Virus record (IMG/VR): IMGVR_UViG_3300043449_002292
Location: 1 to 64,000 of that record
Reading direction: 5' to 3' (one strand)
Length of the DNA: 64,000 bases
Source: a virus
Position numbers and translations under genes: made by a program. Positions 1-64,000 of this stretch are shown here, piece after piece (within the stretch, counting starts at the first letter, position 1; each line of letters opens with the position of its first letter). The notes beneath the pieces were generated by a model that ran no database searches, was not told where the DNA came from, and saw nothing but the letters and a program-made list of their open reading frames with translations.

Positions 1-112
1 ACGCATCCACCGTCTCATCTTTCGGAATCCGCTCGGTGACGATCCGGCTGACGTGTTCCTTGAGCTGGAACTCGATCGCGTCCTGGAGCCAGAGGTTGAT
101 CTCGATGCTCAT
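1..112 (-). CDS. Unknown protein, 5' end only (runs off left edge)
   Basis: Only the first 37 codons are inside the window; the gene continues past the left edge. The ATG at 110-112 overlaps the stop of the preceding gene by four bases (ATGA), so translation is probably coupled. The visible N-terminus (MSIEINLWLQDAIEFQLK) is a polar helical stretch. No family recognised. Confidence 0.6.
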   Translation of the reverse strand, partial: MSIEINLWLQDAIEFQLKEHVSRIVTERIPKDETVDA

Positions 113-429
113 GTTCCGGGCTCCCGCTCTTCCTTCATCTTGAGAATCCGCCAGGCGTGCTCGAAACAGTCTCTGGCGAGCCACATCGGGATGAACCCAT
201 CCTCCAGCTCCTTGATGATCTTCGTCTGACTCTTCTCGGATTGGACCGGGAACCAGCCCTCGGGGTAATCCCCAAACTCCTCTGGGATAAGGATCCGGCA
301 CATGAGGGGAGAAGGTCCTGCTTGCATCCCGGTCACGTTTGTCTGCCAGCCGAGCTGGACTCGACCGGAATCAGATTTGTGCGGGTAGAGGGTGATCTCC
401 TTGATGATCCTCACTTCGATGTCGGCCAT
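109..429 (-). CDS. Hypothetical protein, 106 aa
   Basis: The start is the ATG at 427-429, preceded by AAGGAGAATCC; the frame stays open further upstream but without a ribosome site. The protein begins MADIEVRIIKEITLYPH and is mixed beta/alpha with no signal peptide or membrane segment. It overlaps its upstream neighbour by 19 bases and its downstream neighbour by 4, so it belongs to one transcription unit. No family recognised. Confidence 0.75.
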   Translation of the reverse strand: MADIEVRIIKEITLYPHKSDSGRVQLGWQTNVTGMQAGPSPLMCRILIPEEFGDYPEGWFPVQSEKSQTKIIKELEDGFIPMWLARDCFEHAWRILKMKEEREPGT

Positions 430-719
430 GGATTCTCCTTGCGGTGCTCGCCACGTTCGATAGAACCGACGAGCAGGTAGCCGTCGAGGTACGTTTGCGG
501 AGGGAGGCCCAGCCACCGGATGAGAGCGGCGCGATCCTCTCGAACAGCGTTCGCAGCATCCACGCCGCAGTCCAACCGCGCCTGTGCCGCTGCCCACGCT
601 TCACGGAAGTGGTCACGCTCGGCGCGCAGCTTCTCCACCTCAGCGACCAGGGCATTGATGTTGTCTTCACGCGGGGGAGCAAAGCGCGGATCATTGAGCG
701 GATATTCATTATCGATCAT
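411..719 (-). CDS. Hypothetical coiled-coil protein, 102 aa
   Basis: ATG at 717-719 follows a good GGAG ribosome site (GGAGTAAAC). Residues about 20-60 (NINALVAEVEKLRAERDHF onward) form a charged heptad-like helix typical of small phage coiled-coil proteins. Spaced two bases from the upstream gene. Function unknown. Confidence 0.75.
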   Translation of the reverse strand: MIDNEYPLNDPRFAPPREDNINALVAEVEKLRAERDHFREAWAAAQARLDCGVDAANAVREDRAALIRWLGLPPQTYLDGYLLVGSIERGEHRKENPWPTSK

Positions 720-721
720 GT

Positions 722-955
722 TTACTCCTCGACCATAAGTTCAGACTTGACGATGAGGACATAGCAATCCGTCATGAAGCCCACAAGCTCTCCCGTCTCG
801 AGGTTGACCGAGTTGTAGTGTTCATCCGTGTCCCGCTCAAAGATGTCGGCGGTCTTGAGGAGGACCGGGCAGCCGGGCCTTTCTACGAATGTCTGACCGA
901 TTCCAACGTAATCCCATGGAGTGAGAGACTTGACTGTGCTTCGTGTGATCTTCAT
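722..955 (-). CDS. Hypothetical protein, 77 aa
   Basis: ATG with GAGGAGTAAAC upstream, the same leader as the next gene downstream. Beta-rich small protein (KITRSTVKSLTPWDYVGIG). It may be a distant relative of the SH3-like GDL proteins nearby, but it lacks the GDL motif, so I leave it unassigned. Confidence 0.7.
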   Translation of the reverse strand: MKITRSTVKSLTPWDYVGIGQTFVERPGCPVLLKTADIFERDTDEHYNSVNLETGELVGFMTDCYVLIVKSELMVEE

Positions 956-964
956 GTTTACTCC

Positions 965-1393
965 TCAGCTAAACTCACCTGAAATATAATCATATGTGCC
1001 CTCGCCGTGACCCACACAGCCCCCGTCCTCAAAGAACTCGATCCTGTGACGGACGAGCCCGTTGGGCCCCGGTTCAGCGTGGTTGTTCTCCATGAAGTTC
1101 GGGTCTCGAGGCGGCGCGCCAGTCCGCGAGCGATTCGTGATGACCCCCATCATCTTGTCGAATGGGATGATCTCTTGGTACTCGTTGATGATGATCCGGT
1201 CAGGTTCGATGAACATCCTGATCCAATCCTCGATGTTGTTGATCCCGAGCTCCGGGACGACGTGGAGGCTGAAGCACCAGCCCATCGAGCTCTTCCCGAT
1301 GTGGATGCAGTCCTCGGTCCCGCGGAGGTCCCAGAATGACTCGGCACTTTCGTAGTCGAAGCCTCGGCGGACGCTGTAGTAGTTCGTTCCCAT
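965..1393 (-). CDS. Conserved phage hypothetical protein (MGTNYY family), 142 aa
   Basis: Starts MGTNYYSVRRGFDY and carries HIGKSSMGWCFSLHV (about residues 31-45) followed by a segment ending in INEYQEIIPFDKM. This N-terminus and HIGKSS.GW.FSLHV core are, to my knowledge, shared by a widespread phage and bacterial protein family of unknown function. Family members often have a Cys-rich knuckle after MGTNYY; it is missing here. Ends four bases upstream of the next start region, in the same operon. Confidence 0.8.
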   Translation of the reverse strand: MGTNYYSVRRGFDYESAESFWDLRGTEDCIHIGKSSMGWCFSLHVVPELGINNIEDWIRMFIEPDRIIINEYQEIIPFDKMMGVITNRSRTGAPPRDPNFMENNHAEPGPNGLVRHRIEFFEDGGCVGHGEGTYDYISGEFS

Positions 1394-1396
1394 CGA

Positions 1397-1645
1397 TCAG
1401 CCTCCGCAGCGGCTCTCATGAAGGTTCACCTCACCCTCGATCAGGCCGAGGGTCGAGTATTCTCTGAAGTGCTTCACACCCGGTGACCAGCCCTCAGGAG
1501 CAGGCTGCGTCGCGTACCAGACACTGTCGCCCTTCCAGGTGACGTCGAAGACCTGCCGATCACAGGGGATCTGGATGTCCATGGTGCCGCCGAAGGATCG
1601 GGCGAGCTGGTTGTCGCAGGCAAGAAGCATGATGATCGTGAGCAT
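1397..1645 (-). CDS. Hypothetical protein, possible lipoprotein, 82 aa
   Basis: The start is ATG at 1643-1645, preceded by AAAGGAGATAAA. The first ten residues, MLTIIMLLAC, are a very short hydrophobic stretch ending in a LLAC lipobox-like motif followed by DNQ. This would fit a minimal lipoprotein signal, although the h-region is short and no positive N-region is present. The rest is soluble and unrecognised. Confidence 0.65.
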   Translation of the reverse strand: MLTIIMLLACDNQLARSFGGTMDIQIPCDRQVFDVTWKGDSVWYATQPAPEGWSPGVKHFREYSTLGLIEGEVNLHESRCGG

Positions 1646-1656
1646 TTTATCTCCTT

Positions 1657-1896
1657 TCAAACCCAGTAATCGACGTTGTCAGGGGCGACGATCTCCGAGG
1701 CGTCGAGCTCCATGTGGTCGAAATCATAGTTCCGGCTGATGCACTGGCGGGCAAGCTCTTCAGCACGATCATTGATCGCATCGCCGGAGTATGACCCATC
1801 CTCATCGGGTGTGAGCTCATCCAGCCCGACAGCGACCTCGACCTCGACGGACTTCTCGCAGATCATCGTCACCTTGACCTTGAAGAACCTATCCAT
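1657..1896 (-). CDS. Hypothetical acidic protein, 79 aa
   Basis: ATG with AAAGGAGGTGATCG, one of the strongest ribosome sites here. It is the first gene after the GTGCAA promoter at 1919-1947. N-terminal beta hairpin (FFKVKVTMICEKSVEVEVAVG) then an acidic helix with NDRAEELARQC. Function unknown. Confidence 0.75.
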   Translation of the reverse strand: MDRFFKVKVTMICEKSVEVEVAVGLDELTPDEDGSYSGDAINDRAEELARQCISRNYDFDHMELDASEIVAPDNVDYWV

Positions 1897-1899
1897 CGA

Positions 1900-2142
1900 T
1901 CACCTCCTTTGTGATCCAATCATACCATGCTCGCCACCCGTTTGCACGGGTTCATCGAGCTTCCTGAAGTGTGACTCTGAAAGAGTTTTTACACTGCCGT
2001 CGACGAACACGCGCCACTGGATGTCGAAGGGGATCGTGGAATCACGTTCGATGATGAGCCCGGGCATGCCGTGGATGTGCGCGAGCGAGCCGATCCGGAT
2101 CGACCGGGGAAGGTCAATCACGACGAGATCACCTGGTTTCAT
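1900..2142 (-). CDS. GDL-family small protein (copy), 80 aa
   Basis: Member of the tandem 'GDL' family defined here: 55-100 aa proteins starting (M)KPGDLV, then a short beta segment with G..I/V, a W.VLV.G strand and a C-terminal DLE.IDE-like tail. The pattern fits a small SH3/KOW-like beta barrel, but this is inference. Begins MKPGDLVVIDLP. Its first 14 bases are also the last 14 of the upstream gene. A GTGCAA promoter for the next operon segment lies inside its 3' end. Last member of the close-packed array. Confidence 0.8.
   Translation of the reverse strand: MKPGDLVVIDLPRSIRIGSLAHIHGMPGLIIERDSTIPFDIQWRVFVDGSVKTLSESHFRKLDEPVQTGGEHGMIGSQRR
1919..1947 (-). promoter_or_regulatory. GTGCAA-N17-TATGAT promoter
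   Basis: -35 GTGCAA at 1942-1947, 17-base spacer, -10 TATGAT at 1919-1924, preceded by TGG (extended -10). Drives the genes from 1896 downward. It lies inside the 3' end of the preceding gene. Confidence 0.7.
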
Positions 2143-2416
2143 CGATCACTTCGAGCTCACTGTTCTCCATGTCGTATTGCTCCCCATCGAAGAGCACGAC
2201 GCTTCCGCTGACGAGCATGCCTGGTGGCATCGGATGCACGTTCTTCCGCCACCCATCGATCACTAGCCCGATCGAGTTGATCATCGGGTCACCCGGGGAT
2301 TTCCAGTAGATCCCGTCGAGTCCGATGCCCGGCTTGAACCGCACGAGAGTTCCCAGTGGCAGGTGACCCTTGATGAAGACGTGAAGCTGCATGTAGGCCC
2401 ATCTCAGGATCCGCAT
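2129..2416 (-). CDS. GDL-family-like protein, 95 aa
   Basis: ATG at 2414-2416 with GGAAGGTGATCGG just upstream. It diverges at the N-terminus (MRILRWAYMQ) and has LPLGTLVRFKPG at about residues 19-30 in place of KPGDLV; the C-terminus LEVIDETR is typical of the array. The last five codons are read in another frame as the start of the downstream copy (14-base overlap). It overlaps the upstream copy by 13 bases, the only such value in the array. Confidence 0.75.
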   Translation of the reverse strand: MRILRWAYMQLHVFIKGHLPLGTLVRFKPGIGLDGIYWKSPGDPMINSIGLVIDGWRKNVHPMPPGMLVSGSVVLFDGEQYDMENSELEVIDETR

Positions 2417-2607
2417 CCGATCACCTTCCAATCGTAGTAGTTCTGATGCATGATCTCACCGTTGACGAGCAGCTTGCAGCCCCTGAGAAACTGGTCAAGC
2501 ATCTGGTTTCCCGACCGTGGCTCCTCGACCGAGATCACCAGCGCGACCGCGTCACCGATGACGAAGTTCTCGGGAAATTTTAGGGTCACGAGATCACCCG
2601 GTTTCAT
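2404..2607 (-). CDS. GDL-family small protein, 67 aa
   Basis: Starts MKPGDLVTLKFPEN at 2605-2607. Middle strand CKLLVNGEIM corresponds to the W.VLV.G strand of the family. Ends VIGCGS rather than DETR. The start lies in a 14-base overlap with the upstream copy. Function unknown. Confidence 0.8.
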   Translation of the reverse strand: MKPGDLVTLKFPENFVIGDAVALVISVEEPRSGNQMLDQFLRGCKLLVNGEIMHQNYYDWKVIGCGS

Positions 2608-2791
2608 TGAGCGGCTCCGAGTGCTTGTGTACCCAATCAAGACTCCATGATCTCACATGCTTTCCACCGACTAGGAAGTCAACACTTTCATCTCTTTCCC
2701 TGACATCGGTGACCATGAAGATTGCACCTCCGTTGAACATGGGCGGCATGTCATCAGGGTATCTCCAGCGACGAAGGTCACCGGGTTTCAC
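2594..2791 (-). CDS. GDL-family small protein, GTG start, 65 aa
   Basis: GTG start (2789-2791) in a GTGA four-base overlap with the upstream gene. Begins MKPGDLRRWRYP; C-terminus PLNETG is encoded by the 14 bases that also start the next copy. The RRW variant after GDL recurs in two neighbours. Function unknown. Confidence 0.8.
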   Translation of the reverse strand: MKPGDLRRWRYPDDMPPMFNGGAIFMVTDVRERDESVDFLVGGKHVRSWSLDWVHKHSEPLNETG

Positions 2792-3018
2792 CCAATCACC
2801 TCGCTGTATGTGTGAATCTCCATCTGGGACACGTGCTCAACGAGGTTTCCGTCTTCGAGAATCGTCCACAAGATCTCACCGCGGTCTCTTCCGCTCCAGC
2901 CGAGATCGTTGCGTCTGTGATTTCGCTCAACCCGCATGCTGATGGTGATGAATGTCAACCCATCAAATTCTGCGGCTTTCCAGTTCCACCGACGCAGCTG
3001 TCCCTTCTTCACTCGCAT
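2788..3018 (-). CDS. GDL-family-like protein, 76 aa
   Basis: Begins MRVKKGQLRRWNWKAAEFDG, a KKGQLRRW version of the KPGDLRRW motif, and continues with ILWTILEDGNLVEHV, matching the family's W.VL.DG strand. Overlaps upstream by 10 bases and downstream by 4. Function unknown. Confidence 0.75.
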   Translation of the reverse strand: MRVKKGQLRRWNWKAAEFDGLTFITISMRVERNHRRNDLGWSGRDRGEILWTILEDGNLVEHVSQMEIHTYSEVIG

Positions 3019-3200
3019 TCGATCACCTCCAGAAAGCTGCTGTCACACTCCTCCACGAGCTCCCCGTCGTGGATGTAATCGACAGCTGTCCATGAGCCCG
3101 CAACGGTGGGCAAGGGTCGCGGATCGACCTTGACGATGAGGACGATCTTTCCGCTTCGGATACCGACATCCTTGAGACGTGCGAGATCACCGGGCTTCAT
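3009..3200 (-). CDS. GDL-family small protein, 63 aa
   Basis: Start is MKPGDLARLKDVGI at 3198-3200; the upstream open extension is discarded because the neighbour's stop sits exactly 14 bases inside this start, as in ten other junctions. Ends SFLEVIECE. Function unknown. Confidence 0.8.
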   Translation of the reverse strand: MKPGDLARLKDVGIRSGKIVLIVKVDPRPLPTVAGSWTAVDYIHDGELVEECDSSFLEVIECE

Positions 3201-3387
3201 CGAGCAGCTCCAGGTCTTCTTTTGCCCATGCCGTTTCACGATTGTCCCATAGGACCCACCAGTCGCATACTGAGTAGATGTCGATGCCATCGGCGTTGGT
3301 GACGGGCCTGAGGATCATGCAGACGTTAGAGTCACTCCACTCACGCCAGGCAGGATGCACGATCCTGCAGAGATCACCGGGTTTCAT
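3187..3387 (-). CDS. GDL-family small protein, 66 aa
   Basis: MKPGDLCRIVHPAWREW start; the WWVLWDNRE strand and the tail EDLELLDEAR match the family template well. 14-base overlaps at both ends. Contains two Cys (residues 7 and 23) not conserved in neighbours. Function unknown. Confidence 0.82.
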   Translation of the reverse strand: MKPGDLCRIVHPAWREWSDSNVCMILRPVTNADGIDIYSVCDWWVLWDNRETAWAKEDLELLDEAR

Positions 3388-3583
3388 CGATCTTCCACAG
3401 GTCCAGCTTGTGGACGGTCATTACCTTGCCATCGACCAGGACTTCCCAGATGTTGGGTGAGGATAGAACTCCGTCGGCTTCGCCCAAGTTTCGGATCAGA
3501 AGGCAGACCTTGCCTTCTTCTGCGCGAACCCAGGGTGTCTGATCCTTCGCCTTGATGATTCGCATGAGATCACCCGGCTTCAC
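3374..3583 (-). CDS. GDL-family small protein, GTG start, 69 aa
   Basis: GTG start at 3581-3583, MKPGDLMRIIKAKDQ; W.VLVDGK strand at about residues 46-53; tail LWKIDETR. 14-base overlaps at both ends. Function unknown. Confidence 0.82.
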   Translation of the reverse strand: MKPGDLMRIIKAKDQTPWVRAEEGKVCLLIRNLGEADGVLSSPNIWEVLVDGKVMTVHKLDLWKIDETR

Positions 3584-3752
3584 TGATCACCTCGTAACTG
3601 TAGACAAGCTTATTCTCAAGGTCGGCATCCCAGATCTTGCCATCAATTAGAAATCGCCAGCGGGCCCGGGCATTCAGGGGACTAAGACCGATGTAGACCC
3701 CGAGGTAGACGGCATCGAATCGTTTGATCCGAACGAGATCACCGGGTTTCAT
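3570..3752 (-). CDS. GDL-family small protein, 60 aa
   Basis: MKPGDLVRIKRFDAVYLG start at 3750-3752; strand RWRFLIDGKIW; tail YEVISEAG. One of the shortest copies, near the minimal template length. 14-base overlaps at both ends. Function unknown. Confidence 0.82.
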   Translation of the reverse strand: MKPGDLVRIKRFDAVYLGVYIGLSPLNARARWRFLIDGKIWDADLENKLVYSYEVISEAG

Positions 3753-3942
3753 CGATCCTCCGAAGGTAATTCTCACCGATGTCACGGGTTGTGCCGTTGA
3801 CAAGGACTAGCCAGGTCTTGTGGACTGCGGTGAGCTGAGATTCCTCAACGATAACTGCAAAACGATTATTCCAGGTGTCGTAGGGAGAAAGATCCCAGAC
3901 ACTCTCTGGAAGCTCGATCCGAACGAGATCACCGGGCTTCAC
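3739..3942 (-). CDS. GDL-family small protein, GTG start, 67 aa
   Basis: GTG start at 3940-3942, MKPGDLVRIELPESVWD; strand TWLVLVNGTTR; tail LRRIDETR. 14-base overlaps at both ends. Function unknown. Confidence 0.82.
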   Translation of the reverse strand: MKPGDLVRIELPESVWDLSPYDTWNNRFAVIVEESQLTAVHKTWLVLVNGTTRDIGENYLRRIDETR

Positions 3943-4537
3943 CGATCACCTCCGTGAACGCCTCGAGGTAACCGCAGGTCGTTCCGAAGACGCCTCTAGG
4001 GCCGAGGCATTTACAATTCTTGAGGCCCTCGATCATGACGATCACGAAGGGCTCATCTCGATCGTCCTTCCAACGACGGAGCTCACCCACGCGGACGGAT
4101 GTGAACTCCCAGTCCCCTGGGTTGAGGGTGTGGATCACGTCGCCGATGTCAGCCCGGGGCCAAGGGTAGCCCCTGACGTAGCTCAGGCCCGTCACAACGC
4201 CTACAGTTCCGCGAGGGAAACGCAGCCTGTTCTTGTCGCAACGACGGTCCCTCCATGCGATCGCCGTGGCACCCTTGGGAATCGCGGTGAATCCTGGCTT
4301 GATCATGATACCATCATATCCTATGGCAGGTCGTGTTGCACGGGTGAGCCCCACTCGTTCTGGTCCTCGCTGGAGGGTGGAGTTGATACGGACCCATTCG
4401 ACAGTGAAGGTCATGAGCGCACCCTCGCTGAGGATCTGGCAGACGAGCCCGTTGAGATGCTTGAGAACGATGAGAGGTCTCCCGCCCAGCCCAGGGGCGA
4501 CGTCGTCCGCCCACCATCGAAGCTCACCCGGTTGCAT
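3929..4537 (-). CDS. Tandem GDL-family fusion with internal promoter, 202 aa
   Basis: Starts MQPGELRWWADD (a GDL variant) and contains a second segment MIKPGFTAIPKG from residue 78 and a third block VRVGELRRWKDDRDEP near residue 150, so it looks like fused family copies. A perfect GTGCAA-N17-TATGAT promoter (4313-4341) lies in frame inside it, and the Met-78 codon (4304-4306) sits 6 bases after that -10, as at four other promoters. The DNA may therefore make the full 202 aa protein and a 125 aa C-terminal form. Tail FTEVIGEAR; 14-base overlaps at both ends. Function unknown. Confidence 0.75.
   Translation of the reverse strand: MQPGELRWWADDVAPGLGGRPLIVLKHLNGLVCQILSEGALMTFTVEWVRINSTLQRGPERVGLTRATRPAIGYDGIMIKPGFTAIPKGATAIAWRDRRCDKNRLRFPRGTVGVVTGLSYVRGYPWPRADIGDVIHTLNPGDWEFTSVRVGELRRWKDDRDEPFVIVMIEGLKNCKCLGPRGVFGTTCGYLEAFTEVIGEAR
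4313..4341 (-). promoter_or_regulatory. GTGCAA-N17-TATGAT promoter inside a gene
   Basis: -35 GTGCAA 4336-4341 (within CCCGTGCAA), 17-base spacer, -10 TATGAT 4313-4318. An in-frame ATG follows after exactly 6 bases (4304-4306), suggesting a leaderless start for the C-terminal part of the host gene and the array below it. Confidence 0.65.
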
Positions 4538-4796
4538 TCAACGTCGTTACCTCATCCTCGACCACCCAGCAGACTCGATCGTTGAGGAGAACCTCCAGCA
4601 TCGTGTATGATGTCGGGTCGCGGTCCGGATCGCCCGAGACGTATCTTCCCGGAAGCAGGAGACCGATCTGGTCGTGCTCCCACTTGCCCTGCCAGTCGTC
4701 GGTGCCGTCAGGTCGGTTCCAGACATCTAGATAGGTGATAGGAACCTTGCATGCGACGTTCCACCTTCGGGGCTTCAGGAGATCGCCAGGCTTCAT
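4524..4796 (-). CDS. GDL-family protein, 90 aa
   Basis: MKPGDLLKPRRWNVACK start at 4794-4796, in an ATGA overlap with the upstream copy; the longer open frame upstream is discarded. Strand MLEVLLNDRVCWVVED; tail TTLNATG encoded by the 14 shared bases. About 25 residues longer than the template because of a loop after the first strands. Function unknown. Confidence 0.8.
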   Translation of the reverse strand: MKPGDLLKPRRWNVACKVPITYLDVWNRPDGTDDWQGKWEHDQIGLLLPGRYVSGDPDRDPTSYTMLEVLLNDRVCWVVEDEVTTLNATG

Positions 4797-5035
4797 CGTT
4801 GCGCGTCCGCGAGTGTGGCGTGGCTCGCCCCCGCCCACCAGAGCTCTCCGCCGATGAGGAGCTGGAGCTTCATGACGTCGAACCCTCCGACCTTCCGGAC
4901 CCCCACTGCGACGACGACCGCGACCTCACCGGGATCCCAGGCACGCTCACGACCCCGGCTCGAGAAGGTGGGATGCATGCTGTCACGGACGATGACACCC
5001 GCGTAGGCAGGCAGCACGAGATCACCCTTCTGCAT
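4793..5035 (-). CDS. GDL-family protein, 80 aa
   Basis: Begins MQKGDLVLPAYAGVIV; family strand LQLLIGGELWW; ends LADAQR. Overlaps downstream copy by 4 bases and upstream copy by 14. Function unknown. Confidence 0.8.
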   Translation of the reverse strand: MQKGDLVLPAYAGVIVRDSMHPTFSSRGRERAWDPGEVAVVVAVGVRKVGGFDVMKLQLLIGGELWWAGASHATLADAQR

Positions 5036-5189
5036 TGCTCAGTTCCCACGGAAAGTAGTAGAGGCACTCACCGTCGGATGTGAGAACGCGGTATGCGGTC
5101 TCGCCCTCGGTCACGTCCACCTCGACGATCAACCCGAGCCCAAAATCGCAGTTATCGGCGACAACATGGACGAGATCACTGATTCCCAT
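5022..5189 (-). CDS. GDL-family protein, 55 aa (short gene)
   Basis: A short gene that is easy to miss: ATG at 5187-5189, TGA at 5022-5024. Translation begins MGISDLVHVVADNCDFGLG and ends WELSNAEG. DLV near the start, the G.I.EV strand and YRVLTSDGE match the family. It fills an otherwise unexplained gap and has 14-base overlaps at both ends, like its neighbours, which strongly supports it. Function unknown. Confidence 0.75.
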   Translation of the reverse strand: MGISDLVHVVADNCDFGLGLIVEVDVTEGETAYRVLTSDGECLYYFPWELSNAEG

Positions 5190-5457
5190 CTAGCACCTCA
5201 AGGTCCTCGATGCGGACTGCCCTCATGATTCCATCGACGAGACCATGTGCCTCCTCCACCTCTACATGAATCTCATCCTGTCCAAGCATCGAGCCCGTGT
5301 CCCACTCCTTCGAAACCCCCAGAACGAGGAATGGCTTCCCCTCGAGGATCCAATCGTATCCCAAGCGCTTCACGCGGACGAGGTCACCCACGTGGACCGG
5401 CTGCGAGCAGCCGAACCTGGGCTCGTTCAGGTAGAACAGGACGGGTTTCTCATCCAT
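5176..5457 (-). CDS. GDL-family protein with N-terminal extension, 93 aa
   Basis: Start chosen at ATG 5455-5457 because it lies exactly 6 bases after the -10 of a GTGCAA promoter; an in-frame ATG 18 bases earlier overlaps the promoter. A 20-residue extension (DEKPVLFYLNEPRFG) precedes VHVGDLVRVKRLGYDW. Tail EDLEVLDGNQ overlaps the next copy by 14 bases. Function unknown. Confidence 0.78.
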   Translation of the reverse strand: MDEKPVLFYLNEPRFGCSQPVHVGDLVRVKRLGYDWILEGKPFLVLGVSKEWDTGSMLGQDEIHVEVEEAHGLVDGIMRAVRIEDLEVLDGNQ

Positions 5458-5463
5458 ATGATC

Positions 5464-5492
5464 ATCATACCACATCGGCAGGTGGATTGCAC
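5464..5492 (-). promoter_or_regulatory. GTGCAA-N17-TATGAT promoter
   Basis: -35 GTGCAA 5487-5492 (in CCCGTGCAA), 17-base spacer, extended -10 TGG-TATGAT 5464-5469. The start codon at 5455-5457 follows after 6 bases. Drives the core of the GDL array. Confidence 0.72.
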
Positions 5493-5671
5493 GGGACCAG
5501 CAGGTCGGGTGTGACCTCTATGATCTTCCCATGCCACAGGATCCGCCAGATCGTAAGGGGCTTCCCGCGTTTGCTGTGGGTGGCGACGATGAGGGCCGGC
5601 TCATCATGGAACTTCCTCATATAGGCCCCGAGTCCCACGACCCTGATGAGAACGAGATCACCGGGCTTCAT
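5465..5671 (-). CDS. GDL-family protein, 68 aa
   Basis: MKPGDLVLIRVVGLGAYM start at 5669-5671; strand IWRILWHGKIIEV; C-terminus replaced by VPCNPPADVV, whose codons coincide with the promoter for the next gene. 14-base overlap with the upstream copy. Function unknown. Confidence 0.8.
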   Translation of the reverse strand: MKPGDLVLIRVVGLGAYMRKFHDEPALIVATHSKRGKPLTIWRILWHGKIIEVTPDLLVPCNPPADVV

Positions 5672-5858
5672 CTACCAACTCAAGATGATCGATCAGGAAG
5701 AATTCATTACCGTCCCAGAGCATAACATTGGCGACCTCATCGCAGTCATCGAAGCTCCACGCCGTGCTGATCACGAATCCCAACTCGCTCTCATCGTAGA
5801 GACGACGACCGCAAAGAAAACGAGACGGTTTAAGTTTAACAAGATCACCTGATTTCAT
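5658..5858 (-). CDS. GDL-family protein, 66 aa
   Basis: MKSGDLVKLKPSRFLCG start; strand NVMLWDGNEFFL; tail LELVDEAR. 14-base overlap downstream, ATGA overlap upstream. Codon use is slightly more AT-rich than in the copies below 5000. Function unknown. Confidence 0.8.
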   Translation of the reverse strand: MKSGDLVKLKPSRFLCGRRLYDESELGFVISTAWSFDDCDEVANVMLWDGNEFFLIDHLELVDEAR

Positions 5859-6109
5859 TCTTTAGGTCCTGGCGGTTTCAACCCTCTATAGAAACGAGAA
5901 TAATGGCAAGTTGAATTTACTTCGCCCATCATGAGAACGGTCGGGTATCGGTGATGAGGGGCAGCGGGTGGAGTGATCCAAATAGCCGGAACGTAATCAT
6001 CATTACCTAGATGGAACCATACGAGCTCACCCGATTCTGGAACATTTATCGCCCTGGTGACCTGTCCATCATCGCGTTTAAACTCACCGATCCTGAACAG
6101 GTAATTCAT
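5855..6109 (-). CDS. GDL-family-like protein, 84 aa
   Basis: Start taken at ATG 6107-6109 after AGGGCGATCC, giving MNYLFRIGEFKRDDGQ, where RIGEFKR replaces KPGDLVR; an in-frame ATG at 6148 overlapping the upstream stop is the alternative. ESGELVWFHLG gives the family's central strand. ATGA overlap with the next copy. AT-richer than the core array. Function unknown. Confidence 0.68.
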   Translation of the reverse strand: MNYLFRIGEFKRDDGQVTRAINVPESGELVWFHLGNDDYVPAIWITPPAAPHHRYPTVLMMGEVNSTCHYSRFYRGLKPPGPKE

Positions 6110-6140
6110 GGATCGCCCTGGGTCCTGTGGGATAATCTTA

Positions 6141-6800
6141 TTATTCATCCTGCCAGCCCACGCAATCCCAGCAAGCTCCGACATCACGACCGTGCTGCGT
6201 TCTAGCGTCAAGCTCCACGTTATCAAACCTAAAAGATTCAAAAATTCGATCAGTCACCGATCCAACGACCCTGTTCTGATCATCGCATGAGTTGAATGTC
6301 ATATTTTTCAACTCATCAAGCTCGCTGTTAATCTCTTTCACGATCAACGCGCCGTATCTCCTCGCAAGCTCAACGTGCTGTAGTTCATGAAGCTTGATTA
6401 ACGCGATAAGATTCGTGAATGATTCGGAGTCGGGAGTTTGGGACCCTGAGTAGTGTGGAAGGATTATCTCAGTATTGATAGTCAAACGCTGTAAGTCGCA
6501 GCTATCGCTGTTCAGTTCAGGGACGAAGTAAGATGACGTCACTGCGCTCATGGTTTTTCCAGAGTTCGGATCTTTCGGACCAAGTTCGATCACACTGTTC
6601 CGGAGCTCAGCCCCTGTTTGACCCGTAACAACGTAGAGGCGTTCCGTAATATCGTGCTTGATAAATTGCGCAGCGACAGGGTCGACAGGATCGATCAATC
6701 CATCGAGCGGATCAAGGGTTTCAGAAGGACTCCCAATGTTACTAAGATCTGGGTTGTAACAAGCAGACGCAACCAGCAAAATGATACTCGACGATAACAT
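6141..6800 (-). CDS. Lipoprotein, DUF922-like putative zinc protease, 219 aa
   Basis: The N-terminus MLSSSIILLVASAC is a hydrophobic signal ending in a VASAC lipobox, so the mature protein would start at Cys14 as a lipoprotein. Near residues 137-141 there is HELQH (HExxH) and near residues 199-205 DARTQHG; HExxH followed by D..T.HG is the signature I know from DUF922, predicted secreted zinc-dependent proteases. In a phage it could act on the cell envelope or as a superinfection or lysis factor. It sits inside the GDL array and is more AT-rich than its surroundings, suggesting a separate origin. Protease activity is inferred. Confidence 0.72.
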   Translation of the reverse strand: MLSSSIILLVASACYNPDLSNIGSPSETLDPLDGLIDPVDPVAAQFIKHDITERLYVVTGQTGAELRNSVIELGPKDPNSGKTMSAVTSSYFVPELNSDSCDLQRLTINTEIILPHYSGSQTPDSESFTNLIALIKLHELQHVELARRYGALIVKEINSELDELKNMTFNSCDDQNRVVGSVTDRIFESFRFDNVELDARTQHGRDVGACWDCVGWQDE

Positions 6801-6822
6801 CTCTTTTCCTCGTTAAGTAGTG

Positions 6823-7119
6823 TTACTCATCATTACGAATCGGTATCACATCGACGTGTGACTCGTAGCACCAGACGATCTCACCGTTGGGTAGCATGAT
6901 CTGGCATCGTCCCAGGCCCTCGGGTCCATCGACGTGATGCTCGATGAGGGTCGCGATCGTGCCTGTTGGAACGTGATTGTATCGACCAGCGTCCGAACGC
7001 CAGACCGGAACCTGGGACATGGCACCCGTGTATGATCTTGGACTGCCCCGGAGATCGATCGGAATGTAGCGTTCCCGCTGATTCAAGCAAACGAGATCAC
7101 CGCTTCGCAGTATTGACAT
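6823..7119 (-). CDS. GDL-family-like protein, 98 aa
   Basis: Begins MSILRSGDLVCLNQRERY; strand QIMLPNGEIVWCYESHVDVI near the C-terminus matches the family template with a longer central insertion (SYTGAMSQVPVWRSDAGRY). Not overlapped with its neighbours. Function unknown. Confidence 0.75.
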   Translation of the reverse strand: MSILRSGDLVCLNQRERYIPIDLRGSPRSYTGAMSQVPVWRSDAGRYNHVPTGTIATLIEHHVDGPEGLGRCQIMLPNGEIVWCYESHVDVIPIRNDE

Positions 7120-7165
7120 CGGCAGCTCCGACCCTCGTTAATCGTAACATGAGCAGCCCAAGTGT

Positions 7166-7393
7166 TCAAGCTCGCTCACGATCTTCGACCTTGGTAAAGT
7201 AGATTAACGGTGCCTGGATCGTTCCGGAAGGCCCAAGCACCTGAAGCGATCTACCACTGGTTCCCTCACGCTGGATGACACGTAGGACAAGGCAGACACC
7301 AAGTTGCCTGATGTCCTGCCACTCTTCCTGATGATCGTTCCACTCACGCATACGAACTAGATCGCCGACCTCGATGTGAGTGGATGGCGACAT
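7166..7393 (-). CDS. GDL-family-like protein, 75 aa
   Basis: Begins MSPSTHIEVGDLVRMREW; strand LQVLGPSGTIQ. The ribosome site is weak; the start lies 5 bases after the upstream stop, so coupling is likely. Function unknown. Confidence 0.72.
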   Translation of the reverse strand: MSPSTHIEVGDLVRMREWNDHQEEWQDIRQLGVCLVLRVIQREGTSGRSLQVLGPSGTIQAPLIYFTKVEDRERA

Positions 7394-7398
7394 GGATA

Positions 7399-7830
7399 TT
7401 AATCGACCGCATCCTTCGAGAGATGAAGAGCGAGCCTCGCTGCGAGGACGCGAATTCTCTTCGCCTCCTTCTTCGTGACGCGGACCTTACCGTCGATATC
7501 CTTTCTGAGCGCGGTGGTGCGCTCCTTGTTAAGAGCCTCAGCGTCCGGGACGGGCTCGATGAACTCCTCGGCTTTAAGTGACATTTCCTGATCCTCCTCA
7601 TCTAAGTGTTTCAAACTTCGCGGGTTTACAGGCTTAATCCAACGTGAGGGGACGATGCCGACCTGACCTTCGAATATCACCTGCCATGATGGGATGAGCC
7701 AACCCGTCGGCAGATGCTTCACCAGCAAGACAAGATCACCCGTCTTGATCATCTTGTTGGATTCGTGATTCAGCGTCTCAAAGACTGACGGGATCGATAC
7801 GGTCACCTCTGCGAGATCGCCGGGCTTCAT
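7399..7830 (-). CDS. GDL-family protein with truncated duplicate and extra C-terminal domain, 143 aa
   Basis: Residues 1-26 begin MKPGDLAEVTVSIPSV and look like a broken first copy; residue 27 restarts with MIKTGDLVLLVKH and a complete family domain to about residue 70 (SWQVIFEGQVGIV). The remaining 70 residues are a charged helical domain (VRVTKKEAKRIRVLAARL) unlike anything in the array. First gene of the array in transcription order; a sigma70-like TTGAAC-N17-TAAGAT lies just upstream on the minus strand. Function unknown. Confidence 0.75.
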   Translation of the reverse strand: MKPGDLAEVTVSIPSVFETLNHESNKMIKTGDLVLLVKHLPTGWLIPSWQVIFEGQVGIVPSRWIKPVNPRSLKHLDEEDQEMSLKAEEFIEPVPDAEALNKERTTALRKDIDGKVRVTKKEAKRIRVLAARLALHLSKDAVD

Positions 7831-7892
7831 TATCTAATCTTAACCTGAATCGTCGAATTGTTCAACGAATTGAATATCTACAGCAGGGGGAC

Positions 7893-8138
7893 ATGAGGAT
7901 GAAAGCGATCGAAAAGCTCGAGAAGGCGCCCCTCCAATCGAAGAAGTTTATCGCCTACCTGATTTCCAACTTAGGGTCGAAGCTCCTGATGTTCTGGATG
8001 GTCTACAGCAAGGAGTCTGACTTCGTTCTCACAGCAGTCGTCACCGCTGCGGCGTTCATAGACATCGGATACATCCTGGGTCAGGCAGCGCTCGACAAAT
8101 ATGTCAGGGTCACATCGATGAAGGGTGAGGGGAGCTAA
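7893..8138 (+). CDS. Small membrane protein, two TM segments, 81 aa
   Basis: Plus-strand island. ATG at 7893 follows AGCAGGGGGAC. Two hydrophobic helices (about residues 19-39, FIAYLISNLGSKLLMFWMVY, and 44-65, FVLTAVVTAAAFIDIGYILG) follow a basic N-terminus and precede a short polar tail. Topology fits a holin or other inner-membrane phage protein; no family certain. Its 3' end overlaps the convergent gene below by 4 bases. Confidence 0.75.
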   Translation: MRMKAIEKLEKAPLQSKKFIAYLISNLGSKLLMFWMVYSKESDFVLTAVVTAAAFIDIGYILGQAALDKYVRVTSMKGEGS

Positions 8139-8557
8139 CCCTCTTTCTTCGTGCTGCAGCTGTCGCACAAAGTTCGGACCCACCCGCCGCTCCTGGGCTT
8201 ACCAAGCGCGCCGCAGACCTCGCAGGTCCTGTACGACAAAGCCTCGGCCATCGAGATCAGACCACGAACGTATTCGTCCGAGTTATCCACGTAGAAGCGA
8301 AGCCCACCGAACTTCTCCTTCACCTGAACCGCGCGAACCTGGACCCTCTCATCGAACTCCTCAACGGTCATGTGCTTCTTCGCACGATGATGGTTCATAT
8401 GCTGCTGGATGTGGGCACACAGAGCGTCGATAATTTCAAACCATCCATCACTGCACTCGAAGCCGAAGCACATGAGTGTCACTTTCGGATCACCGTCCCT
8501 GTCCCTGAAGATCTGTGGGTACCGCTCACACAGCTCCTTGTCTCTCTCAGGTGTCAT
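8135..8557 (-). CDS. Conserved phage protein with C-terminal Zn knuckle, 140 aa
   Basis: Contains MCFGFECSDGWFEIIDALC (about residues 29-47), VKEKFGGLRFYVD and, at the C-terminus, CEVCG.....GW..TLCDSC, a four-Cys zinc-binding pattern. This combination recurs in phage hypothetical proteins of unknown role. ATG with GGAGGAGCG; ATGA overlap with the upstream gene. Confidence 0.8.
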   Translation of the reverse strand: MTPERDKELCERYPQIFRDRDGDPKVTLMCFGFECSDGWFEIIDALCAHIQQHMNHHRAKKHMTVEEFDERVQVRAVQVKEKFGGLRFYVDNSDEYVRGLISMAEALSYRTCEVCGALGKPRSGGWVRTLCDSCSTKKEG

Positions 8558-8781
8558 CGCTCCTCCTGAGCGTCACGCGTCCGCTGCTTTCCGAGCATCA
8601 TCTCGAGCGCCTCGATCAAAATCCGCTGGAATCCCTCGGCATCGTCCACCTGCAGTCCGAAAGCAGCGTAGAACTCCGTCTCCTTCCCGTCCTCGATCTC
8701 GAAGACGAGACGCATCCCGCCACCTTCGATGGGTTCCTCGGTGATTCCGATGAGTCCGGGAACCTCAGTAACCGGTGCCAT
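8554..8781 (-). CDS. Hypothetical protein, 75 aa
   Basis: ATG with GGAGGAACG. Acidic beta/alpha protein (MAPVTEVPGLIGITEEP then RLVFEIEDGKETEFYAA). Overlaps both neighbours, 4 bases downstream and 17 upstream. No family recognised. Confidence 0.72.
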   Translation of the reverse strand: MAPVTEVPGLIGITEEPIEGGGMRLVFEIEDGKETEFYAAFGLQVDDAEGFQRILIEALEMMLGKQRTRDAQEER

Positions 8782-9112
8782 CGTTCCTCCCGCCGGGAAG
8801 CCGCTCGATCAGACCGGGATAGTAACCCGTGCCCTCCTTCAGGTGCCGAACCAGGTTCTGGGGACCGTAACCGTCCGGGTCACAGTGCGCATCCCAATGC
8901 TCGGTGATCTCATCGTGCGCGGCCATCATCACGGTCCGAAGACGCAGGTTCTCCTGTGAGAGCCGGGTGACCTCGGCCTGCAGCGCCTGGACGCGATTGG
9001 GCTCACTCACCCACTGGGCGAACTGACGGACGATCCCTTTCTCAGACTCCAGGAGCTTCCTGATGTCCTCCTCATCGATGTGATGCAACCACTTGGGTAA
9101 AGATTCACTCAT
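8765..9112 (-). CDS. Hypothetical protein with helical core, 115 aa
   Basis: Start is ATG 9110-9112 (MSESLPKWLHHIDEEDIRK); the upstream open extension is a shadow of the neighbour. Helical, with a heptad-like segment VQALQAEVTRLSQENLRLR at about residues 43-61, then a His/Asp-rich C-terminal part. No family recognised. Confidence 0.72.
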   Translation of the reverse strand: MSESLPKWLHHIDEEDIRKLLESEKGIVRQFAQWVSEPNRVQALQAEVTRLSQENLRLRTVMMAAHDEITEHWDAHCDPDGYGPQNLVRHLKEGTGYYPGLIERLPGGRNDGTGY

Positions 9113-9446
9113 CTCTGCTCTCCTCTTCGTGCTTCCGTGCAAGACTGCTGAGCCAGCTGTTGAGCGTCTCAGGATCGAAATCCTGCTTCTTGTGATCCAT
9201 CGAGGGGTCCTGACCCCACCGGGAAGCCATCCAGCCCTCGACAATTTTCCGCCAGAGCGTCACGTCGATCTGGAGTCTGAGGCTCGGACAGCTCAACTCT
9301 CCATCTCGCCAATCAACGGTGGCCGTTTCGAGGGAAGCCGTCCATCCCTCACCATCAAGGTGCAGGTAGACGTTGTCGTTCTCGAAGCATTCCTGGTAGA
9401 GGTGGAAGTCCCTTTGATCGTATGCGATGGTGCATCGTGTGCTCAT
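9105..9446 (-). CDS. Conserved hypothetical protein (MSTRCTIAY family), 113 aa
   Basis: N-terminus MSTRCTIAYDQRDFHLYQE followed by VYLHLDG resembles small phage proteins starting MSTRCTI. No catalytic motif visible. First gene behind the promoter at 9453-9481; its ATG is 6 bases after the -10, so the message would be leaderless. Confidence 0.75.
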   Translation of the reverse strand: MSTRCTIAYDQRDFHLYQECFENDNVYLHLDGEGWTASLETATVDWRDGELSCPSLRLQIDVTLWRKIVEGWMASRWGQDPSMDHKKQDFDPETLNSWLSSLARKHEEESRDE

Positions 9447-9452
9447 GAGTTT

Positions 9453-9481
9453 ACTATAAATTGGTAAACCACATTTTGCAT
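9453..9481 (-). promoter_or_regulatory. ATGCAA-N17-TATAGT promoter
   Basis: Variant of the GTGCAA class: -35 ATGCAA 9476-9481, 17-base spacer, -10 TATAGT 9453-9458. The start codon 9444-9446 follows after 6 bases. Confidence 0.65.
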
Positions 9482-9536
9482 CATGATCGTGAAATTTGTG
9501 AGGAGCCCTCCTGCGTTCGACAGGAATTCCACTCGC

Positions 9537-9568
9537 GGTTTGAGCTACGCCGTTGCGGTGCTCAAACC
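9537..9568 (-). terminator. Stem-loop at the end of the 378 aa structural gene
   Basis: Nine-base inverted repeat GGTTTGAGC / GCTCAAACC with a 14-base loop covering the stop codon of the gene ending at 9545. No U-tract follows, so termination is uncertain. Confidence 0.35.
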
Positions 9569-10681
9569 TGCCGCCTTACCGGCTGCGTTCAACGCGGCCG
9601 CGTAAGCACGATTAGGCGCCGAGCGTGCAGCGGTGAGGGCGGCCTCGGCAGCACTGCTCCCAGCAGTCTTCGCAATCTGAGCGACCACGTTGGGGAGCTC
9701 CGCGGCTGAGATCAGCGTCGATTTTCCAGCGCCCTTCCCAAGGCCTGTCAGCATGAGCATGCCGTCCTTGCTTAACGTGAGGCCGACCTGCTTCGACGCG
9801 CCGCCCGCCGTCGTGTAAGCGAACTTTGGCACCGTCGCGAGAAGCTTCTCGATCTGCGCTGGCGCAAATTTGGCAACTGCCTCCACACCCTGCCTGCCCG
9901 CCACGCCGAGCGCGTTCTTTCCGAACTCGATCAAGCTCGTTATGGCAGCCTTAACCTCAGTAACTGCCGTTGGCGCCGCCGCAGCGACCTTCTCGACTAT
10001 CTTCGTGAAGGTGCCGCTGCCAGGAAGTTTGGCAATCTGCCCCTTGATCGCGTTGAAGATCTTTGTTATGTTGGGAACTATTTTGGTTTCAACGAACGTA
10101 AGCCCCTTCAGCAGGGGCCCCTCGGCCTGCACAGCACCCTGAACGATTGTTTTGTTGATGGCCGACAAACCCTTGAATGCTTCTGCCGCGCCAGCGGCGA
10201 TGGAGCTGCCAAGTCCTCTTGCCCATTCACCGAGAGTAACGAAAGGCTTCATTAGCTTTCCAAGAGCGCCAGCTTCTCCGAAGATGCCGGAGGGTTCGAT
10301 CGCCGCGGCAGAGAACAGGCAGAAAAGCACATTCATGTAAAAGTCGAAGCCAGATGATGAGAAAATCTTGCTGCCGTAGTAGAGAACACCCGCGGCTCCG
10401 AATGCTGACCCGACCCCGAGCTGAGCGAGTCCTGGAAGGCTTCCAACAGCCTGACCGAGGCCAAGTGTGATATCTGCGAAGAGGCCCTCGTTTAGCTGCT
10501 CACGATCAACAGCGCCTGTCTGTAGAGCATATCGTAGAATCTTGCGCTCCTCTGCGATGATGATGCTCGCGAGCGCCTGGTTCTGCATGACTTCCAGCAG
10601 GGCTCCATGAATCTCCATGGAGTCAAGCTCTTTCTCTATCAGGAGAGCTTCTCTAAGAATCCTATGCGTGCTTGTTCTCAT
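9545..10681 (-). CDS. Probable virion protein, hydrophobic Ala/Gly-rich, 378 aa
   Basis: N-terminus MRTSTHRILREALLIEKEL resembles the short N-terminal helix shared by the virion-block proteins (L-R-E followed by Ala). The rest has several long hydrophobic, Ala/Gly-rich helices (about 70-150, 160-200) and repeated amphipathic helices, as in internal or pore-forming virion proteins. A late-type motif TATATTTAAATG lies 13 bases upstream. No enzymatic motif. Role inferred from composition and promoter class. Confidence 0.7.
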   Translation of the reverse strand: MRTSTHRILREALLIEKELDSMEIHGALLEVMQNQALASIIIAEERKILRYALQTGAVDREQLNEGLFADITLGLGQAVGSLPGLAQLGVGSAFGAAGVLYYGSKIFSSSGFDFYMNVLFCLFSAAAIEPSGIFGEAGALGKLMKPFVTLGEWARGLGSSIAAGAAEAFKGLSAINKTIVQGAVQAEGPLLKGLTFVETKIVPNITKIFNAIKGQIAKLPGSGTFTKIVEKVAAAAPTAVTEVKAAITSLIEFGKNALGVAGRQGVEAVAKFAPAQIEKLLATVPKFAYTTAGGASKQVGLTLSKDGMLMLTGLGKGAGKSTLISAAELPNVVAQIAKTAGSSAAEAALTAARSAPNRAYAAALNAAGKAAGLSTATA

Positions 10682-10694
10682 TTGTCACCGCATT

Positions 10695-10701
10695 TAAATA
10701 T
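10695..10701 (-). promoter_or_regulatory. Late-type motif ATATTTA
   Basis: ATATTTA, 13 bases before the start of the 378 aa structural gene; the same core precedes many virion genes here. Confidence 0.55.
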
Positions 10702-10721
10702 ACGTTGACGAGATCTTTTCA

Positions 10722-11225
10722 CTAGCGGATCTCAATTTTCACATCAACCACCGAGAAGGCGACCTGCGTCACCCACGGTGCGTCATCCTGCACGTCAAGC
10801 TCTCCGAACCCCATCGCCCCCGGGGTTGCCTGCATCGCCCAGGTCTCGATAGGAGTGCCATCGGAGTGCAGCACCTTGATCTCAATCTTTCGTGGAAGCG
10901 GCTTCATGAGCCAGGACCGGAAATAGCTATTGAGGGCAATCTCGGGCACGTTGATCGTCTCGATCGTGAGATCACCACGATCGATCATCCCGGATGTGAA
11001 CGTGGGCAGCTTGATCCCGGTAAGCGGGACATCGGCGCTGAGACCTTCGATCCGCATGATCCAGGGAGATCGCTTCATCGTGAAGCCCTTCTCGGCCTCC
11101 TCAACAACCTCCTCAACAACCTCCTCGACAGCCTCAGCGACAGCCTCGAGGATCTTCAGCTCCTCCGGCGGAGCCTCGATAACTGCCGCCTTCCGAGGCG
11201 CTCGAACCCTCTTCTTCTCGCTCAT
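10722..11225 (-). CDS. Tail-tube-like (T4 gp19-fold) protein, 167 aa
   Basis: Residues 1-48 are a basic then Glu-rich helical extension (VEEVVEEVVEEAEKGF). From about residue 50, PWIMRIEGLSADVPLTGIKLP, then GDLTIETINVPEIAL, FRSWLMKPLPRKIEIKVL and a C-terminal FSVVDVKIEIR match the strand order of the T4 gp19 tail-tube superfamily, where ..F..W......rkdi.I..L..dG.p...w is typical. It could be the tube protein or a baseplate paralogue. The leader is ATTACAAT...CAGGAG, shared with two other genes. Confidence 0.6.
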   Translation of the reverse strand: MSEKKRVRAPRKAAVIEAPPEELKILEAVAEAVEEVVEEVVEEAEKGFTMKRSPWIMRIEGLSADVPLTGIKLPTFTSGMIDRGDLTIETINVPEIALNSYFRSWLMKPLPRKIEIKVLHSDGTPIETWAMQATPGAMGFGELDVQDDAPWVTQVAFSVVDVKIEIR

Positions 11226-11237
11226 TTGAACTCCTGA

Positions 11238-11477
11238 TCAATTGTAATCAAGTTGGGATCGGTTTTTAACTTTCCCGAGATCCATCGCCAGGCATATGAG
11301 CTTTCCGAACCTCGGGTGCAGCACGCCGAGTGTGGGGATACCCTGGGTGATCACCTCGGTGTTAAGATCGCACAGCATGACGATCTCACCTGCCTGAAGA
11401 TGATGATCGACCCGACCCCTCCAACCGTAGGTGTTGTTCTTCACCCTCAGCAGATCACCTAGCTTGACGTTTTCCAT
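11238..11477 (-). CDS. GDL-family-like protein, 79 aa
   Basis: Begins MENVKLGDLLRVKNNTYG, an isolated copy of the GDL family outside the array; TLGVLHPRFGKLI is the central strand. The ATG is 6 bases after the -10 of a GTGCAA-class promoter. Function unknown. Confidence 0.75.
   Translation of the reverse strand: MENVKLGDLLRVKNNTYGWRGRVDHHLQAGEIVMLCDLNTEVITQGIPTLGVLHPRFGKLICLAMDLGKVKNRSQLDYN
11241..11248 (-). promoter_or_regulatory. ATTACAAT leader motif
   Basis: ATTACAAT 15 bases before an ATG, followed by CAGGAGTTCAA. The same arrangement (ATTACAAT, CAGGAG, then AAATG) occurs before 26502 and 56866. Probably a promoter element of a third class. Confidence 0.4.
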
Positions 11478-11483
11478 ATCATT

Positions 11484-11512
11484 ATTTTACCACAGGTCGG
11501 CTGCGGTTGCAC
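11484..11512 (-). promoter_or_regulatory. GTGCAA-N17-TAAAAT promoter
   Basis: -35 GTGCAA 11507-11512, 17-base spacer ending TGTGG, -10 TAAAAT 11484-11489. Start codon follows after 6 bases. Confidence 0.65.
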
Positions 11513-12211
11513 CTAAACCGTTAACCGTCTGTCGATGAGATCATTGATGAGGTCCCAGGCTTCCTGTATCTCGCCCGTCCTGCGTAGAACGCGATACGCG
11601 AGGTTCTCATTCGAGAGCTCACCGTCACGCTCCAGCCCAGCCTTCCGGAGCTTGGTGATACGCTTCATGGCGGCCAGCAGGGGCCCCTCCTCCTGTGAAT
11701 CGGAGGCCCTGCGGATCACCTCACGAAAATCCTGCACCTTGCCCATCACCTTCGACTCATCGAATGATGCACCATCATCCGGTGGCTCCAGAGCCCATTC
11801 ATTCCGGGTGATGCTCCAGCGGCCCGTCACCTCGGGAGGATCCTCGTTGACATCCTCGACGTAGACCTCGACCGGAATACCCCTGACTGTGATGTCGTGC
11901 TCCTCCTCCCACTTGAATTTCGCGAGCTTGCAGGCTCGCTGGGCAGCCTCTGAATCGTCGAAGGAGCTGAGGTCTGCGATGATGTGGAGGTCAAGGTCGC
12001 TGCCCGGTCCCCAGGTTTTCCCCGCATAGCTGCCGGTCAGGATGACGTCCTCAACGTCGAGATCAAGCTCGAGCTCCTCGAGAAAGCGTTCCGCGATCCG
12101 AGCGAGGGCATTCGCGACGTCGGGTCTGAGGCCCTCAGGGGTCCATACCCTCTCGCTGAGCCACGACTTCGGCCTGATCGAGCTTATCGCAGCCCGCGTG
12201 TCCAATCTCAA
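11513..12211 (-). CDS. Nucleotidyltransferase-fold protein, 232 aa
   Basis: Residues 58-77 contain ILTGSYAGKTWGPGSDLDLH, the GS..(x)..SDLDLH signature of the pol-beta-like nucleotidyltransferase fold with two acidic metal ligands. An upstream helix (RPDVANALARIAERFLEEL) and a C-terminal helical domain follow the layout of phage proteins of this group. A TTG start in a TTGA overlap with the preceding gene is the only start that keeps the conserved N-terminal part. Substrate unknown (nucleotide, tRNA or protein AMPylation are all possible). Confidence 0.75.
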   Translation of the reverse strand: MRLDTRAAISSIRPKSWLSERVWTPEGLRPDVANALARIAERFLEELELDLDVEDVILTGSYAGKTWGPGSDLDLHIIADLSSFDDSEAAQRACKLAKFKWEEEHDITVRGIPVEVYVEDVNEDPPEVTGRWSITRNEWALEPPDDGASFDESKVMGKVQDFREVIRRASDSQEEGPLLAAMKRITKLRKAGLERDGELSNENLAYRVLRRTGEIQEAWDLINDLIDRRLTV

Positions 12212-12519
12212 TCCTCGGTCGGGCGACCCATCGGGGCGCGCTCGACGTCGTCCAGCGCCGGCTCCTCGAGGTTGCGGTAGAGCGTGCGTGAGGAGACGCC
12301 CAGGTTCTTCGCTGCGTCAGGAACTCGGCCGTCAGACTTCGCCATCGCGTTGTAGATGCTGTTGCGCCAGTCGAGAGGGTCCTTGATACGGGTGGCGAGC
12401 AGGTCCGTGATGTTCTGAGGCTTGTAGAACTTGCGTGACTTCTTCTTACGTTGACGCTTCTTCTCATCGAGGATCGTCTCCTCGACAAACTCACGGATTA
12501 GCTGCTCGATCTTGTCCAT
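12208..12519 (-). CDS. Fis-type HTH protein, 103 aa
   Basis: Start at ATG 12517-12519 (MDKIEQLIREFVEETIL). Basic middle (KKRQRKKKSRKFYKP) and a C-terminal helix-turn-helix, DAAKNLGVSSRTLYRNLEE, of the Fis/NtrC-tail type. Probably a DNA-binding or small regulatory protein. The N-terminal LIREFVEE helix resembles the virion-block N-terminal helix, so packaging with DNA is also conceivable. Confidence 0.68.
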   Translation of the reverse strand: MDKIEQLIREFVEETILDEKKRQRKKKSRKFYKPQNITDLLATRIKDPLDWRNSIYNAMAKSDGRVPDAAKNLGVSSRTLYRNLEEPALDDVERAPMGRPTED

Positions 12520-12523
12520 GCTT

Positions 12524-12790
12524 TTAGGTATTTCGCTCGTCCGCTTTCTTGGACGAAAAATTGTCCTTGGCATGTGCAAGTGCCCCACGTCGCACACCAA
12601 TCTCTCGGTCCAGGTACCAGCGGGCTTTCTCGAGATCCTCGATGAACGCGTCAGGATCCTTGATCCCGTTGCGGCTGATATACTTCACCACGTTTCCGAG
12701 GTTGAAATTCAACTGCCACGCATCGATAACATCGATTGCCTCGTGACCAGTATCCTTCCGGTAGTGAGCAGGGTGGTCGACAGCGTTCAT
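12524..12790 (-). CDS. DUF3310 protein, 88 aa
   Basis: MNAVDHPAHYRKDTGHEAIDV...LNFNLGNVVKYISRNGIKDP...LEKARWYLDREI is the DUF3310 (SaV-like) signature common in phages; HPAHY and GNVVKYI.R are the conserved boxes. Function is not established. Start is ATG 12788-12790, in an ATGA overlap with the 37 aa gene above. Confidence 0.9.
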   Translation of the reverse strand: MNAVDHPAHYRKDTGHEAIDVIDAWQLNFNLGNVVKYISRNGIKDPDAFIEDLEKARWYLDREIGVRRGALAHAKDNFSSKKADERNT

Positions 12791-12900
12791 TCCCAAACCT
12801 CAGTGAGGCAGGAACCCGCTGCGATCGTCGGATCCCCGCCGGAGGCGAGGAAGTAGGCCCAGAGCTCAATCTCGTAGTTCATTCTCTCGATCTTCGTCAT
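12787..12900 (-). CDS. Small hypothetical protein, 37 aa
   Basis: ATG at 12898-12900 and TGA at 12787-12789; both ends are four-base ATGA overlaps, one with the peptidase gene and one with the DUF3310 gene, which supports it as a coupled gene. Begins MTKIERMNYEIELWAYFLAS and ends SCLTEVWE. It has GAAGAA upstream as ribosome site. Function unknown. Confidence 0.6.
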   Translation of the reverse strand: MTKIERMNYEIELWAYFLASGGDPTIAAGSCLTEVWE

Positions 12901-13361
12901 TTCTTCTCCACAACCCAGTTCGCGTATGATTTCAGGTCACGATTCCTCATATCGTGGTAGGACTCGTAGTTGATCTCCAACCCCATCCCTCGCGCGAAGC
13001 GCTCACCGATCACCCACGCCTCCCACTCCTCACCGAGAACCTCGGTCCTGACGCGTAGGGTCTCGCGGCTCCGTTCATTCCGATGCTTGAACTCATCGGA
13101 ATGGGGAAATCGTAGGCTGTAATCGGGCGCCTCCGAGAGGAGGATATGACCGATCTCGTGCAGCAGACCGAAGAGCTGGCTCTCAGGTGTCCTGCCCGGA
13201 TTGAGGACGATCATCCGCCGTGTGAAGTTCACATGATCGTCCTCGGATCGGCTCCACTCAAGGTCCCAGCCACGCTCGTTGAGCCATGTCTCGATCTTGA
13301 TGAAAGATTGCGGGATCGGATTACCCATGAACAGCGCGTCGCGCAGGAAGATGGGTCGCAC
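12897..13361 (-). CDS. ImmA/IrrE-like zinc metallopeptidase, 154 aa
   Basis: LLHEIGHILLSEAP at about residues 66-79 gives the HExxH zinc site of the ImmA/IrrE-like (COG2856-type) peptidase family; the following helix has a Glu-rich segment that may supply the third ligand (WEAWVIGERFARG). The family cleaves repressors in some mobile elements; the phage target is unknown. GTG start 13359-13361, three bases after the upstream stop; ATG at 13328 is the alternative. Confidence 0.68.
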   Translation of the reverse strand: MRPIFLRDALFMGNPIPQSFIKIETWLNERGWDLEWSRSEDDHVNFTRRMIVLNPGRTPESQLFGLLHEIGHILLSEAPDYSLRFPHSDEFKHRNERSRETLRVRTEVLGEEWEAWVIGERFARGMGLEINYESYHDMRNRDLKSYANWVVEKK

Positions 13362-13364
13362 GGA

Positions 13365-13568
13365 TCACTCTCGCATCAGATCGTTGATGTCCGCCGTGAA
13401 GCTCTCGCTCCCACCCTGTGGGATATCAAGACGGACGATCGCTAGGAACTTTCGAGCAGAGGTGCCGCCCTCGAAGTGCTCAGTTCCCGCCCGTTCCACG
13501 AGCTGCGTCACGGTGCCGATCAGCTTACCGTTGTAGACATGACTCACCCTATCGCCGACCTTTATCAT
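13365..13568 (-). CDS. KOW/SH3-like small protein, 67 aa
   Basis: MIKVGDRVSHVYNGKLIGTVTQL is a KOW-like start (GD.V.......G.V), related in pattern to the GDL family, but with VGDRV and a different second half (FLAIVRLDIPQGGSESF). ATG with GGAGATCAG. Function unknown. Confidence 0.72.
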   Translation of the reverse strand: MIKVGDRVSHVYNGKLIGTVTQLVERAGTEHFEGGTSARKFLAIVRLDIPQGGSESFTADINDLMRE

Positions 13569-13579
13569 CTGATCTCCAT

Positions 13580-13816
13580 TTAGGCTGATGTTCTCTGCGC
13601 CTTCTGTATTATAGCATCCGCCACCAGGAGATTACCAATCACGAAATCATTTTGCATGATATCATCGATGTCGACGGAGGTCGGTAGCGGTAACCGCTCC
13701 AGCTTCATGATGTAGGTGCTGAGGGTGAGAGAATAGTAGAGGTTATTGGCGATCGTCTCAGCGTTGTTCCTCGCCCTCTCAAATGGTCCCCTCGATTTTA
13801 CTAAGCTCATCATCAT
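13580..13816 (-). CDS. Hypothetical protein, 78 aa
   Basis: First of three consecutive ATGs chosen (13814-13816) because GGAGGCCAGC precedes it. Helical, with IVDDIMQNDFVIGNLLVADAI-like amphipathic C-terminus. A CTATTTAATC late-type variant lies 16 bases upstream, suggesting a virion or late gene. No family recognised. Confidence 0.65.
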   Translation of the reverse strand: MMMSLVKSRGPFERARNNAETIANNLYYSLTLSTYIMKLERLPLPTSVDIDDIMQNDFVIGNLLVADAIIQKAQRTSA

Positions 13817-13832
13817 GCTGGCCTCCCTCGAT

Positions 13833-13839
13833 TAAATAG
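13833..13839 (-). promoter_or_regulatory. Late-type motif variant CTATTTA
   Basis: CTATTTA, one base off the ATANTTA core, 16 bases upstream of the ATG at 13816. Confidence 0.35.
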
Positions 13840-13866
13840 GTCGAGGATGGGACCAACACAGGTAGT

Positions 13867-14265
13867 TTAGCCGACGCCTGCGTGCCCGTTCGATGCAGTG
13901 ATCGGAAGGAATTGGTTCTGCGGAATGTTTGTCAGCCCTGCGATCACCTGGTAACGGACGTTCGTGCCGACGCTGCAGGAGATATACAGGGAAATGGTTC
14001 GTAGCTCATCTCGGAACGATACACCCTGTCCTAGCGTGAAGTAATTACCTGCCGCTGCTGACAACCCGTTCTGGGTCATCGCAACAGCGATCTCATCGGT
14101 GTTAACGGTCCCCACATTCTGCACGTTGAAGAAGCGCGTCACCTGCGGAAAGCTGATCGAGTGCACCTGACCTGCTGAGATCGTGGAACCCGTAATGTAT
14201 GGGATCGCAGACGCCTGGTAAGCGGGCACGTAGCCCTCATTAATAACTGGATAACTGAGACCCAT
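13867..14265 (-). CDS. Virion structural protein, paralogue of the gene at 58185, 132 aa
   Basis: MGLSYPVINEGYVPAYQAS, FPQVTRFFNVQN and C-terminal VIAGLTNIPQNQFLPITASN align along the whole length with the 125 aa protein at 58185-58562. Beta-rich, no signal peptide; probably a capsid decoration or fibre-base protein. Start is ATG 14263-14265 after AGAGGTGTGT. Shares a palindromic late motif with the divergent plus-strand structural gene. Confidence 0.78.
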   Translation of the reverse strand: MGLSYPVINEGYVPAYQASAIPYITGSTISAGQVHSISFPQVTRFFNVQNVGTVNTDEIAVAMTQNGLSAAAGNYFTLGQGVSFRDELRTISLYISCSVGTNVRYQVIAGLTNIPQNQFLPITASNGHAGVG

Positions 14266-14281
14266 ACACACCTCTTGGGGA

Positions 14282-14289
14282 ATAATTAT
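14282..14289. promoter_or_regulatory. Palindromic late motif ATAATTAT (bidirectional)
   Basis: ATAATTAT is its own reverse complement and lies between two divergent structural genes (starts 14265 minus and 14311 plus). On the plus strand it is followed by a leader containing GCCGGAGAAA, repeated at the second such site (17284). Confidence 0.55.
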
Positions 14290-14310
14290 CAGGCAGCCGG
14301 AGAAAGTATA

Positions 14311-15831
14311 ATGTCAGGATTCGCTTCGATCGCAAGAAATGGTGGCCAGGGAGCCGGCGGGAGCAACACGGCGAACGCTTCGCAGACCTCACAGTTCGGT
14401 GAGACCCTTGTCGCGCAGCTCACACCCTCTGCGCAGGCAACATTCGTTCACGGCCTGAACATTATCAACTTCATCACCCGCTCGATCGGCGCAGGATCAT
14501 CGGTGACGTCCTACAGCGGAAGCGCCTTTCTCCAATCTGGCACCGCGACGACGGGATCCGCCGCGATCCAGATGCGTCGCGGCCTCACCTACCGTCCGGG
14601 CCAGGGATCACTGTGCCGTGTAACCAGCATCTTCGGGCCTCCTGTCGCTGATACCTACCAACTCTGCGGTATGGGTAACGTCGAAGCGGGATTCTACTTC
14701 GGTTACCAGGGGCTCGACTTCGGAGTTCACCACTTCACAGGAGCCCTGCGAGAAGTTCGGACTCTCACGATACCTGCCGGAGGAGTCGGTCTTGGTGCGT
14801 CAGTTACGGTGACTCTCAACGGTCAGTCGAAGACTTTCACAATCAATGGCGGATCAGACCGCAATCAGACTTCGTGGGAGATTTCATATCAGGATTGGAC
14901 AAACGTCGGTGGTGGGTGGGTCGCAGAAGCCTACGACGGTGTGATATACTTCATCGCGTTGCGAACAGGTGCTCGAACTGGGACGTACAGCACGACTATC
15001 GCTAGCGCGGAGTTCGCGCGGTACATCGCCGGGTCCTCGGTCGCCGGTACCTTCGTCTCGCAGTCGGCCTGGAACATCGACACGATGGATGGCAATGGAC
15101 CGAGCAGAATGATCCTCGATAAGACGAAGGGCAATGTCTACCAGATCGGATTCCAGTATCTCGGATTCGGCAACACGAGGTTCGCGATCGAGGATCCACA
15201 GACCGGCCAGTTTCAGGCCTGTCACATGATTCGACAGGCAAACTCCCGTCTCACACCGGTCCTGAGCGATCCGCACGTCTCGGTAATCTGGACGACCTCG
15301 AACGCGGGATCCACAACGTCAACGCACATGACGGGAACCTCGGGAGCGATCTTCTGTGAGGGTGAGGTCGCCCGCAACATCGGGCCTGCTTTCTCTGCCT
15401 ACGGCGTGAACATCGACGTTGGGACTGCGGAAGAGCCGATCCTCACAGTGAGAAGCAACAGGATCTTCAGAGGCACCGTCGGTTACGGCGAGATGGACGT
15501 CAGCACGCTCTCGGTGACGGTGCCTAGCACGGGAAACCACTACATCACCCTAAGGCTCTACAAGAATCTCAGGCTGACCGGACCTGTAAACTTTGTGAAT
15601 GTCAACGCCGACCAGTCAATTGCCTCATACGATACTGCAGCAACAGGATTCGACACGAACCAGAACACCCTGGTGGCGACCTACGTCATCCCATTTGGAG
15701 GCTCTATCAACCTTGACTTGAAGGGTGATAACTTCTTCCTGTCAGTTGGAGAGTCGCTGACAATCACGGGTCAGTCGACCCTCGCGGGCGCTGATGTTGC
15801 GTGCGCTGTCACATGGTTCGAAGATCAGTGA
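14311..15831 (+). CDS. Large virion structural protein, 506 aa
   Basis: Start is ATG 14311 with GGAGAAAGTATA; a TTG 36 bases earlier lies in the promoter. Begins MSGFASIARNGGQGAGG; the sequence is Ser/Thr/Gly-rich and beta-dominated with little charge, as in phage fibre or capsid-surface proteins. Segments FGETLVAQLTPSAQATF and GLTYRPGQGSLCRVTSIF are reminiscent of surface proteins of large marine viruses, but I cannot name a family. Converges with uvdE one base apart. Confidence 0.75.
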   Translation: MSGFASIARNGGQGAGGSNTANASQTSQFGETLVAQLTPSAQATFVHGLNIINFITRSIGAGSSVTSYSGSAFLQSGTATTGSAAIQMRRGLTYRPGQGSLCRVTSIFGPPVADTYQLCGMGNVEAGFYFGYQGLDFGVHHFTGALREVRTLTIPAGGVGLGASVTVTLNGQSKTFTINGGSDRNQTSWEISYQDWTNVGGGWVAEAYDGVIYFIALRTGARTGTYSTTIASAEFARYIAGSSVAGTFVSQSAWNIDTMDGNGPSRMILDKTKGNVYQIGFQYLGFGNTRFAIEDPQTGQFQACHMIRQANSRLTPVLSDPHVSVIWTTSNAGSTTSTHMTGTSGAIFCEGEVARNIGPAFSAYGVNIDVGTAEEPILTVRSNRIFRGTVGYGEMDVSTLSVTVPSTGNHYITLRLYKNLRLTGPVNFVNVNADQSIASYDTAATGFDTNQNTLVATYVIPFGGSINLDLKGDNFFLSVGESLTITGQSTLAGADVACAVTWFEDQ

Positions 15832-15832
15832 G

Positions 15833-16849
15833 CTAAGCCGCCCGCTTCTTGGTGAGGCGCTCCGCAGCCTTCTTCTCCTTGTCCTTCCGGGCGATCTCAT
15901 TGATCTTCTCGTCGGTGGTGCCACGCTGCTCGTCGTAGAAAGCCGACATGTTCCGGCCGGTGACGAGCTGGATGACCGCGAGCTCCTTCGCCTTCGCCTC
16001 GACAACGCAGTCGATCTCGAGACCGTGAGGATCGACGGGACCATCGACGAAGTTGGAGTGGGCGGTGGCAGCGACATCACGACCCTCACGCTCGCGGGCC
16101 GACTCGGAGTAATGGGTGACAGGGCGGATACCGGCCGGCCAGGTGCTCGCTGCGAGGTGAAGGGCATCACGTTCGGAGAGGCCGCCATCGCAGAACTTGT
16201 GATGGTGATAGTCGAAGACGACCGGCGTCCCGGTGCGCTGCCAGACGGTGTGGAGATCGACGACGCTGTAGCACTTCGCCTTGTCATCGTTCTCGACCGT
16301 GAGACGTCGCTTGACATTCTCGGGCACCCGCTCGAAGTTGCGGCACCAGCGATCCATCGACTCCTCCTTCTGGCCGAAGGCGCCGCCGAGGTGGATGTTG
16401 ATCTTCGCCTCGGGGGTGTTGGGCAGGCCGATGGCGTCCATGATCTCACCGTGGATGCGGAGGTCACGGATGCAGTTGGCGACGACGTGCTCGCGGGGGG
16501 AGGTCAGGCAGTTGAACTGGCCCGGGTGGAAAGAGAGGCGCTGACCACCCTCACGGGCAAGCTTACCGGCGAGCTCGAGGGTGCTTCGAATTGCCTGCCA
16601 GTCGGGTAGCTGCTCGAACTCGTATTCCGAGGCCCACGGGGCCAGGTCGGAGGTCATCCGATACACCTGGATCCCATTGGTGTTGTTCCATTGGATGATT
16701 CCGCAGAGTGTCTCCACATTCTCCAGGGTGAGGCGGGATGCGTGCTGCAGGCCCTTCTCGGCGAATGTGCGCTTGATCATCGATCGAAAGCCACCCTTCT
16801 TCGGACCGAGGGTCATGTTGAGACAGGCGTAGCCGAAACGAGTTGCCAT
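15833..16849 (-). CDS. uvdE: UV damage endonuclease (UvdE/UVDE), 338 aa
   Basis: TIM-barrel UV endonuclease that nicks 5' of UV photoproducts and abasic sites in an excision pathway independent of UvrABC. All family boxes are present: RFGYACLNMTL at the N-terminus, YRMTSDLAPW, LSFHPGQF, INIHLGGAFG, RLTVENDD, PVVFDYHHHKFCDG and VTHYSES, with the conserved His, Glu and Asp metal ligands. Length is typical. ATG with GGAGGTTAACC, behind its own GTGCAA-class promoter, so likely expressed early. The C-terminus is Lys/Arg/Glu-rich. Confidence 0.95.
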   Translation of the reverse strand: MATRFGYACLNMTLGPKKGGFRSMIKRTFAEKGLQHASRLTLENVETLCGIIQWNNTNGIQVYRMTSDLAPWASEYEFEQLPDWQAIRSTLELAGKLAREGGQRLSFHPGQFNCLTSPREHVVANCIRDLRIHGEIMDAIGLPNTPEAKINIHLGGAFGQKEESMDRWCRNFERVPENVKRRLTVENDDKAKCYSVVDLHTVWQRTGTPVVFDYHHHKFCDGGLSERDALHLAASTWPAGIRPVTHYSESAREREGRDVAATAHSNFVDGPVDPHGLEIDCVVEAKAKELAVIQLVTGRNMSAFYDEQRGTTDEKINEIARKDKEKKAAERLTKKRAA

Positions 16850-16866
16850 GGTTAACCTCCAATCCT

Positions 16867-16895
16867 ATCCTACCATGGATTGAAGGCTATTGCAT
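16867..16895 (-). promoter_or_regulatory. ATGCAA-N17-TAGGAT promoter of uvdE
   Basis: -35 ATGCAA 16890-16895 (CCCATGCAA), 17-base spacer ending CATGG, -10 TAGGAT 16867-16872. uvdE starts 17 bases downstream with a ribosome site. Confidence 0.6.
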
Positions 16896-16915
16896 GGGTT
16901 CAGGACGGGTCGGCC

Positions 16916-17266
16916 CTAGTAATCTTCCTCTTCCATGTCCTCATCGGACTCGAGATCCTCGGTCTCACCCACGGCCCAGTCATTCACGTAACTCTTCAGA
17001 TGCTCGCACATGTCATCGATCATGCCCATGACCTCATCCTTCACGCGCGCCGGACGTGATGCACCGCGGCTGAGCATGTCCGCGATATCGATCGCGTAGC
17101 GCTCCATGATGCCGTTAAAGTCCAACTCAGGAATATCATCGTCGTCCATCTCGGGTGGGGGTGATCCGTAGACAGCCTCGATCTCCTCGGGGAAAGAACC
17201 CTCACGAAGGGCACGTTTCGCCTCTTCCTTGATAATCCTACGCATCATTGACTCGGTCAATCTCAT
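16916..17266 (-). CDS. Virion-block protein with (L/I)RRIIREE-type N-terminus, 116 aa
   Basis: N-terminus MRLTESMMRRIIKEEAKRAL followed by REG is one of the clearest copies of the shared N-terminal helix; L-R-E/G at residues 20-23 fits a T4-type prohead-protease site. The rest is acidic, ending in an Asp/Glu-rich tail. Probably a capsid-internal protein or scaffold component. Late motif ATAATTAT lies 17 bases upstream. Confidence 0.7.
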   Translation of the reverse strand: MRLTESMMRRIIKEEAKRALREGSFPEEIEAVYGSPPPEMDDDDIPELDFNGIMERYAIDIADMLSRGASRPARVKDEVMGMIDDMCEHLKSYVNDWAVGETEDLESDEDMEEEDY

Positions 17267-17283
17267 AATTACCTCTCCTCGTG

Positions 17284-17291
17284 ATAATTAT
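17284..17291. promoter_or_regulatory. Palindromic late motif ATAATTAT (bidirectional)
   Basis: Second self-complementary ATAATTAT between divergent genes (17266 minus, 17311 plus), again followed on the plus strand by a GCTGGAGAAA leader. Confidence 0.55.
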
Positions 17292-17310
17292 AATGAAGCT
17301 GGAGAAAATG

Positions 17311-17883
17311 ATGGGCAAGCGATCGCAGCAGAAGAATAACCCTGGTTACTACAAGGGTCTCAGCCGCAAGACCCGACGGGCCCGCGAGAAGCACTTCAAG
17401 CGCCAGAGCGCGATGCGCTGGGATGATCCCTCCGCCTACAAGCCAGCTCCCGGGGATGACAAAAAGACAAAGCCATCAAAATGGAATGCAATTGTTAAAA
17501 GGAGATTCGGAATGAAGAAGAATGAGGGTATTGATTTCAGCCAGATCGACATCGAGCTCATGGTTGCCGAAGCCCTGGTGTATGCCGACGCTGCGCTCCT
17601 CGAGCGACAGGGACTCAATGAGGCGAAGAAGAAGGGCGGAGGATCAGCGACAGCCCTAAAGAACAAGGCGAAGTCCGCGAACGCACCCCTCGGAACCCTC
17701 CGCGCGATCTACAACAAGGGACTCGCTGCATGGAGGACAGGTCATAGACCCGGTGCCTCACAGCATGCCTGGGCGATGGCACGCGTTAACTCGGTTCTCG
17801 CTGGTGGACCAGCGCGGAAAGTTGATGCCGCACAGTGGAAGCGGATCCAGAAGTTCAGGAAGGGTCGTCGTAAGCGTCGTTAA
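17311..17883 (+). CDS. Basic virion-block protein with GHRPG domain, 190 aa
   Basis: Start ATG 17311 after GGAGAAAATG; earlier in-frame starts lie in the promoter. Very basic at both ends. C-terminal domain from about residue 125 carries PLGTLRAIYNKGLAAWRTG, then HRPGASQHAWAMARVNSVL, a signature I associate with DUF5824-like virus proteins, ending in Arg/Lys. A mid-segment ALLERQGLNEAKKK contains L-N-E/A, a possible prohead-protease site. Likely a DNA-contacting structural protein. Followed by a strong terminator. Confidence 0.7.
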   Translation: MGKRSQQKNNPGYYKGLSRKTRRAREKHFKRQSAMRWDDPSAYKPAPGDDKKTKPSKWNAIVKRRFGMKKNEGIDFSQIDIELMVAEALVYADAALLERQGLNEAKKKGGGSATALKNKAKSANAPLGTLRAIYNKGLAAWRTGHRPGASQHAWAMARVNSVLAGGPARKVDAAQWKRIQKFRKGRRKRR

Positions 17884-17887
17884 AACT

Positions 17888-17912
17888 TGGGCCCTGTTGA
17901 GGGCCCATTTTT
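17888..17912 (+). terminator. Rho-independent terminator
   Basis: Perfect 8-base stem TGGGCCCT / AGGGCCCA with loop GTTG and a following TTTTT, just after the plus-strand gene ending at 17883. Confidence 0.85.
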
Positions 17913-17924
17913 AAAACGTAGACT

Positions 17925-18596
17925 CTAAGTTCCGGGTGTCGTGGCGGGTGTTGTCGGTGGTGCCGCGCCGGTCGCAGCCTGTGTAATGTTTGCCGCGACC
18001 TGAGCGCCCTTATCTCCACCCTTGAAAAGCGCGCTGAGACCTCCCTTCCCTGCTCCCGGAAGGAGATCGCTGAACTTAATCTTGCAAACAGTCTGCGAGG
18101 CGAGCCTAACGAATGGGCCCTCCTGAACGAAACCAGACTTAATCGCCTCAGTTATCGCGATGGTGATAAAATTATCCGGCTGCAGGCCAATCATTGTAAT
18201 GACTTTGTCTATCAACGCTCCCTGGACGGCTGCTGCGAGCTTCGTCACGACGGTCTTGCAGGCACCGGGAGAGAACATCGCACGAAGATCCGCGATCCCA
18301 AGTCCAGCAACGAAATTGGTGATGATATCGCGAAGAAATCCTGGTTGAAGCCCAAAGTAATCAGCGAGCTTATCAGCCGCGATCTTCTTAACGCCACGAA
18401 ATAGATCTAGACCCGCGACCTGCTCATTAACCGATTTACGCTCAAGCTTTCGAAGCGATTCGAAGCAGTAGTCGTCCAGCTCGTGTACAGTGTAACCACG
18501 ACTTTCGAGCATGGCAACGTCGCTACCTAACTTTGACCAGTAACGATGCGCCTCTTCATTCCTTTCACGAATGATCTCAATGCTTCTTCCTGCCAT
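17925..18596 (-). CDS. Probable virion protein, 223 aa
   Basis: MAGRSIEIIRERNEEAHRYW start with AGAGGAATTAAG. Helical with hydrophobic segments (FLRDIITNFVAGLGIADLRAM, VQGALIDKVITMIG) and a Pro/Thr/Ala-rich disordered C-terminus. In composition it resembles the 378 aa protein at 9545. The late motif ATATTTA is 18 bases upstream. No enzymatic motif. Confidence 0.65.
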   Translation of the reverse strand: MAGRSIEIIRERNEEAHRYWSKLGSDVAMLESRGYTVHELDDYCFESLRKLERKSVNEQVAGLDLFRGVKKIAADKLADYFGLQPGFLRDIITNFVAGLGIADLRAMFSPGACKTVVTKLAAAVQGALIDKVITMIGLQPDNFITIAITEAIKSGFVQEGPFVRLASQTVCKIKFSDLLPGAGKGGLSALFKGGDKGAQVAANITQAATGAAPPTTPATTPGT

Positions 18597-18614
18597 CTTA
18601 ATTCCTCTTTTTCA

Positions 18615-18621
18615 TAAATAT
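18615..18621 (-). promoter_or_regulatory. Late-type motif ATATTTA
   Basis: ATATTTA 18 bases before the ATG at 18596, with a ribosome site between. Confidence 0.55.
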
Positions 18622-18626
18622 GCCGA

Positions 18627-18896
18627 TCAACTTTCGCGTAACAAAATTATAAGACGTCCGCTTCCTCTTAATACCCGGTGCCAGCTTTCACGAGGAATCA
18701 TATACGATCGACCCGGAGTCAACTCGAATGGTAGTCCTTCCTGCAGCTGAAGCTTCCAACCTCGACCCTCAATGACCTCAACAACTCGATCCCTTCGATC
18801 CATATGCCACTCCAGCTCATGGATGGGAACGTCCCGCGAGAACTCCCGGATCATGCTGCTGTCCGAGAGTCTCACCTCACGATAGGGTCGACCCAT
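18627..18896 (-). CDS. Small cupin-like protein, 89 aa
   Basis: ELEWHMDRRDRVVEVIEG...GWKLQLQEGLPFELTPGRSYMIPRESWHRVLRG matches a single-domain cupin in layout (H...E in strand one, G..Y.IP...WH in the second). Similar small proteins occur in T4-like and marine phages, without known role. Start ATG 18894-18896 shares one base with the upstream stop (TAATG). Confidence 0.6.
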   Translation of the reverse strand: MGRPYREVRLSDSSMIREFSRDVPIHELEWHMDRRDRVVEVIEGRGWKLQLQEGLPFELTPGRSYMIPRESWHRVLRGSGRLIILLRES

Positions 18897-19555
18897 TACC
18901 ACCAGCCTGGGATATTCCTGCCGAAGAGCTTCGTGGAGCGACAGGCCCAGTAACCGCCCTTCGTCTTGTCCTTCTTGTCAGCGCACCCGTGCCGCTCGCC
19001 GAAGCTCTTGCGACGGGCTTTCGCAGCTGGGCCGCTGCCCATCGCATCGGGCATGCTGGAACCGAAAGAGACCTTCTTGACGTTGCCCGTCTTCGGATCA
19101 CGAACGTAGACGTGGGCTCGGCCTCCCGACCTGCTGGCACCCGCTGCGCCGAGCTTTACGGTGCGACCCTTGTACTTCGCCTCATCGAGACCCTCATCCC
19201 ACATCGGGAAATCAAGCGGCACCATCCGCCCCTCGTACATCGCCCATTCACCGATGTCGCTCTGGAAGAGTTCATACTCCGTCTCACTCGCCTCGTAGAG
19301 CCCCTGTTCCCAGATTTGACGAGCTTCGTTGAAAAGATCGAAGAATTCTTTGGTTCCCGGTCGATAAACATTGTCATCGAGGCCCACCCTGTTGCTGATG
19401 TGATATCGCAGACCCTCTGACAGGCTAGCACCGATTCCAAGCCTACTCACCGCAGCAGTCTCGTGCTGCTTTTCATCAGCGTAGATGTCATGATCCCGCA
19501 GCTTTTTCCGCTTCATCTTGCGGCCATCAGCATCGAAATCTTCCGACTTCGACAT
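18896..19555 (-). CDS. C-terminal half of a virion-block protein (likely made by -1 frameshift)
   Basis: The ATG at 19553-19555 with CGGAGCG upstream could start an independent 219 aa protein, but the same frame remains open and protein-like for 37 more codons (SEGHVGGPVDKTWPPQATK, then PHPDDKGKYFG) up to the A9 run at 19667-19675, where the upstream gene ends. This suggests a fused product. C-terminal module ARRKSFGERHGC..KKDKTKGGYWACR occurs in virion-associated proteins of large phages. Cys-rich C-terminus. See the frameshift finding. Confidence 0.7.
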   Translation of the reverse strand: MSKSEDFDADGRKMKRKKLRDHDIYADEKQHETAAVSRLGIGASLSEGLRYHISNRVGLDDNVYRPGTKEFFDLFNEARQIWEQGLYEASETEYELFQSDIGEWAMYEGRMVPLDFPMWDEGLDEAKYKGRTVKLGAAGASRSGGRAHVYVRDPKTGNVKKVSFGSSMPDAMGSGPAAKARRKSFGERHGCADKKDKTKGGYWACRSTKLFGRNIPGWW

Positions 19556-19662
19556 CGCTCCGAAATACTTTCCCTTATCGTCAGGGTGCGGAATCGGGGT
19601 CTCGCTCTTCGTCGCCTGCGGAGGCCAGGTTTTGTCAACCGGACCACCAACATGACCCTCAC

Positions 19663-20154
19663 TTACTTTTTTTTTACTGACTTTCCCTTCTTCGACTTTG
19701 GAATGTCATACCACTCAGACTCGTTTGTCTTCTTCATGTTGCGACGCTTCTTCATGTACCAGGGCTTCTTCGCCTCGTCCATACCACCGCGTGCGGTCTC
19801 GGCATGCAGGTAATCGTAGATAACGTCGATCATCTCGGAAGCTACGGCGATCTTCTCCTGCACCCATTCAGGAAGATCGTCCCCATCTTCCAGCATATCG
19901 TGAAGTTCCTGAGCCTGTGCGGTGAGATTGTAGAGATTGTTTTTGATCATGGAGGATTCCTCGTAAGAGTCTGAATCCTCAAATCTCATTCCGCCGCTCA
20001 TTTTCATTACTGGGGCCGCGCCGTCCTCATGACCTCCGTATCCGAGAATGTCGAGCATCGGCATCGCAGCAGCCATGGCGTTTGGAAGCTGACCCTCACG
20101 TGCCATGCAACCGCACTCGGCGATGATCATCTTGCGTAGCTGGTTCCTGTTCAT
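19663..20154 (-). CDS. N-terminal half of a virion-block protein, 163 aa, ends at a slippery A9
   Basis: MNRNQLRKMIIAECGCMARE is a copy of the shared N-terminal helix. The middle is Met/Asp-rich and ends in a basic stretch whose last codons are GTA AAA AAA AAG TAA. A AAA AAG (19666-19672) is a canonical -1 slippery heptamer in the correct frame directly before the stop; slippage continues in the frame of the gene below, giving a 419 aa protein. Start ATG 20152-20154 (TGATG with the upstream stop). Confidence 0.72.
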   Translation of the reverse strand: MNRNQLRKMIIAECGCMAREGQLPNAMAAAMPMLDILGYGGHEDGAAPVMKMSGGMRFEDSDSYEESSMIKNNLYNLTAQAQELHDMLEDGDDLPEWVQEKIAVASEMIDVIYDYLHAETARGGMDEAKKPWYMKKRRNMKKTNESEWYDIPKSKKGKSVKKK

Positions 20155-20435
20155 CACTTCTTCCCCTTATTCTTGAACTTTACTTCGACAGAGGGCGTGC
20201 GTGGATGAGCCAATCTCGACTCCTCCGAGAGACGTGCAACCTCAATCGCTGCCATCTTGAGAACCGTCTCGGCCTGCTCGAGGGTGAGACCACCGCCTAG
20301 CAGCTCCACTACGCTCATCTCAGCGATCTCGCTAAGCTCCTTCGCTCCCGCACGGCCACCATGCTGTAACGATCCCACAGCGAGTCTGATTGGATCCTTT
20401 ATCATTATGCTCTTGGGTTTCACGTTTGCCCTCAT
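20154..20435 (-). CDS. Hypothetical protein, 93 aa
   Basis: Start placed at ATG 20433-20435 (MRANVKPKSIMIKDPIRLAV); an ATG 12 bases earlier is possible. Helical middle (LTLEQAETVLKMAAIEVARL) and basic tail ending in KNKGKK. Same transcription unit as the frameshift gene. Divergent from the Dps-like gene. No family recognised. Confidence 0.62.
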   Translation of the reverse strand: MRANVKPKSIMIKDPIRLAVGSLQHGGRAGAKELSEIAEMSVVELLGGGLTLEQAETVLKMAAIEVARLSEESRLAHPRTPSVEVKFKNKGKK

Positions 20436-20466
20436 ACCACTATACATATTCAGGTAGGACGGAAAT

Positions 20467-20940
20467 ATGAGAGACGTTGGGTCTAAAATGCTGATGCTTG
20501 AATACGTCGGATTCATGAGGATGATGCAGCTCTGGTTTCACGGCGCGCACCACCTCACGAAGGGTGTGAGCTTCTCAGGTGATCACGTTAACCTGTATGG
20601 AAAGATATATCAGGCCATCGAGGATCAGATCGACGGAGTCATAGAAAAATCCGTCGGTCTATTTGGAGATGAGTGTGCTTGTCCCATGCTGGTCACCGAA
20701 AAGGCGCTGGAGATTATGTCGGAATATCCGAGTCCTGCTGAGCTCAACGGCGCAAGCCAGGCAGCGATCGGTCTGCAAATCGAGCGTGATTTTCTCAAAT
20801 TCTCGCAGAGTCTCTATGATGTCCTAAAAAAGCTCGGTGATATGACGTTGGGGTTGGACGATATGATCATGGCGACGGCAAATGCACATGAGACCCACGT
20901 CTACCTGCTCCAGCAGCGAATTAAGTCGAGTCTCGGCTAA
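20467..20940 (+). CDS. Dps/ferritin-like protein, 157 aa
   Basis: Four-helix ferritin-like protein. LWFHGAHHLTKGVSFSGDH followed by LYGKIYQAIEDQIDGVIEKS has the Dps arrangement: H28, H40 twelve residues later, then D56 and E60 four apart, matching the intersubunit ferroxidase ligands of Dps. Length is typical of Dps (about 160 aa). It would bind iron and possibly protect DNA from hydrogen peroxide. Plus-strand island; CATATTCAGG upstream is one base off the late motif. Followed by a hairpin terminator. Confidence 0.78.
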   Translation: MRDVGSKMLMLEYVGFMRMMQLWFHGAHHLTKGVSFSGDHVNLYGKIYQAIEDQIDGVIEKSVGLFGDECACPMLVTEKALEIMSEYPSPAELNGASQAAIGLQIERDFLKFSQSLYDVLKKLGDMTLGLDDMIMATANAHETHVYLLQQRIKSSLG

Positions 20941-20947
20941 AACAGCG

Positions 20948-20971
20948 AAGGGGAGGCCGAAGCCTCCCCTT
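20948..20971. terminator. Bidirectional terminator hairpin
   Basis: Perfect 10-base stem AAGGGGAGGC / GCCTCCCCTT with a 4-base loop (CGAA on plus, UUCG on minus). Lies between convergent gene ends at 20940 (plus) and 20994 (minus). Confidence 0.75.
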
Positions 20972-20993
20972 ACTTTACCGACCCTCTATCGGA

Positions 20994-21374
20994 TCAGGCG
21001 CGGCCGAGGGCGTCCTCACCGTCCTCGGAGCCCACGATGTAGGGAGTCGTGCGACCACCACCGCGGACGGTGTGGTAGCGACCCTCGTAGCGGACGACGC
21101 GGTAGCCGGAGCGCTCGACCGGAACGCGACGGATCTCCTCACCCGTGGAGCGGACGCGGATCGTGACGGGCTTGCGGGCCCGGCGGGGCGTCTGCGTCGT
21201 GGGGGTCGCAGCCGGCGGGGTCACCATCACCTGGGACGGACGGGACGAGGACCGGGACGTCGAGGTCGTGGTCGTGGTCGTGGTGGAGCGGGTCGCCGAG
21301 GGGGCTGCCGCGGTGACGGTGGTGGCGTTACGGGTGGTGGACTTGGTGCTGCTGTTACGATTACGGTTGCTCAT
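20994..21374 (-). CDS. Low-complexity basic Thr/Ser-rich protein, 126 aa
   Basis: Residues 1-60 are almost entirely Ser, Thr, Arg and Asn; the second half is a basic folded segment (PVTIRVRSTGEEIRRVPVER, then YRVVRYEGRYHTVRGG). Possibly DNA-associated or a virion protein with a disordered arm. ATG with AGGAGAAAGAGACAA. No family recognised. Confidence 0.68.
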   Translation of the reverse strand: MSNRNRNSSTKSTTRNATTVTAAAPSATRSTTTTTTTSTSRSSSRPSQVMVTPPAATPTTQTPRRARKPVTIRVRSTGEEIRRVPVERSGYRVVRYEGRYHTVRGGGRTTPYIVGSEDGEDALGRA

Positions 21375-21756
21375 TTGTCTCTTTCTCCTTTGGTTTTGAC
21401 GAGGTCCATTGGGCCGCCTCGTGAATTAATACTAGCTTGAGGTCACAGGTTTTGCAGAGGTTTTTGAATTTTTCTGGTGTTTTTATCAGCTCGAGCTTCT
21501 TTCCACGGCTCAGCGCCTTCACTGCTCGTTCCGTCCTCAGCGCGCACGAGAGGCAGCAGACGGGCCACGATGCCAACAAATGGACTGGCCGCCGGGAGCG
21601 CGTGTATCTTGCTCCTCGGCGGCCAGCGTTGTGCTCATCGATCCTTCTCCCGACGTCCGTCGAGATACCACAGTAGAGCGTGCCGTCAGCGCACTCGACG
21701 AGGTAGAGGTGGTAGAGCTTACTCGTCAATGTACTCGAGCATCTGATCGGTCTCAT
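21361..21756 (-). CDS. GIY-YIG nuclease-domain protein, 131 aa
   Basis: LYHLYLVECADGTLYCGIST, DVGRRIDEHNAG, ARYTRSRRPVHLL and ALRTERAVKALSRGKKLELI match the UPF0213/YhbQ type of single-domain GIY-YIG nuclease (Y..Y, conserved Arg, ALR.E..iK.l.R..K). May act in recombination, repair or host DNA attack, or be a solitary homing-type nuclease. Overlaps the upstream gene by 38 bases if ATG 21756 is used; TTG at 21729 is an alternative start. Confidence 0.82.
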   Translation of the reverse strand: MRPIRCSSTLTSKLYHLYLVECADGTLYCGISTDVGRRIDEHNAGRRGARYTRSRRPVHLLASWPVCCLSCALRTERAVKALSRGKKLELIKTPEKFKNLCKTCDLKLVLIHEAAQWTSSKPKEKETNEQP

Positions 21757-21946
21757 GCATCGAGTCGCCCAGCTTCGCGCGGATCTTCGCGATCCGGAGC
21801 GCAGCCTTGAGTGCCTTCACATCGACGCCGTGCTGATCCTCATACTCCTCGAGGATCTCCTTCTGCGTCTCACGAAGCAGCCCCATCTCATTCTCGAGGG
21901 AGGTTAGCTTCTCAACCAGCTCACGAACAACTTCCTTGGTAGCCAT
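21719..21946 (-). CDS. Helical protein, possibly UPF0335/DUF2312-like, 75 aa
   Basis: MATKEVVRELVEKLTSLENE and KEILEEYEDQHGVDVKALKAA suggest the UPF0335/GapR-like pattern (LE.E...l...Ik.iy.ea...G.dvk.lr), a DNA-binding nucleoid family. Similarity is by eye and modest. ATG with AAAGGAGAATCAAG. Confidence 0.55.
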   Translation of the reverse strand: MATKEVVRELVEKLTSLENEMGLLRETQKEILEEYEDQHGVDVKALKAALRIAKIRAKLGDSMHETDQMLEYIDE

Positions 21947-21978
21947 CTTGATTCTCCTTTACCTTGATATTAATGATC

Positions 21979-22212
21979 TCAGTCTCGTTTTTCAAGCTCA
22001 TCGTCCCAGGCCATGAGCACCTGGTCATTTACCAATACCTCAAAACACTCATGATCATTCGGGTCCTTACCTACGCTCTTGATGATCATCGCTAGGTTCC
22101 CATCGTAGTTGTCAGAAGCATTCTTCACAGGAGAAAAGTTCTTTAAAGATACGTGACGAGCCCTGTGAGATGTCTTCAGACGAACTAACGAACCTGGCGA
22201 GAAGACGGACAT
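21979..22212 (-). CDS. GDL-family-like protein, 77 aa
   Basis: Start is ATG 22210-22212 (TGATG with the upstream stop). MSVFSPGSLVRLKTSHRAR has PGSLVRL for PGDLVRL, then CFEVLVNDQVLMAW as central strand. An outlying family copy next to the sigma operon. Function unknown. Confidence 0.7.
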   Translation of the reverse strand: MSVFSPGSLVRLKTSHRARHVSLKNFSPVKNASDNYDGNLAMIIKSVGKDPNDHECFEVLVNDQVLMAWDDELEKRD

Positions 22213-22481
22213 CACGCGAGGTCCTCGCCCTCGGGCTCCTCGTAATCGACCTCCTCAATCTCTGTCCCGCAGGATTCACAAACGTGAACATTCACACGGG
22301 AATTTGACTGAAGAACAGTTACAATATCGTCCATGATATCAGCGAAGCTTTCAATCTCGCTAACTGCGAAGTTTAGAACCAGCTTTCCCGCTGGGACGAA
22401 CACCAGCCCCGTCTCCTTCACCATCCAAGCTCCGTGAGGTAACCTGATCGATCCCCTGGGTGGCTGCAGCGCTTGATTCAT
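22212..22481 (-). CDS. Hypothetical protein with CxxC, 89 aa
   Basis: ATG 22479-22481 follows GAGGAAATAA; an internal ATG 22422-22424 also has GGAG upstream and would remove half of the large overlap with the preceding gene. A beta-rich N-terminal half (GLVFVPAGKLVLNFAVSEI) and a C-terminal VCESCGTEIEEV, a possible half zinc knuckle. Function unknown. Confidence 0.58.
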   Translation of the reverse strand: MNQALQPPRGSIRLPHGAWMVKETGLVFVPAGKLVLNFAVSEIESFADIMDDIVTVLQSNSRVNVHVCESCGTEIEEVDYEEPEGEDLA

Positions 22482-22665
22482 TTATTTCCTCTTTTACCTT
22501 GATGACGGGAGCTGGAAACATCCTCTCGAGCTCTTCGACGGATGGGACGTCCACTCCGCACTCGGCCAACGCAGCAACAAACTTATCCTTGCTGTCGATA
22601 CCACGTGACTTCAACCAGTCCTGCTCATTGATTCTTCGACGAGCTATGTAAGAGTTCCAGTTCAT
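22360..22665 (-). CDS. Hypothetical protein, 101 aa
   Basis: MNWNSYIARRRINEQDWLKS, then SKDKFVAALAECGVDVPSVE look well-coded; the last 40 residues overlap the next gene in another frame and are low complexity (SLDGEGDGAGVRPSGKAG). ATGA overlap with the upstream gene. The 122-base overlap with the downstream gene is unusually long for this genome. Confidence 0.58.
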   Translation of the reverse strand: MNWNSYIARRRINEQDWLKSRGIDSKDKFVAALAECGVDVPSVEELERMFPAPVIKVKEEINESSAAATQGIDQVTSRSLDGEGDGAGVRPSGKAGSKLRS

Positions 22666-22898
22666 TCCTCAATTATCCTCATTTGCTTTCGAATGTTTTG
22701 GTCGAGTATCCGGAAAACGAGCCTCGCAGCTTCCTCGGAAATTTTAGGCTTTAGATACTCGACAAGCGCGCTCTCAATCTGGAACCTATCACTCGCCTTC
22801 TGGCGTGCCAGAAATTTGGCGGACCTCTCGTAGATACGATCAAGCTTTTGCTCATCCCAATCGAGGATCTCGAGTAATCTGGTTTCCAGGTCTATCAT
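22662..22898 (-). CDS. Hypothetical helical protein, 78 aa
   Basis: MIDLETRLLEILDWDEQKLD then ARLVFRILDQNIRKQMRIIEE: all-helical and charged. ATGA overlaps at both ends place it in the sigma-factor operon. No family recognised. Confidence 0.7.
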   Translation of the reverse strand: MIDLETRLLEILDWDEQKLDRIYERSAKFLARQKASDRFQIESALVEYLKPKISEEAARLVFRILDQNIRKQMRIIEE

Positions 22899-23185
22899 GC
22901 TGCCTGAGTGTAAATATCTCCCAACATCGAAGCCATCGAATCCTGAAAGCGCGGATCCATTGCCACCCGTCGGGACTCCTCGTCCAGCCGATCCTCAGGG
23001 ATGCCCTGCGTGATGCAGAGCTCACGAGCGATCTTCTGCATCGCCCGAAGGAGCAGATTCCGTGCTGTGGAGACGGAGACCTCATCACCATCAGCAGCCA
23101 TACGCTCAGCGATCACTCGATACTCGAGACCGCCCTCAACCGTCGCGTAACCGTTGCTGAACTTGGAACCATTGGGCATGCTCAC
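22895..23185 (-). CDS. HTH protein resembling sigma region 4, 96 aa
   Basis: LEYRVIAERMAADGDEVSVS then TARNLLLRAMQKIARELC forms a helix-turn-helix like sigma-70 region 4.2 (..eIA.r.....s..tVrnll.RAm.KiR). It is translated immediately after the sigma gene (GTGA overlap, AGGAGTCCAA before the GTG). Since that sigma lacks its own recognition helix, this protein may supply -35 contact. An ATG six bases inside is an alternative start. Assignment is inference. Confidence 0.6.
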   Translation of the reverse strand: MSMPNGSKFSNGYATVEGGLEYRVIAERMAADGDEVSVSTARNLLLRAMQKIARELCITQGIPEDRLDEESRRVAMDPRFQDSMASMLGDIYTQAA

Positions 23186-23967
23186 TTGGACTCCTGAGCA
23201 GCGTCAAGCGCTGCGATCTCTGCTTGAGTGATCGGAAAGTTGACATGATCGGTTGGGCTCTCGATAAGCCCGAAACGAAGCCTGATAATCTTCTCCTCAC
23301 GTGCCGTGAGCTTCGTGAGTCCACGCCGGATCGCAGCTGCGATCTTCTCACGATCGATTCCCTCATCGATCTCCTCGGGACCGGAACCGACGATCGTATC
23401 GCCGAGACGAGGGCCTTCATCACCATCCTCGCCAGGACCGTGCGAGTCGAGTGAGAGGGTGTACTTGGAGGTCTGCAGTAGGATGTCGAGAGATCCCTGC
23501 CCAACGCCGAGGATATCAGCGAGCTCCTCAACGGTGGGTTGGACCCCGAATTCGCGCTGATATTCCTCCGCTGCACGACGGGCGCGCCAGACGAGACTGT
23601 TCGCGCCCGCCGGCAGGCGGATCGAAGAAGATTGGAGGGTGATGTGCCGCATGACGGATTGACGAATCCACCAGGTCGCGTAGGTGGAGAACTTGAATCC
23701 ACGACGCCAATCAAAACGATCGACAGCCTTCATCAGGCCAAGCGTCGATTCCTGGATCAGATCCTCGAAATCGCAACCACGATTCTGATACTTCTTGGCG
23801 ATCGAGATCGCCAGCCGGATGTTCGACTGCACCATCCGATTACGGGCAGTGCTTCGAACGAACTCATCCTTGCTCTCCATCTGTTGGGCGAGGTTAACCT
23901 CATCCTCACGAGTCAGGAGAGAATGGCGGCCGACTTCCTTAAAGAAGCCTTGCATCATGTCAGGCAC
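23182..23967 (-). CDS. Sigma-70 family factor lacking region 4.2 recognition helix, 261 aa
   Basis: GTG start 23965-23967 with AAGGAGGATCAC. Region 1.2 at 4-30, regions 2.1-2.3 at 49-86 (LIQESTLGLMKAVDRFD), region 2.4 FSTYATWWIRQSVMRHI at 93-109 for -10 recognition, region 3 with PTVEELADILGV, and region 4.1 LTAREEKIIRLRFGL at about 220-234. It then ends ITQAEIAALDAAQESK without the usual VTRERIRQIE..AL.KLR helix. The operon is itself under a GTGCAA promoter. It probably redirects host RNA polymerase to phage promoters. Confidence 0.88.
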   Translation of the reverse strand: MPDMMQGFFKEVGRHSLLTREDEVNLAQQMESKDEFVRSTARNRMVQSNIRLAISIAKKYQNRGCDFEDLIQESTLGLMKAVDRFDWRRGFKFSTYATWWIRQSVMRHITLQSSSIRLPAGANSLVWRARRAAEEYQREFGVQPTVEELADILGVGQGSLDILLQTSKYTLSLDSHGPGEDGDEGPRLGDTIVGSGPEEIDEGIDREKIAAAIRRGLTKLTAREEKIIRLRFGLIESPTDHVNFPITQAEIAALDAAQESK

Positions 23968-23977
23968 GTGATCCTCC

Positions 23978-24253
23978 TTAGTTTTCTTCTTCGTAGTAGT
24001 AGCCGTAGCCGTCCTCGTAGGACTCGACCGGAAGGGAACGCAAGTACTCCTCATGGAGTCGCTTACGAGTTTCCCGAACGCGGAGCTCGTCAACAAGGTA
24101 GCAGAGCTCCACCTCAACATCGTAGGTCTCACGACCCCGACGACGATCGGATTCGACCCATCCGCGATACTGATTTACCTTCATGCGGATCTCATCCTCA
24201 GGCATGATCGCAATATAATCACGATCGTGCACAGGAACACTTCTACTCGACAT
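23978..24253 (-). CDS. Hypothetical charged protein, 91 aa
   Basis: First gene of the sigma operon. MSSRSVPVHDRDYIAIMPED, a helical middle, and a Tyr/Glu-rich tail (YEDGYGYYYEEEN). The tail codons end 11 bases before the sigma start, which uses a ribosome site just after this stop. Could be a sigma cofactor or anti-sigma given position, but nothing in the sequence shows it. Confidence 0.68.
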   Translation of the reverse strand: MSSRSVPVHDRDYIAIMPEDEIRMKVNQYRGWVESDRRRGRETYDVEVELCYLVDELRVRETRKRLHEEYLRSLPVESYEDGYGYYYEEEN

Positions 24254-24331
24254 TCACTTTTCTCTTTGCTTGAAGTTCCGGTGGAGGTTATCTACCGCCG
24301 GCGGGATCGGCCGTTGCCTCAACCCTTCTTT

Positions 24332-24360
24332 ATCATACCACGTTCTGGCATGGTTTGCAC
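24332..24360 (-). promoter_or_regulatory. GTGCAA-N17-TATGAT promoter of the sigma operon
   Basis: -35 GTGCAA 24355-24360, 17-base spacer ending CGTGG, -10 TATGAT 24332-24337. A second GTGCAA lies immediately upstream (24364-24369). The 5' leader to the first gene is about 70 bases. Confidence 0.72.
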
Positions 24361-24378
24361 GCTTGCACGCGCTTTATT

Positions 24379-24660
24379 TCAGGTCAGCTTCTGCTTGATG
24401 GCCCGAACGTCGTCCTCAACATTATCAAGACGTTGGGTAAGTCCAGAGATCGCAGCCTCGAAAGTCTTACGATCCGCCTCATGGCTATCGACTGTCTTCT
24501 CAAGTGCCTTTACAAGATCATGAAGCTTCTCGTTCTGGGTTTCCAGATACTTCTGGAGCACCGGAAGAACCTTTGAGGCAAGCCAGTAAAGGATCGCAGT
24601 TGATAATGCGAGGGCTCCAAGCGGACCTGTGACTGCCTCAATTAGGAAATTCCAATCCAT
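24379..24660 (-). CDS. Membrane-anchored coiled-coil protein (holin-like), 93 aa
   Basis: One N-terminal transmembrane helix (about residues 12-35, LGALALSTAILYWLASKVLP) followed by a long heptad-rich helix (YLETQNEKLHDLVKALEKTV onward). This arrangement is seen in BhlA/UviB-type small holins and in some phage membrane proteins. ATG with GGAGGTTAGAGCG; late motif ATAGTTA 26 bases upstream fits a lysis or virion role. Family not certain. Confidence 0.65.
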   Translation of the reverse strand: MDWNFLIEAVTGPLGALALSTAILYWLASKVLPVLQKYLETQNEKLHDLVKALEKTVDSHEADRKTFEAAISGLTQRLDNVEDDVRAIKQKLT

Positions 24661-24686
24661 CGCTCTAACCTCCGTGAGCCTGGCTA

Positions 24687-24693
24687 TAACTAT
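24687..24693 (-). promoter_or_regulatory. Late-type motif ATAGTTA
   Basis: ATAGTTA 26 bases before the ATG at 24660, in the 3' end of groEL. Confidence 0.45.
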
Positions 24694-26285
24694 TCTGCAG
24701 GTGAGTCATCGACGATGGTGCAGCCCACAGAAAGTAGCATGCTCGCCGCAGAATGTGCATTTTCCAGCGCAGAGCGGACGACCTTCAGGGGATCGACGAT
24801 ACCGACCTCAAGCGTATCAACGTAACGTTCCGTGGCAGCGTCATAACCCTGGTTGTCACGCAGTCGCTCGACCTTCGAGAGAACGAGCTCAGGATTCCTG
24901 CCAGCGTTGGAAACGATCTGGCGCAGGGGCGCGCAGCACGCCTGCAGGATCACCTCGGCGCCCTGCTTGAAGGAATCGCTGCGGTTCCTGACCGCCTTAC
25001 GGCGAACACGTGCGGCAGCTCGAACGAGCGCGGTGCCGCCACCCGGTAGTATTCCCTCCTCCACGGCGGCTTTCGTTGCGTGAAGAGCGTCATCGACACG
25101 ATCACGTCGCTCCTTCAGCTCTGGCTCCGTAGCTCCACCAACACGTAGGATCGCAACACCGCCAGCAAGACGAGCAAGGCGCCGCTTGAGAGCGTCACGT
25201 TCATGCTGGTCCAGAGTCGGATCATCGATCTGGGATCGGATCTCGGCGGCGCGGGCCTCAATGGCCTCCTTCTTACCAGCAGCATCGATGAGGACGCTCC
25301 TGTAACGACCAACGATCGCGCGCTTGCAGCGACCGAGATCTGAAAGGCTGACCTTCATGAGTTCGGACTCGCCCGTGATAACCTGGGTTCCGAGCAGGAC
25401 AGCAAGGTCCTGCAGGGCATGCAGACGATTCTCACCGAACTCAGGACCCTTGATGGCGCTCACCTGTAGGATGCCCTTCGTCCTGTTGACGACGAGACCC
25501 TGCATCGCCTCACCTTCGATATCATCGGCGACGATAAGGATGGGCTTCTGGGCGGAGTGAATCTTCTCCAGCAGCGGTAGGATCTCCTTTAGGGTCGTGA
25601 TCCTGTTGTTGGTGAGCAGCACGTAGGGAGACTCCAGGGAGGAGACCATCTTCTCGTTGTCTGTCACGAAGTAGGGTGATAGGTAACCACGGTCGAGCTC
25701 GGCACCCTCAACGACATGAAGGCTCGTGCTGAAACCCTTCGCCTCCTCAACCGTGATTGTCCCATCACGTCCGACAGCCCGCATCGCCTGAGCGAGGAGC
25801 TCGCCAATCTCGCGTTCACCGTTGGCGGAGATCGTTCCAACCTGGATCACCTCCTCGTCCGAGGAGACAGGTTTCGCCATCGCTCGAAGCTCATCGATCA
25901 CACTTGCAACTGCCCATGACATGCCCGCTCGAACATCGGGGCTGCTGTGATCACCGGATAGGACCCGTAACCCACCGTTGAAGATCGCGTGTGTGAGCAC
26001 GGTCGCCGTGGTGGTCCCATCACCTGCCGCATCACAGGTGCGATTGGCAGCCTCCTTGACGATCTGGGCGCCAAGGTTCATGTTGCGGTCCCTGAAGTCG
26101 ATCGCACGGGCGACGCTAACACCGTCCTTTGTTACGACCGGGGGAGCCCCAGGGATCTCAATTATCACATTCTGACCGGAGGGTCCCATCGTGACCCTGA
26201 CTGCCTGCGCAAGCGAATCCACACCCTTACGTAAGCTCTCGCGTGCCTCTTCATCGAAGATGAGAGACTTGAAACCCTCAGTCAT
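24690..26285 (-). CDS. groEL: GroEL-like chaperonin, 531 aa
   Basis: Complete 60-kDa chaperonin. MGPSGQNVIIE, TKDGVSVARAI, GDGTTTATVL (ATP site with catalytic Asp), TVEEAKGF..LHVVEGAELDRGYLSPYF, and VGGATEPELKERRDRVDDAL..(Asp) ..EEGILPGGGTAL are all present. It lacks the usual C-terminal GGM repeats, ending TIVDDSPAE. No GroES was seen; a 70 aa protein precedes it by four bases. Phage GroELs are known in some large phages and may fold the major capsid protein or the phage polymerase. Substrate unknown. Confidence 0.96.
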   Translation of the reverse strand: MTEGFKSLIFDEEARESLRKGVDSLAQAVRVTMGPSGQNVIIEIPGAPPVVTKDGVSVARAIDFRDRNMNLGAQIVKEAANRTCDAAGDGTTTATVLTHAIFNGGLRVLSGDHSSPDVRAGMSWAVASVIDELRAMAKPVSSDEEVIQVGTISANGEREIGELLAQAMRAVGRDGTITVEEAKGFSTSLHVVEGAELDRGYLSPYFVTDNEKMVSSLESPYVLLTNNRITTLKEILPLLEKIHSAQKPILIVADDIEGEAMQGLVVNRTKGILQVSAIKGPEFGENRLHALQDLAVLLGTQVITGESELMKVSLSDLGRCKRAIVGRYRSVLIDAAGKKEAIEARAAEIRSQIDDPTLDQHERDALKRRLARLAGGVAILRVGGATEPELKERRDRVDDALHATKAAVEEGILPGGGTALVRAAARVRRKAVRNRSDSFKQGAEVILQACCAPLRQIVSNAGRNPELVLSKVERLRDNQGYDAATERYVDTLEVGIVDPLKVVRSALENAHSAASMLLSVGCTIVDDSPAE

Positions 26286-26289
26286 TCAG

Positions 26290-26502
26290 TTAGTCCCTCA
26301 GGATGCGGCGCTGCGGCGCCTCGGTCACGATGTTCTCATTGGTGATCGCACGACGGACGCCAGTGAGCGTGTTGACGGCGACCAGAAGATCACCGGCGCG
26401 AACAGCAACCTCCTCGGTCTGAAGGACGCCACGGGAACGAAGGGATGCCTGCTCCACGTCAGTGAGAGGCTGATCGAATGAAAGACCTGAATTTACTGCC
26501 AT
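26290..26502 (-). CDS. Hypothetical protein upstream of groEL, 70 aa
   Basis: ATG with AGGAGTAGCAA. MAVNSGLSFDQPLTDVEQAS then VAVRAGDLLVAVNTLTGVRR: beta-rich second half with a GDLL. Four bases before groEL, so surely co-translated. It is too short for GroES (about 95 aa) and has no mobile-loop signature, so a co-chaperonin role is only a possibility. Confidence 0.65.
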   Translation of the reverse strand: MAVNSGLSFDQPLTDVEQASLRSRGVLQTEEVAVRAGDLLVAVNTLTGVRRAITNENIVTEAPQRRILRD

Positions 26503-26518
26503 TTGCTACTCCTGAGTT

Positions 26519-26526
26519 ATTGTAAT
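26519..26526 (-). promoter_or_regulatory. ATTACAAT leader motif
   Basis: ATTACAAT then CAGGAG and AAATG, 16 bases from the start at 26502; same layout as before 11225 and 56866. Confidence 0.4.
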
Positions 26527-27356
26527 CACGCCGCCTTGGAAGGAAACTGAATCCAAAGACGATCGAATGACGCGATCCACTTCGACCACGTCTTGTCGCT
26601 TGTAAGCGACATAATATCTAGGCCCTGCATCCTGGAACGGAGATCATCGTTCTGACGAGCTGGCACGCTGAATGTCGTCTGGTCCCAGGTCTCATTCAGA
26701 TTCTCGAACCCGATCATGCCCAGGTTATGCTCAAAGATAGCGCGGGTCTCAGGCTTCTTCGCGAAGTAAGCCTCCAGCGCGCCCTCTTCGGTGACCAGGG
26801 CTGTCGCGCGTTTGTCGCCGATTCCCGGGATTCCGGGAATGTTATCGGCACCGTCACCGCGGAGTGCCTTCCAGCGGACGTAATCGTAAGTGGGAGCCTC
26901 AACGAAGATGTCCTTGACGGGGGAGTAAAGTGAGATCCTACGATCCTCAGTGCTCAGCAGCTGGGTAAAATCGGAGTCCGTGGAGACAATCGTCACACGA
27001 TCCCCTGCGTGAACCTTCTCGGCGAGATGAGCGATGACATCATCAGCCTCATAGTCAGGATGCCTCGTCACGATGACCGGCAGGTGGCGCGAGATGATGT
27101 CTGTGATCTGTCGCTTCTGATTCCGGAAGGTGTCATCCATCCCAGTCCGCTGTGCCTTGTAGGTGCCCTCGGAGGCCTCGATACGCCGACGTGGCACGCC
27201 CTCCATGACAAAGTAGGCGACGTCAGGTTTGAAGCGATCAACGAGGGAACGGACTGAACGTAGGGCTGCGAAGGTGCAGCCATGCTCGGCGTCCTGCATC
27301 GCAACGCGGGCACGGTGGATGAGGTTGAGACCATCGATGATTAGGACGTGTCGCAT
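26526..27356 (-). CDS. 5'-3' exonuclease / flap endonuclease, 276 aa
   Basis: PIN-like 5' nuclease. HVLIIDGLNLIHRARVA (N-terminal Asp), YFVMEGVPRRRIEASEGTYK, the ADD acidic box in DYEADDVIAHLAEK, VSTDSDFTQLL and the H3TH region GDGADNIPGIPGIGDKRA carry the expected acidic metal ligands and DNA-binding helix-hairpin. Comparable to T5/T7 exonuclease and the Pol I N-terminal domain; would remove RNA primers or degrade DNA. Start overlaps the upstream stop (TAATG). Confidence 0.92.
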   Translation of the reverse strand: MRHVLIIDGLNLIHRARVAMQDAEHGCTFAALRSVRSLVDRFKPDVAYFVMEGVPRRRIEASEGTYKAQRTGMDDTFRNQKRQITDIISRHLPVIVTRHPDYEADDVIAHLAEKVHAGDRVTIVSTDSDFTQLLSTEDRRISLYSPVKDIFVEAPTYDYVRWKALRGDGADNIPGIPGIGDKRATALVTEEGALEAYFAKKPETRAIFEHNLGMIGFENLNETWDQTTFSVPARQNDDLRSRMQGLDIMSLTSDKTWSKWIASFDRLWIQFPSKAA

Positions 27357-27763
27357 TAGACTTTTACCCTCGCCTTGGTTCCATCGGGAAGCGTTACCGT
27401 CGCGGTCTGCGGTGAGTCATCCGTATCGAATGCGGATGAAAGCGTAACCGGCGCCTGCTGCTCGAAGACCTCCCCGGCAAGGGCGACCGTCTTATCGATC
27501 ATCGCGTTCACCTGCTGGGTCGTTCGTTCGATGAGCGTTCGACGGAGCTCATCGACGCTGATGAAATACTCAGCAGCCTGTGGGTCCAGTGGAACGCTCT
27601 TCGGGCTGCCTGCGAGTTGGATCATCCAGACCGTTTCAGCCCCTGAGATCGTCCGGCGTAGGATCTCCTCGGTGACTTGGGCAGGATGAACCCGACGTTC
27701 GCCGTTGGGTATCAGATAAACGATCTGGCCGACTTGTAACGATGGTAGAGTTGTTTCGCTCAT
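27356..27763 (-). CDS. Hypothetical protein, 135 aa
   Basis: MSETTLPSLQVGQIVYLIPNG begins with a VGQIVYL strand like the GDL/KOW type, followed by WMIQLAGSPKSV; the C-terminal half is helical and then beta. The ATG is 6 bases after the -10 of a GTGCAA promoter, so the message is probably leaderless. Cotranscribed with the exonuclease. Confidence 0.72.
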   Translation of the reverse strand: MSETTLPSLQVGQIVYLIPNGERRVHPAQVTEEILRRTISGAETVWMIQLAGSPKSVPLDPQAAEYFISVDELRRTLIERTTQQVNAMIDKTVALAGEVFEQQAPVTLSSAFDTDDSPQTATVTLPDGTKARVKV

Positions 27764-27769
27764 ACCACC

Positions 27770-27798
27770 ATTATAAGCCGGCCAGAATGTTATTGCAC
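27770..27798 (-). promoter_or_regulatory. GTGCAA-N17-TATAAT promoter
   Basis: -35 GTGCAA 27793-27798 (CCCGTGCAA), 17-base spacer, -10 TATAAT 27770-27775. Start codon after 6 bases. Confidence 0.72.
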
Positions 27799-27811
27799 GG
27801 GATCGTGCTGG

Positions 27812-28216
27812 TTAGCGCTTGAAGCCCCAACCGAGACCACCCATGGTTACGCCACGGGAACGGACGACAGAGCGAATCTCACGGCGGACAGCCTCACGAA
27901 CGGCCTCCTCCTCCTGCTTCTCCTCATCCATCTCCTTCTTGGCAGCCCGCATCTCCTTGCGGATCATCTCGCGGACGGCCTTCTCCTCGTCGCCATGTCC
28001 CTTCTTACGACGGGCTTCCATGGGCTCATCGTCCATCTCTTCCATCATGTCGCCGTCTTCCTCGGTACCCTCGGTGGTGACCTCACCGTCGAGCCAGGGA
28101 TCGCCCTCGTCATCGCCGCCGCCAAACTGATCAGCCATCGGGTCCTTGATGCCCTTGTGTGAGCCCTCGGTCATGAGACCGGAGAGCTTCGCCATCCTTG
28201 CTTTATCGAAAATCAT
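27812..28216 (-). CDS. Highly charged virion-block protein, 134 aa
   Basis: Starts MIFDKARMAKLSGLMTEGSH. An acidic Asp/Glu/Met-rich middle is followed by a basic-acidic helix carrying VREMIRKEMRA and VREAVRREIRSVVRSRG, which resembles the shared REE helix but near the C-terminus. Composition suggests a scaffold or internal protein. Late motif ATAATTA lies 18 bases upstream. Confidence 0.65.
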   Translation of the reverse strand: MIFDKARMAKLSGLMTEGSHKGIKDPMADQFGGGDDEGDPWLDGEVTTEGTEEDGDMMEEMDDEPMEARRKKGHGDEEKAVREMIRKEMRAAKKEMDEEKQEEEAVREAVRREIRSVVRSRGVTMGGLGWGFKR

Positions 28217-28234
28217 CTGAGTTGCCTCCGCTTT

Positions 28235-28241
28235 TAATTAT
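28235..28241 (-). promoter_or_regulatory. Late-type motif ATAATTA
   Basis: ATAATTA 18 bases before the ATG at 28216, with GGAGG between. Confidence 0.55.
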
Positions 28242-28286
28242 TCCTGATTGCTTAAAGTTTCGAGATTAAAAAATAAAAAGAATCTC

Positions 28287-28799
28287 TTACGCTTTAACTA
28301 AAGTAAATAGCATGAGATTGCCTCTATTACGGAGAAGTCTTGACAGATTCTTCGCATCAAGACACCATCTGCCGCCCCTTTTCACATAAATAAGTCCCTC
28401 GGCTCGACTTATGATATAAGGTCCGGGCGCTTTAATGTCCACCTCGTCGAAGGAGGTGGGTCCGCCCGGGGGCAGGGACGGAGATTTTGATTGCTGACCT
28501 TCGGTATGTGCTACGAAGGTATTAAAAATCGTAGGATCACCTTCAAAATACCACCAACCGTCTTTCCCCTTTACATAAACTGGTTGGTATGCTCCACCAT
28601 TGTTATAAAGAACTTTCGAACCCGCAGGGTGTGAATCTAGCTGCGCTGGTGAATCCATCTCACCTGTGTCCGACGCAAGAAACTGAAATCCAGCCGGGGC
28701 AGGACCGGCAGGGGTTTGGGTCTGTTCACGCAGAACTCGAGACGTTTCTTCTCTGATAATTCTGCGAAGCTTGCTCTCTGACATCATCATGCTAAACAT
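28287..28799 (-). CDS. Virion-block protein with LRRIIREE N-terminus, 170 aa
   Basis: MMSESKLRRIIREETSRVLRE followed by Q is the archetype of the shared N-terminal helix; L-R-E/Q fits a (L/I)xE prohead-protease site. The rest is beta-rich with paired segments YVKGKDGWWYFEGD and IYVKRGGRWCLDA, like SH3-type repeats. AT-richer than the metabolic genes. Late motif ATAGTTA lies 15 bases upstream. Likely capsid-internal; function unknown. Confidence 0.7.
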   Translation of the reverse strand: MFSMMMSESKLRRIIREETSRVLREQTQTPAGPAPAGFQFLASDTGEMDSPAQLDSHPAGSKVLYNNGGAYQPVYVKGKDGWWYFEGDPTIFNTFVAHTEGQQSKSPSLPPGGPTSFDEVDIKAPGPYIISRAEGLIYVKRGGRWCLDAKNLSRLLRNRGNLMLFTLVKA

Positions 28800-28814
28800 C
28801 CAGTCAAGTAGTGA

Positions 28815-28821
28815 TAACTAT
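28815..28821 (-). promoter_or_regulatory. Late-type motif ATAGTTA
   Basis: ATAGTTA 15 bases before the first ATG at 28799. Confidence 0.5.
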
Positions 28822-28849
28822 ATCAGAGAGTCATAAAAAATGATGAGAG

Positions 28850-29197
28850 CTAATCATTAGATCCGATTTTTTCACGGACAGACTGCGTAATCTTTTTCCC
28901 CTTTTCTGCTGCCTGTCCAAGCGGCTCAAGACCAAGTATAGCGCGAACCTTATCGTACTCCTGCCCGGAGAGTCCGTCCTTTAGAAGACTCAGATCAATG
29001 AACTGCTTGAGGTCCATATCAATGACAGGAACTTCCTCACCGTCAAGGCCAGGTTCAAATTCACCCGTCTGATGGGCAACAAAGATGAAGAGCATCTTCG
29101 GATCGTCCTGATCGGGCGGAACATGGATGAAAGGAATCTGGGACTCTCCTTCCTCATAGACGATCTCTGGAATCCAGTTCTTAGAATTTTTGCTCAT
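28850..29197 (-). CDS. Hypothetical virion-block protein, 115 aa
   Basis: MSKNSKNWIPEIVYEEGESQ, acidic middle, C-terminal helix with KITQSVREKIGSND. The start follows TATAAATTAGATC closely and has no ribosome site, suggesting a short or absent leader. No family recognised. Confidence 0.65.
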   Translation of the reverse strand: MSKNSKNWIPEIVYEEGESQIPFIHVPPDQDDPKMLFIFVAHQTGEFEPGLDGEEVPVIDMDLKQFIDLSLLKDGLSGQEYDKVRAILGLEPLGQAAEKGKKITQSVREKIGSND

Positions 29198-29201
29198 GAT
29201 C

Positions 29202-29210
29202 TAATTTATA
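29202..29210 (-). promoter_or_regulatory. TATAAATTA late-like element
   Basis: TATAAATTA, close to the T4 late consensus TATAAATA, four bases before the ATG; ATAAAATTG occupies the same place before 50489 and both are followed by GATC-ATG. Confidence 0.4.
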
Positions 29211-29249
29211 CTCACACCGCGAACATCATAAACTCAATACGCGACCAGA

Positions 29250-30509
29250 TCACGCTTTCTTGGATTTAGCGGCTGCAATCTCAACCTGACCCGTCTGCAG
29301 CTTCCTATCAAAATCGTCCAGCATTGAGAGATAGCTCTTTCCTATCTCCGTCGTGCTCAAATTCGCGCGGTCCTGCGTGCTGATTGGTAAACCCATAGCT
29401 CGAGAAGCTTCATTAAAGATAGAGTCGTAGGCGCTTACGAGCTGTCCCTGGATCTGAGATTTTGCAGCCCCCAGCATAATCGTTTCCGCAGCCTTCAGGT
29501 CATCTGTCTCCGTTACGCCGGGAGCTTGTTGGCGCATCTTCTTGACCGCCTCCTTGAACTTTTCCGGATCCTCTTTCTGCTGCTTCTGCAACTCGGATGA
29601 GATCTTCTCTTTGACATTCTTTATGTTGGAGTCGTAAAGTTTGAGACCCGCCGATGAGGCTTGCGATAATGAGTTTATAAGCTCATCAAAATTCTTCGCC
29701 TCAGCTATCTTTTTAACAACAGCAACACGACCAGAAACTATCTTGAGAATCTCTTCCGCACGAAGCCTCTCATCATCGACGTATTTCTTCGCGATGCCCC
29801 CCAGCTTCTGTATCTCGCGTTGGGCCTCAGGCTTCAGCTGAGAGGGAGCTTGTCCGGGCACCTGAGCGGGTGCGGGCACGGCCTGCTCACTTATTCCGGT
29901 TGAGTATCTGTAACCGAAAAAATTAAGTGCCCTTTCGACCCGTGGGGTTATTGCAACCCTCGTTTTGCTTTTCTTCTTTTCCTTCTTTGTGGTAGCTGCA
30001 TCGGCGGCGAGAATCTCGCTTTTGCTCTCCGCCTCCGCATTGGAACCAGCGCGAATGTTCGAATAATATCCCTTTATTTCAGGAGGAACGTACGGGCTCG
30101 CTTCATCGGAATATAGCTTGTCAGTCCTTCTTGTCGAAGCGTACAGCAGCGGGTTCGCTGCAAAAACGAGAAACTTCGGACCGAAACCTCCGAGACCGTC
30201 GATCCCATCCATCTCGTAGAATTCACGAAAGTACTTGAGGTTTTCTTTTGTCTCCTTGTCATACTCCCGGCGTTTTTGAGCGAACTTTTCGAAGGCTTCA
30301 CCTATCTTCTTTTTATCGTTCGAAAACGATGCCTGAATCACGTTCAGATTCAGAGCGAGGGTGCTGCCGAGTAGCTTAAAGGATGAGACCAGCGATTTGA
30401 AAAAGCTGCCGATGCTACCGACGATGTTATTCATATCGTCAGCGCTCAACGTCATATAGCTCGGCATCGAAGCCAAGCGTTCGGTTAGCAGTCTCCTATC
30501 GGTTCTCAC
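29250..30509 (-). CDS. Large helical virion-block protein, 419 aa
   Basis: Start taken at GTG 30507-30509, five bases after TAGGAG; an in-frame GTG two codons earlier overlaps that site. N-terminus MRTDRRLLTERLASMPS has L-T-E/R. Residues 30-70 are a hydrophobic/amphipathic helix, then a long coiled-coil-rich body (KKKIGEAFEKFAQKRREYDK; KKYVDDERLRAEEILKIVSG) and a Lys-rich tail. Suggests an internal head or tape-like protein. No enzymatic motif. Confidence 0.65.
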   Translation of the reverse strand: MRTDRRLLTERLASMPSYMTLSADDMNNIVGSIGSFFKSLVSSFKLLGSTLALNLNVIQASFSNDKKKIGEAFEKFAQKRREYDKETKENLKYFREFYEMDGIDGLGGFGPKFLVFAANPLLYASTRRTDKLYSDEASPYVPPEIKGYYSNIRAGSNAEAESKSEILAADAATTKKEKKKSKTRVAITPRVERALNFFGYRYSTGISEQAVPAPAQVPGQAPSQLKPEAQREIQKLGGIAKKYVDDERLRAEEILKIVSGRVAVVKKIAEAKNFDELINSLSQASSAGLKLYDSNIKNVKEKISSELQKQQKEDPEKFKEAVKKMRQQAPGVTETDDLKAAETIMLGAAKSQIQGQLVSAYDSIFNEASRAMGLPISTQDRANLSTTEIGKSYLSMLDDFDRKLQTGQVEIAAAKSKKA

Positions 30510-30517
30510 CGTCACTC

Positions 30518-31015
30518 CTATCCGCCGATCTTTATTGGAACAGGACCTGGCGCCGGAGTGGGTGGGGGAGAGACTGCTGGAGTTGGAGACTTAACTGCAT
30601 TCGCAGTGGTGGCCCCCGCAGACTTCTGAATCTGCAACGCATAGGGATCGCGTGGATCTGCTGCGTCGTCGGAATCAACACCGCTCGTGAGAATCTGGCC
30701 CAACCCCTCAAGAAAGGCAACAAGAGCCGTCTTCTCGTCCTCATCGAACTGCGCGATGTACTCCTCGAGCTCGCGTTTCACGTCCGAGTCCTTCGTGGAA
30801 CGACCCGACCTGACGATGTTGAGCTTCTCGATGATGTCCTCGACCGTGATGGGCTCGCTGCTAGGCTGAGCTGCCTGCTGGTCCGCGGCAGGTGCTGGAG
30901 CCGGGGCGGGCGCTGCGGGAGCTGCTGGGACTGCGGGTGGGGGAGCGTCAGCGGCCTGCTCATGAAGCTTCCGAAGGTAGCTCATCAGCTCCTTCTCGGT
31001 CCTGATCGTCTTCAT
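30518..31015 (-). CDS. Virion-block protein with Ala/Pro linker, 165 aa
   Basis: MKTIRTEKELMSYLRKLHEQ (L-H-E/Q) then a 35-residue Ala/Pro-rich disordered linker, a helical domain (VEDIIEKLNIVRSGRSTKDS, then LEEYIAQFDEDEKTALVAFL) and another Pro-rich tail. Same architecture as the 295 aa protein at 34424. Start ATG 31013-31015 (TGATG). Confidence 0.68.
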   Translation of the reverse strand: MKTIRTEKELMSYLRKLHEQAADAPPPAVPAAPAAPAPAPAPAADQQAAQPSSEPITVEDIIEKLNIVRSGRSTKDSDVKRELEEYIAQFDEDEKTALVAFLEGLGQILTSGVDSDDAADPRDPYALQIQKSAGATTANAVKSPTPAVSPPPTPAPGPVPIKIGG

Positions 31016-31191
31016 CACTCACCGCCCTCGTTGTAGCGGATCCTGTTGTGGGGGCGCTCACGATAACGCTCGTTATAGCGACGAGCAGGAGAGTCGGCAT
31101 GATTCTCGGCATACTCCTTGATCTTCTGCCTTGACTCCTCCTCACGACGGACGATGTCCTGCATGAACTTATCGAACTCAAATTCCGGCAT
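31015..31191 (-). CDS. Small basic/acidic protein, 58 aa
   Basis: Short gene with ATG 31189-31191, GGAGCAAGAAG before it and late motif ATATTTA 19 bases upstream; TGA at 31015-31017 shares one base with the next start. Begins MPEFEFDKFMQDIVRREEES and ends in an Arg/Tyr/Asn-rich tail (RYNERYRERPHNRIRYNEGG). The IVRREEES stretch resembles the shared helix. Probably virion-associated. Confidence 0.65.
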   Translation of the reverse strand: MPEFEFDKFMQDIVRREEESRQKIKEYAENHADSPARRYNERYRERPHNRIRYNEGGE

Positions 31192-31561
31192 CTTCTTGCT
31201 CCAGTATCGTTAAATATGACCTATCCGACTCTACACCGACAACAAGAGCTTTAAACTCAAGACCTACGATGACGACGTCAAGCTTCTCATTAACTATGAA
31301 CGCCTGCAGCAAACGTTGCGAGCGGTCGGACGTTTTTAAGGATACGATCTTCCTGCCTGTGACATCGATGCTCGTCGATAGAATGCTCAGCTGGGTGTAG
31401 TCTCCGTCGAGGCTAACAAGGCATTCAAGATCAGGAGCAGCGACCCTCTCCCCCTTCTCCTCGACGATATCCAGCTCTAATCCCTCTGAGGCGAAGAAGT
31501 AGGAGCGATGCTCACCGATATCCGTATGAGCAGACGTCGTTGTAGATGAGCTCGGCTTCAT
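31178..31561 (-). CDS. Hypothetical protein, 127 aa
   Basis: ATG 31559-31561 with GGGAG seven bases upstream. Begins MKPSSSTTTSAHTDIGEH; the body is beta-rich (LECLVSLDGDYTQLSILSTS; KLDVVIVGLEFKALVVG). Overlaps the upstream gene by 50 bases and the downstream one by 14. Function unknown. Confidence 0.62.
   Translation of the reverse strand: MKPSSSTTTSAHTDIGEHRSYFFASEGLELDIVEEKGERVAAPDLECLVSLDGDYTQLSILSTSIDVTGRKIVSLKTSDRSQRLLQAFIVNEKLDVVIVGLEFKALVVGVESDRSYLTILEQEDAGI
31211..31217 (-). promoter_or_regulatory. Late-type motif ATATTTA
   Basis: ATATTTA 19 bases before the 58 aa gene at 31191, inside the end of the preceding gene. Confidence 0.5.
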
Positions 31562-31898
31562 TGGCATACTCCCTATCAAGCTCCGTCACGCAATCAACAC
31601 CGTGGGTAAAGACCTCGATCGTGACCCTGGGGCCACTGCATGTGATCGAGGCATGATGGTTCCGATCGTCCTCGTAATCCATGAGCTCATTGAGGAACGA
31701 CCTTGCAGCACCGCGGCTCCCGAACTCGTAGGTCCTGCAGAGCCGCTCCGGTGACTGCTTCGTGAACCACCTGCTCTCGCTGCGTGGAGCCACGGGCAGC
31801 ACCCTCGTATCCACGTGGAAGTCACGAGGCATGATAGGCTGCGCCGTCTCATGCTCGAAATACTCACGTAGCAGGTTCGAGACCCTCGGGGCCCTCAC
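31512..31898 (-). CDS. Pterin-4a-carbinolamine dehydratase-like protein, 128 aa
   Basis: Residues 55-120 match the PCD/DCoH fold: TYEFGSRGAARSFLNELMDY, then RNHHASITCSGPRVTIEVFT, then HGVDCVTELDREYANEAELI. The HH pair (81, 82) and the H in THG (99) correspond to the three catalytic His of pterin-4a-carbinolamine dehydratase. An N-terminal 50-residue extension starts VSNLLREYFEHETAQ, similar to the virion helix. GTG start with GGAAGTAGATC. A PCD in a virion block is unusual; it may serve folate recycling or be a structural reuse of the fold. Confidence 0.72.
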   Translation of the reverse strand: MRAPRVSNLLREYFEHETAQPIMPRDFHVDTRVLPVAPRSESRWFTKQSPERLCRTYEFGSRGAARSFLNELMDYEDDRNHHASITCSGPRVTIEVFTHGVDCVTELDREYANEAELIYNDVCSYGYR

Positions 31899-31901
31899 GA
31901 T

Positions 31902-33497
31902 CTACTTCCTCCCGCGACGAGCTGCCTTAATCTTAGATGCAAACTCCTCACCCTCAGGAGAGCCCTTCAGGAACTCACCGACGGCGAGCTCGGGTGGCTT
32001 CTTGCCAGCCGAGAGACTCTTGAGCGTGGAGTATGCAGGCTTCAGATAGTTGCCATACTCCTCAACATCAGCGTCCTCAGCAGCCATGATGAACGCGGCC
32101 GTGAGCAGGTTGATGTAGTTGTTGTCCTCGGCCTCATCGAGTATGTAGTCAACGAGGTCACGGTACACACCGTCACGCTGCATCTCATCTAGCTGCATCT
32201 CCTCACGCGAGCTGAGCTTTGGCTCACCGAACTCAGCGAGAAATCCCTCACCGATTCGACGACCAAATCCCTTTCCGCTCGGACCCTTGAACTTCATATC
32301 AGCAATCTGAGACAGAGCTTCATAGGTGATCATTCCCTCGAAGTTCTTGTAGATCTGCGTCTGCGTCAGGAGCTTCGGATTCTCTTCCATAGCACGCGCA
32401 AACTCCGACATGCCTTCCTCTTCGATCAGCTCTTTCAGGACGCTCTGGTTCTCAGGAGCTGACAAACCGTCAATGAAAGCTTCCATAACGGAATTTCTGA
32501 CGTATGCGCGGTCGTCCTTACCGCTGAGGTAAGCGAGGAGAGCACGGACGCCGGTAACATCACGGATGAATGACTGGCGGAGCCCCGAGGCTGCAGCGTA
32601 ACCCATCGGCTTCGCATACTTCTGCCACTCAAAGCTTGCTGGAACAGTTGACTGAGAGGCAGGTTCAACGGATTTCTTGGAGGATTTCGAGACCTTCGCA
32701 GAATCTCCAACCGCGACGGTGTTCGCCCTGATGAAATACTTCACAAAGTTCGCGAGATCCCTGTCCTTACGCTTAGTGAAGGCATCCTGAACCTTCTGCA
32801 TCTTCTTATCGTCGACGTCTTCCATTCCGTCGAGGATCTCCATGAAAGTCTCAAGATCGGATCCGCTGATGAGAATATCATCAACAAGACCAATGACTTT
32901 CTTGATATCGCTTCGAACCAGCCCAAAGTTTCCAAGCGCATTTGGATACTCACGAAGCAGATCCTCAAGCTCAGAATCGCCTGCTGATTTCGAGGCTCCC
33001 TCCTCCTCATCGTCGTCCGAGGGTCCGAGGTCCTCACCCTTGTAAGCCTGATACATGAGCTTTCCGACGCCCTTGTACTCATCCGACTGTTCGCGCATAA
33101 GGGCATTAAGAACTGCGTTCTTACGACGAATGGACTCGATCTGGACCTCCTCATCATCGCTGCCCTCTTCCTCAAGCTGCTCGATGATACGCTTGAATGC
33201 CATGTAAGCTTTTTCGACATGGTCGACTGGCACCATCTCAGAGAGAGCTTGCACCGCGAGACCGAGCTCTTTTGGATTCATCGGGACATATTCATCGTCC
33301 TCAACAGGTGGACGCTCAACCTCGAGCTGAGTTGACATGCGATCGCTGGGAGAGAGCGGGAGCTCTGACGGTAGTGATGACGAATCAGGACCGACTGTCA
33401 GACGACGGTTGACATCACTCTTTTTGATGTCGCTCTCGCTAAGTGACTTCCTGATTATGCTCTGCAAAACCGATTTCTTTACCCTGACAGTAGACAT
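31902..33497 (-). CDS. Large virion-block protein, 531 aa
   Basis: MSTVRVKKSVLQSIIRKSLS followed by E/S (L-S-E) is a copy of the shared helix. The rest is acidic, helical and without recognised domains, with repeated DxxxDxxDDxxMxKVQDAF-like stretches and a long C-terminal helical domain. Late motif ATAATTA lies 29 bases upstream with AAGGATGATC as ribosome site. Probably an internal head protein or scaffold. Confidence 0.68.
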   Translation of the reverse strand: MSTVRVKKSVLQSIIRKSLSESDIKKSDVNRRLTVGPDSSSLPSELPLSPSDRMSTQLEVERPPVEDDEYVPMNPKELGLAVQALSEMVPVDHVEKAYMAFKRIIEQLEEEGSDDEEVQIESIRRKNAVLNALMREQSDEYKGVGKLMYQAYKGEDLGPSDDDEEEGASKSAGDSELEDLLREYPNALGNFGLVRSDIKKVIGLVDDILISGSDLETFMEILDGMEDVDDKKMQKVQDAFTKRKDRDLANFVKYFIRANTVAVGDSAKVSKSSKKSVEPASQSTVPASFEWQKYAKPMGYAAASGLRQSFIRDVTGVRALLAYLSGKDDRAYVRNSVMEAFIDGLSAPENQSVLKELIEEEGMSEFARAMEENPKLLTQTQIYKNFEGMITYEALSQIADMKFKGPSGKGFGRRIGEGFLAEFGEPKLSSREEMQLDEMQRDGVYRDLVDYILDEAEDNNYINLLTAAFIMAAEDADVEEYGNYLKPAYSTLKSLSAGKKPPELAVGEFLKGSPEGEEFASKIKAARRGRK

Positions 33498-33526
33498 TCG
33501 TGATCATCCTTCGGTAAAATCTACTC

Positions 33527-33533
33527 TAATTAT
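33527..33533 (-). promoter_or_regulatory. Late-type motif ATAATTA
   Basis: ATAATTA 29 bases before the start at 33497, downstream of the terminator at 33556. Confidence 0.55.
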
Positions 33534-33555
33534 TCTACACTCAGAATAGAAAGCG

Positions 33556-33580
33556 AAAAGGCCGCGATTAGCGGCCTTTT
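33556..33580. terminator. Rho-independent terminator (works on minus strand)
   Basis: Perfect 10-base stem AAAAGGCCGC / GCGGCCTTTT with a 5-base loop; on the minus strand it follows the gene ending at 33604 and is followed by CGCTTTC. U-rich arms on both strands. Confidence 0.8.
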
Positions 33581-33603
33581 CTTTTGCAGAAGACGTTGGG
33601 CTC

Positions 33604-33870
33604 TTACTTTGCCTTCGTCTCAGCGGCGGGGGCAGCGTCAGTCTCAGAAGCTGGGACCTCGACAACCACGGCGCCCGCAGCCTCAGCAGCCGGCGCAGCC
33701 TCAGCAGCGGGAGCAGCCTCAACGGCGGGTGCGGCAGCCTCGGTCACCTCAGCAGCGGGAGTCTCCTCAACCGCGTCGCCACCGAAGACACCGGTGTAGA
33801 AGGCGGTGAGAGCCGCGATAACGGCCGCGAGGACAGCGGCGAGGACCTTGTTGTTCTTGATCATTTCCAT
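33604..33870 (-). CDS. Membrane-anchored Ala/Pro/Glu-rich protein, 88 aa
   Basis: One transmembrane helix (residues 9-27, VLAAVLAAVIAALTAFYTG) followed by a low-complexity periplasmic or cytoplasmic tail of Ala, Pro, Glu and Val repeats (PAAEAAPAAEAAG). Could be a spanin-like or structural membrane protein; no lipobox. ATG with AAGGAGAAAGAA. Ends at a strong terminator. Confidence 0.72.
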   Translation of the reverse strand: MEMIKNNKVLAAVLAAVIAALTAFYTGVFGGDAVEETPAAEVTEAAAPAVEAAPAAEAAPAAEAAGAVVVEVPASETDAAPAAETKAK

Positions 33871-33880
33871 TTCTTTCTCC

Positions 33881-34147
33881 TTAGTTGATCATGTCATCAT
33901 CGTTTGACTTTCTCTTAAACGATACCTGCCTACCCTTGTTTTTATCCACCATGGACATTTCCATCAGGGCGACATGTGAGGCAACACTCCTAAGATCACG
34001 TGCCATTCGCTCATCAAACGTAGCTAAAATATTCACCATCTCGAGCAGCTTTTCAAGCTTTTGCTCATTAATTTCCAACCTTTCCCGAAGTTCAGCTATC
34101 TCATCGCTTCGATCGTTGAACCCGAACATGGCACGTAAGAATCTCAA
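33881..34147 (-). CDS. Coiled-coil protein, 88 aa
   Basis: Helical heptad protein (IAELRERLEINEQKLEKLLE) with a basic, disordered C-terminus. A TTG start (34145-34147) with AAAGGGTTAGTT upstream is the best-supported; ATG 34127-34129 is the alternative. Function unknown. Confidence 0.62.
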   Translation of the reverse strand: MRFLRAMFGFNDRSDEIAELRERLEINEQKLEKLLEMVNILATFDERMARDLRSVASHVALMEMSMVDKNKGRQVSFKRKSNDDDMIN

Positions 34148-34149
34148 AA

Positions 34150-34464
34150 CTAACCCTTTTCCTGCTTCGCGATGTAATCGTAGATGCTTTCAGCGTCGGA
34201 GGCCGTGAGCTTCTTGATCCTCTTCTCCTTCTTACGTTTCACCAGCTCGTCCATCATCCTGTGTGTGTGTGAGTCACCATCAACGACCAGTTGACAGAAT
34301 TCCACGAACATCTCCTGAAGGGAGAGTTTCTTTCGGAAAGCGAACACCCTCATTTCAGCGTGCAGCTCCGAGGGTATCTTGATGTGAATGCACTTCCTGG
34401 GGTCGAGGACGAGGTTCACCTGCCTACGCAGCTCCTCCGCCTCCTCCCTTCGCTCCGACTGCAT
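34150..34464 (-). CDS. Ribbon-helix-helix-like DNA-binding protein, 104 aa
   Basis: CIHIKIPSELHAEMRVFAFR followed by KKLSLQEMFVEFCQLVVDG has the pattern of a ribbon-helix-helix (Arc/MetJ-like) domain: a short strand IHIKIP, helix A, a turn with S, helix B. The N-terminal 25 residues overlap the upstream gene by 41 bases, so an internal GTG at 34414-34416 may be the real start. Probably a transcriptional regulator. Confidence 0.65.
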   Translation of the reverse strand: MQSERREEAEELRRQVNLVLDPRKCIHIKIPSELHAEMRVFAFRKKLSLQEMFVEFCQLVVDGDSHTHRMMDELVKRKKEKRIKKLTASDAESIYDYIAKQEKG

Positions 34465-35311
34465 ATGAATCCGGTGGTGGCTCTGGACGTTCCAATGATA
34501 TGTGATAGTTCTTGCTCAGTAAATTTTTAAGCTGCTTATTGAGCTTATCTGCGTGATCTGGGAACTGACTTTTCAGATAAGATTCTGCCTGATCGATAAC
34601 ATTCTTCTTCACATCAACGAGAGATGTGTAATTCTTTATTAGATTTGCAATCTTCTCGGTGAATACGTCCATGTTAATCTTTGGCTCTGGCTTCTCTTTC
34701 TTGGCTTCCTGCTCATACAGGACACGAAGGGAACGATGCCGAAAGCTTTCAGCGACAGCCTCGGCGTCAGCATCATCTGCTGCTTCCATACCAGCCACAA
34801 GTGCCTGATGAACCGCCGTCTTTCCAGCTTCACTGGATTTCGGAGGCGGTGGTTTTGCTGCGCCTGGTGCCGCGGGTGCCGCGGGTGCACCTGGGACGGC
34901 AGGAGCTCCTGGTGCGGCAGGGGTGGCAGCTGGAGCTGCCGCGGCGGCGCCTGCAGCGGCCATAGGGTCAGGGGTCAGAGCAGGCGCTGGGGTTGCAGAT
35001 GCGGCAGGAGCTGGTGGAGTCAAAGCGGGTGTCGGAGCCGCTGCGGCTGCAGGATCAGGGGTCAAAGCAGGGGCCGGCGTGGCAGCGGTGGCGGCAGGAT
35101 CTGCCGGAGGAGTCGCAGCAGCAGGATCAGTCGGAGGTGGCGTAGCAGTAGGATCAGTCGGAGGTGGCGTAGCTGGTGCTGCGGCAGCAGGGTCGGCGGG
35201 CGCGCCGGGCGGTGTAGGTGCAGCCTGCTCGTAGAGCTGTTTCGTGAGGCTGAGCCTATAACCCTCCTGAATGATTAAGCGGCGAATCTGAGATTTACTT
35301 ACGACTTTCAT
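34424..35311 (-). CDS. Virion-block protein with long Ala/Pro linker, 295 aa
   Basis: MKVVSKSQIRRLIIQEGYRL...LTKQLYEQ (L-Y-E/Q) is a shared N-terminal helix, followed by about 130 residues of Ala/Pro/Thr repeats (PPTDPAAATPPADP), then a second HRSLRVLYEQEAKK site, and a helical C-terminal domain (VFTEKIANLIKNYTSLVDVK) of a type I have seen in other large-phage virion proteins. The repeat DNA may be recombinogenic. ATGA overlap with the SOD gene. Confidence 0.7.
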   Translation of the reverse strand: MKVVSKSQIRRLIIQEGYRLSLTKQLYEQAAPTPPGAPADPAAAAPATPPPTDPTATPPPTDPAAATPPADPAATAATPAPALTPDPAAAAAPTPALTPPAPAASATPAPALTPDPMAAAGAAAAAPAATPAAPGAPAVPGAPAAPAAPGAAKPPPPKSSEAGKTAVHQALVAGMEAADDADAEAVAESFRHRSLRVLYEQEAKKEKPEPKINMDVFTEKIANLIKNYTSLVDVKKNVIDQAESYLKSQFPDHADKLNKQLKNLLSKNYHISLERPEPPPDSYAVGAKGGGGGAA

Positions 35312-36033
35312 TTTGATGCCTCCACCATCCGCTCAACCTTCCTGATACGATCCTCGATGATAGACCACTTAAGTTCCTTCATCATGGCAAAAACATATGA
35401 ACGTCGATCTTTCAGGTAATCTCGATAGTATGAATGCTCCCAACAGTCCAACACAACTATGGGGACCGAAGAGAACGGTATTCCAACGTTATGTAAATCG
35501 ACCACAACATTCATGTATCTCTTCAAGAAGAAATTATAGACTGTGACAACCCAACCGTTTCTTGAGCTGAGAGCACAGGCGATGAAGTCCCGTTGCCATG
35601 CGTCAAAGCTGCCAAAGTCTCTTTCAAGTCTCATATACGCTAGCGAATCCATAGAGACCGTAGAGCGTAAATCTGAGATATTCTCGAAAAACATTCCGTG
35701 AAGAAACGCAGCATTGAGATTATGAACTTCGTCAATTTTGAGACTACGGAATGCTGAATTGTTCGGGTTCGCAGCGTCACGATCAGCTGTGTCGAGGGCC
35801 GCGGACACCTCGTTCAAGGCCTTGGCGTAACCCTCCATCAGCTCCTGATGAGCAGTCTTATTTTCCTCGCTCAGCTTCTCGGTTGCCATATCGTACTTCG
35901 AAGCGTTTACAACGTAAGCCTCGGCGAGCTTTTCGGGAGCAGGACCAACCTTACGGGAAACAGCAAGAGATTCTTTTATGATCTCATTTATATCATCCTC
36001 ATTGATTCCGAGGATTCTCTGCTTTGTTTTCAT
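35308..36033 (-). CDS. Fe/Mn superoxide dismutase homologue with virion-type N-terminus, 241 aa
   Basis: Residues 52-75 (LSEENKTAHQELMEGYAKAL) align with the first SOD helix: H62 is the first metal ligand and Y69 the active-site Tyr position. FLHGMFFEN gives H112; VLDCWEHSYYRDY gives D196 and H200, completing a His3-Asp site. RDFGSFDAWQRDFIACA..NGW.V is also typical. Before the SOD domain lies MKTKQRILGINEDDINEIIK followed by E/S, a copy of the shared helix. It may be packaged in the capsid, or be a structural reuse of the fold. Start ATG 36031-36033. Confidence 0.82.
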   Translation of the reverse strand: MKTKQRILGINEDDINEIIKESLAVSRKVGPAPEKLAEAYVVNASKYDMATEKLSEENKTAHQELMEGYAKALNEVSAALDTADRDAANPNNSAFRSLKIDEVHNLNAAFLHGMFFENISDLRSTVSMDSLAYMRLERDFGSFDAWQRDFIACALSSRNGWVVTVYNFFLKRYMNVVVDLHNVGIPFSSVPIVVLDCWEHSYYRDYLKDRRSYVFAMMKELKWSIIEDRIRKVERMVEASK

Positions 36034-36040
36034 GTTAGTT

Positions 36041-36373
36041 TTAAACCTCAAAATCCCTTTCGAATTCATCGATTGTGTAAACCTGCGGCGACTGACCGGG
36101 AGAAACAATCGTCTGACCTGCTGTTGACGTGATCGGACCCGTCACATTCTCAGGAGAAATCAGGCTAACTTTCACCGCTCCGCCCTCATCCTTGCTAACG
36201 CTTTGAACCGTGAATTTCTGCTTGGTTTTCTTGTTCGTCACCTCGAGACCTGCGTCGACCATGACTTTTCCGCCAGCTCCTATCACGTCCATTTCGAGCA
36301 AGGTCGAAAACAGTCTGGACTCGAACTGCTCACGAATCAGGCCGATTACCTTTTTTTCTGACCGACTTCTCAT
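36041..36373 (-). CDS. Virion-block protein, 110 aa
   Basis: MRSRSEKKVIGLIREQFESR (I-R-E/Q) then a small beta domain: VMVDAGLEVTNKKTKQKFTV, VKVSLISPEN, and an acidic C-terminus. ATGA overlap with the upstream 473 aa gene. Function unknown, likely packaged or assembly-related. Confidence 0.66.
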   Translation of the reverse strand: MRSRSEKKVIGLIREQFESRLFSTLLEMDVIGAGGKVMVDAGLEVTNKKTKQKFTVQSVSKDEGGAVKVSLISPENVTGPITSTAGQTIVSPGQSPQVYTIDEFERDFEV

Positions 36374-37791
36374 TTTGACTCCTTAATACCGGCAAGCTTG
36401 CACCATCTGTCGACCGCAGACTCTGTGAATATTACCGATCCCCCGACTAGACTATTAAGCTCTTTACGTAGTTCGTCCTGGTTGATAACCCTAAGGTTTG
36501 TTTTACGTTCGGAGTCCGAGGAGCCTGCCGTGATTGATGGACGACCGAGTATGTTGGACAGTGAATGACGACGAACTATCGCAGACCCACCACCGGCAGC
36601 GCCAGCGCCACCTGCGGCTGCGACACCGGCTGCAGCCGCACCAGCACCAGCACCTGCGGCTGCAGCCGCTGAGGCACCCGCTGCAGCCGCACCGCCGCCC
36701 GCGACAGCGGCTGGTGTTGGACGAGAAATTCCCAGAGAAGCCCCGATCGATGCGAGTCCTCCGAAAACTAGAGCCTCCGCCGGATCAAAAGTGACCAGAT
36801 TCGTTGAGGTGTCCGTGGTCTTCTGCGCCATCATCTCGAAAACTTTCTTGAACTCATCGAGGCTGAGAAGCTTGAGATCGTCGGAGAATTGTGAAGCCGT
36901 AAGGCTCGTGGGCTTGATTGCTGGAGTTCCTCTAAACTTCCTATAAATGCTTACTATAAACCCTTCAGCCGGCGACGAAATCTTGAAGTTACGTCCAACC
37001 ACACTATCGATATCGAACCCTTTGCTAGCAGCGAGAGATGCAAGTGTGGAGTCGAGCTTTGCGCGGCTCGGCGCCGATACCTTGAGAAAGAGCTCCTTCA
37101 CGCCACCTGGTGCGGGTTTAGGTTCACCATCATCTCCCCTGCCGACGACGTAAATTTTATCGGCAGAAACGTTCTCAAGCGGTAGAGTCGAAGACACCCC
37201 AGGCGCTGACAGCATGACATCGAAGCCTTCATCAGCCGATGCCTTTCCGATCACCATGAATTTCCTACCTTCATGATAACGATCAAAATCACCGAGAGCG
37301 GAAATTTCAGAGAATGGAACGCGGCGTGGAGACCTGAGCTTTGCACCGCCGCCCCTTAGTTTGATGAGATCGAAAACTATCGCTTCGTCAGTGAAGAACT
37401 TTAGCTCTGTCTTGAAATCGTTGATGATCAACAGACGAACTGCGTCCATCGCATTGAGGATTGTGAATTTCAAAACCTCGGCTGCTGTGATGGCATCGAC
37501 CAACTTTCTCTGGCTTCTATCGAGACCGATCGCGCTGAGGATTGGGTCCGGTTCCGAAGAAATGGCCTCCTCGAGCTTATCGATCGTCCCACGTAACGCC
37601 GCTTTCGTGTTGGACATCTTGGAGATCGCGGGAAGATCTTCGATGTCTGATAAGGGCTCAATCGATTGACGTGCAGCTTCGAATGATGCACGATCGACCG
37701 CCTCACTCATGAGGTAGTCTAAATTTCTGCGCTTGAGAGAACGGGAGGCGTCGTCATACCTACGTCCCATGTTACGCCCAATGTTGCTCAT
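36370..37791 (-). CDS. Large virion-block protein with Ala/Gly linker, 473 aa
   Basis: MSNIGRNMGRRYDDASRSLK then RRNLDYLMSEAVDRASFEAA, resembling the shared helix. Two beta domains (FMVIGKASADEGFDVMLSA; KIYVVGRGDDGEPKPAPGG) and a 50-residue Ala/Gly tract (GAGAGAAAAGVAAAGGAG) before a C-terminal domain. First gene of the 36-31 kb late block; ATACTTA motif 26 bases upstream. Confidence 0.66.
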   Translation of the reverse strand: MSNIGRNMGRRYDDASRSLKRRNLDYLMSEAVDRASFEAARQSIEPLSDIEDLPAISKMSNTKAALRGTIDKLEEAISSEPDPILSAIGLDRSQRKLVDAITAAEVLKFTILNAMDAVRLLIINDFKTELKFFTDEAIVFDLIKLRGGGAKLRSPRRVPFSEISALGDFDRYHEGRKFMVIGKASADEGFDVMLSAPGVSSTLPLENVSADKIYVVGRGDDGEPKPAPGGVKELFLKVSAPSRAKLDSTLASLAASKGFDIDSVVGRNFKISSPAEGFIVSIYRKFRGTPAIKPTSLTASQFSDDLKLLSLDEFKKVFEMMAQKTTDTSTNLVTFDPAEALVFGGLASIGASLGISRPTPAAVAGGGAAAAGASAAAAAGAGAGAAAAGVAAAGGAGAAGGGSAIVRRHSLSNILGRPSITAGSSDSERKTNLRVINQDELRKELNSLVGGSVIFTESAVDRWCKLAGIKESK

Positions 37792-37817
37792 CTTGTGAGA
37801 ATACCCCTGCTGGGAAC

Positions 37818-37824
37818 TAAGTAT
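37818..37824 (-). promoter_or_regulatory. Late-type motif ATACTTA
   Basis: ATACTTA 26 bases before the start at 37791; the same variant occurs at 49981. Confidence 0.5.
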
Positions 37825-37825
37825 T

Positions 37826-38284
37826 TCAGATCAGTGCTATCTGGCGAACCTTTACACCCGCTTCTCTCAAGAGATCGATGCCTGACGTGTCACGATAGCG
37901 TTCGATGTAGACTATCTCATCGATTCTAGCATTAACAATCGCCTTCGCGCACATACGACATGGGCTGAGACTCACGTACATCTTCTTACGTTTCGGGCTG
38001 TTAAAGTCGAGTTTGATGAGAGCATTTACCTCGGCATGGATAAACCCTGATTCACCGGCGGCGGAGGATTCACGTGTGTTTGATCCGCCAGCGTGATCCC
38101 CGTTGTATCCGAGGGAGAGCAACTGCGTGTTATCATCCGTGACCACGATTGCGGCCACCTTAAAGTTGGGATCTGGGGATCTTTTTGAGATTGTTCGGAC
38201 TACGTCAGCCCAGATAAGATCCCAGCTGGGACGATCGTCGATTGGATTACAGCGTAAATCGTTGAGAAAATCGTTATGGGTCAA
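37826..38284 (-). CDS. dCMP/cytidine deaminase family protein, 152 aa
   Basis: Zinc-dependent deaminase: HAEVNAL at 83-89 (zinc His and proton-shuttling Glu) and SPCRMCAKAIVNA at 107-119 (zinc Cys pair). The N-terminal segment FKVAAIVVTDDNTQLLSLGY fits the dCMP deaminase branch, which makes dUMP for thymidylate synthesis. TTG start with CAGGAGCGGGC, in a TTGA overlap with the upstream DHH gene. Coupled to RNR, dUTPase and ThyX in this genome, though a modified-base salvage role is possible. Confidence 0.88.
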   Translation of the reverse strand: MTHNDFLNDLRCNPIDDRPSWDLIWADVVRTISKRSPDPNFKVAAIVVTDDNTQLLSLGYNGDHAGGSNTRESSAAGESGFIHAEVNALIKLDFNSPKRKKMYVSLSPCRMCAKAIVNARIDEIVYIERYRDTSGIDLLREAGVKVRQIALI

Positions 38285-39129
38285 GCCCGCTCCTGATCAA
38301 AGATTGTCTCTATGTTAACATTTTTTGGCAGGCTGAAACCCGCTGCCTTTCGATGCCCACCTCCGCCGAACCTCTTGGCGACCTCGCTCACGTCGGAATC
38401 CTCATGATGAGCGCGGAGGCTCACCTTCACCTGCCGCGTCTCGTGGTCATAGAACCAGATCACCGCGAAGTCGCACTTGGGAGACAGGGCCGCCCCAATC
38501 TCCGACATCCAGTGCGATGAGTTAACGACAAGAACGTCCTTTCCATCTATCTTACGTGGTGTGGCATGCTTCGCTATCTTTGAGATGACAGTCTTCGAAT
38601 ACGCGAGGATGTAAGCCCCTCGTTCCTGGGCGTCATCCACCGCAGAATCGTCGAGGTATTTATCGAACTCCTCGAAATCGAATGGGACCATGTCGAAGGC
38701 TGCCGCGAACTCCTTTGAGTATGGGATCTGCCACTTCCAGAGATCACGGTCCTCGATGAATTTTATCATGCGAGGCGCCTCCTTACCTGGATGGAAGAAA
38801 TTCCAGGCAAGCATCGCACCGCTGTGATTCATATCAAATCGGGTGCATGAGACGTCGTGAAGCTCAACCATCGCTGACTTGTGGTGATCGATGATGAGGA
38901 AGTTGCGTGCTTCCTTTATCAGCTGCTTCGTGGTCACGTTGTCATACGAGAAATCCAAAACCACGACGTTCTTACCCTTCACGTCGGGTGGGGTTTCACC
39001 ATACTTCGCTGCGTGATATTCGGCTCGATCTCCAAGGAGCTTCCAGGCAGAGTAAGCTGCGCCGAATCCATCAGTGCAGCTCGCGTGGTAAATAACAAGA
39101 TCGACGCTTGAAGGTTCCAGCATGCTCAT
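38281..39129 (-). CDS. DHH/DHHA1 phosphoesterase, 282 aa
   Basis: DHH superfamily: IYHASCTDGFGAAYSAWK (motif I), VVLDFSYD (motif II), LIIDHHKSA (DHH box) and C-terminal FGGGGHRKAAGFSL (DHHA1 GGGH). These are metal-dependent phosphodiesterases such as nanoRNases and cyclic dinucleotide or pAp phosphatases; the exact substrate cannot be told. ATG with CCGGAGAGCAC, behind a GTGCAA promoter. Confidence 0.88.
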   Translation of the reverse strand: MSMLEPSSVDLVIYHASCTDGFGAAYSAWKLLGDRAEYHAAKYGETPPDVKGKNVVVLDFSYDNVTTKQLIKEARNFLIIDHHKSAMVELHDVSCTRFDMNHSGAMLAWNFFHPGKEAPRMIKFIEDRDLWKWQIPYSKEFAAAFDMVPFDFEEFDKYLDDSAVDDAQERGAYILAYSKTVISKIAKHATPRKIDGKDVLVVNSSHWMSEIGAALSPKCDFAVIWFYDHETRQVKVSLRAHHEDSDVSEVAKRFGGGGHRKAAGFSLPKNVNIETIFDQERA

Positions 39130-39148
39130 GTGCTCTCCGGACTAAAGT

Positions 39149-39177
39149 ATTATCCTACAGTCCCGTTCGAATTGCAC
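39149..39177 (-). promoter_or_regulatory. GTGCAA-N17-GATAAT promoter
   Basis: -35 GTGCAA 39172-39177, 17-base spacer, -10 GATAAT 39149-39154. Lies over the end of the thymidine kinase gene and serves the DHH and deaminase genes. Confidence 0.6.
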
Positions 39178-39725
39178 ATGATTGGATGGTGGCGAAAACA
39201 CCTTGGTTCATAGAGATTTTTTCCGCCAACCTCGATGAGCTTATCATCATCGACTAGCTTCGTAGTATAAAAAGCGTCATCACCGCAAATCGGGCATACA
39301 GCTGGACATTTCTCGATCCTCGTCGCGTAGGGAAGAAGCTCGCTGACCTCATCGAACGGCTCACACTTCGCGCTAAGGTCAAGGGTTGCGATTAGAACGG
39401 AAGTCCCATTCTTGATGATCTGGCGAACCGCCGGTGCCACCCCGTCTATCATGAAGGCTTCATCTATGGCCACCACATCGACATCATTCTGAAGGTCATG
39501 CAGGTGGTTCAGAATGCTTTTCCCGGATGTGACGCAGCGAGCTGGCCACTTAGCTCCGGAGTGAGTGCAGATCTGAGATTCTTCATAACGTGAGTCCATT
39601 GACGGCTTGTAAACTTGCACGTTACGTTCTTGAAGTTTGAGACGCTCCAACGACGCAATCAAGCGCGAAGTTTTAGAGCCCCACATCGGACCGCAGAAGA
39701 TGATCAGCTCTGGATTTTTAGCCAA
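39150..39725 (-). CDS. tdk: Thymidine kinase (type II), 191 aa
   Basis: TK1-like: P-loop FCGPMWGSKTSRL at residues 10-22 (GPMWGSKT, with Ser where the family usually has Gly before Lys), Walker B DVVAIDEAFMID, and a zinc-binding domain CPAVCPICGD...CFRHHP. Phosphorylates thymidine for the dTTP pool. No ATG exists before the P-loop; TTG 39723-39725 is the start, overlapping the upstream gene by 8 bases. Confidence 0.88.
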   Translation of the reverse strand: MAKNPELIIFCGPMWGSKTSRLIASLERLKLQERNVQVYKPSMDSRYEESQICTHSGAKWPARCVTSGKSILNHLHDLQNDVDVVAIDEAFMIDGVAPAVRQIIKNGTSVLIATLDLSAKCEPFDEVSELLPYATRIEKCPAVCPICGDDAFYTTKLVDDDKLIEVGGKNLYEPRCFRHHPIMCNSNGTVG

Positions 39726-40125
39726 GCTTCACCGCCCTTCCGTAATCATCCTCGAGCCTTTTCGGAACATCATCAACACGATCGCCTACCTCTATCACTT
39801 GACTATCCTCAAGAGCTTCGAGCCTGTATGGGCACTCAGATTGCACATACAGCACGTCCATAGGACGCAGGACCTTCATTCGAAAAGGATGCTTTTCTGA
39901 ATTCTCCAGAGTTTTTTCATTTCCAAATGAAACTTTAATTTTCCCACTAAGAACGAAGAATACCTCATTCTTAACGTTGTGATACTTCAAGCTTGTGCGC
40001 TCTCCCTTCCTGATGTGGATGAGCTTACCGTGAATATGACTCAAGGCATGCCAAACCCGAGTTTCGCCCCACGGTTTGCTTTCGGATATTGAGCTTGAAA
40101 CCCAAGCTTCCTTAGGCGCTGGCAT
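39718..40125 (-). CDS. Cupin, mannose-6-phosphate isomerase type II-like, 135 aa
   Basis: KPWGETRVWHALSHIHGKLI then LKYHNVKNEVFFVLSGKIKVSF and DVLYVQSECPYRLEALEDSQ, VIEVGDRVDD, match the C-terminal cupin of type II phosphomannose isomerases and related sugar-phosphate cupins (E.FFVL.G). Start ATG 40123-40125; overlaps the epimerase by 14 bases. Probably sugar-nucleotide metabolism. Confidence 0.72.
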   Translation of the reverse strand: MPAPKEAWVSSSISESKPWGETRVWHALSHIHGKLIHIRKGERTSLKYHNVKNEVFFVLSGKIKVSFGNEKTLENSEKHPFRMKVLRPMDVLYVQSECPYRLEALEDSQVIEVGDRVDDVPKRLEDDYGRAVKLG

Positions 40126-41128
40126 TGAGGCCCCACCAATCGAGGGTGAGCTGTAAACCCTCTTCAAACTGCACCTGAGGTTCCCAGCTGATCGCCTGCT
40201 TCGCGATTGTCACATCAGCGAGCGTGTCCCGAACGTCGCCGAGCCGGGCCGGTGCATTGCTCACCTCGAGGTTCGGGAACTTCAGACGGAGCATATCGAG
40301 AACCTCGATATTCGCGAGTGACTTACCGGATCCCACGTTAAATGCATGACCGCGAAGGGGATGCTCACACTCAGCGGCAAGCCGGTTCGCACGTGCGACG
40401 TCCTTCACGAAGACGAGATCGCGAGTCTGGTAACCGTCACCGTCGGAACGAAGCGGACGTCCCTCCTTCAGGGCGGAGCACCACGCTGCGACTGCAGTGG
40501 AGTAGGGTGACTTACCGTCCTGGCCCGGTCCGTAAACATTGAAGTAACGAAGGCAGACGCTACGCTGATCGTAGAGACGACCGAAGAGGGTCAGATAGTC
40601 CTCGATCATCCGCTTCTGAAGACCGTAGGGCGACTGTGGGTTCGAAGGCGCGAACTCCGTGGTCGGCAGCTGGTCGATCTCTCCGTAGACTGCAGAGGAG
40701 GAGGAGAAAACGAACTTCGTTCCCGTTCCACGGATCGCGTCTAGAAGGGCGAGAGTTCGAGTGACGTTGAGGTCATTCGACTCGAAAGGATGCTCAACCG
40801 AGAAACCCACACGCGGCATCGCTGCAAGGTGGAAAATCACACCATAACGACCCTCCTTTGAGCGCTCCAGGACCTGCTGACATGCGAAGTCACCCTCGAT
40901 CACAAGAATCGAGCCCTCCACGCGCGAGGACTCAGGGTGCTTACTCTCAAAGGCATCGAGCAGATCCGCCGGGGAAGCTCGGAAGCTAAGACCGATAAGA
41001 GCATCGAGGGAGCCATTCGACATATCATCTACGATGTCTATCGTGTAACCATTCTCACGCAGCTCCCGAACAACATGGGAACCGATAAAACCACAACCAC
41101 CCGTAACCAGAGCACGCTTGCTATTCAT
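40112..41128 (-). CDS. NAD-dependent sugar epimerase/dehydratase (UDP-glucose 4-epimerase-like), 338 aa
   Basis: Extended short-chain dehydrogenase: GGCGFIGSH (GxxGxxG) at 10-18, FHLAAMPRVG, SSSSAVYGE with catalytic Ser, YGLQK (YxxxK), RYFNVYGPGQ, RDLVFVKDVARA and FNVGSGKS. Closest in layout to GalE and related nucleotide-sugar epimerases. Would supply a nucleotide sugar for the glycosyltransferase three genes upstream. ATG with AAGAGGTGATGA. Confidence 0.88.
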   Translation of the reverse strand: MNSKRALVTGGCGFIGSHVVRELRENGYTIDIVDDMSNGSLDALIGLSFRASPADLLDAFESKHPESSRVEGSILVIEGDFACQQVLERSKEGRYGVIFHLAAMPRVGFSVEHPFESNDLNVTRTLALLDAIRGTGTKFVFSSSSAVYGEIDQLPTTEFAPSNPQSPYGLQKRMIEDYLTLFGRLYDQRSVCLRYFNVYGPGQDGKSPYSTAVAAWCSALKEGRPLRSDGDGYQTRDLVFVKDVARANRLAAECEHPLRGHAFNVGSGKSLANIEVLDMLRLKFPNLEVSNAPARLGDVRDTLADVTIAKQAISWEPQVQFEEGLQLTLDWWGLNASA

Positions 41129-41131
41129 TCA

Positions 41132-42115
41132 TCACCTCTTGAAAAAATGATAACCCTTGAAATCAGTCGAGAGCAGAAATCTAATTGACAGCTTTTCATC
41201 CTTCATCTTCCTCGCTCTAACCGAGCAGAGGATGTCACACCAATCCCTGATCAATGACTGTGAAAGCTGTTCATCAGTCTGATCGATCAGTTTCGGGGAG
41301 ACGAATACCATCCCGTCCCTGATCACGCCTTCGTTGGTCGAACGAACAGCCTCCTCAACGCGTATCAGATCGACTATCGGAAAGACCTTCGGATACGGCT
41401 GCATCGGACGACCGAAGTTATCGCTGGAATTCGCGATCGCGTCCAGCATCTCGAAGTCCCTCTCGTAGCAGTGGAGCGAGTTCGAGGTGTGGACATACTC
41501 ACCGAGCTCGACCCCCAGCTCATTCGCCATGATCTCCTGCATCGTGGTGAATGCCGGAACGTCGTAGGCGATGCCGAGGATGATATCGCTCGACCGCATG
41601 TTGACGTGGAGGTGGAGCTTGCCCTCACGGATAAAGAACTGGAGCGCGAGGGTGCACGGGACATCCTTCACTGCGTGGAGGGAGTCGTCAGGGGTCCTGA
41701 TGTGGATCACCGCCCGACGGGAGTCGGGATCCTTCCGGAGCTCCTCCTTCACGTAATCCCACTGGACGATACCGCCTGCCGCGATCCGATCATGCGGTCG
41801 GAAGATTCGAGCCCCGTAGGCGGAGTTCGCCGTCTTGCCGTCATCGCTGATTCCCTTCCAGAACGATGCGTAATACGAGATCCACTCCGTGGAATCGTTA
41901 CCGCTCAGATACCACAGAGTCTCCGCGACGAAATATGACAGGGAGAAATTTCGAGCTTCCACAAATGGGAGACGATCACGCGGATCCTTAATCCTGAACT
42001 GAACGCCCAGTTTCTCCTTGATCTTCATCCCACGAGGAGATGAAACAAACTCAGACTCATCCCTGACCATCCTACAAAGATCAATGTAGGCCTGCGTGAA
42101 ATTACCGTATGTCAT
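41132..42115 (-). CDS. ThyA-family pyrimidine (hydroxy)methyltransferase, Asp variant, 327 aa
   Basis: Thymidylate-synthase fold with catalytic C154 (VPCTLALQFF), MRSSDIILGIAYD and HTSNSLHCYERD. Aligned to E. coli ThyA (..RSCDVFLGLPFN..THLY..), the Asn that selects dUMP is Asp here (D185). Asp at this site is characteristic of dCMP hydroxymethylases such as T4 gp42. The phage has ThyX for dTMP, so this enzyme more likely makes a modified dCMP. Start ATG 42113-42115 (GGAGATGAATAC). ATGA overlap with the kinase. Confidence 0.85.
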   Translation of the reverse strand: MTYGNFTQAYIDLCRMVRDESEFVSSPRGMKIKEKLGVQFRIKDPRDRLPFVEARNFSLSYFVAETLWYLSGNDSTEWISYYASFWKGISDDGKTANSAYGARIFRPHDRIAAGGIVQWDYVKEELRKDPDSRRAVIHIRTPDDSLHAVKDVPCTLALQFFIREGKLHLHVNMRSSDIILGIAYDVPAFTTMQEIMANELGVELGEYVHTSNSLHCYERDFEMLDAIANSSDNFGRPMQPYPKVFPIVDLIRVEEAVRSTNEGVIRDGMVFVSPKLIDQTDEQLSQSLIRDWCDILCSVRARKMKDEKLSIRFLLSTDFKGYHFFKR

Positions 42116-42639
42116 GTATTCATCTCCAACCACGTGAGAATCTCGGTGATCTCCCTGTTAAGATTCTCGTCATCGACCCAAAGTGTGAGGCACTCGCATT
42201 TCGTCCACGCTTGGAATTGCTCATAGAGACCGTCCAGCTTCCTGAGGGCTTCCTCGTCAATGTAATCGTGCAGGTCGTCACGTATCCCAGAGTAGCTCTT
42301 GCGACGGCAGATAACGAACTTACCGCCAGCCTCAGCAAACTTGTCATCAATCTTCCTGAGGATCTCAAAGTCAGTGTCCCTGTTGAAGAACTGCGCATAC
42401 ACCCACTCGGAGGCATGATTTCGGTCCATGATCACGCTGGTTCCCGTCTGCAGGAGGAACTCGGTCAGGAACGTGGATCCGTAAATCAGCAGATTCTTGA
42501 AGTAGCTCGGATCGTGAAGATCCGCATACCATTCGCCCTTGTTCTTGAAAGTAGGAACTCCGAGAAGTCTCGATAGCTCAGCGGCGATCTCGGACTTACC
42601 CGTCATGTCTGGACCCTCGAGTCCGATCAAAATTGCCAT
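42112..42639 (-). CDS. Deoxynucleoside monophosphate kinase-like P-loop protein, 175 aa
   Basis: ILIGLEGPDMTGKSEIA holds a Walker A of the thymidylate-kinase-like group (EG.D..GKS), followed by VIMDRNHASEWVYAQFF (DR box) and FVICRRKSYSG. The fold fits dNMP kinases such as T4 gp1, which phosphorylates hydroxymethyl-dCMP. Directly coupled to the ThyA-like gene, so it may act on that product. ATG with AGAGGCTGAA. Confidence 0.8.
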   Translation of the reverse strand: MAILIGLEGPDMTGKSEIAAELSRLLGVPTFKNKGEWYADLHDPSYFKNLLIYGSTFLTEFLLQTGTSVIMDRNHASEWVYAQFFNRDTDFEILRKIDDKFAEAGGKFVICRRKSYSGIRDDLHDYIDEEALRKLDGLYEQFQAWTKCECLTLWVDDENLNREITEILTWLEMNT

Positions 42640-42640
42640 T

Positions 42641-43696
42641 TCAGCCTCTCTTCGCGTGTTGCTCGATTATATCAATCTTATGCCCAGGGCTAAAATCGAC
42701 AACCTTGCGAAGGGCATTTTCCTGCTGTTCGATAATTTCGACTCTCTCCTTCACGCTCATCTGCGAGATTCTCATAACGCAGCGAATCACATCTGATGGA
42801 TCATCAACGAGAAAATCGCCTAAGCCGACGGGTCTAGCGTGAACGTATTCATTCGGAATCAGTGAGATGACGCCGGCTTGGATCGCCTCCGTGAATCGCA
42901 TCGTGATGTTGCCGTAAGGTGTGTAATCATCACGTGTGATGTGGGTCACGGCCACGGAGTTGTTGATGACGCCGAAGATCTCCTTGTAAGCAAGTCGATG
43001 ACCGAAAGCGATGTTCGGATTCTCGCGAAGCAGGATGCTTGGATCCTTGCGCTCAGGGCTCCTCTCAAGCCAGTTACCCCAGACCTTCGTCTGGATCCCA
43101 CGCTCCCGTAGTGCCTGACTTGGGTTCGAGTAATACTTTTTGAACTGCGGGTCACGATCGTAGTTGTTACCCACATAGGTGTAGTTGTATGAATACTCAG
43201 CGGGCTTGAAGAGCCGTCGTGCCGAGGAAGCCCATGGCATCGAGATTCGAGAACGCGTCTGCTCACGTGGATTGATGCAAGCGTCCGCGAGCTGAGCATT
43301 CGGCCAGCGAAGCTCCTCCTCCGGGGTCATCTTCAGATCGCCGTCATGGATGATGATGGGAACGCCCTTCTTGTGATAGTGGTCGAGGAGCTCACACTGC
43401 CGTCGGTAGTCCGGCTCGGTCGCCCGATCGCCCCCGAGGCTTGCATCATTCTTCCAGGTCGGCCAGCGCCACTCAACGAAGAGAACGTCACCTTCCGGAA
43501 ATCCAGTATCGTCGTATTCGACACCGGAATAGGGTTCGTCGTCTCGACGCTTCTGCACCTGGACCATGGTGTGGCCGCGGCGCTGCATCTCATCGACCAG
43601 ATCAACTCGACCACCACGATAGTGGTCGGGGGTGTTCGAAACAGTTTGCTTTTCGAAAGGGGTTACAAAGCCCCAGAATGAGTATAGAATTCGCAC
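42641..43696 (-). CDS. Glycosyltransferase-like protein, 351 aa
   Basis: Rossmann start MRILYSFWGFVTPFE, then DVLFVEWRWPTW, PIIIHDGDL, YNYTYVGNNYDRD, and a C-terminal ITMRFTEAIQAGVISLIPNE followed by FLVDDPSDV, typical of GT-B/GT4-like transferases (E.m..G.i.l........... .v). Phage proteins of this type occur beside base-modification genes and beside fibre-decoration genes, so the acceptor (DNA or virion surface) is open. GTG start with GAGGTAAAAG. Confidence 0.72.
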   Translation of the reverse strand: MRILYSFWGFVTPFEKQTVSNTPDHYRGGRVDLVDEMQRRGHTMVQVQKRRDDEPYSGVEYDDTGFPEGDVLFVEWRWPTWKNDASLGGDRATEPDYRRQCELLDHYHKKGVPIIIHDGDLKMTPEEELRWPNAQLADACINPREQTRSRISMPWASSARRLFKPAEYSYNYTYVGNNYDRDPQFKKYYSNPSQALRERGIQTKVWGNWLERSPERKDPSILLRENPNIAFGHRLAYKEIFGVINNSVAVTHITRDDYTPYGNITMRFTEAIQAGVISLIPNEYVHARPVGLGDFLVDDPSDVIRCVMRISQMSVKERVEIIEQQENALRKVVDFSPGHKIDIIEQHAKRG

Positions 43697-43704
43697 CTTT
43701 TACC

Positions 43705-46700
43705 TCACATGACCTTGATTTTCTTACCTTTTGTCGACAAACCGAAGTCGGAACGATCGACCTCAGCAACGCACAGCGTGTACGGCTCGAAACCAATCTT
43801 ACCGTCCCAATCCCACATGAACATCTTTTCCGTGTTTCCAGCCTCACCCATCACCTGAAGCATGAGGTAGGGCTTACCGTTCTTCGTCTTCTTCTCGACC
43901 GAGCTCACGACGACGAACCAGTAGATGTCAAGTCTCTCCCAGTTATCGATGGAGTAAACCTCCTTGTCCTTGAATTTCTGACGAAGTTCTGGGGAGATGA
44001 GGGAGACCGGATCCATCTTACCCGAGAGCTCGATCTGCATGAGAGCCATCTCACGACGAGTCCACTCGGGCATGCCCTCAGTCTCGACGAGGAGCTCACG
44101 GAAGCGCTTGACACCACGCTGCGGATCCTTCTTAGCCCATTTCTTGATGTCCTCCGCGTTCTCGATAAGAACATGATGCATCTGCTTCCAGGATGAGAAC
44201 TGCTTACCCTTACCGACAATGCCCATCGATTCGAACCCACCGGCTTTGATGAGAGCCTCAAGGGCCCGACGATTGAACTTCGAGGGTCGCCACTGACCGT
44301 CTTCCTTCCATAGCATCTCCTCGATGGACCTATACGGACGGCATGCCACGATCTCCTCGATCGCTGTCTCACCGACGCCCTTGATTGTGTTGAAGGACGG
44401 AATTAGGAGCTTACGCTCAGCATCGACGGACCATTGGTTCGTGGAGAGGTTGATATCGACGTTGCCGATATCATAGCCCATCTTCTTCACGTCGGAGATT
44501 GCCTGGGCACGGTCGTCCGGGTTTCCGATCATCGATTCCATGTAAGCGCAGAGCCACTCAGCCTCGTAGTATGTCAGGAGCCAGGCGCAGTAGTAGGAAT
44601 CGATCGCATAGGCGAGAGCGTGGGAGAGGTTGAAGCCGTAACCTGCGAAGAAGAGGATGTCGTCCCAGAGCTTCGAGGCCACCGACTCCTTGATCCCGTT
44701 CCCGACAGCGCCGTTGACGAAGCTGTCCTTCATCGCCTTCGCCTTCTTCATCGACTCTTCAGGGTTACCGCCCTGACGCTTCAGAATGTTCTTTCGGACC
44801 TTATCACACTCGGACTTCGGGAATCCTGCCACCACGTTGCAGAGCTGCATGAGCTGCTCCTGGAAGATGATGCAGCCGAATGTTGGCTCCAGCACCTGCT
44901 TGATGAGTGGGTGCTTGTAATCAATGTTACGCGGATTCGCCTTCGCCTCGAGGTAGAGCTTATCAACCTTCGCCGCTAGCGGACCTGGCCGGAAGACTGA
45001 AGTGAGTGTGGCGATGTCGATGATCGATCGTGGCTTCGCATTCTGGAAGAGACGCTGGGCACCCTTGCTGGTGAGCTGGAAGACACCCGGGGTGCGGGTC
45101 GTCGCCTCATGGTAGACGTTCTCATACACTCTCTGATCATCAAAATCGAGCACGTCGTTCGACATATACTTATCGAACCATGCCTTGACGTCCTTGAACT
45201 TCGGGTCCTTGAGGCCATGATGACGTTCAAGGATGAGCTCGATCGTTCGACGGATCATGCGCAGAGTTTCGAGCCCGAGGAGGTCGAACTTAACCCAACC
45301 AAGCATCTCGAGATGCTTGTAGTTCATGCCCTCGACCCAGGGGGTCTGCTGCTCGCCCTTCGCCATGATGAGTGGCATCCGCTCCTGGATACGTTCGGAG
45401 ATGATGACACCTCCGGCATGACGACCGAGGGCCTTATTCTGCCGGAAGAGAACCTTGATCGACTCGGAGACCTGCGGGTACTTGTCGATGAATTCCCGGA
45501 AACTCGGGCTGTGCTCGTAGCTCTCCTCGAACGTCAGGACGAAGAGGTTCTTGTCGTCGCCGACCTTGCGGGTCGCATCCATGACCTCCTTCTCCACGGT
45601 CTTCAGGGAGGCATTCACCTCCTCGAGCGGGATGTCGTACAGTCTCGAGATATCGCGAACGAGGGTCTTCAACTTGAAGGTGTTGTAGTTCGAGATTGGA
45701 ACGATGTTCTCACCGCCGAACTTCGAACGAAGGATCGCCAGGAGCTGATCGCGGTTCTCAACGTCAGTATCGATGTCAGGTAAACCCTCACGGTCCGGAG
45801 ACAGGAACCGCTCGAAGAGCAGACCATACTTGATTGGATCAACATCGGTGATCCCGAGCACGTAGCAGACGAGCGAGCCCGCACCGGAACCTCGACCAGG
45901 ACCGATGAACATCTCCTCCTTCGCAGCCGAGATGATCTCCTTCATCGTGAGGAAGTAGGAGGCGAAATCCTTCTGCTTGATAACATCGATCTCGTAGTCT
46001 GCACGCTCAACGTAGTCCTGACGGCCAGCGAGACCCTTCGCGGCAAGACCCGCCTTCACAGCATCAACAAGTGCCTCATTCGCGGTCTTACCCTTCGGGA
46101 TGACGTAACTCGGAAGCTTAACGGAGCGATCAGGCTGCACGTCACCGATCTCCTCATGGGCGAGATGCCAGGTGCGCTCGACAGCCTTACGGATGAGATC
46201 CTCCTGGCCATGGTAGAACGCTTCGGTCTGCCGGGATGTAAGGAACTCGTCCCAGACCTGGGACGCGTTCTTCGGGTAGAGCTCACACTTCAGCTGGTCC
46301 TTGCTCTTCGGGATTGAATCAGCCGAAAGCTCGGCGTAGTTGAGCCAACCGAGCTTCTTGTAGATCTCACGCTCACGCCAGTGCTCAGGGCGGGCGTAGT
46401 GGGAGTCGCAGGTGACGACAAGCTGATCCGTCATGCCCTGCCGCTGGGCAAACTCGATGAGAGCGCGGTTGACGATGTGCTGCGCCGGGAGCCGATTGAA
46501 CTGAAGCTCCAGCATCACGTTCTTCCGACCAACGGCCCACGCGAGGCCATCGAAGGAGTTACCGATGCGGTTGATGACGCGCTCCATCATCGATGGATCG
46601 TCGAGTAGTCGGCTGTTGAGACTGTCGAAGCTGTGTTCCTGCAGCTCACGGAAAACCTCAAAGGCAAGCGGACCACCGACGCAAGCAGTCGAGACGATGA

Positions 46701-47328
46701 AGTTGTCGTCCTCCTGTGCCTCCTTCAGCATCCGAAGATCGACACGCGGGAACTTGTAGAAACCCTCGGAGTATCCGCGGCTCACAAGACCGAAGAGTCG
46801 CTCGAGACCCTTGCTGTGTCGAGGTAGGACCACGAGATGGTGACGACGGTTGATCGGATTGAAGTGCTTTGTGGACTTCGTCTCGTCCTCATTCTCGATC
46901 GTGAGGGCCGAGTTATCGGTGTCGATGCCGATCGTCTCGTCATTCTCATCGGTTGTGGCAACAATGGGAGTCACCACATTCTCGGGCTTTACCTTCGCTT
47001 TCGCGTGGCTCTTGCGATCACGCTTGAGCTGCTGCCACTCATCGTACTCACCGCGCCAGGCATCGAGATCCGGGTGGATATACATCTCACAACCTGGGAT
47101 GAGCTTGAAGTCCTTCCCAGCCTTTCGCATCTTATCGACGTGCAGCCACGCATGACCGAACGAGTTCATGTGACCGTGGTTCGTCATCGACCAGCCGTCG
47201 AGGCCATTCTCCGCGCAGAAGTCGATGTGCTCCTGTGGAAGACCGAGTCCGTCGAACACGCTGAAGCCGTCATGGGAATGCAAGCCGAAGAACTTCTCCG
47301 GACGCTTCAATTCGCTTCCATCTGCCAT
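43705..47328 (-). CDS. dnaE: DNA polymerase III alpha subunit (DnaE-type), 1207 aa
   Basis: C-family polymerase. N-terminal PHP domain starts GLHSHDGFSVFDGL with NHGH where bacterial active sites have DHG, so its metal site may be altered; an 80-residue acidic/basic insertion follows GCEMYIHPD. Palm: FIGPGRGSGAGSLVCYVLG, LPDIDTDVENRDQLL (catalytic Asp pair) and VKFDLLGL (third Asp); then HAGGVII and GVFQLTSKGAQRLF. Start at ATG 47326-47328 with CAGGAGATAAA behind a GTGCAA promoter. Gives the phage its own replicative polymerase. Confidence 0.95.
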   Translation of the reverse strand: MADGSELKRPEKFFGLHSHDGFSVFDGLGLPQEHIDFCAENGLDGWSMTNHGHMNSFGHAWLHVDKMRKAGKDFKLIPGCEMYIHPDLDAWRGEYDEWQQLKRDRKSHAKAKVKPENVVTPIVATTDENDETIGIDTDNSALTIENEDETKSTKHFNPINRRHHLVVLPRHSKGLERLFGLVSRGYSEGFYKFPRVDLRMLKEAQEDDNFIVSTACVGGPLAFEVFRELQEHSFDSLNSRLLDDPSMMERVINRIGNSFDGLAWAVGRKNVMLELQFNRLPAQHIVNRALIEFAQRQGMTDQLVVTCDSHYARPEHWREREIYKKLGWLNYAELSADSIPKSKDQLKCELYPKNASQVWDEFLTSRQTEAFYHGQEDLIRKAVERTWHLAHEEIGDVQPDRSVKLPSYVIPKGKTANEALVDAVKAGLAAKGLAGRQDYVERADYEIDVIKQKDFASYFLTMKEIISAAKEEMFIGPGRGSGAGSLVCYVLGITDVDPIKYGLLFERFLSPDREGLPDIDTDVENRDQLLAILRSKFGGENIVPISNYNTFKLKTLVRDISRLYDIPLEEVNASLKTVEKEVMDATRKVGDDKNLFVLTFEESYEHSPSFREFIDKYPQVSESIKVLFRQNKALGRHAGGVIISERIQERMPLIMAKGEQQTPWVEGMNYKHLEMLGWVKFDLLGLETLRMIRRTIELILERHHGLKDPKFKDVKAWFDKYMSNDVLDFDDQRVYENVYHEATTRTPGVFQLTSKGAQRLFQNAKPRSIIDIATLTSVFRPGPLAAKVDKLYLEAKANPRNIDYKHPLIKQVLEPTFGCIIFQEQLMQLCNVVAGFPKSECDKVRKNILKRQGGNPEESMKKAKAMKDSFVNGAVGNGIKESVASKLWDDILFFAGYGFNLSHALAYAIDSYYCAWLLTYYEAEWLCAYMESMIGNPDDRAQAISDVKKMGYDIGNVDINLSTNQWSVDAERKLLIPSFNTIKGVGETAIEEIVACRPYRSIEEMLWKEDGQWRPSKFNRRALEALIKAGGFESMGIVGKGKQFSSWKQMHHVLIENAEDIKKWAKKDPQRGVKRFRELLVETEGMPEWTRREMALMQIELSGKMDPVSLISPELRQKFKDKEVYSIDNWERLDIYWFVVVSSVEKKTKNGKPYLMLQVMGEAGNTEKMFMWDWDGKIGFEPYTLCVAEVDRSDFGLSTKGKKIKVM

Positions 47329-47344
47329 TTTATCTCCTGGGTCA

Positions 47345-47373
47345 ACTATATCAGGACCCAGGATGGTTTGCAC
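47345..47373 (-). promoter_or_regulatory. GTGCAA-N17-TATAGT promoter of dnaE
   Basis: -35 GTGCAA 47368-47373, 17-base spacer, -10 TATAGT 47345-47350; dnaE ATG 16 bases downstream with ribosome site CAGGAG. Confidence 0.7.
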
Positions 47374-47387
47374 GAGTTACGAGTCGA

Positions 47388-47999
47388 CTAGAGATCGTCC
47401 TTTGGCGTGTCGTATCGATTCAGGACGACCATATTCTTGTAAAGATCCTCCCGAGCTTGCGCTCGTTGAGCGCGACCCAGTTGGATCCGCGCTTCCAGAT
47501 CTTTCTGATAATTTGGGTCATGCTTACGTGACAGTGCTGCGTGCCACTCGTCCGATGCGTCCCTCATGCGCTTCGAGTTCGCGGCGCGCTCTCGCTCGAG
47601 AGCCCGTTCCTCGGCGGCCTCTTTATTACGTTGTTTTTGCGCCTCAGCCTCTTTCTTCTTGGCGGAAGTTATCTTGGCTTGAGCCTCTGAATGATAATCC
47701 CTGATCGCTTTGGCCGCGGCGATTCTATATTCCTTTCTCTCCCTTGGGTTGCCGTTCCACTCACGTGGGAGATACTTCGCATCGTAGAGCCCTCTTTCAA
47801 ACTCGCCCAACCACTTTGCAGGATCCCAGCCTCTGTCCATCTTATCCCTCAGCTTCGGCCAAAGATCATTCTCTGTGGTAAAATGCTTCTCCGCCTTATC
47901 TTCACCCGACTTGAACCAATCGAAAAATCCTTCGTTCAGTCTGAGCTCGCGCGTGATCTCTTCACGAATAATCCGCTTGATTCTTGAATCATTTATCAT
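47388..47999 (-). CDS. Virion-block protein with IKRIIREE N-terminus, 203 aa
   Basis: MINDSRIKRIIREEITRELR followed by L-N-E/G is a clear copy of the shared helix with a (L/I)xE/G cleavage-like site at residues 21-24. The body is highly charged and helical (KKKEAEAQKQRNKEAAEERA), likely a long rod or scaffold-like coiled coil. Late motif ATATTTA 22 bases upstream. Confidence 0.7.
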   Translation of the reverse strand: MINDSRIKRIIREEITRELRLNEGFFDWFKSGEDKAEKHFTTENDLWPKLRDKMDRGWDPAKWLGEFERGLYDAKYLPREWNGNPRERKEYRIAAAKAIRDYHSEAQAKITSAKKKEAEAQKQRNKEAAEERALERERAANSKRMRDASDEWHAALSRKHDPNYQKDLEARIQLGRAQRAQAREDLYKNMVVLNRYDTPKDDL

Positions 48000-48021
48000 T
48001 GTGGGCTGACCTCACAAACGT

Positions 48022-48028
48022 TAAATAT
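48022..48028 (-). promoter_or_regulatory. Late-type motif ATATTTA
   Basis: ATATTTA 22 bases before the start at 47999. Confidence 0.55.
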
Positions 48029-48036
48029 CATCTGAA

Positions 48037-48456
48037 TCACAAAACGAACGTCAGCAAGGTATTTATCTTTTTCATTCTTTCGCGATGATATTCTCTTCTT
48101 TCAGAAGTCCAACTTGATTTGGACCGCTCAGACATTTGCGTCTTTCTTTCTTCGTTACCTTCCCAGTGACCTTTCACGATGTAACTGATTTTCTTCTTAA
48201 CATCTTCTCTTCTTGTTGGGTTCTTATCTCCAAGAAGATACTTTTGTTTGTTCTCTTCGTCAGACCAAAACTTCTTCTTGATCTCTGACATTGTTTGAGA
48301 AACAGGTCTAGTCTCGATTCCATGATGTTTCATCCATCTGCAAATCGTAGATACGCCTGTGTTGTTTTCAAGAGCTATTTCTTTTTGTGTCTTCCCAAGA
48401 TCGCAATATTCACGATGAAGCCACTCTTTATCGACCCAAGGACCCGATTTTCTCAT
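48037..48456 (-). CDS. Homing-endonuclease remnant: HTH plus NUMOD3-like, no nuclease domain, 139 aa
   Basis: DKEWLHREYCDLGKTQKEIA then STICRWMKHHGIETRPVSQ is the Hin/phage-type HTH found in homing endonucleases. YLLGDKNPTRREDVKKKIS and GHWEGNEERKTQMSERSKSS resemble NUMOD3 DNA-binding repeats (G..NP......KIS). No GIY-YIG or HNH catalytic motif follows. The coding sequence is visibly AT- and pyrimidine-rich against the genome, suggesting recent arrival. Start ATG 48454-48456 after GTAGGAG. Confidence 0.65.
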   Translation of the reverse strand: MRKSGPWVDKEWLHREYCDLGKTQKEIALENNTGVSTICRWMKHHGIETRPVSQTMSEIKKKFWSDEENKQKYLLGDKNPTRREDVKKKISYIVKGHWEGNEERKTQMSERSKSSWTSERREYHRERMKKINTLLTFVL

Positions 48457-48473
48457 TGAAACTCCTACGCTCA

Positions 48474-48480
48474 TAACTAT
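48474..48480 (-). promoter_or_regulatory. Late-type motif ATAGTTA
   Basis: ATAGTTA 17 bases before the start at 48456. Confidence 0.45.
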
Positions 48481-48490
48481 AGCGTGAGTC

Positions 48491-48583
48491 TCATCTTTCT
48501 AAGAAAAGCCTACCGTTGAGGTGATCCCCAGCGTCCTTGGCTGCCGCCCTGATGATCTCGATGTTTTCCTTCGATAGTGCCAT
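48491..48583 (-). CDS. Possible small protein, 30 aa
   Basis: ATG 48581-48583 follows TAGGAGATCTGC; the product begins MALSKENIEIIRAAAKDAG and ends LFLER. A TATAAT sits 15-20 bases upstream without GTGCAA. It fills a gap with no other gene. Support is the ribosome site and helix-like composition only. Confidence 0.42.
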   Translation of the reverse strand: MALSKENIEIIRAAAKDAGDHLNGRLFLER

Positions 48584-48636
48584 GCAGATCTCCTATCGGG
48601 GATTATAAGGAGCGACCGCCCCTCTTTTTAACCGCC

Positions 48637-48951
48637 TCAGCCCTTGCCGGGACGCTGACCACGGTGTTTCAGCTTCGACCTGGACATCTTCTCAGCCCGA
48701 TCCGTTGGCACTCCAGATGCCCTCAAGCGTGCAAGACGAACCTTCGTGAAATCGTCATCGGTCTCGTAAACCGCTCCCACGTCGAGCCCAGAATCATCGG
48801 AGCCCTCCCCACCTGGAATCATGGGTCTGTCAATGTCGTAACCGCCCTTCTCCTCCAGACCGTCATCCTGGACAATCAGTTTTTTACCGCGTTCGACGGA
48901 GGCAAGCTCCTCACGAATGATCCTTCTGAGCCGCGATTCGGTGATGCGCAT
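48637..48951 (-). CDS. Virion-block protein with LRRIIREE N-terminus, 104 aa
   Basis: MRITESRLRRIIREELASVE is a near-consensus copy of the shared helix (I-R-E/E). The middle is acidic and Gly/Asp-rich (GGEGSDDSGLD), the C-terminus basic (KLKHRGQRPGKG). Probably packaged. Late motif ATAGTTA 15 bases upstream. Confidence 0.7.
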   Translation of the reverse strand: MRITESRLRRIIREELASVERGKKLIVQDDGLEEKGGYDIDRPMIPGGEGSDDSGLDVGAVYETDDDFTKVRLARLRASGVPTDRAEKMSRSKLKHRGQRPGKG

Positions 48952-48966
48952 TCCCTCTCCTATCGC

Positions 48967-48973
48967 TAACTAT
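48967..48973 (-). promoter_or_regulatory. Late-type motif ATAGTTA
   Basis: ATAGTTA 15 bases before the start at 48951. Confidence 0.5.
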
Positions 48974-49713
48974 CTCATCCTGAGAGATCGTTCGGGGCGC
49001 TGACCAACTTTTCTCGTGGTACGGAAACGACGGGCCTCCGGCTCTGGGGGCAGAGAATATGAGTCAAGACCACCGATGAAGCCCGCGTCAACCCAGGCGA
49101 TGATGTCATCTACAAGGTTCGACGGCGTGCCCGACCACCCTGAGACACGTCCAACGTGGTCCAGTATCTCACGACGTTTGCCCTCACCCCACACCCACGC
49201 GGCGGTTCTTTTTATCTCCTGCATCCTCGTTTCAAGCTGCGTTGCAAGACGCTCCAACGACGTGACATGTTCTTCGATGGGAGCGTCCTCGACCTCAAGG
49301 TCAAGCTCAGCGGCGATCTCCATGAGACGACCGCCGTCTCCCTTCTGAAGTGCCTTGTGGGCGTCCCGGAACATCTTCGCCCTCTCAACCTGTTCACGTT
49401 CGCTGAGCTCTTCCCTGAGAAGGGCGTCAGGATGAGTTTTCGATGAGATCTTCCTGAAAAGCTTACGCTGCCATGTAGGCTGCTTGGGCGTCTCTTCCTG
49501 CTCCTCATCCGCTTTGGATATGGGATTTGACTCAGGCTGAGCCTGCTGTCTTTGAGGCATCAGGTCACCCGCTCGGGCTAGAAGCTCCATCACAGCGCGC
49601 TGAAGCTGCCATCCTCGACGATCGAATTCCTCCTCGAGATCATATAGTTCCTCTCGAAGGTAACCGATCTTCAGCGCAAGCTTTTTGAGCCGACGATCGC
49701 CAGATTGGCTCAC
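48970..49713 (-). CDS. J-domain-like protein, 247 aa
   Basis: Residues 80-115, WQRKLFRKISSKTHPDALLR then ERAKMFRDAHKALQKGD, carry the HPD tripeptide between two helices, the hallmark of J domains that stimulate Hsp70 ATPase. Flanked by an N-terminal coiled coil and a C-terminal helical domain. May recruit host DnaK for assembly or replication, alongside the phage GroEL. GTG start in a GTGA overlap with the upstream gene. Confidence 0.7.
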   Translation of the reverse strand: MSQSGDRRLKKLALKIGYLREELYDLEEEFDRRGWQLQRAVMELLARAGDLMPQRQQAQPESNPISKADEEQEETPKQPTWQRKLFRKISSKTHPDALLREELSEREQVERAKMFRDAHKALQKGDGGRLMEIAAELDLEVEDAPIEEHVTSLERLATQLETRMQEIKRTAAWVWGEGKRREILDHVGRVSGWSGTPSNLVDDIIAWVDAGFIGGLDSYSLPPEPEARRFRTTRKVGQRPERSLRMR

Positions 49714-49967
49714 CTCTTATCCAGCTCTCGGATCCAAGCTAAAACTTTAGGATCGAGCAAAGAGGCTGGCCACGCCCAAAATCTCTTGATCTCCCGTGCA
49801 TGGTGTCGTGTGAGCGCGACACAATCATTCTTAGCGTCTTTCACCCGCGTCGAGTCATGTGCAACCTTGAGCTCAGATACCCTAAACAAGTGATAGGAAA
49901 CACTCAGAATCGCGCCCAGCGTGTATGTTACCGCAGTAGCAATGAGAATATCAGAACCTAGCATCAT
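49710..49967 (-). CDS. Small membrane protein, 85 aa
   Basis: One N-terminal transmembrane helix (residues 4-27, GSDILIATAVTYTLGAILSV) and a basic cytoplasmic or periplasmic tail (LTRHHAREIKRFWAWP). ATG with GAGGTGAG; late motif ATACTTA 13 bases upstream. A lysis or membrane-injection role is possible; no family recognised. Confidence 0.68.
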   Translation of the reverse strand: MMLGSDILIATAVTYTLGAILSVSYHLFRVSELKVAHDSTRVKDAKNDCVALTRHHAREIKRFWAWPASLLDPKVLAWIRELDKR

Positions 49968-49979
49968 CTCACCTCGATG

Positions 49980-50489
49980 CTAAGTATTTCCACCCTCACG
50001 ATCTTGCTTCAAGCTTTTTGCGTTCCTCTTCGTTGCGACGGTCTCTGGTCGATCACCGACGGAGCGTCGACTCTCCGGATTTTCTGTATTCGCGAGAATT
50101 TCGATCCGCGCCAGCTCCTGAATCCTCAGGTTTCCCGTATCACGAACGGCCTCGAGCGCCCGACGCATCCCGTCCTGTGTAGCAGTGAGCCTGATCAGCT
50201 CGTGCTCAGAGCTACGCTGAGAAGATTGCAGTGAGGAGATGAGGGAGGTCAGAAATTCCTTTACTCGGGCTAGTTTTTGATCTGGTGGAGCATCATCGCT
50301 GCTGATCTCAGTGAGCAATTCGTTCATCAGATTGGACATCTCATTTATCACTGTCGATGTCGCGGCGTTGGAGATTCTGCGCTCCTCTATCGTTGCCTGA
50401 TTCATCTCTAGCTTGGAGATGAGCTCATTCGCAAGTTTAACAATTTCTTGCGAGACATTCGAAATTCTATCGAACTCTTCCTGCGTCAT
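49980..50489 (-). CDS. Hypothetical helical protein, 169 aa
   Basis: Start at ATG 50487-50489 (MTQEEFDRISNVSQEIVKLA); an upstream open extension lacks signals. Entirely helical with heptads (INEMSNLMNELLTEISSDDA), ending in a basic tail. ATAAAATTG just upstream resembles the element before 29197. Lies downstream of a strong terminator. Function unknown. Confidence 0.66.
   Translation of the reverse strand: MTQEEFDRISNVSQEIVKLANELISKLEMNQATIEERRISNAATSTVINEMSNLMNELLTEISSDDAPPDQKLARVKEFLTSLISSLQSSQRSSEHELIRLTATQDGMRRALEAVRDTGNLRIQELARIEILANTENPESRRSVGDRPETVATKRNAKSLKQDREGGNT
49981..49987 (-). promoter_or_regulatory. Late-type motif ATACTTA
   Basis: ATACTTA 13 bases before the start at 49967, overlapping the end of the upstream gene. 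Confidence 0.45.
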
Positions 50490-50492
50490 GAT

Positions 50493-50501
50493 CAATTTTA
50501 T
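50493..50501 (-). promoter_or_regulatory. ATAAAATTG late-like element
   Basis: ATAAAATTG then ATC-ATG; matches the layout of TATAAATTA before 29197 and falls just after the terminator. Confidence 0.35.
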
Positions 50502-50514
50502 CGAGATGTGGAGC

Positions 50515-50556
50515 AGGTAAAAAGAAAAGGGGGTGGTCCCTTGCGAGACCACCCCC
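50515..50556 (-). terminator. Rho-independent terminator of the tail-fibre gene
   Basis: On the minus strand: 10-base stem GGGGGTGGTC / GACCACCCCC (loop 8) followed by TTTTCTTTTT, 27 bases after the stop at 50583. Confidence 0.88.
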
Positions 50557-50582
50557 AGCTTGACCCTACGGGTCAGAAGCTA

Positions 50583-52715
50583 TTACAGCTTCTGGACGAC
50601 GAGCTGGTCACCAATCTCGACCGCGAAGGCGAACTTCACGCCAGCCTTGCCACCGTCGAACGAGTAGTCGGCGGAAGCAGGGGCCGCGAGCTCGGCCACG
50701 GAGCCGGAGCGGAGCAGCTGACCGTTGAAGAACACCATGGAGTTGTCCTTCGTGAGACCCGCGAAGGTCAGATCGCCCATGCCGGCGCCCGCGGTGACGT
50801 CGACAGCGGTCTCGGCTGCAACACCGGCCGCCGCGACGAAGAACGCCTTCTCGGCGCCGCCGCCCGCGGCGATCGCGTTGAACGCGCCGAGGATGGAGTC
50901 GACGGTCGGGTAGGACGTCGCGAAGGTCGCCCACTCACCGGAGTTCGCGAGCTTGAGGCCGGAGGTCGCGCTGTTGAGCAGCTGTGAACCACGGTAAGCA
51001 TCGTCGAACTTGATGAAGCCAGCAGCCACCGAGGAGCTCATGATGAAGTCACCGCTGCCGCCCTTCGTGACGCGCTGCTCGCCGCTGCGGTCGAGCGTTA
51101 GGCCATCGGCGCCGTTGAGGTTCGCCTTGACGCCCCACATCTCGGACCAGCGGTCGGTCGAGAGACCAACCTTGAACGCATTGGGGACGGAGGGCTTCAG
51201 CGAGCCGGAGATCGTCATCAGGTCGACGAAGTTGTAGGTGAGGCCCGCCTCATCCTTCATCGCGCCGGTGGCGTCGACGACGTAGAGGCGCTGCTGAGTG
51301 TCACCATCGATCTTGATCTGATTCGCGGTCACGCCGGCGTTGAAGTCAGCAACAGCACCGTTGACCGTCAGGCCGTTTCCGATGAGGGCCGCACCGCCGA
51401 TGTCGAGACCGGCCGAGCCGCTGATACCGCCCGCGACGGCGAGCTTCCCGCCGTCGAAGGTGAGGCTCGCCTCATCCTTGATCTCGTTCGACGGGCCGAC
51501 GATGTAGAGGCGCTGGGGCACGTCACCGTCGATCTTCATCTCAGGAGCGGAGACACTCACGGCAGAGCGGATCGCGCCTGAGCCGCTAATCGCCTGGTTG
51601 AACTCCCAGCCAGCCGAGGAGTTGTTCCAGATGATGGTCTTGTCGGTGGCTCCCCTGAGGGTGATACCGCCGCCAGCTGCAGTCACGTCCGTCGGGGTAG
51701 CGACAGAACCGAGCTCGACGTTCTTGTCATCGACCGTGAGGGTCGTTGAGTTCACCGTTGTGGTCGTTCCATTGACAGTGAGGTCACCCGCGACCGTGAG
51801 GTGCGAGGAGACGCTCATCGCGCCGGTGACGAAGAGCGTCGAACCGTCGAAGTTGAGGTTCGCCTCATCCTTCATCGATCCATCAGCATCGACGATGTAG
51901 AGGCGCTGGGCCACGTCGCTGTCGATCTTGATCGCGGAGGCGGAGAGCGTTCCGGCCACGTCAACGATGCCGGCGAAGTCAGCCTTGCCGGTCACGTCGA
52001 GAGTGCCACCAACGGTAGCAGCGCCGTCGACTGCAACCGAGGCGCCCTGGAGGGCTCCCGAGCCGCTGACAACGCCGACGACCGCGAGTTTGCTACCGTC
52101 GAAGGTGAGGCTCGAGGTGTCCGCGATCTCGTTGGATGCACCGACGAGGTAGAGGTTACCAGCCACGTCACCGTCGATCTTGATCTCGTTGGCGGTGATA
52201 CCGGCGTTGAAGTCAGCGACAGCGCCGGAGACGGTCATTCCGTTTCCGATCGTCGCTGCGCCGTCGACCGCGACGGAAGCGCCCTGGAGGGCGCCTGAGC
52301 CGCTGACGATTCCGACGACCGAGAGCTTGTCGCCGCTGGCGTCGTAAACGAGGCCTGCATCATTCGCGAGGTCGCCGGACACGGACGCGAAGACGAGGGA
52401 GCCTGCTCCTGCGGTGAGATTCTCAACGCGGGCGGCCGAACCGGTGATCGAGCCAACGACGTCGAGGTCCTTGAGGACTTCCATCTTGGCGGCGGGGGCC
52501 GAGGCGCTGATGTGCGCGGCGAGGTCGAGGAGCTGAACGTTTACGAATGAACCCTCCTGCTCCTTCCACTCAGCGCCGATGATGCTGCCGATCTGCTCGG
52601 TAAGAGCCTCGATATCGCCGGCGAGCGTCCCGAGCTCGAGCTCGGACTTGATCTGCTCGGCGCGGATCTTCGTCATGGATCCCGCGCGGGTATCCAGATC
52701 TGTTCTGTTAGCCAT
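50583..52715 (-). CDS. Tail-fibre/virion surface protein with internal repeats, 710 aa
   Basis: Contains at least three long repeats of about 60-100 residues (IKIDGD...LY.V......D...L.FDG.KL.VVG, then VSGSGALQGASVAVDGAAT) and the block VNGTTTTVNSTTLTVDDKNV, followed by ELGSVATPT, which is common in T4-like and cyanophage fibre proteins. The C-terminus SMVFFNGQLLRSGSVAEL... SADYSFDGG is the same 'FNGQLL' module found in the next structural gene. Beta-rich with trimeric-fibre character. ATG with AAAGGAAAG; leader about 140 bases. Confidence 0.85.
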   Translation of the reverse strand: MANRTDLDTRAGSMTKIRAEQIKSELELGTLAGDIEALTEQIGSIIGAEWKEQEGSFVNVQLLDLAAHISASAPAAKMEVLKDLDVVGSITGSAARVENLTAGAGSLVFASVSGDLANDAGLVYDASGDKLSVVGIVSGSGALQGASVAVDGAATIGNGMTVSGAVADFNAGITANEIKIDGDVAGNLYLVGASNEIADTSSLTFDGSKLAVVGVVSGSGALQGASVAVDGAATVGGTLDVTGKADFAGIVDVAGTLSASAIKIDSDVAQRLYIVDADGSMKDEANLNFDGSTLFVTGAMSVSSHLTVAGDLTVNGTTTTVNSTTLTVDDKNVELGSVATPTDVTAAGGGITLRGATDKTIIWNNSSAGWEFNQAISGSGAIRSAVSVSAPEMKIDGDVPQRLYIVGPSNEIKDEASLTFDGGKLAVAGGISGSAGLDIGGAALIGNGLTVNGAVADFNAGVTANQIKIDGDTQQRLYVVDATGAMKDEAGLTYNFVDLMTISGSLKPSVPNAFKVGLSTDRWSEMWGVKANLNGADGLTLDRSGEQRVTKGGSGDFIMSSSVAAGFIKFDDAYRGSQLLNSATSGLKLANSGEWATFATSYPTVDSILGAFNAIAAGGGAEKAFFVAAAGVAAETAVDVTAGAGMGDLTFAGLTKDNSMVFFNGQLLRSGSVAELAAPASADYSFDGGKAGVKFAFAVEIGDQLVVQKL

Positions 52716-52946
52716 TTTTTCTTTCCTTTAGTTAGAGAAATACACAAACATGCGATCATTTCCACCACCATTGGGGAAGTTGATCACGATCTCTAATCAA
52801 ACGGAACAGGCGTCGGGATCGGTGCGCCATGCGCATGGGATCCTGCCTTCGAGATTAAATATTCCCGAAACGTAAATTAACGAAAATTAACGCAAAAAAA
52901 ATCGAAAAAAATTTAACGTTTCTCTAAACCAACGTGCTGATCACTA
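52716..52946. other. AT-rich intergenic region with repeats
   Basis: A 231-base gap, the longest non-coding stretch of the window. It holds a late motif (52856), a tandem AAATTAACG direct repeat near 52875-52895 and its near-inverse TTTAACGTTT near 52910, then A-runs. No short gene was found. Probably a regulatory leader for the fibre gene. Confidence 0.6.
52856..52862 (-). promoter_or_regulatory. Late-type motif ATATTTA
   Basis: ATATTTA about 140 bases before the fibre gene start, giving a long 5' leader. Confidence 0.45.
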
Positions 52947-53168
52947 TCAAGCACCGTAGAGGGCCTTCTTGAGAGCCCGCACCTGGGCATCGTAAGCGCT
53001 GAACTCACCGTTCACGAACTCGAGGGCGAGCGCAGCGCAGCCACCATCGAGATCATCGAACTCGAACCTAAACTTCCCGCCTGCTCCCTTTCCCGCGCTG
53101 AGCAGTTTCCTGCCGCGCAGCTTTAGGAACGCTGCCATCGCGAGATCTGATGTCGTGTAGCTCTGCAT
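52947..53168 (-). CDS. Hypothetical protein, 73 aa
   Basis: Start ATG 53166-53168 after ACGGAGCAGAATC; begins MQSYTTSDLAMAAFLKLRGR and has a GAGGKFRFEFDDLDGG segment. Sits between structural genes with a late motif 30 bases upstream. No family recognised. Confidence 0.66.
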   Translation of the reverse strand: MQSYTTSDLAMAAFLKLRGRKLLSAGKGAGGKFRFEFDDLDGGCAALALEFVNGEFSAYDAQVRALKKALYGA

Positions 53169-53198
53169 GATTCTGCTCCGTCCTACCTTTACTGCTGC

Positions 53199-53205
53199 TA
53201 AATAT
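53199..53205 (-). promoter_or_regulatory. Late-type motif ATATTTA
   Basis: ATATTTA 30 bases before the start at 53168. Confidence 0.5.
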
Positions 53206-53241
53206 TGGTTCCTAAACCTGCGAAAATGCTTATTTTGAAAA

Positions 53242-54180
53242 TTATGCGACGTAAGAATACGTTGCCCTGATGACGTCGGAGACCAGCAGGTTACGTGCGA
53301 AGGTGACGCTGCCACCGGACAGGGAGTAGTCATGATCCTGGCCCTGGGTGAGCAGCTGACCGTTCAGGAACAGCATGAGGGAGCTCGCAGGATCGGGGTC
53401 CTGTGGTAGTGTCAGACCCGTCACCTCGTTATTCACGACGGTGATGCTGGCTGGCTCAACAGCGAGAGCGAAGAGCTTCGTCGTTACCTGCCGCGAGTAC
53501 ATCGCCCTGAGAACGTCGGTCTGGACGGGCGCGACCTCGTTGATGAACGTGACAGTGTTGCCTGACAGGCTGAAGTCGGATCCGAGCGTCAGGAGCTGAC
53601 CGTTCAACCACAGCATGAGTGATCCAGCGTCGATCGACTGGTTCGGCAGGGTGAAGATCGTGTTGACACCATCGCGGATACCGACGGGCTCGGCGTTGAG
53701 GACGAGATCGGTCACCGTGCCGGAGCGGGCCTGACCGGACAGCGAGACCTGAACCTGGCCGTTCGACCCCGTCGAAACGAGGACACCCTCGCCGCCGATG
53801 AGGTAGGGTGTCGATCCGTCGGACAGGGTTGTTAACGACCCGCTCAGGCCGTTCGTGGCGACTACGGGACCCGTGAACGTCGCGCCTGACAGCTGCGCCA
53901 GTCCCGTAGGATCGAGATTGCCTCCGGAAGCGAATTCCACCAGATCGCCATCCGCCGTGCCATCACGAAACCAGTATTTCTTCGAGACCCCGCCGATGAT
54001 GAGACGAACCTCCATCGACTGGAAACGAACGCCAGCCGGGATCGCCTCGACGGCAGCCGCCTTCGCAGCGGATGCGGTCGCTCCGACATACGGGCCCGAC
54101 CATGCGTCAACCGGCGCCGGGTTGACAGGTTGCAGACCGTAGGGAAGCTGCAGGCCAGCGTATGGAACGAGAGCGCTCAT
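53242..54180 (-). CDS. Virion structural protein, tail-associated, 312 aa
   Basis: Two copies of the module 'LMLWLNGQLLTLGSDFSLSG' / 'LMLFLNGQLLTQGQDHDYSL', each about 70 residues, the same module that ends the 710 aa fibre. Central Ser/Thr/Gly-rich beta segments (STPYLIGGEGVLVSTGSNGQ, paralleled in the 676 aa protein as MVAGQGISITTGSTGQ). Likely a fibre or tail-tip component. ATGA overlap with the 676 aa fibre gene, so co-made. Confidence 0.78.
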   Translation of the reverse strand: MSALVPYAGLQLPYGLQPVNPAPVDAWSGPYVGATASAAKAAAVEAIPAGVRFQSMEVRLIIGGVSKKYWFRDGTADGDLVEFASGGNLDPTGLAQLSGATFTGPVVATNGLSGSLTTLSDGSTPYLIGGEGVLVSTGSNGQVQVSLSGQARSGTVTDLVLNAEPVGIRDGVNTIFTLPNQSIDAGSLMLWLNGQLLTLGSDFSLSGNTVTFINEVAPVQTDVLRAMYSRQVTTKLFALAVEPASITVVNNEVTGLTLPQDPDPASSLMLFLNGQLLTQGQDHDYSLSGGSVTFARNLLVSDVIRATYSYVA

Positions 54181-56207
54181 GATCTAGTCACCCGGTGCTC
54201 ATGACTGTTCGGACTGTACGATTCAGCGTTCGTCATCGTATAAACATCGTAGGAGGTTGCCGTCCCACCTGAATCGAGGACGTTAAAGGTCGACTTCAAG
54301 TAACTAGTGGTGATGTTCGCGTTCAACGCGTCAACGTCAATGACAGACGTCAATCCCGTTCCCGCGGGCAGTGCAAATGAGAAGATCCTGTTAATCGTAC
54401 CCGTACTGATGGAGAAGGGATTGCTGCCGTCCGTGAAGATCTTACCCGACAGACCACGGACATCATTCGAGCTCAGCGGGGCCTGCTCAACCGACCCAAA
54501 GAAGATGAGGTTCAGGAAGGATACGACGGTCACGGCGCTCGTGACACCCGCGGAGGAGAGGTGCTGCTGGTAGGTATCGATCACTCGGACGCGGTAACGG
54601 ATGGATGTCGAAGATTTCAGGTTCTGGTCGTTGTGGTTGAAGAGTGTGATGTTGGAAGTTCCCGGTCCGACAGATACAGGGTTCACGTTCAGGTCGATCC
54701 AAGTGTTTCCGTCCGTCGAGTACTGCAGCACGTAACTCACGAGGTTCACCAATGGGCTGATGCGTGTGATGGTTCCCGTGAGGTTGGAGGAAATATTGCC
54801 CTTCTCACGCTTCAGATTCGCTTCGATCTGCTCAAGGGACGCTCCTGCGACTGCGAGGGCGATCGTCGGCACCTGGTAGGCAGCAGGTGTCAGGTTCAGG
54901 GTCGCTGTTGCGGTAGCGCCGACTGAATCGGTGACCGTGTATCGATAGTTGAAGGCGGCGGTATTGAATGCCGTATCCGACAACGTGTGCGTGAAGCTTG
55001 ACGCAGATGAGGTCGACGTGCTTAGGGTCGTCCACCCTCCAGCGCCGCCCCGGCGCCATTCGAGGACGGCGGCGCTGACCGTCGCATTCAGGCTGTTTAT
55101 GGTGTGTGAGAAGTTGATGACGTTGCTGATGTTTGTCTGGTTGAAAGAGATCGTCGTGGATGACGTCAGACCCACCGTCGGGTTGATAGGCTCCACCGTC
55201 GCGAGGGCGAGGACCTCGGCCGCCGTCTTCCCAGTTGCGGGGATGGTATCACCCGACGCATAGCGGCCGAATGTCTTGCCACCCGAGAGGCTCACCACGA
55301 GATCATTCTGGAACACCGTCTCGCTCTGACCCCCGCCGGTCGTCGCGATCGTTATTTGACCTGTTGATCCTGTCGTGATCGAGATACCTTGGCCCGCGAC
55401 CATATAGTCGCTGCCATCGTAAAGCTTGGTCAGTGAGCCAGTAAGACTGGTGACAGAGATGTCACCGCCTGTGATGCTGACACTTCCGGAGTTCTGCGTT
55501 GCTATGGATCCAAGACCCAGGTTCGTCCGAGCGGTGGCTGCGTCTGAGGCACCGGTACCACCATCCGCTATGGCAAGATCCGTAATACCCGAGATCGTCC
55601 CACCTGTGATGGTGACGCTGTTCGAGTTTTGGGTGGATATTGTTCCCAGTCCGAGATTAGTTCGAGCTGTCGAGGCTGACGTCGCTCCCGTACCTCCGTT
55701 CGCAACTGTGACCGGTGTTGAGAGAGCAACAGTCACCGTAGATCCTGCACCGCCATCCGTGATGGTGATGCCAGTTCCTGCCTGAATCCTCGAAGTCAGA
55801 TACGATGGATCGACGCTGAGGGATAGTAAGCCACTCGGATCAGCGACCCCGACAAGACCGCTCCCATCCTCTACGCTCACGCCAGCTGATAGGGATGCAA
55901 GGTACGTTTCGTCAAGCGAAATGGTCGCGCTCCCATCGCTACCGGTCACGACGAGGGTTCCAGCTCCGGGTTTTATCGCTGACGTGCCGTCGAGGAGCGT
56001 TAGGGCACCCTTGCATCCCTCATCGATCGTCAGTCGACCCGTGATATACTCGTCGCCCTCGATCCTTAAGGACGCGCGCTTGTAGCCCTCCAGACCGATC
56101 TGGAGCTCATGCGGAGCAATCACCTTCGTGATGTCCAGCGTGCGCTTGTTTTTAACTACGACGAAGTCTTTCTTATCGACCTCACGTCTATCAATCTGCG
56201 TCGACAT
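54177..56207 (-). CDS. Tail-fibre protein with ARTNLGLG repeats, 676 aa
   Basis: Two GGTGAT/S.ASTARTNLGLG-type repeats (residues about 165-190 and 210-240), the hallmark of phage side-tail-fibre proteins, plus VAGQGISITTGSTGQITIAT shared with the neighbour. An Ig-like or FN3-like region follows (STTISFNQTNISNVINFSHT to ATATLNLTPA). Probably a receptor-binding fibre. Late motif ATATTTA only 7 bases before the ATG, so nearly leaderless. Confidence 0.85.
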   Translation of the reverse strand: MSTQIDRREVDKKDFVVVKNKRTLDITKVIAPHELQIGLEGYKRASLRIEGDEYITGRLTIDEGCKGALTLLDGTSAIKPGAGTLVVTGSDGSATISLDETYLASLSAGVSVEDGSGLVGVADPSGLLSLSVDPSYLTSRIQAGTGITITDGGAGSTVTVALSTPVTVANGGTGATSASTARTNLGLGTISTQNSNSVTITGGTISGITDLAIADGGTGASDAATARTNLGLGSIATQNSGSVSITGGDISVTSLTGSLTKLYDGSDYMVAGQGISITTGSTGQITIATTGGGQSETVFQNDLVVSLSGGKTFGRYASGDTIPATGKTAAEVLALATVEPINPTVGLTSSTTISFNQTNISNVINFSHTINSLNATVSAAVLEWRRGGAGGWTTLSTSTSSASSFTHTLSDTAFNTAAFNYRYTVTDSVGATATATLNLTPAAYQVPTIALAVAGASLEQIEANLKREKGNISSNLTGTITRISPLVNLVSYVLQYSTDGNTWIDLNVNPVSVGPGTSNITLFNHNDQNLKSSTSIRYRVRVIDTYQQHLSSAGVTSAVTVVSFLNLIFFGSVEQAPLSSNDVRGLSGKIFTDGSNPFSISTGTINRIFSFALPAGTGLTSVIDVDALNANITTSYLKSTFNVLDSGGTATSYDVYTMTNAESYSPNSHEHRVTRS

Positions 56208-56214
56208 TCAGACC

Positions 56215-56221
56215 TAAATAT
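56215..56221 (-). promoter_or_regulatory. Late-type motif ATATTTA
   Basis: ATATTTA 7 bases before the fibre ATG at 56207, immediately after the terminator hairpin at 56224. Confidence 0.55.
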
Positions 56222-56223
56222 GA

Positions 56224-56249
56224 CAAGGGACCGAATCGTCGGTCCCTTG
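56224..56249 (-). terminator. Hairpin between dUTPase and fibre genes
   Basis: Perfect 11-base stem CAAGGGACCGA / TCGGTCCCTTG with a 4-base loop, right after the stop of the dUTPase-like gene. No U-tract, but the position fits a terminator. Confidence 0.65.
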
Positions 56250-56256
56250 CTCTCAT

Positions 56257-56640
56257 TCAGTATCCGTCTTTTAGTCTTCGACAGATTTTCTCGTGCTTCT
56301 TGAGGTATGCTTCATGCAGCTCATCAGGAGTGACACCCACGAGCTTCAGTGTCGTAAAGAAGTACTTCATCGCATCGACGATCTCCTCAAGGAATGCCTC
56401 ACGATCGAGATGAGGAACGTCGGTCTGACGATGAGGCTTGGCATTCTTCAGCTCCTGCAGAGCCTCGAACATCTCCTCCACACCGCGAAGGGTCACGTCA
56501 CGGACAAGCGTCTGTGATTGCTTCGTCGAGAGATCGATCGGCCACTGGGGGTAGTAACCCTCGAAGCGTTCACAAAGGAGCTGCATGAACTCCTCGCGAA
56601 GCTCGAACATCTGATCGAGCTTGTCAGTTGACGTCGACAT
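56257..56640 (-). CDS. All-alpha dUTPase-like (MazG-type) NTP pyrophosphatase, 127 aa
   Basis: KLDQMFELREEFMQLLCERF...RGVEEMFEALQELKNAK and AFLEEIVDAMKYFFTTLKLV then ELHEAYLKKHEKICRRL has the ExxE ... ExxD helix pattern of dimeric dUTPases and MazG-like pyrophosphatases. It would remove dUTP (or another dNTP) and supply dUMP. Start ATG 56638-56640; the longer open frame upstream overlaps its neighbour. Overlaps the upstream gene by 17 bases. Confidence 0.78.
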   Translation of the reverse strand: MSTSTDKLDQMFELREEFMQLLCERFEGYYPQWPIDLSTKQSQTLVRDVTLRGVEEMFEALQELKNAKPHRQTDVPHLDREAFLEEIVDAMKYFFTTLKLVGVTPDELHEAYLKKHEKICRRLKDGY

Positions 56641-56866
56641 TCGCCATGCCCTCGGCGGCGAGCTCATCAGCCTTGTCCGAGAGACGCTGAACAGCATCCA
56701 GGAAGGCCTGATTGTCAGCGTCGTTGATCATGAGCTTGCTCCCGTCGACCGTCAGTCGAAGGGTCCTGAGATTATCGATGATGTCAGTTCCAGTCAGCAG
56801 GGCGAGCTGAAGAAGGTCGACGATGCGGACGATAGCCTGATCAGAAAGTGTAACTGTCTCGTTCAT
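56624..56866 (-). CDS. Hypothetical protein, 80 aa
   Basis: Start ATG 56864-56866 after CAGGAGAAATCAA. MNETVTLSDQAIVRIVDLLQ LALLTGTDIIDNLRTLRL-type small phage protein seen in other large phages; helical then acidic. ATTACAAT leader motif 17 bases upstream. Function unknown. Confidence 0.68.
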   Translation of the reverse strand: MNETVTLSDQAIVRIVDLLQLALLTGTDIIDNLRTLRLTVDGSKLMINDADNQAFLDAVQRLSDKADELAAEGMANVDVN

Positions 56867-56883
56867 TTGATTTCTCCTGTTAG

Positions 56884-56891
56884 ATTGTAAT
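56884..56891 (-). promoter_or_regulatory. ATTACAAT leader motif
   Basis: ATTACAAT with CAGGAGAAATCAAATG downstream; third example of the layout seen at 11241 and 26519. Confidence 0.4.
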
Positions 56892-56916
56892 AGAAGCTGA
56901 GGAGGTTTATAGGAAG

Positions 56917-57726
56917 CTAGTTCTGTCTTGTCGGCGCCCACCAGGTGGTTCGACCGTCGAGTGTCTCTTCCCTGATTACCTCTTCTCCATCTTCGTCTTT
57001 AGTTCTTCCATAGCAGAGAAAAGCTTCTCCGTAGCCACCCTCGTTGTTATCAAAGTCCTTATATGATTTGATCGTTGCCCCCTGAGACTGGTATGAATCC
57101 CGGAGCACTCTCTTGATGCTGTCATTGAGAGCTTCGAACTCCTCTAGACTCAGGGAATCAACCTTTCGGTGCGGAGAGAGCCGGGCAAGCCAGAGCGAAT
57201 CGGCCTTCACGTAATTACCAACGCCAGCGATGATCCCCTGATCCATCACCGCCTCGGCAAGGGTCCACTTCGGTTTCTTCAAGAGGGACTCCTGGAACCG
57301 CTCATGGCTCACGTCCTCGGCCAGCATGTCAGGACCCAGGGTCCTTAGCTTGTCAGCCAGCTTCCGCCGCCCCCGGACCCACTTCAGAGTCCCAAAGTTA
57401 CGGGTGTCATTGTAGTAGACATCCGTTCCATCGTCGAGGCTCAGACGCATTCTGGCGTGGCGCGATGCACTTCGTGACCAATGACCCGTCATGCCCAGAG
57501 TCGACCAGATCGAGGAGTCCCCGCCGTCGAGCAGGATGTAGATGAACTTGCCATGGCACCCAGCGCCGACGATCCGCTTGGGCAGCTCAGAAACAAGTTC
57601 GTCGTAACCGTCGAAGGGTCGCTTATCGTAGCGTCCTGACAGGATCTTCAAACCCACGATCGTTCGGTCTGTGAGAGCTCGAGCGAGACCCTCGGCAGCG
57701 AGCTTGCATTCGGGACCTTCAGGCAC
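56917..57726 (-). CDS. Fpg/Nei-family DNA glycosylase without zinc finger Cys, 269 aa
   Basis: Mature N-terminus PEGPE (P2 the Schiff-base nucleophile, E3 catalytic), HGKFIYILLDGG with K60, TLGMTGHW, and the H2TH domain ending IIAGVGNYVKADSLWLARLS. The C-terminal hairpin keeps FLCYGRTKDEDG...GRTTWWAPTRQ but only one of the four zinc Cys, a 'zincless finger' as in some Nei-like enzymes. Removes oxidised bases. GTG start with GGGGGTGGCAA; overlaps the MBD4-like gene by 8 bases. Confidence 0.88.
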   Translation of the reverse strand: MPEGPECKLAAEGLARALTDRTIVGLKILSGRYDKRPFDGYDELVSELPKRIVGAGCHGKFIYILLDGGDSSIWSTLGMTGHWSRSASRHARMRLSLDDGTDVYYNDTRNFGTLKWVRGRRKLADKLRTLGPDMLAEDVSHERFQESLLKKPKWTLAEAVMDQGIIAGVGNYVKADSLWLARLSPHRKVDSLSLEEFEALNDSIKRVLRDSYQSQGATIKSYKDFDNNEGGYGEAFLCYGRTKDEDGEEVIREETLDGRTTWWAPTRQN

Positions 57727-58144
57727 TTGCCACCCCCAGGGTCTTCATCAGATGATGATGGTAATCATTGAGAGCGTGATCGTTCGGTTGCACGGCGCGC
57801 CAATCGCCGAGGATGAAGATCCGATAAGCGTCATCACCGTACTTGCCGATACCGTGGAGCTCCTTAGCCTGCTTCCAGCCGCCCGCAGCATACTCAGCCG
57901 ACATCCGCTTGAGGGTCTGCGTTCGCTTCCGCTGCATGCCGAGCGGCCGGATGAGATCCTCGAGGTCAGCGTCCGGTGCTGTTGCAAGCGCCTGTGGTGT
58001 GGGCCAGCGTTGGAACATCTCCTCGACGACGGGTTCCATCTGAGCACGCTTCGTGAGATTGAGGCACAGGCAGCAGACGAGGATCTTCCAGCCGTCTGGC
58101 CAGTACTTCTCCTGAATGAGACCGAATTTAGGTGGAATCCACAT
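57719..58144 (-). CDS. MBD4-like HhH-GPD DNA glycosylase, 141 aa
   Basis: KELHGIGKYGDDAYRIFILG followed by DWRAVQPNDHALNDYHHHL closely matches the glycosylase domain of eukaryotic MBD4 (..LHGIGKYGNDSYRIF..W..V.P.DH.LN.YH..L), including the catalytic Asp (D122) and HhH hairpin. VCCLCLNLTKRAQMEPVV and LIRPLGMQRKRTQTLKR also fit. MBD4 removes T, U and 5-hydroxymethyl-U opposite G. The domain is complete, without a methyl-CpG-binding part. Coupled to the Fpg/Nei gene. Confidence 0.86.
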   Translation of the reverse strand: MWIPPKFGLIQEKYWPDGWKILVCCLCLNLTKRAQMEPVVEEMFQRWPTPQALATAPDADLEDLIRPLGMQRKRTQTLKRMSAEYAAGGWKQAKELHGIGKYGDDAYRIFILGDWRAVQPNDHALNDYHHHLMKTLGVASA

Positions 58145-58184
58145 GTATAGATTCTACCTGAAATTTTAAGTTTTACAGGATCGA

Positions 58185-58562
58185 CTACCCGACTCCTACG
58201 AAGCCGTTTGAACCCGTGATGGTCAGGAAATTCCTGGTTGGAATGCCCGTGAGCCCCGCGATAACCGAATACGATATCGAGGCAGCGGTTGAGCTCGAGA
58301 GGAACAAGGTATCCGTTCTAATTTCACCAGTATAGCTGCTTCCCGACGGAACCGAGAAGTAGTTCGTTCCCTTGACGCCAGCTTCAGTAAACCCAAACCT
58401 GAGTGTCAATGAGCTGTTATTCTGTATCGTGAAGAAGCGGGTTACAAACGGGAAACTTACCTGGTTCACAGTCGTAACCGTCGAAGACGTTACGAATGGA
58501 ACTGCCGAAACCTGATAGGCTGGGACGAAACCCTCATGCATCGATGGATTATTCAAGCTCAT
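58185..58562 (-). CDS. Virion structural protein, paralogue of the gene at 13867, 125 aa
   Basis: MSLNNPSMHEGFVPAYQVSA, PFVTRFFTIQN and VIAGLTGIPTRNFLTITGSN correspond to the 132 aa protein at 13867-14265 over the full length. Beta-rich capsid or fibre-base protein. Late motif ATATTTA lies 16 bases upstream. The two copies are 44 kb apart, so this is an old duplication. Confidence 0.78.
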   Translation of the reverse strand: MSLNNPSMHEGFVPAYQVSAVPFVTSSTVTTVNQVSFPFVTRFFTIQNNSSLTLRFGFTEAGVKGTNYFSVPSGSSYTGEIRTDTLFLSSSTAASISYSVIAGLTGIPTRNFLTITGSNGFVGVG

Positions 58563-58578
58563 GACATCTCACTGAGCT

Positions 58579-58585
58579 TAAATAT
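58579..58585 (-). promoter_or_regulatory. Late-type motif ATATTTA
   Basis: ATATTTA 16 bases before the start at 58562. Confidence 0.55.
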
Positions 58586-58609
58586 CACGCGCGTACAAAG
58601 CTGACAGTC

Positions 58610-59410
58610 TTATTTGGCTGGTAAAGCAAGCAAAGCTGACCAGACGGAACTGTCCTGGGCTGCTACCCTGCTCTTAGCATCCGCTTCAGAGACCTTCAGG
58701 GCTGCTGCGAGAGCTGCGATGCTCTTCGGACCGATAGCACCATCGATCTTGCCGATATCAAAGCCTGCCCTGCAGAGGAGAGCCTGCGTCACCGCTGGGA
58801 AACTCTGAAGATCCCCGTGACCTACAAGAAGGGCACCGCAGAGAGCAGCTTGCTCATAACCGAGACGATCGAGGACGCCTTTGAGTTCGCCCCAGAAATC
58901 GAAGTGCCATGACTCCTTAGCGCTCTCATCCGCTAGCTTGATGACGGGAGACCATCCGAGTGGAATCGCAATCTCCCAAAGCTTGTCAAGCTGCTTGTTC
59001 GCCGGCACACCCGGAAACTTGAGCTCTGAGAGGTGCACGTCGATGCTGCGACCCGCATTATGACCAGAACGACCTGAAAGCGCGACGAACGCATTCTTCA
59101 TGGTCGCTGCGTTCCACTTGGAAGATCCGACCGCCGGTTTGCCAGCGTTCACCCAGTTGTCGTATTTTTCCCTCGCGGTCCGCTGGACTGAAACATCACG
59201 GTGGCATTCCGTAACTCGAAAGTCACCGCCCGCTGCTGCGACCGCATCAGATAGAGACTTCAGGGCAGGTGCCATCTCGGGATGAGCGACACCAGCCTTG
59301 CCGAGCTTCGCAAGCGAAATTAAGTTCGACCTGGGACCACCTGTCCCGCCAGACTTGTTGTATGACGAAGCGATCGAGGAATCAACCGGAACGAGCTTTA
59401 CTGGTGTCAT
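58610..59410 (-). CDS. M15-type peptidoglycan peptidase (endolysin) with PG-binding domain, 266 aa
   Basis: VTECHRDVSVQRT, SGHNAGRSIDVHL (H117 and D124) and ESWHFDFWG (H169) give the HxxxxxxD...H zinc site of the VanY/L-Ala-D-Glu M15 peptidases. The C-terminal VTQALLCRAGFDIGKIDGAI then GPKSIAALAAALK is a PG_binding_1 domain. Likely the endolysin or a virion-associated lysin; no signal peptide. Start ATG 59408-59410 (AGGGTAGCAAC); two earlier in-frame starts exist. Late motif 43 bases upstream. Confidence 0.85.
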   Translation of the reverse strand: MTPVKLVPVDSSIASSYNKSGGTGGPRSNLISLAKLGKAGVAHPEMAPALKSLSDAVAAAGGDFRVTECHRDVSVQRTAREKYDNWVNAGKPAVGSSKWNAATMKNAFVALSGRSGHNAGRSIDVHLSELKFPGVPANKQLDKLWEIAIPLGWSPVIKLADESAKESWHFDFWGELKGVLDRLGYEQAALCGALLVGHGDLQSFPAVTQALLCRAGFDIGKIDGAIGPKSIAALAAALKVSEADAKSRVAAQDSSVWSALLALPAK

Positions 59411-59453
59411 GTTGCTACCCTGCATGGGGAATTGTTGTGCCCCCACTCATGCT

Positions 59454-59460
59454 TAAATAT
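59454..59460 (-). promoter_or_regulatory. Late-type motif ATATTTA
   Basis: ATATTTA upstream of the lysin gene (43 bases before the preferred ATG at 59410). Confidence 0.5.
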
Positions 59461-59499
59461 GCCAGAGCTCGAACGATTACAACATCTTAGCGTCGAGAC

Positions 59500-60132
59500 C
59501 TAGTATCCGAACGCCTCAATCGTATGCTGAAACGGCTTACCCTCGATCTCTCGAACCTGCTGCAGCATCTCCTCCGCTAGCCAGCAGATCTCGCGTTGAG
59601 CGTCTGGCTTCATTCGAAGTCCGAGGAAATGGTTGAAAGATCGCCAGTTGAACATCACGTCCATGGTGATCTGGTTGCCGTATGGAAGGTAGAAGCGTGC
59701 TGATTCTTTGGCTCGCTTTCGATCCATTCCCCCGTCAACAAGCCTCTGCAAGGTCTCATGGTAGCGCATGATCGCGTCTTCCATAAATGCGATATACCTT
59801 GACTGCTCCTCGATCGACCAATCCTTTGGCAGGTAGTACTTGTCATCCTTCAGCTCCTTGTACCGAGCCGACTCGGCATTGATCGAGACCCCGATACGAT
59901 GCTTGAGGAGCTGGACATGGACGCTTGTATCCACTGTTACTAGGAATTGCAGGCTCGACTTTTCAAAAACCGTGTGATGGCCCTGCTCCGCAAGCATTTT
60001 TAGAAGTTGCGGAATTCTGTTACGCTTATCATTGGTAATTTCTCGTGATGTCGACGTCCACGCAGACAATGCGTGCGTTTCGTCTGATCCGTACCACCCA
60101 GTAAGCTGAACCTTGTTATCCTGAAATGACAT
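59500..60132 (-). CDS. thyX: Flavin-dependent thymidylate synthase (ThyX), 210 aa
   Basis: The ThyX signature (R/K)HR...S.N..S.RY appears as KHRIGVSINAESARY at 77-91; WTSTSREITND and NWRSFNHFLGLRM also fit. Uses FAD and methylene-THF to make dTMP from dUMP. Its presence alongside a ThyA-family protein with Asp at the substrate-selecting site suggests that ThyA has another job. Start ATG 60130-60132. Confidence 0.94.
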   Translation of the reverse strand: MSFQDNKVQLTGWYGSDETHALSAWTSTSREITNDKRNRIPQLLKMLAEQGHHTVFEKSSLQFLVTVDTSVHVQLLKHRIGVSINAESARYKELKDDKYYLPKDWSIEEQSRYIAFMEDAIMRYHETLQRLVDGGMDRKRAKESARFYLPYGNQITMDVMFNWRSFNHFLGLRMKPDAQREICWLAEEMLQQVREIEGKPFQHTIEAFGY

Positions 60133-60337
60133 TTCTCAATCTCTCCCTGATGTATTTGTCCCAGGTGATTTCAAATCCCCACTGCACCAGCATGAGAGTG
60201 GGTCCGATGACGATGGTGATTCCTGCGGATTTTGTGACCTCACCAGTGAATGCGAATGCAATCAGAAATCCGCATGACATCGAGAGCACTCGCCAAGCAA
60301 TCACCTTGGCGAGCAGCTCAAGCTTCGCTGGTTTCAC
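60116..60337 (-). CDS. DUF2061-like small membrane protein, 73 aa
   Basis: Two hydrophobic segments (about 21-34 and 39-53) with KVIAWRVLSMSCGFLIAFAF, TGEVTKSAGITIVIGPTLML and WGFEITWDKYI resemble the DUF2061 membrane family. GTG start in a GTGA overlap with the glutamine synthetase gene. Membrane role unknown. Confidence 0.65.
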   Translation of the reverse strand: MKPAKLELLAKVIAWRVLSMSCGFLIAFAFTGEVTKSAGITIVIGPTLMLVQWGFEITWDKYIRERLRNVISG

Positions 60338-61368
60338 ATAGCCACGCAGACTGTCTCAAGCAAAAGGCGGGTAACGACGTATGGATCGACGTTAGCACAG
60401 GGTCGACGATCCTCGAGGTATCCGCAGCCCTCCTGCGCGACGTGCAAGGGAATCCGAATCGAAGCACCTCGATCGCTCACACCCCATCGAAACTCTCGGT
60501 AGGAGCACGTCTCGTGGTGACCAGTGAGACGAAGCTCAATACCGTGACCGTAGTGAGAAATGTGATGCTCATGGCGAGCGCTAAGCCGTTCGCAAGCTTC
60601 CTTGATCGCATGGATTCCTTCGGGTTCACGCATCCTCTTCGTTGAGAAATTGGTATGGGCACCTGCACCGTTGAGCTCTGCTACAGGCTTCGGATCGAGC
60701 TTCACGGTAATCCCGTGCTTCTCACCAATCCGGTAGAGAAGCCAACGAGCAAAGATGAGGTGATCGGAGACTGTAAGAGCGTCCGCAGTTCCAACCTGGA
60801 ACTCCCACTGGCCGGGCATCACCTCAGCGTTGATTCCGCAGAGTAGGATCCGGGAGTCGAGGCAAGCGGCCATGTGTTCCTCGACAAGCTCACGACCGAA
60901 GACCTCATCGCTTCCGACACCACAGTAGAATGGACCCTGCTGAGGTGGGTATCCACCCGTAGGCCAGCCGAGGGGTCGACCGTCCTTGAACATCGTGTAT
61001 TCCTGCTCGATTCCGAACAGAGGCTCGTGCTCGAGTGTTCTCGCCATGACTTCACGAAGCTTACTGCGAGTATTAGACTCATGAGGCTGCCCATCGGCAG
61101 TAAACACTTCACAAAGAACAAGAATGTGAACTCTCTCGTGATTCTTATCCCGAGTGGGATCGAGTATAAAATGAGCTGGAATCAGGACACAATCGCTCTT
61201 GTCTCCTGTCGCCTGCCCAGTAGAAGATCCATCGAAAGTCCAACGAGGAACATCCTCAATTCCAAAGGGCTTGCTGGAATTATCGTATTGAAAAACTTTA
61301 GTCTTGCTTCGGAGCTTATGGGTTGGCTGGCTTCCATCCTGCCAGATGTATTCGGCAACGATGTTCAT
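60334..61368 (-). CDS. Type II glutamine synthetase, 344 aa
   Basis: Eukaryote-type (GSII) layout: WTFDGSSTGQATGDKSDCVL, GIEQEYTMF, GWPTGGYPPQQGPFYCGVGS, GINAEVMPGQWEFQVG, LNGAGAHTNFSTKRM and YLEDRRPCANVDPYVV hold the conserved glutamate and metal-binding residues. Length (about 350) is typical of GSII. Makes glutamine from glutamate, ammonia and ATP, possibly to support nucleotide synthesis; a role as a modified-base ligase is conceivable but not supported. ATG at 61366-61368. Confidence 0.92.
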   Translation of the reverse strand: MNIVAEYIWQDGSQPTHKLRSKTKVFQYDNSSKPFGIEDVPRWTFDGSSTGQATGDKSDCVLIPAHFILDPTRDKNHERVHILVLCEVFTADGQPHESNTRSKLREVMARTLEHEPLFGIEQEYTMFKDGRPLGWPTGGYPPQQGPFYCGVGSDEVFGRELVEEHMAACLDSRILLCGINAEVMPGQWEFQVGTADALTVSDHLIFARWLLYRIGEKHGITVKLDPKPVAELNGAGAHTNFSTKRMREPEGIHAIKEACERLSARHEHHISHYGHGIELRLTGHHETCSYREFRWGVSDRGASIRIPLHVAQEGCGYLEDRRPCANVDPYVVTRLLLETVCVAM

Positions 61369-61373
61369 GACGG

Positions 61374-62060
61374 TTAGTCCAACGTGTACTTGAGGTCAAT
61401 CTTGCAGGTGAGGGTCGGAAGACGGAGCTCATTCGCAAGGTTGTGATTCTTCGCGTCCTGGGCATCGAGATACCAATCCGCGTGACCCTTCTCGTGAACC
61501 ATCTTCAGGAAGTAATCCGAGGGCTTACCGCAGTTACGGGCCATCATCTCGTAGACCTTCTTGTTCAGTCGATCGACCTCCTTCGCGTCGGCCTTGATCT
61601 CCTCGACCTTTCCGAAAGCGCCGGAAGAGACATCATGGATCATGAGGGTCGCGTCAGGGTCCATGTAGCGCATTCCCTCAGCGCCGAAGCTGAAGAGGAT
61701 AGCTCCACAGCTCATTGCCTTTCCCTCGACAATCGTCGCTACAGGAATCTTGGAGGCCCGGATCGAAGAGATCATCGACATAAGGGAGTAGACCTGACCG
61801 CCGTAGCTGTCGATCACCACCGGGATTACCGACTGACCGGTGTTCTGGGCTCGGCTCATTGCGTCCATGAACTCCTTCGCGGAGTCCTCATCGAACTTGT
61901 TGACTCGAATGATGATCGGGTCAACCCGAAGTTCCACTGCCTTGATGTGCTGAGAGACATCTGCGATAAAATTCACTGCATACCCCACTTGTGTGATGTT
62001 ACTGATTATTTTTTCGATCTCTTCCTCGGAGTCATTCCGCTTCAGCCTGGCGCTACCCAC
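61374..62060 (-). CDS. ClpP-like serine protease, 228 aa
   Basis: VVIDSYGGQVYSLMSMISSI, VEGKAMSCGAILFSFGAEGM (nucleophile S117 of the GTG-start numbering), and ATLMIHDVSSGAFGK (H142) match ClpP; an Asp near DAQDAKNHNL may complete the triad. Phage ClpP-like proteins often serve as prohead proteases or host-protein degraders. A GTG at 62058-62060 is the likeliest start, but no good ribosome site is visible, so the N-terminus is uncertain. Overlaps the RNR gene by 8 bases. Confidence 0.75.
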   Translation of the reverse strand: MGSARLKRNDSEEEIEKIISNITQVGYAVNFIADVSQHIKAVELRVDPIIIRVNKFDEDSAKEFMDAMSRAQNTGQSVIPVVIDSYGGQVYSLMSMISSIRASKIPVATIVEGKAMSCGAILFSFGAEGMRYMDPDATLMIHDVSSGAFGKVEEIKADAKEVDRLNKKVYEMMARNCGKPSDYFLKMVHEKGHADWYLDAQDAKNHNLANELRLPTLTCKIDLKYTLD

Positions 62061-64000
62061 ACTTCGCGAAACCGCAGCTTCCACAGGAGAGGCAACCTTC
62101 CTGGTAGATGAGCTCCGAATTTCCACACTGTGGGCACCCTTTTTCAGTTGACTTAGTGCCATCCTTGATATACCCCTTTAAAACCCTTGCAATCACCCTA
62201 GCATATGAAAACATATCGCTATTCTTATCCTTTTGCAACTGCTCCACAACATAATGGAGCGGAACCTCATGACGTAGGGCGAGTGAGATCGTCCTCGTAA
62301 AGGCTCCCTGCGTTGGGTTGTCAAAAAGGTTCACGACGTCCTTGAAGATGAGATTATCGTCATCTCCGACAGGAACAACGAGATTGTAGGTTGCGACGCC
62401 ATCACGCTTACCATTCTTGACGAGTGAGCCAGACTTGTACTTCTTTGGGATCTCGATGTTCTCCGGAATCCCGCAGAAGACCTCATACGGCTTACCCTCA
62501 TTGAGTCCGATCAGGACGAGCCAAGATTCGGTGACGTCACCGTTACGAACTGTCGCACGATGTATGTCACAATCAAGAGACTTCGGACGCTTCGGGATGA
62601 GGCGACCGTCCTCACCCTTCTTTTCCTTCTTCGGTTCATCAACCTGAACAAGAACGCCCGTCCTGCAACCATCGCGATAGACCGTGAAGCCCTTACATCC
62701 CATCTTCCATGCCTTCAGATAGACATCGTTCACGATCTCGCGGGTGGCAGAGTTGGGTAGGTTGCATGTCTTAGAGATCGAGTGATCGATCCACCTCTGG
62801 GCTGCAGCCTGAATCTCAACCGACTTCGTCCAGTCGATGTCATTCGCAGTTCCACCCCAGTATGGGCTCTCCTTCGGGTCGGTCTTACCAGTGATATCCA
62901 TCCACTTCTTGAACCAGTGGTGGTAGACCGTATACTCCTGCCACTTGTCGCCCATCGGATCGACAAAGTCAACCCTGGAAGTGAGATCACCCTGTGTGAT
63001 CTTGCGACGGCGCTTGTAGGAGAGGAGGAATGCGGGTTCGATGCCGGATGTCGTCCGAGTGAGACATGAAACCGAGCCGACTGGTGCCGTGGTGGTAAGC
63101 GCGATGTTACGACGACCCGTGGTCCTCCACATGTCCATAGCATCTTCTTCGCAGGCAGAAATTACCTTTCTGAGATATTTGTGACTCTTTTCCTTCTCGT
63201 AGTCCCATACCGGGAAGGCGCCTCTCTCCTTCGCCATGATAAGTGACGACGTGTGTGCACCGATGGCAAGCTCCTTGTAGATCGACTCTGTGATCTCAAT
63301 TGAGCGACTGTCTCCGTAGCGCACATTTAACGCGGCGAGCGCGTCTCCGAGACCAGTGATGCCAAGACCGGTGCGACGACCGTTGAGTCCTGCAGCTCGG
63401 ATCTTCTGCCAGAGATCAATCTCAATCTGCTTGACATTTGCAGGCTCCTTGTCATTGCGGATCTTCTCAAGAATCCGATCGACACATTCAACCTCGAGAT
63501 CAACGAGATCATCCATCAGGCGCTGTGCCTTCATGACAACCTCATTGAAAAAGTCGAAGTCGAACCTTGCGTCATCAGTGAATGGGTCCCTCACGAATGA
63601 TGTGAGATTGACCACCATCAGACGGCAGGAGTCGTATGGGCTTAGCGGGATCTCACCGCATGGATTGGTGGAGATTGTCTTGTAACCGACATCGCGGTAG
63701 CAATCCACGATACCCTGATCTACCACCGTATCCCAGAAGAGCGCGCCGGGCTCAGCGGAAGCCCATGCAGCATCCACAAACTTATTCCAGACCTGCTTCG
63801 CGTCGACCATCTTGACGATCTCCGCGTCCTCGGGGTGTGCCTCGACCGGCCAGCGAAGGCAGAACCCGACGTTGCTCTCCACTGCCTGCATGAACTCATC
63901 GGTGAAGCGGATGGAGATATTGGCACCGGTCACCTTCTTCAGGTCACGCTTGATATCGATGAAGGTCTCGATCTCCGGGTGCCGGCAGTCGATGGTGAGC
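62053..64000 (-). CDS. nrdJ: Class II (B12-dependent) ribonucleotide reductase, C-terminal part, runs off right edge
   Basis: The gene continues beyond 64000; in-frame upstream codons (IDCRHPEIETFIDIKRDLKK) are clearly RNR. STNPCGEIPLSPYDSCRLMV, NGRRTGLGITGLGDAL, TTAPVGSVSCLTRTTSGIEP and a C-terminal zinc-ribbon, CPQCGNSELIYQEGCLSC then GSCGFAKCG, identify a vitamin B12-dependent NrdJ-type enzyme. It makes dNTP precursors without oxygen dependence. The N-terminus and its promoter are outside the window. Confidence 0.93.
   Translation of the reverse strand, partial: LTIDCRHPEIETFIDIKRDLKKVTGANISIRFTDEFMQAVESNVGFCLRWPVEAHPEDAEIVKMVDAKQVWNKFVDAAWASAEPGALFWDTVVDQGIVDCYRDVGYKTISTNPCGEIPLSPYDSCRLMVVNLTSFVRDPFTDDARFDFDFFNEVVMKAQRLMDDLVDLEVECVDRILEKIRNDKEPANVKQIEIDLWQKIRAAGLNGRRTGLGITGLGDALAALNVRYGDSRSIEITESIYKELAIGAHTSSLIMAKERGAFPVWDYEKEKSHKYLRKVISACEEDAMDMWRTTGRRNIALTTTAPVGSVSCLTRTTSGIEPAFLLSYKRRRKITQGDLTSRVDFVDPMGDKWQEYTVYHHWFKKWMDITGKTDPKESPYWGGTANDIDWTKSVEIQAAAQRWIDHSISKTCNLPNSATREIVNDVYLKAWKMGCKGFTVYRDGCRTGVLVQVDEPKKEKKGEDGRLIPKRPKSLDCDIHRATVRNGDVTESWLVLIGLNEGKPYEVFCGIPENIEIPKKYKSGSLVKNGKRDGVATYNLVVPVGDDDNLIFKDVVNLFDNPTQGAFTRTISLALRHEVPLHYVVEQLQKDKNSDMFSYARVIARVLKGYIKDGTKSTEKGCPQCGNSELIYQEGCLSCGSCGFAKCG

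Follow-up and report, generated by a model that had tools for sequence, protein, structure and literature searches.

A Superoxide Dismutase Homolog Behind a Putative Head-Targeting Leader in Phages With T4-Type Head Genes

Introduction

Among the closest described systems are those of phage T4, in which head proteins carry an N-terminal targeting peptide for import and the prohead protease cuts after the Glu of a short motif (PMC9026906, PMC3012670, PMC5694885). The T4 internal proteins possess a cleavable capsid-targeting sequence of 10 residues, and foreign proteins fused to it enter the capsid and reach the host cell (PMC9026906, PMC3012670). Internal proteins of the T4 type are described as basic (PMC9026906). 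Superoxide dismutases (SODs) or SOD-like proteins are also known as virion components, namely A245R of chlorovirus PBCV-1 and A45R of vaccinia virus, both with the Cu/Zn fold (PMC7019647, PMC9282662), and a title in the reference list of the latter paper describes leporipoxvirus SOD homologs as catalytically inert. Packaged or injected phage proteins have usually been found one system at a time, and no report of a packaged phage SOD was found in the open-access literature searched, which misses most subscription journals.

The DNA analyzed in this study, referred to as the window, is the whole stretch of 64,000 nucleotides covering positions 1 to 64,000 of IMG/VR record IMGVR_UViG_3300043449_002292. 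It contains an ORF of 241 amino acids (36033..35308, minus strand) that places a common metabolic enzyme behind an apparent head-import leader, an arrangement seen across a whole phage lineage.

Materials and Methods

Fourteen relatives of the window SOD were obtained by searching IMG/VR with the sequence. An alignment search confirmed 159 candidates, of which 80 were kept, and found most of the first 14 again. One more relative (L100) came from a contig of a Methylococcaceae MAG, the sole match in a cellular genome; it clusters with phage sequences on the tree, suggesting that the contig is probably phage or prophage. Motif and ligand counts refer to 71 usable relatives, with L029, L030, and L092 left out as they were shortened by the choice of start codon. 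Gene calling on whole genomes was heuristic. The AlphaFold model of the window SOD was built from the first 14 relatives, and the tree used for ligand loss was built without the active-site columns. In the motifs below, a slash marks the predicted cut.

Identity and Predicted Fold

The gene and its predicted product are as follows.

35308..36033, minus strand: SOD-like gene encoding 241 aa from an ATG, with its stop codon at 35308-35310
35311..35919, minus strand: predicted mature protein, residues 39-241, complete Fe/Mn-SOD domain, 203 aa, 23.5 kDa

The ATG start agrees with the N-termini of the relatives. The homology to Fe/Mn SODs proposed in the initial annotation is borne out by a Pfam match to Sod_Fe_C (PF02777; E-value 4.6e-18, 65.6 bits vs a cut-off of 20.9) and by the best PDB sequence match, the FeSOD of Aquifex pyrophilus (1coj; 3.2e-25 over residues 54-240). 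No Pfam match to Sod_Fe_N was found at E<=0.1, yet the N-terminal half does align to SODs by phmmer and by fold comparison. Judged by these similarities, the protein is a diverged member of the Fe/Mn SODs in which the N-terminal half is divergent.

Structure prediction, which had been proposed as a check, gave a model with a mean pLDDT of 81, falling below 50 only within the leader (residues 1-7 and 23-33). The best match of the predicted fold is again 1coj, with a TM-score of 0.86 by target length, among 258 PDB matches at E<=0.001, and the protein is thus predicted to have the complete SOD fold. The mature protein is slightly acidic, with a computed pI of 5.8.

Leader and Predicted Cleavage Site

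Ahead of the SOD domain, three features can be placed on the window.

35920..36033, minus strand: leader at the N-terminus (residues 1-38), a predicted propeptide for capsid targeting (alignment of relatives)
35962..36000, minus strand: predicted leader helix, residues 12-24 (AlphaFold/DSSP)
35917..35928, minus strand: predicted prohead-protease site L36-A37-E38/A39 (conservation in 71 relatives)

Leader length ranges from 22 to 43 aa among the 71 relatives; the sequence is hypervariable and directly precedes a complete SOD domain. Mean column entropy is 2.67 bits in the leader and 1.18 bits in the domain, and drops to 0.0 at E38. The P1 residue of the site is Glu in 71/71 relatives, P3 is Leu, Ile, Val, or Met in 69/71, and 69/71 have Ala or Ser at P1', the remaining two having Asn. 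As the residue after E38 lies approximately where an ordinary SOD starts, a cut at E38/A39 would leave a complete domain of 203 residues.

The existence of a leader, with one predicted helix before the SOD domain, agrees with the initial annotation, but its end had been marked wrongly. The leader had been described as the first 21 residues, ending in I-K-E/S; as a conserved cleavage site, IKE/S (residues 19-22) was rejected, with E21 kept in only about half of the first relatives, and the invariant residue is instead E38 within [LIVM]-x-E/[AS].

A chance control was made with neighboring genes. The strict motif [LIV]xE[AS] occurs within residues 9-65 in 96% of the SODs, vs 0-13% of replication and nucleotide-metabolism neighbors, and the looser [LIVM]xE[ASG], in the same residues, is found in 0-33% of these neighbors at the same loci. 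As read from these alignments, the SOD leader site matches the prohead-protease rule of T4.

Capsid Protein and Protease in the Same Genomes

The record that contains the window encodes a Peptidase_S77 prohead protease (PF03420, 1.9e-26; 106067..105453 of the record) and a Gp23 capsid protein (PF07068, 1.3e-75; 101567..99648 of the record), with a T4-type portal and terminase nearby. Among 23 large SOD-bearing records, Gp23 was found in 18 and S77 in the same 18; both are absent from the remaining five, which may be incomplete. In SOD-bearing records, the capsid protein propeptide ends in L-[RK]-E/ near residue 60 in 21/21 aligned sequences, with P1' variable. One record of 293 kb (G029) contains two adjacent matches to Gp23-type capsid genes (L126 and L129). 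The cultured phages with the closest capsid proteins are Microcystis phage Mel-JY01, the immuto-type Flavobacterium phages, and Rhodothermus phage RM378, none of which was among the matches of the SOD search of cultured phages.

A head-targeted SOD is well supported by these sequence comparisons, because the T4-type site is conserved, S77 and Gp23 are present in the same genomes, and the motif occurs in 96% of the SODs vs 0-33% of neighbors. We consider it probable that the SOD is an internal head protein of a lineage with T4-type heads, imported through its leader, cleaved, and probably ejected, with catalysis in most relatives. The N-terminal leader would dock the SOD to the scaffold core of the prohead, where the phage's own Peptidase_S77 would cut after E38, removing the leader and leaving the SOD domain inside the capsid. 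The domain would then stay with the DNA and probably be ejected along with it. In most relatives the SOD would act against superoxide in early infection and shield the DNA from it, both in the capsid and just after injection, whilst in the minority with a decayed metal site its function in the head would be non-catalytic. We infer docking to the core, cleavage, packaging, and injection, as well as the dismutase activity.

Metal Site and Its Loss in Some Relatives

The metal site was located through alignment to SODs and to the relatives, with the second-shell residue placed from the relatives alignment.

35848..35850, minus strand: metal ligand His62
35698..35700, minus strand: metal ligand His112
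35491..35493, minus strand: second-shell His181, where Fe/Mn SODs have their catalytic Gln/His
35446..35448, minus strand: metal ligand Asp196
35434..35436, minus strand: metal ligand His200, in the D-C-W-E-H motif

All four ligands named in the initial annotation are present, and most of the 14 relatives found first share them. His181 occupies what we take to be the second-shell Gln/His site of Fe/Mn SODs, the counterpart of His145 in the Mycobacterium tuberculosis enzyme. The Tyr said to follow the first His is also present, as Tyr69, but its spacing from His62 is 7 residues vs 8 in the Aquifex SOD, seen as a gap in the alignment to 1coj, and the gateway His that lies between the two is absent.

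All four ligands are kept in 64/71 relatives (∼90%), and His181 in 63 of these 64 vs one of the seven that are ligand-deficient (L026, L054, L067, L079, L089, L090, and L091). A further sequence besides those seven, L015, is also ligand-deficient. The columns that separate ligand-intact from ligand-deficient SODs are largely the active-site set (62, 112, 180/181, 196, 198, and 200), suggesting that the active site is under selection in the majority of relatives. An active dismutase is predicted for most relatives.

On the tree, whose bootstrap support is not fully settled, four changes are required to explain ligand loss, and well-supported branches impose two of these; on this tree the ligands have been lost at least twice and probably four times. 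Between the members of the ligand-deficient pairs L067/L079 and L089/L091, dN is 0.08-0.12 and dS is saturated, which points to strong purifying selection on these SODs still. No other Sod_Fe_C match was found in the ligand-deficient records L026 and L090. Continued purifying selection together with the lack of a second SOD suggests that the role of the protein outlasts the loss of its metal site, and the lineages without ligands make it likely that there is a non-catalytic role in the head besides catalysis.

These losses also bear on an alternative raised in the initial annotation, that the fold was recruited as a structural protein. In its strict form, the SOD would serve the head solely in structure or DNA packing, with metal at most stabilizing the fold and dismutation irrelevant. 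Repeated loss of the ligands, their absence from proteins that still appear strongly constrained and from records with no second SOD, and an active-site helix short by one residue are all in favor of such recruitment, which has gained support to this extent. The retention of the four ligands in 64 of 71 relatives, and of His181 in nearly all of those, argues in the other direction, as does the concentration of differences in active-site columns, which is what would be expected if catalysis or metal binding were selected in the majority. Recruitment for structure alone is in our view unlikely, and a head protein that is catalytic in most relatives remains the preferred reading.

Gene Neighborhood and Other Leader-Bearing Proteins

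The SOD gene is single-copy in 20/20 records tested. In the window it has nucleotide-metabolism genes on one side and a block of unknown leader-bearing genes on the other, and the locus is syntenic in most relatives, between a dCMP deaminase side and the leader-bearing block. Four neighbors are relevant here.

36041..36373, minus strand: upstream neighbor of 110 aa whose short leader contains [LI]-x-E; synteny holds in many relatives
36370..37791, minus strand: 473-aa neighbor, leader end M-S-E/A
34424..35311, minus strand: downstream neighbor, Pro/Ala-rich, 295 aa, leader end L-Y-E/Q
31512..31898, minus strand: pterin-4a-carbinolamine dehydratase family protein within the block, 128 aa (PF01329, 2.8e-11)

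The leader of the 110-aa neighbor ends in LLE/M in the window, and in LWE/S, IAE/A, and LKE/S in relatives, whilst that of the 473-aa neighbor ends in L-D-E/A, L-L-E/A, and L-T-E/A in three relatives. The pterin-4a-carbinolamine dehydratase family gene lies beside the SOD gene in ∼45 loci, and the leaders of several relatives contain L-x-E/[AS], so that this protein may be another enzyme fold directed to the head. The SOD leader had been called a copy of a virion helix; it resembles other leaders of the genome in kind but is no copy of them. Unrelated proteins with a similar basic N-terminal helix (e.g., MRITESRLRRIIREE), in some cases then followed by L-x-E/[GQ], are encoded on the minus strand of the window at 16916-17266, 28287-28799, 47388-47999, and 48637-48951, and in the record at 94415-95623 and 104608-104916. 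These are candidates for further head proteins.

Placement of the gene in a late virion block, as initially annotated, is not directly supported, given the nucleotide-metabolism genes on one side and the lack of a T4-type late promoter: a search for this promoter (TATAAATA) ahead of the block gave no useful match, with one look-alike inside the SOD coding sequence. Nor could a Dps-like ferritin, cited as a hint of protection against oxidative damage to DNA, be found, as a search of the complete record with PF00210 gave no hit even at E<=1. The interpretation of head targeting stands as well supported, whilst this argument from Dps and the exact cleavage position first given for the leader do not.

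Other genes on the minus strand of the window encode a phage GroEL (24690-26285; phrog_5725, 2.8e-151), a ClpP-like protease (61374-62162; PF00574, 2.5e-26), the UV endonuclease UvdE (15833-16849; PF03851, 5.2e-62), and a bacterial-type DNA polymerase III alpha subunit (43705-47373). Many small proteins starting with MKPGDL are encoded at 2404-7830 (minus strand), an apparent expanded paralogous family.

The nucleotide-metabolism genes on one side of the locus would suit an ordinary cytoplasmic SOD, an auxiliary metabolic gene acting against superoxide during infection, in which the extension is incidental or an uncleaved docking tail. Plain SOD genes are indeed known in jumbo phages of the Callisto/PA5oct type and in Vibrio phage 2.275.O, encoding Fe/Mn SODs weakly similar to the window SOD (about 26% identity). 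These plain SODs, however, are 182-189 aa in length and without a leader, and their genes are not syntenic with that of the window, adjoining clpX, clpS, and ftsH, or lying near topoisomerase genes. Strict conservation of the P1 Glu, together with a protease-like motif after so variable a leader, would also not be expected of an incidental tail, and we regard a cytoplasmic role as very improbable. That the leader targets some other assembly (tail, baseplate, or host compartment), with L-x-E as a binding motif and not a protease site, would accommodate the similar leaders on several unrelated proteins of the genome, not all of which end in L-x-E/[AS], but seems highly unlikely given that the SOD site agrees with that of the capsid protein in these phages and that the S77 protease always accompanies the capsid gene.

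Since the SOD leader resembles a ticket for head import, this family of large aquatic phages may have an antioxidant enzyme within its virions, although a few relatives without the metal site seem to retain the fold alone. The wider proposal, that an active SOD, perhaps with the pterin-carbinolamine-dehydratase-like protein, is packaged via a cleavable leader and injected in a widespread lineage of large aquatic phages, is put forward tentatively and falls a little short of an even balance in our estimation. Several observations speak against the preferred reading, namely the ligand losses, the absent Sod_Fe_N match, the deletion between His62 and Tyr69, the missing gateway His, the distance of ∼64 kb between the SOD and capsid genes, the lack of a T4-type late promoter, and the slightly acidic pI. 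If the proposal is true, phages would carry superoxide protection inside the particle, and other cargo of the head could be predicted from sequence by its leader and cleavage site. An active site lost more than once while selection persists would also illustrate clearly how an enzyme can become a structural component.

Comparison With Known Systems

No member of the leader-bearing SOD family was found in the cultured phages searched, and the BFVD search gave only two SODs, both from uncultured phages. Within the open-access literature searched, an internal head protein of the T4 type with an SOD as its cargo appears to be unreported in phages.

The viral SODs known as virion components, A245R and A45R, have the Cu/Zn fold and belong to eukaryotic viruses, whereas the phage family has the Fe/Mn fold. 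We know of no prohead-protease leader on A245R or A45R. The leporipoxvirus homologs, as far as the title that describes them as inert can tell, offer a parallel to the ligand-deficient members of the phage family. With the Fe/Mn SODs, of which 1coj is the closest solved, the window family has in common the predicted fold, the four ligands, the second-shell His, and the D-x-W-E-H motif; it differs in its added leader, in being one residue short between His62 and Tyr69, in having no gateway His, and in the ligand deficiency of some members.

In comparison with T4, the leader of IPIII is 10 residues long vs 22-43 in the SOD family, and the predicted mature window SOD is slightly acidic, whereas T4-type internal proteins are described as basic (PMC9026906). 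The cargo in T4 consists of small proteins or an ADP-ribosyltransferase, vs a putative SOD cargo here. As with IPI, IPII, IPIII, and Alt of T4, the window SOD has an N-terminal peptide predicted to be cut off by the prohead protease after Glu and is encoded in a genome with a T4-type capsid protein and an S77 protease, and in both systems leaders of a common type precede unrelated cargo (PMC9026906, PMC3012670, PMC5694885).
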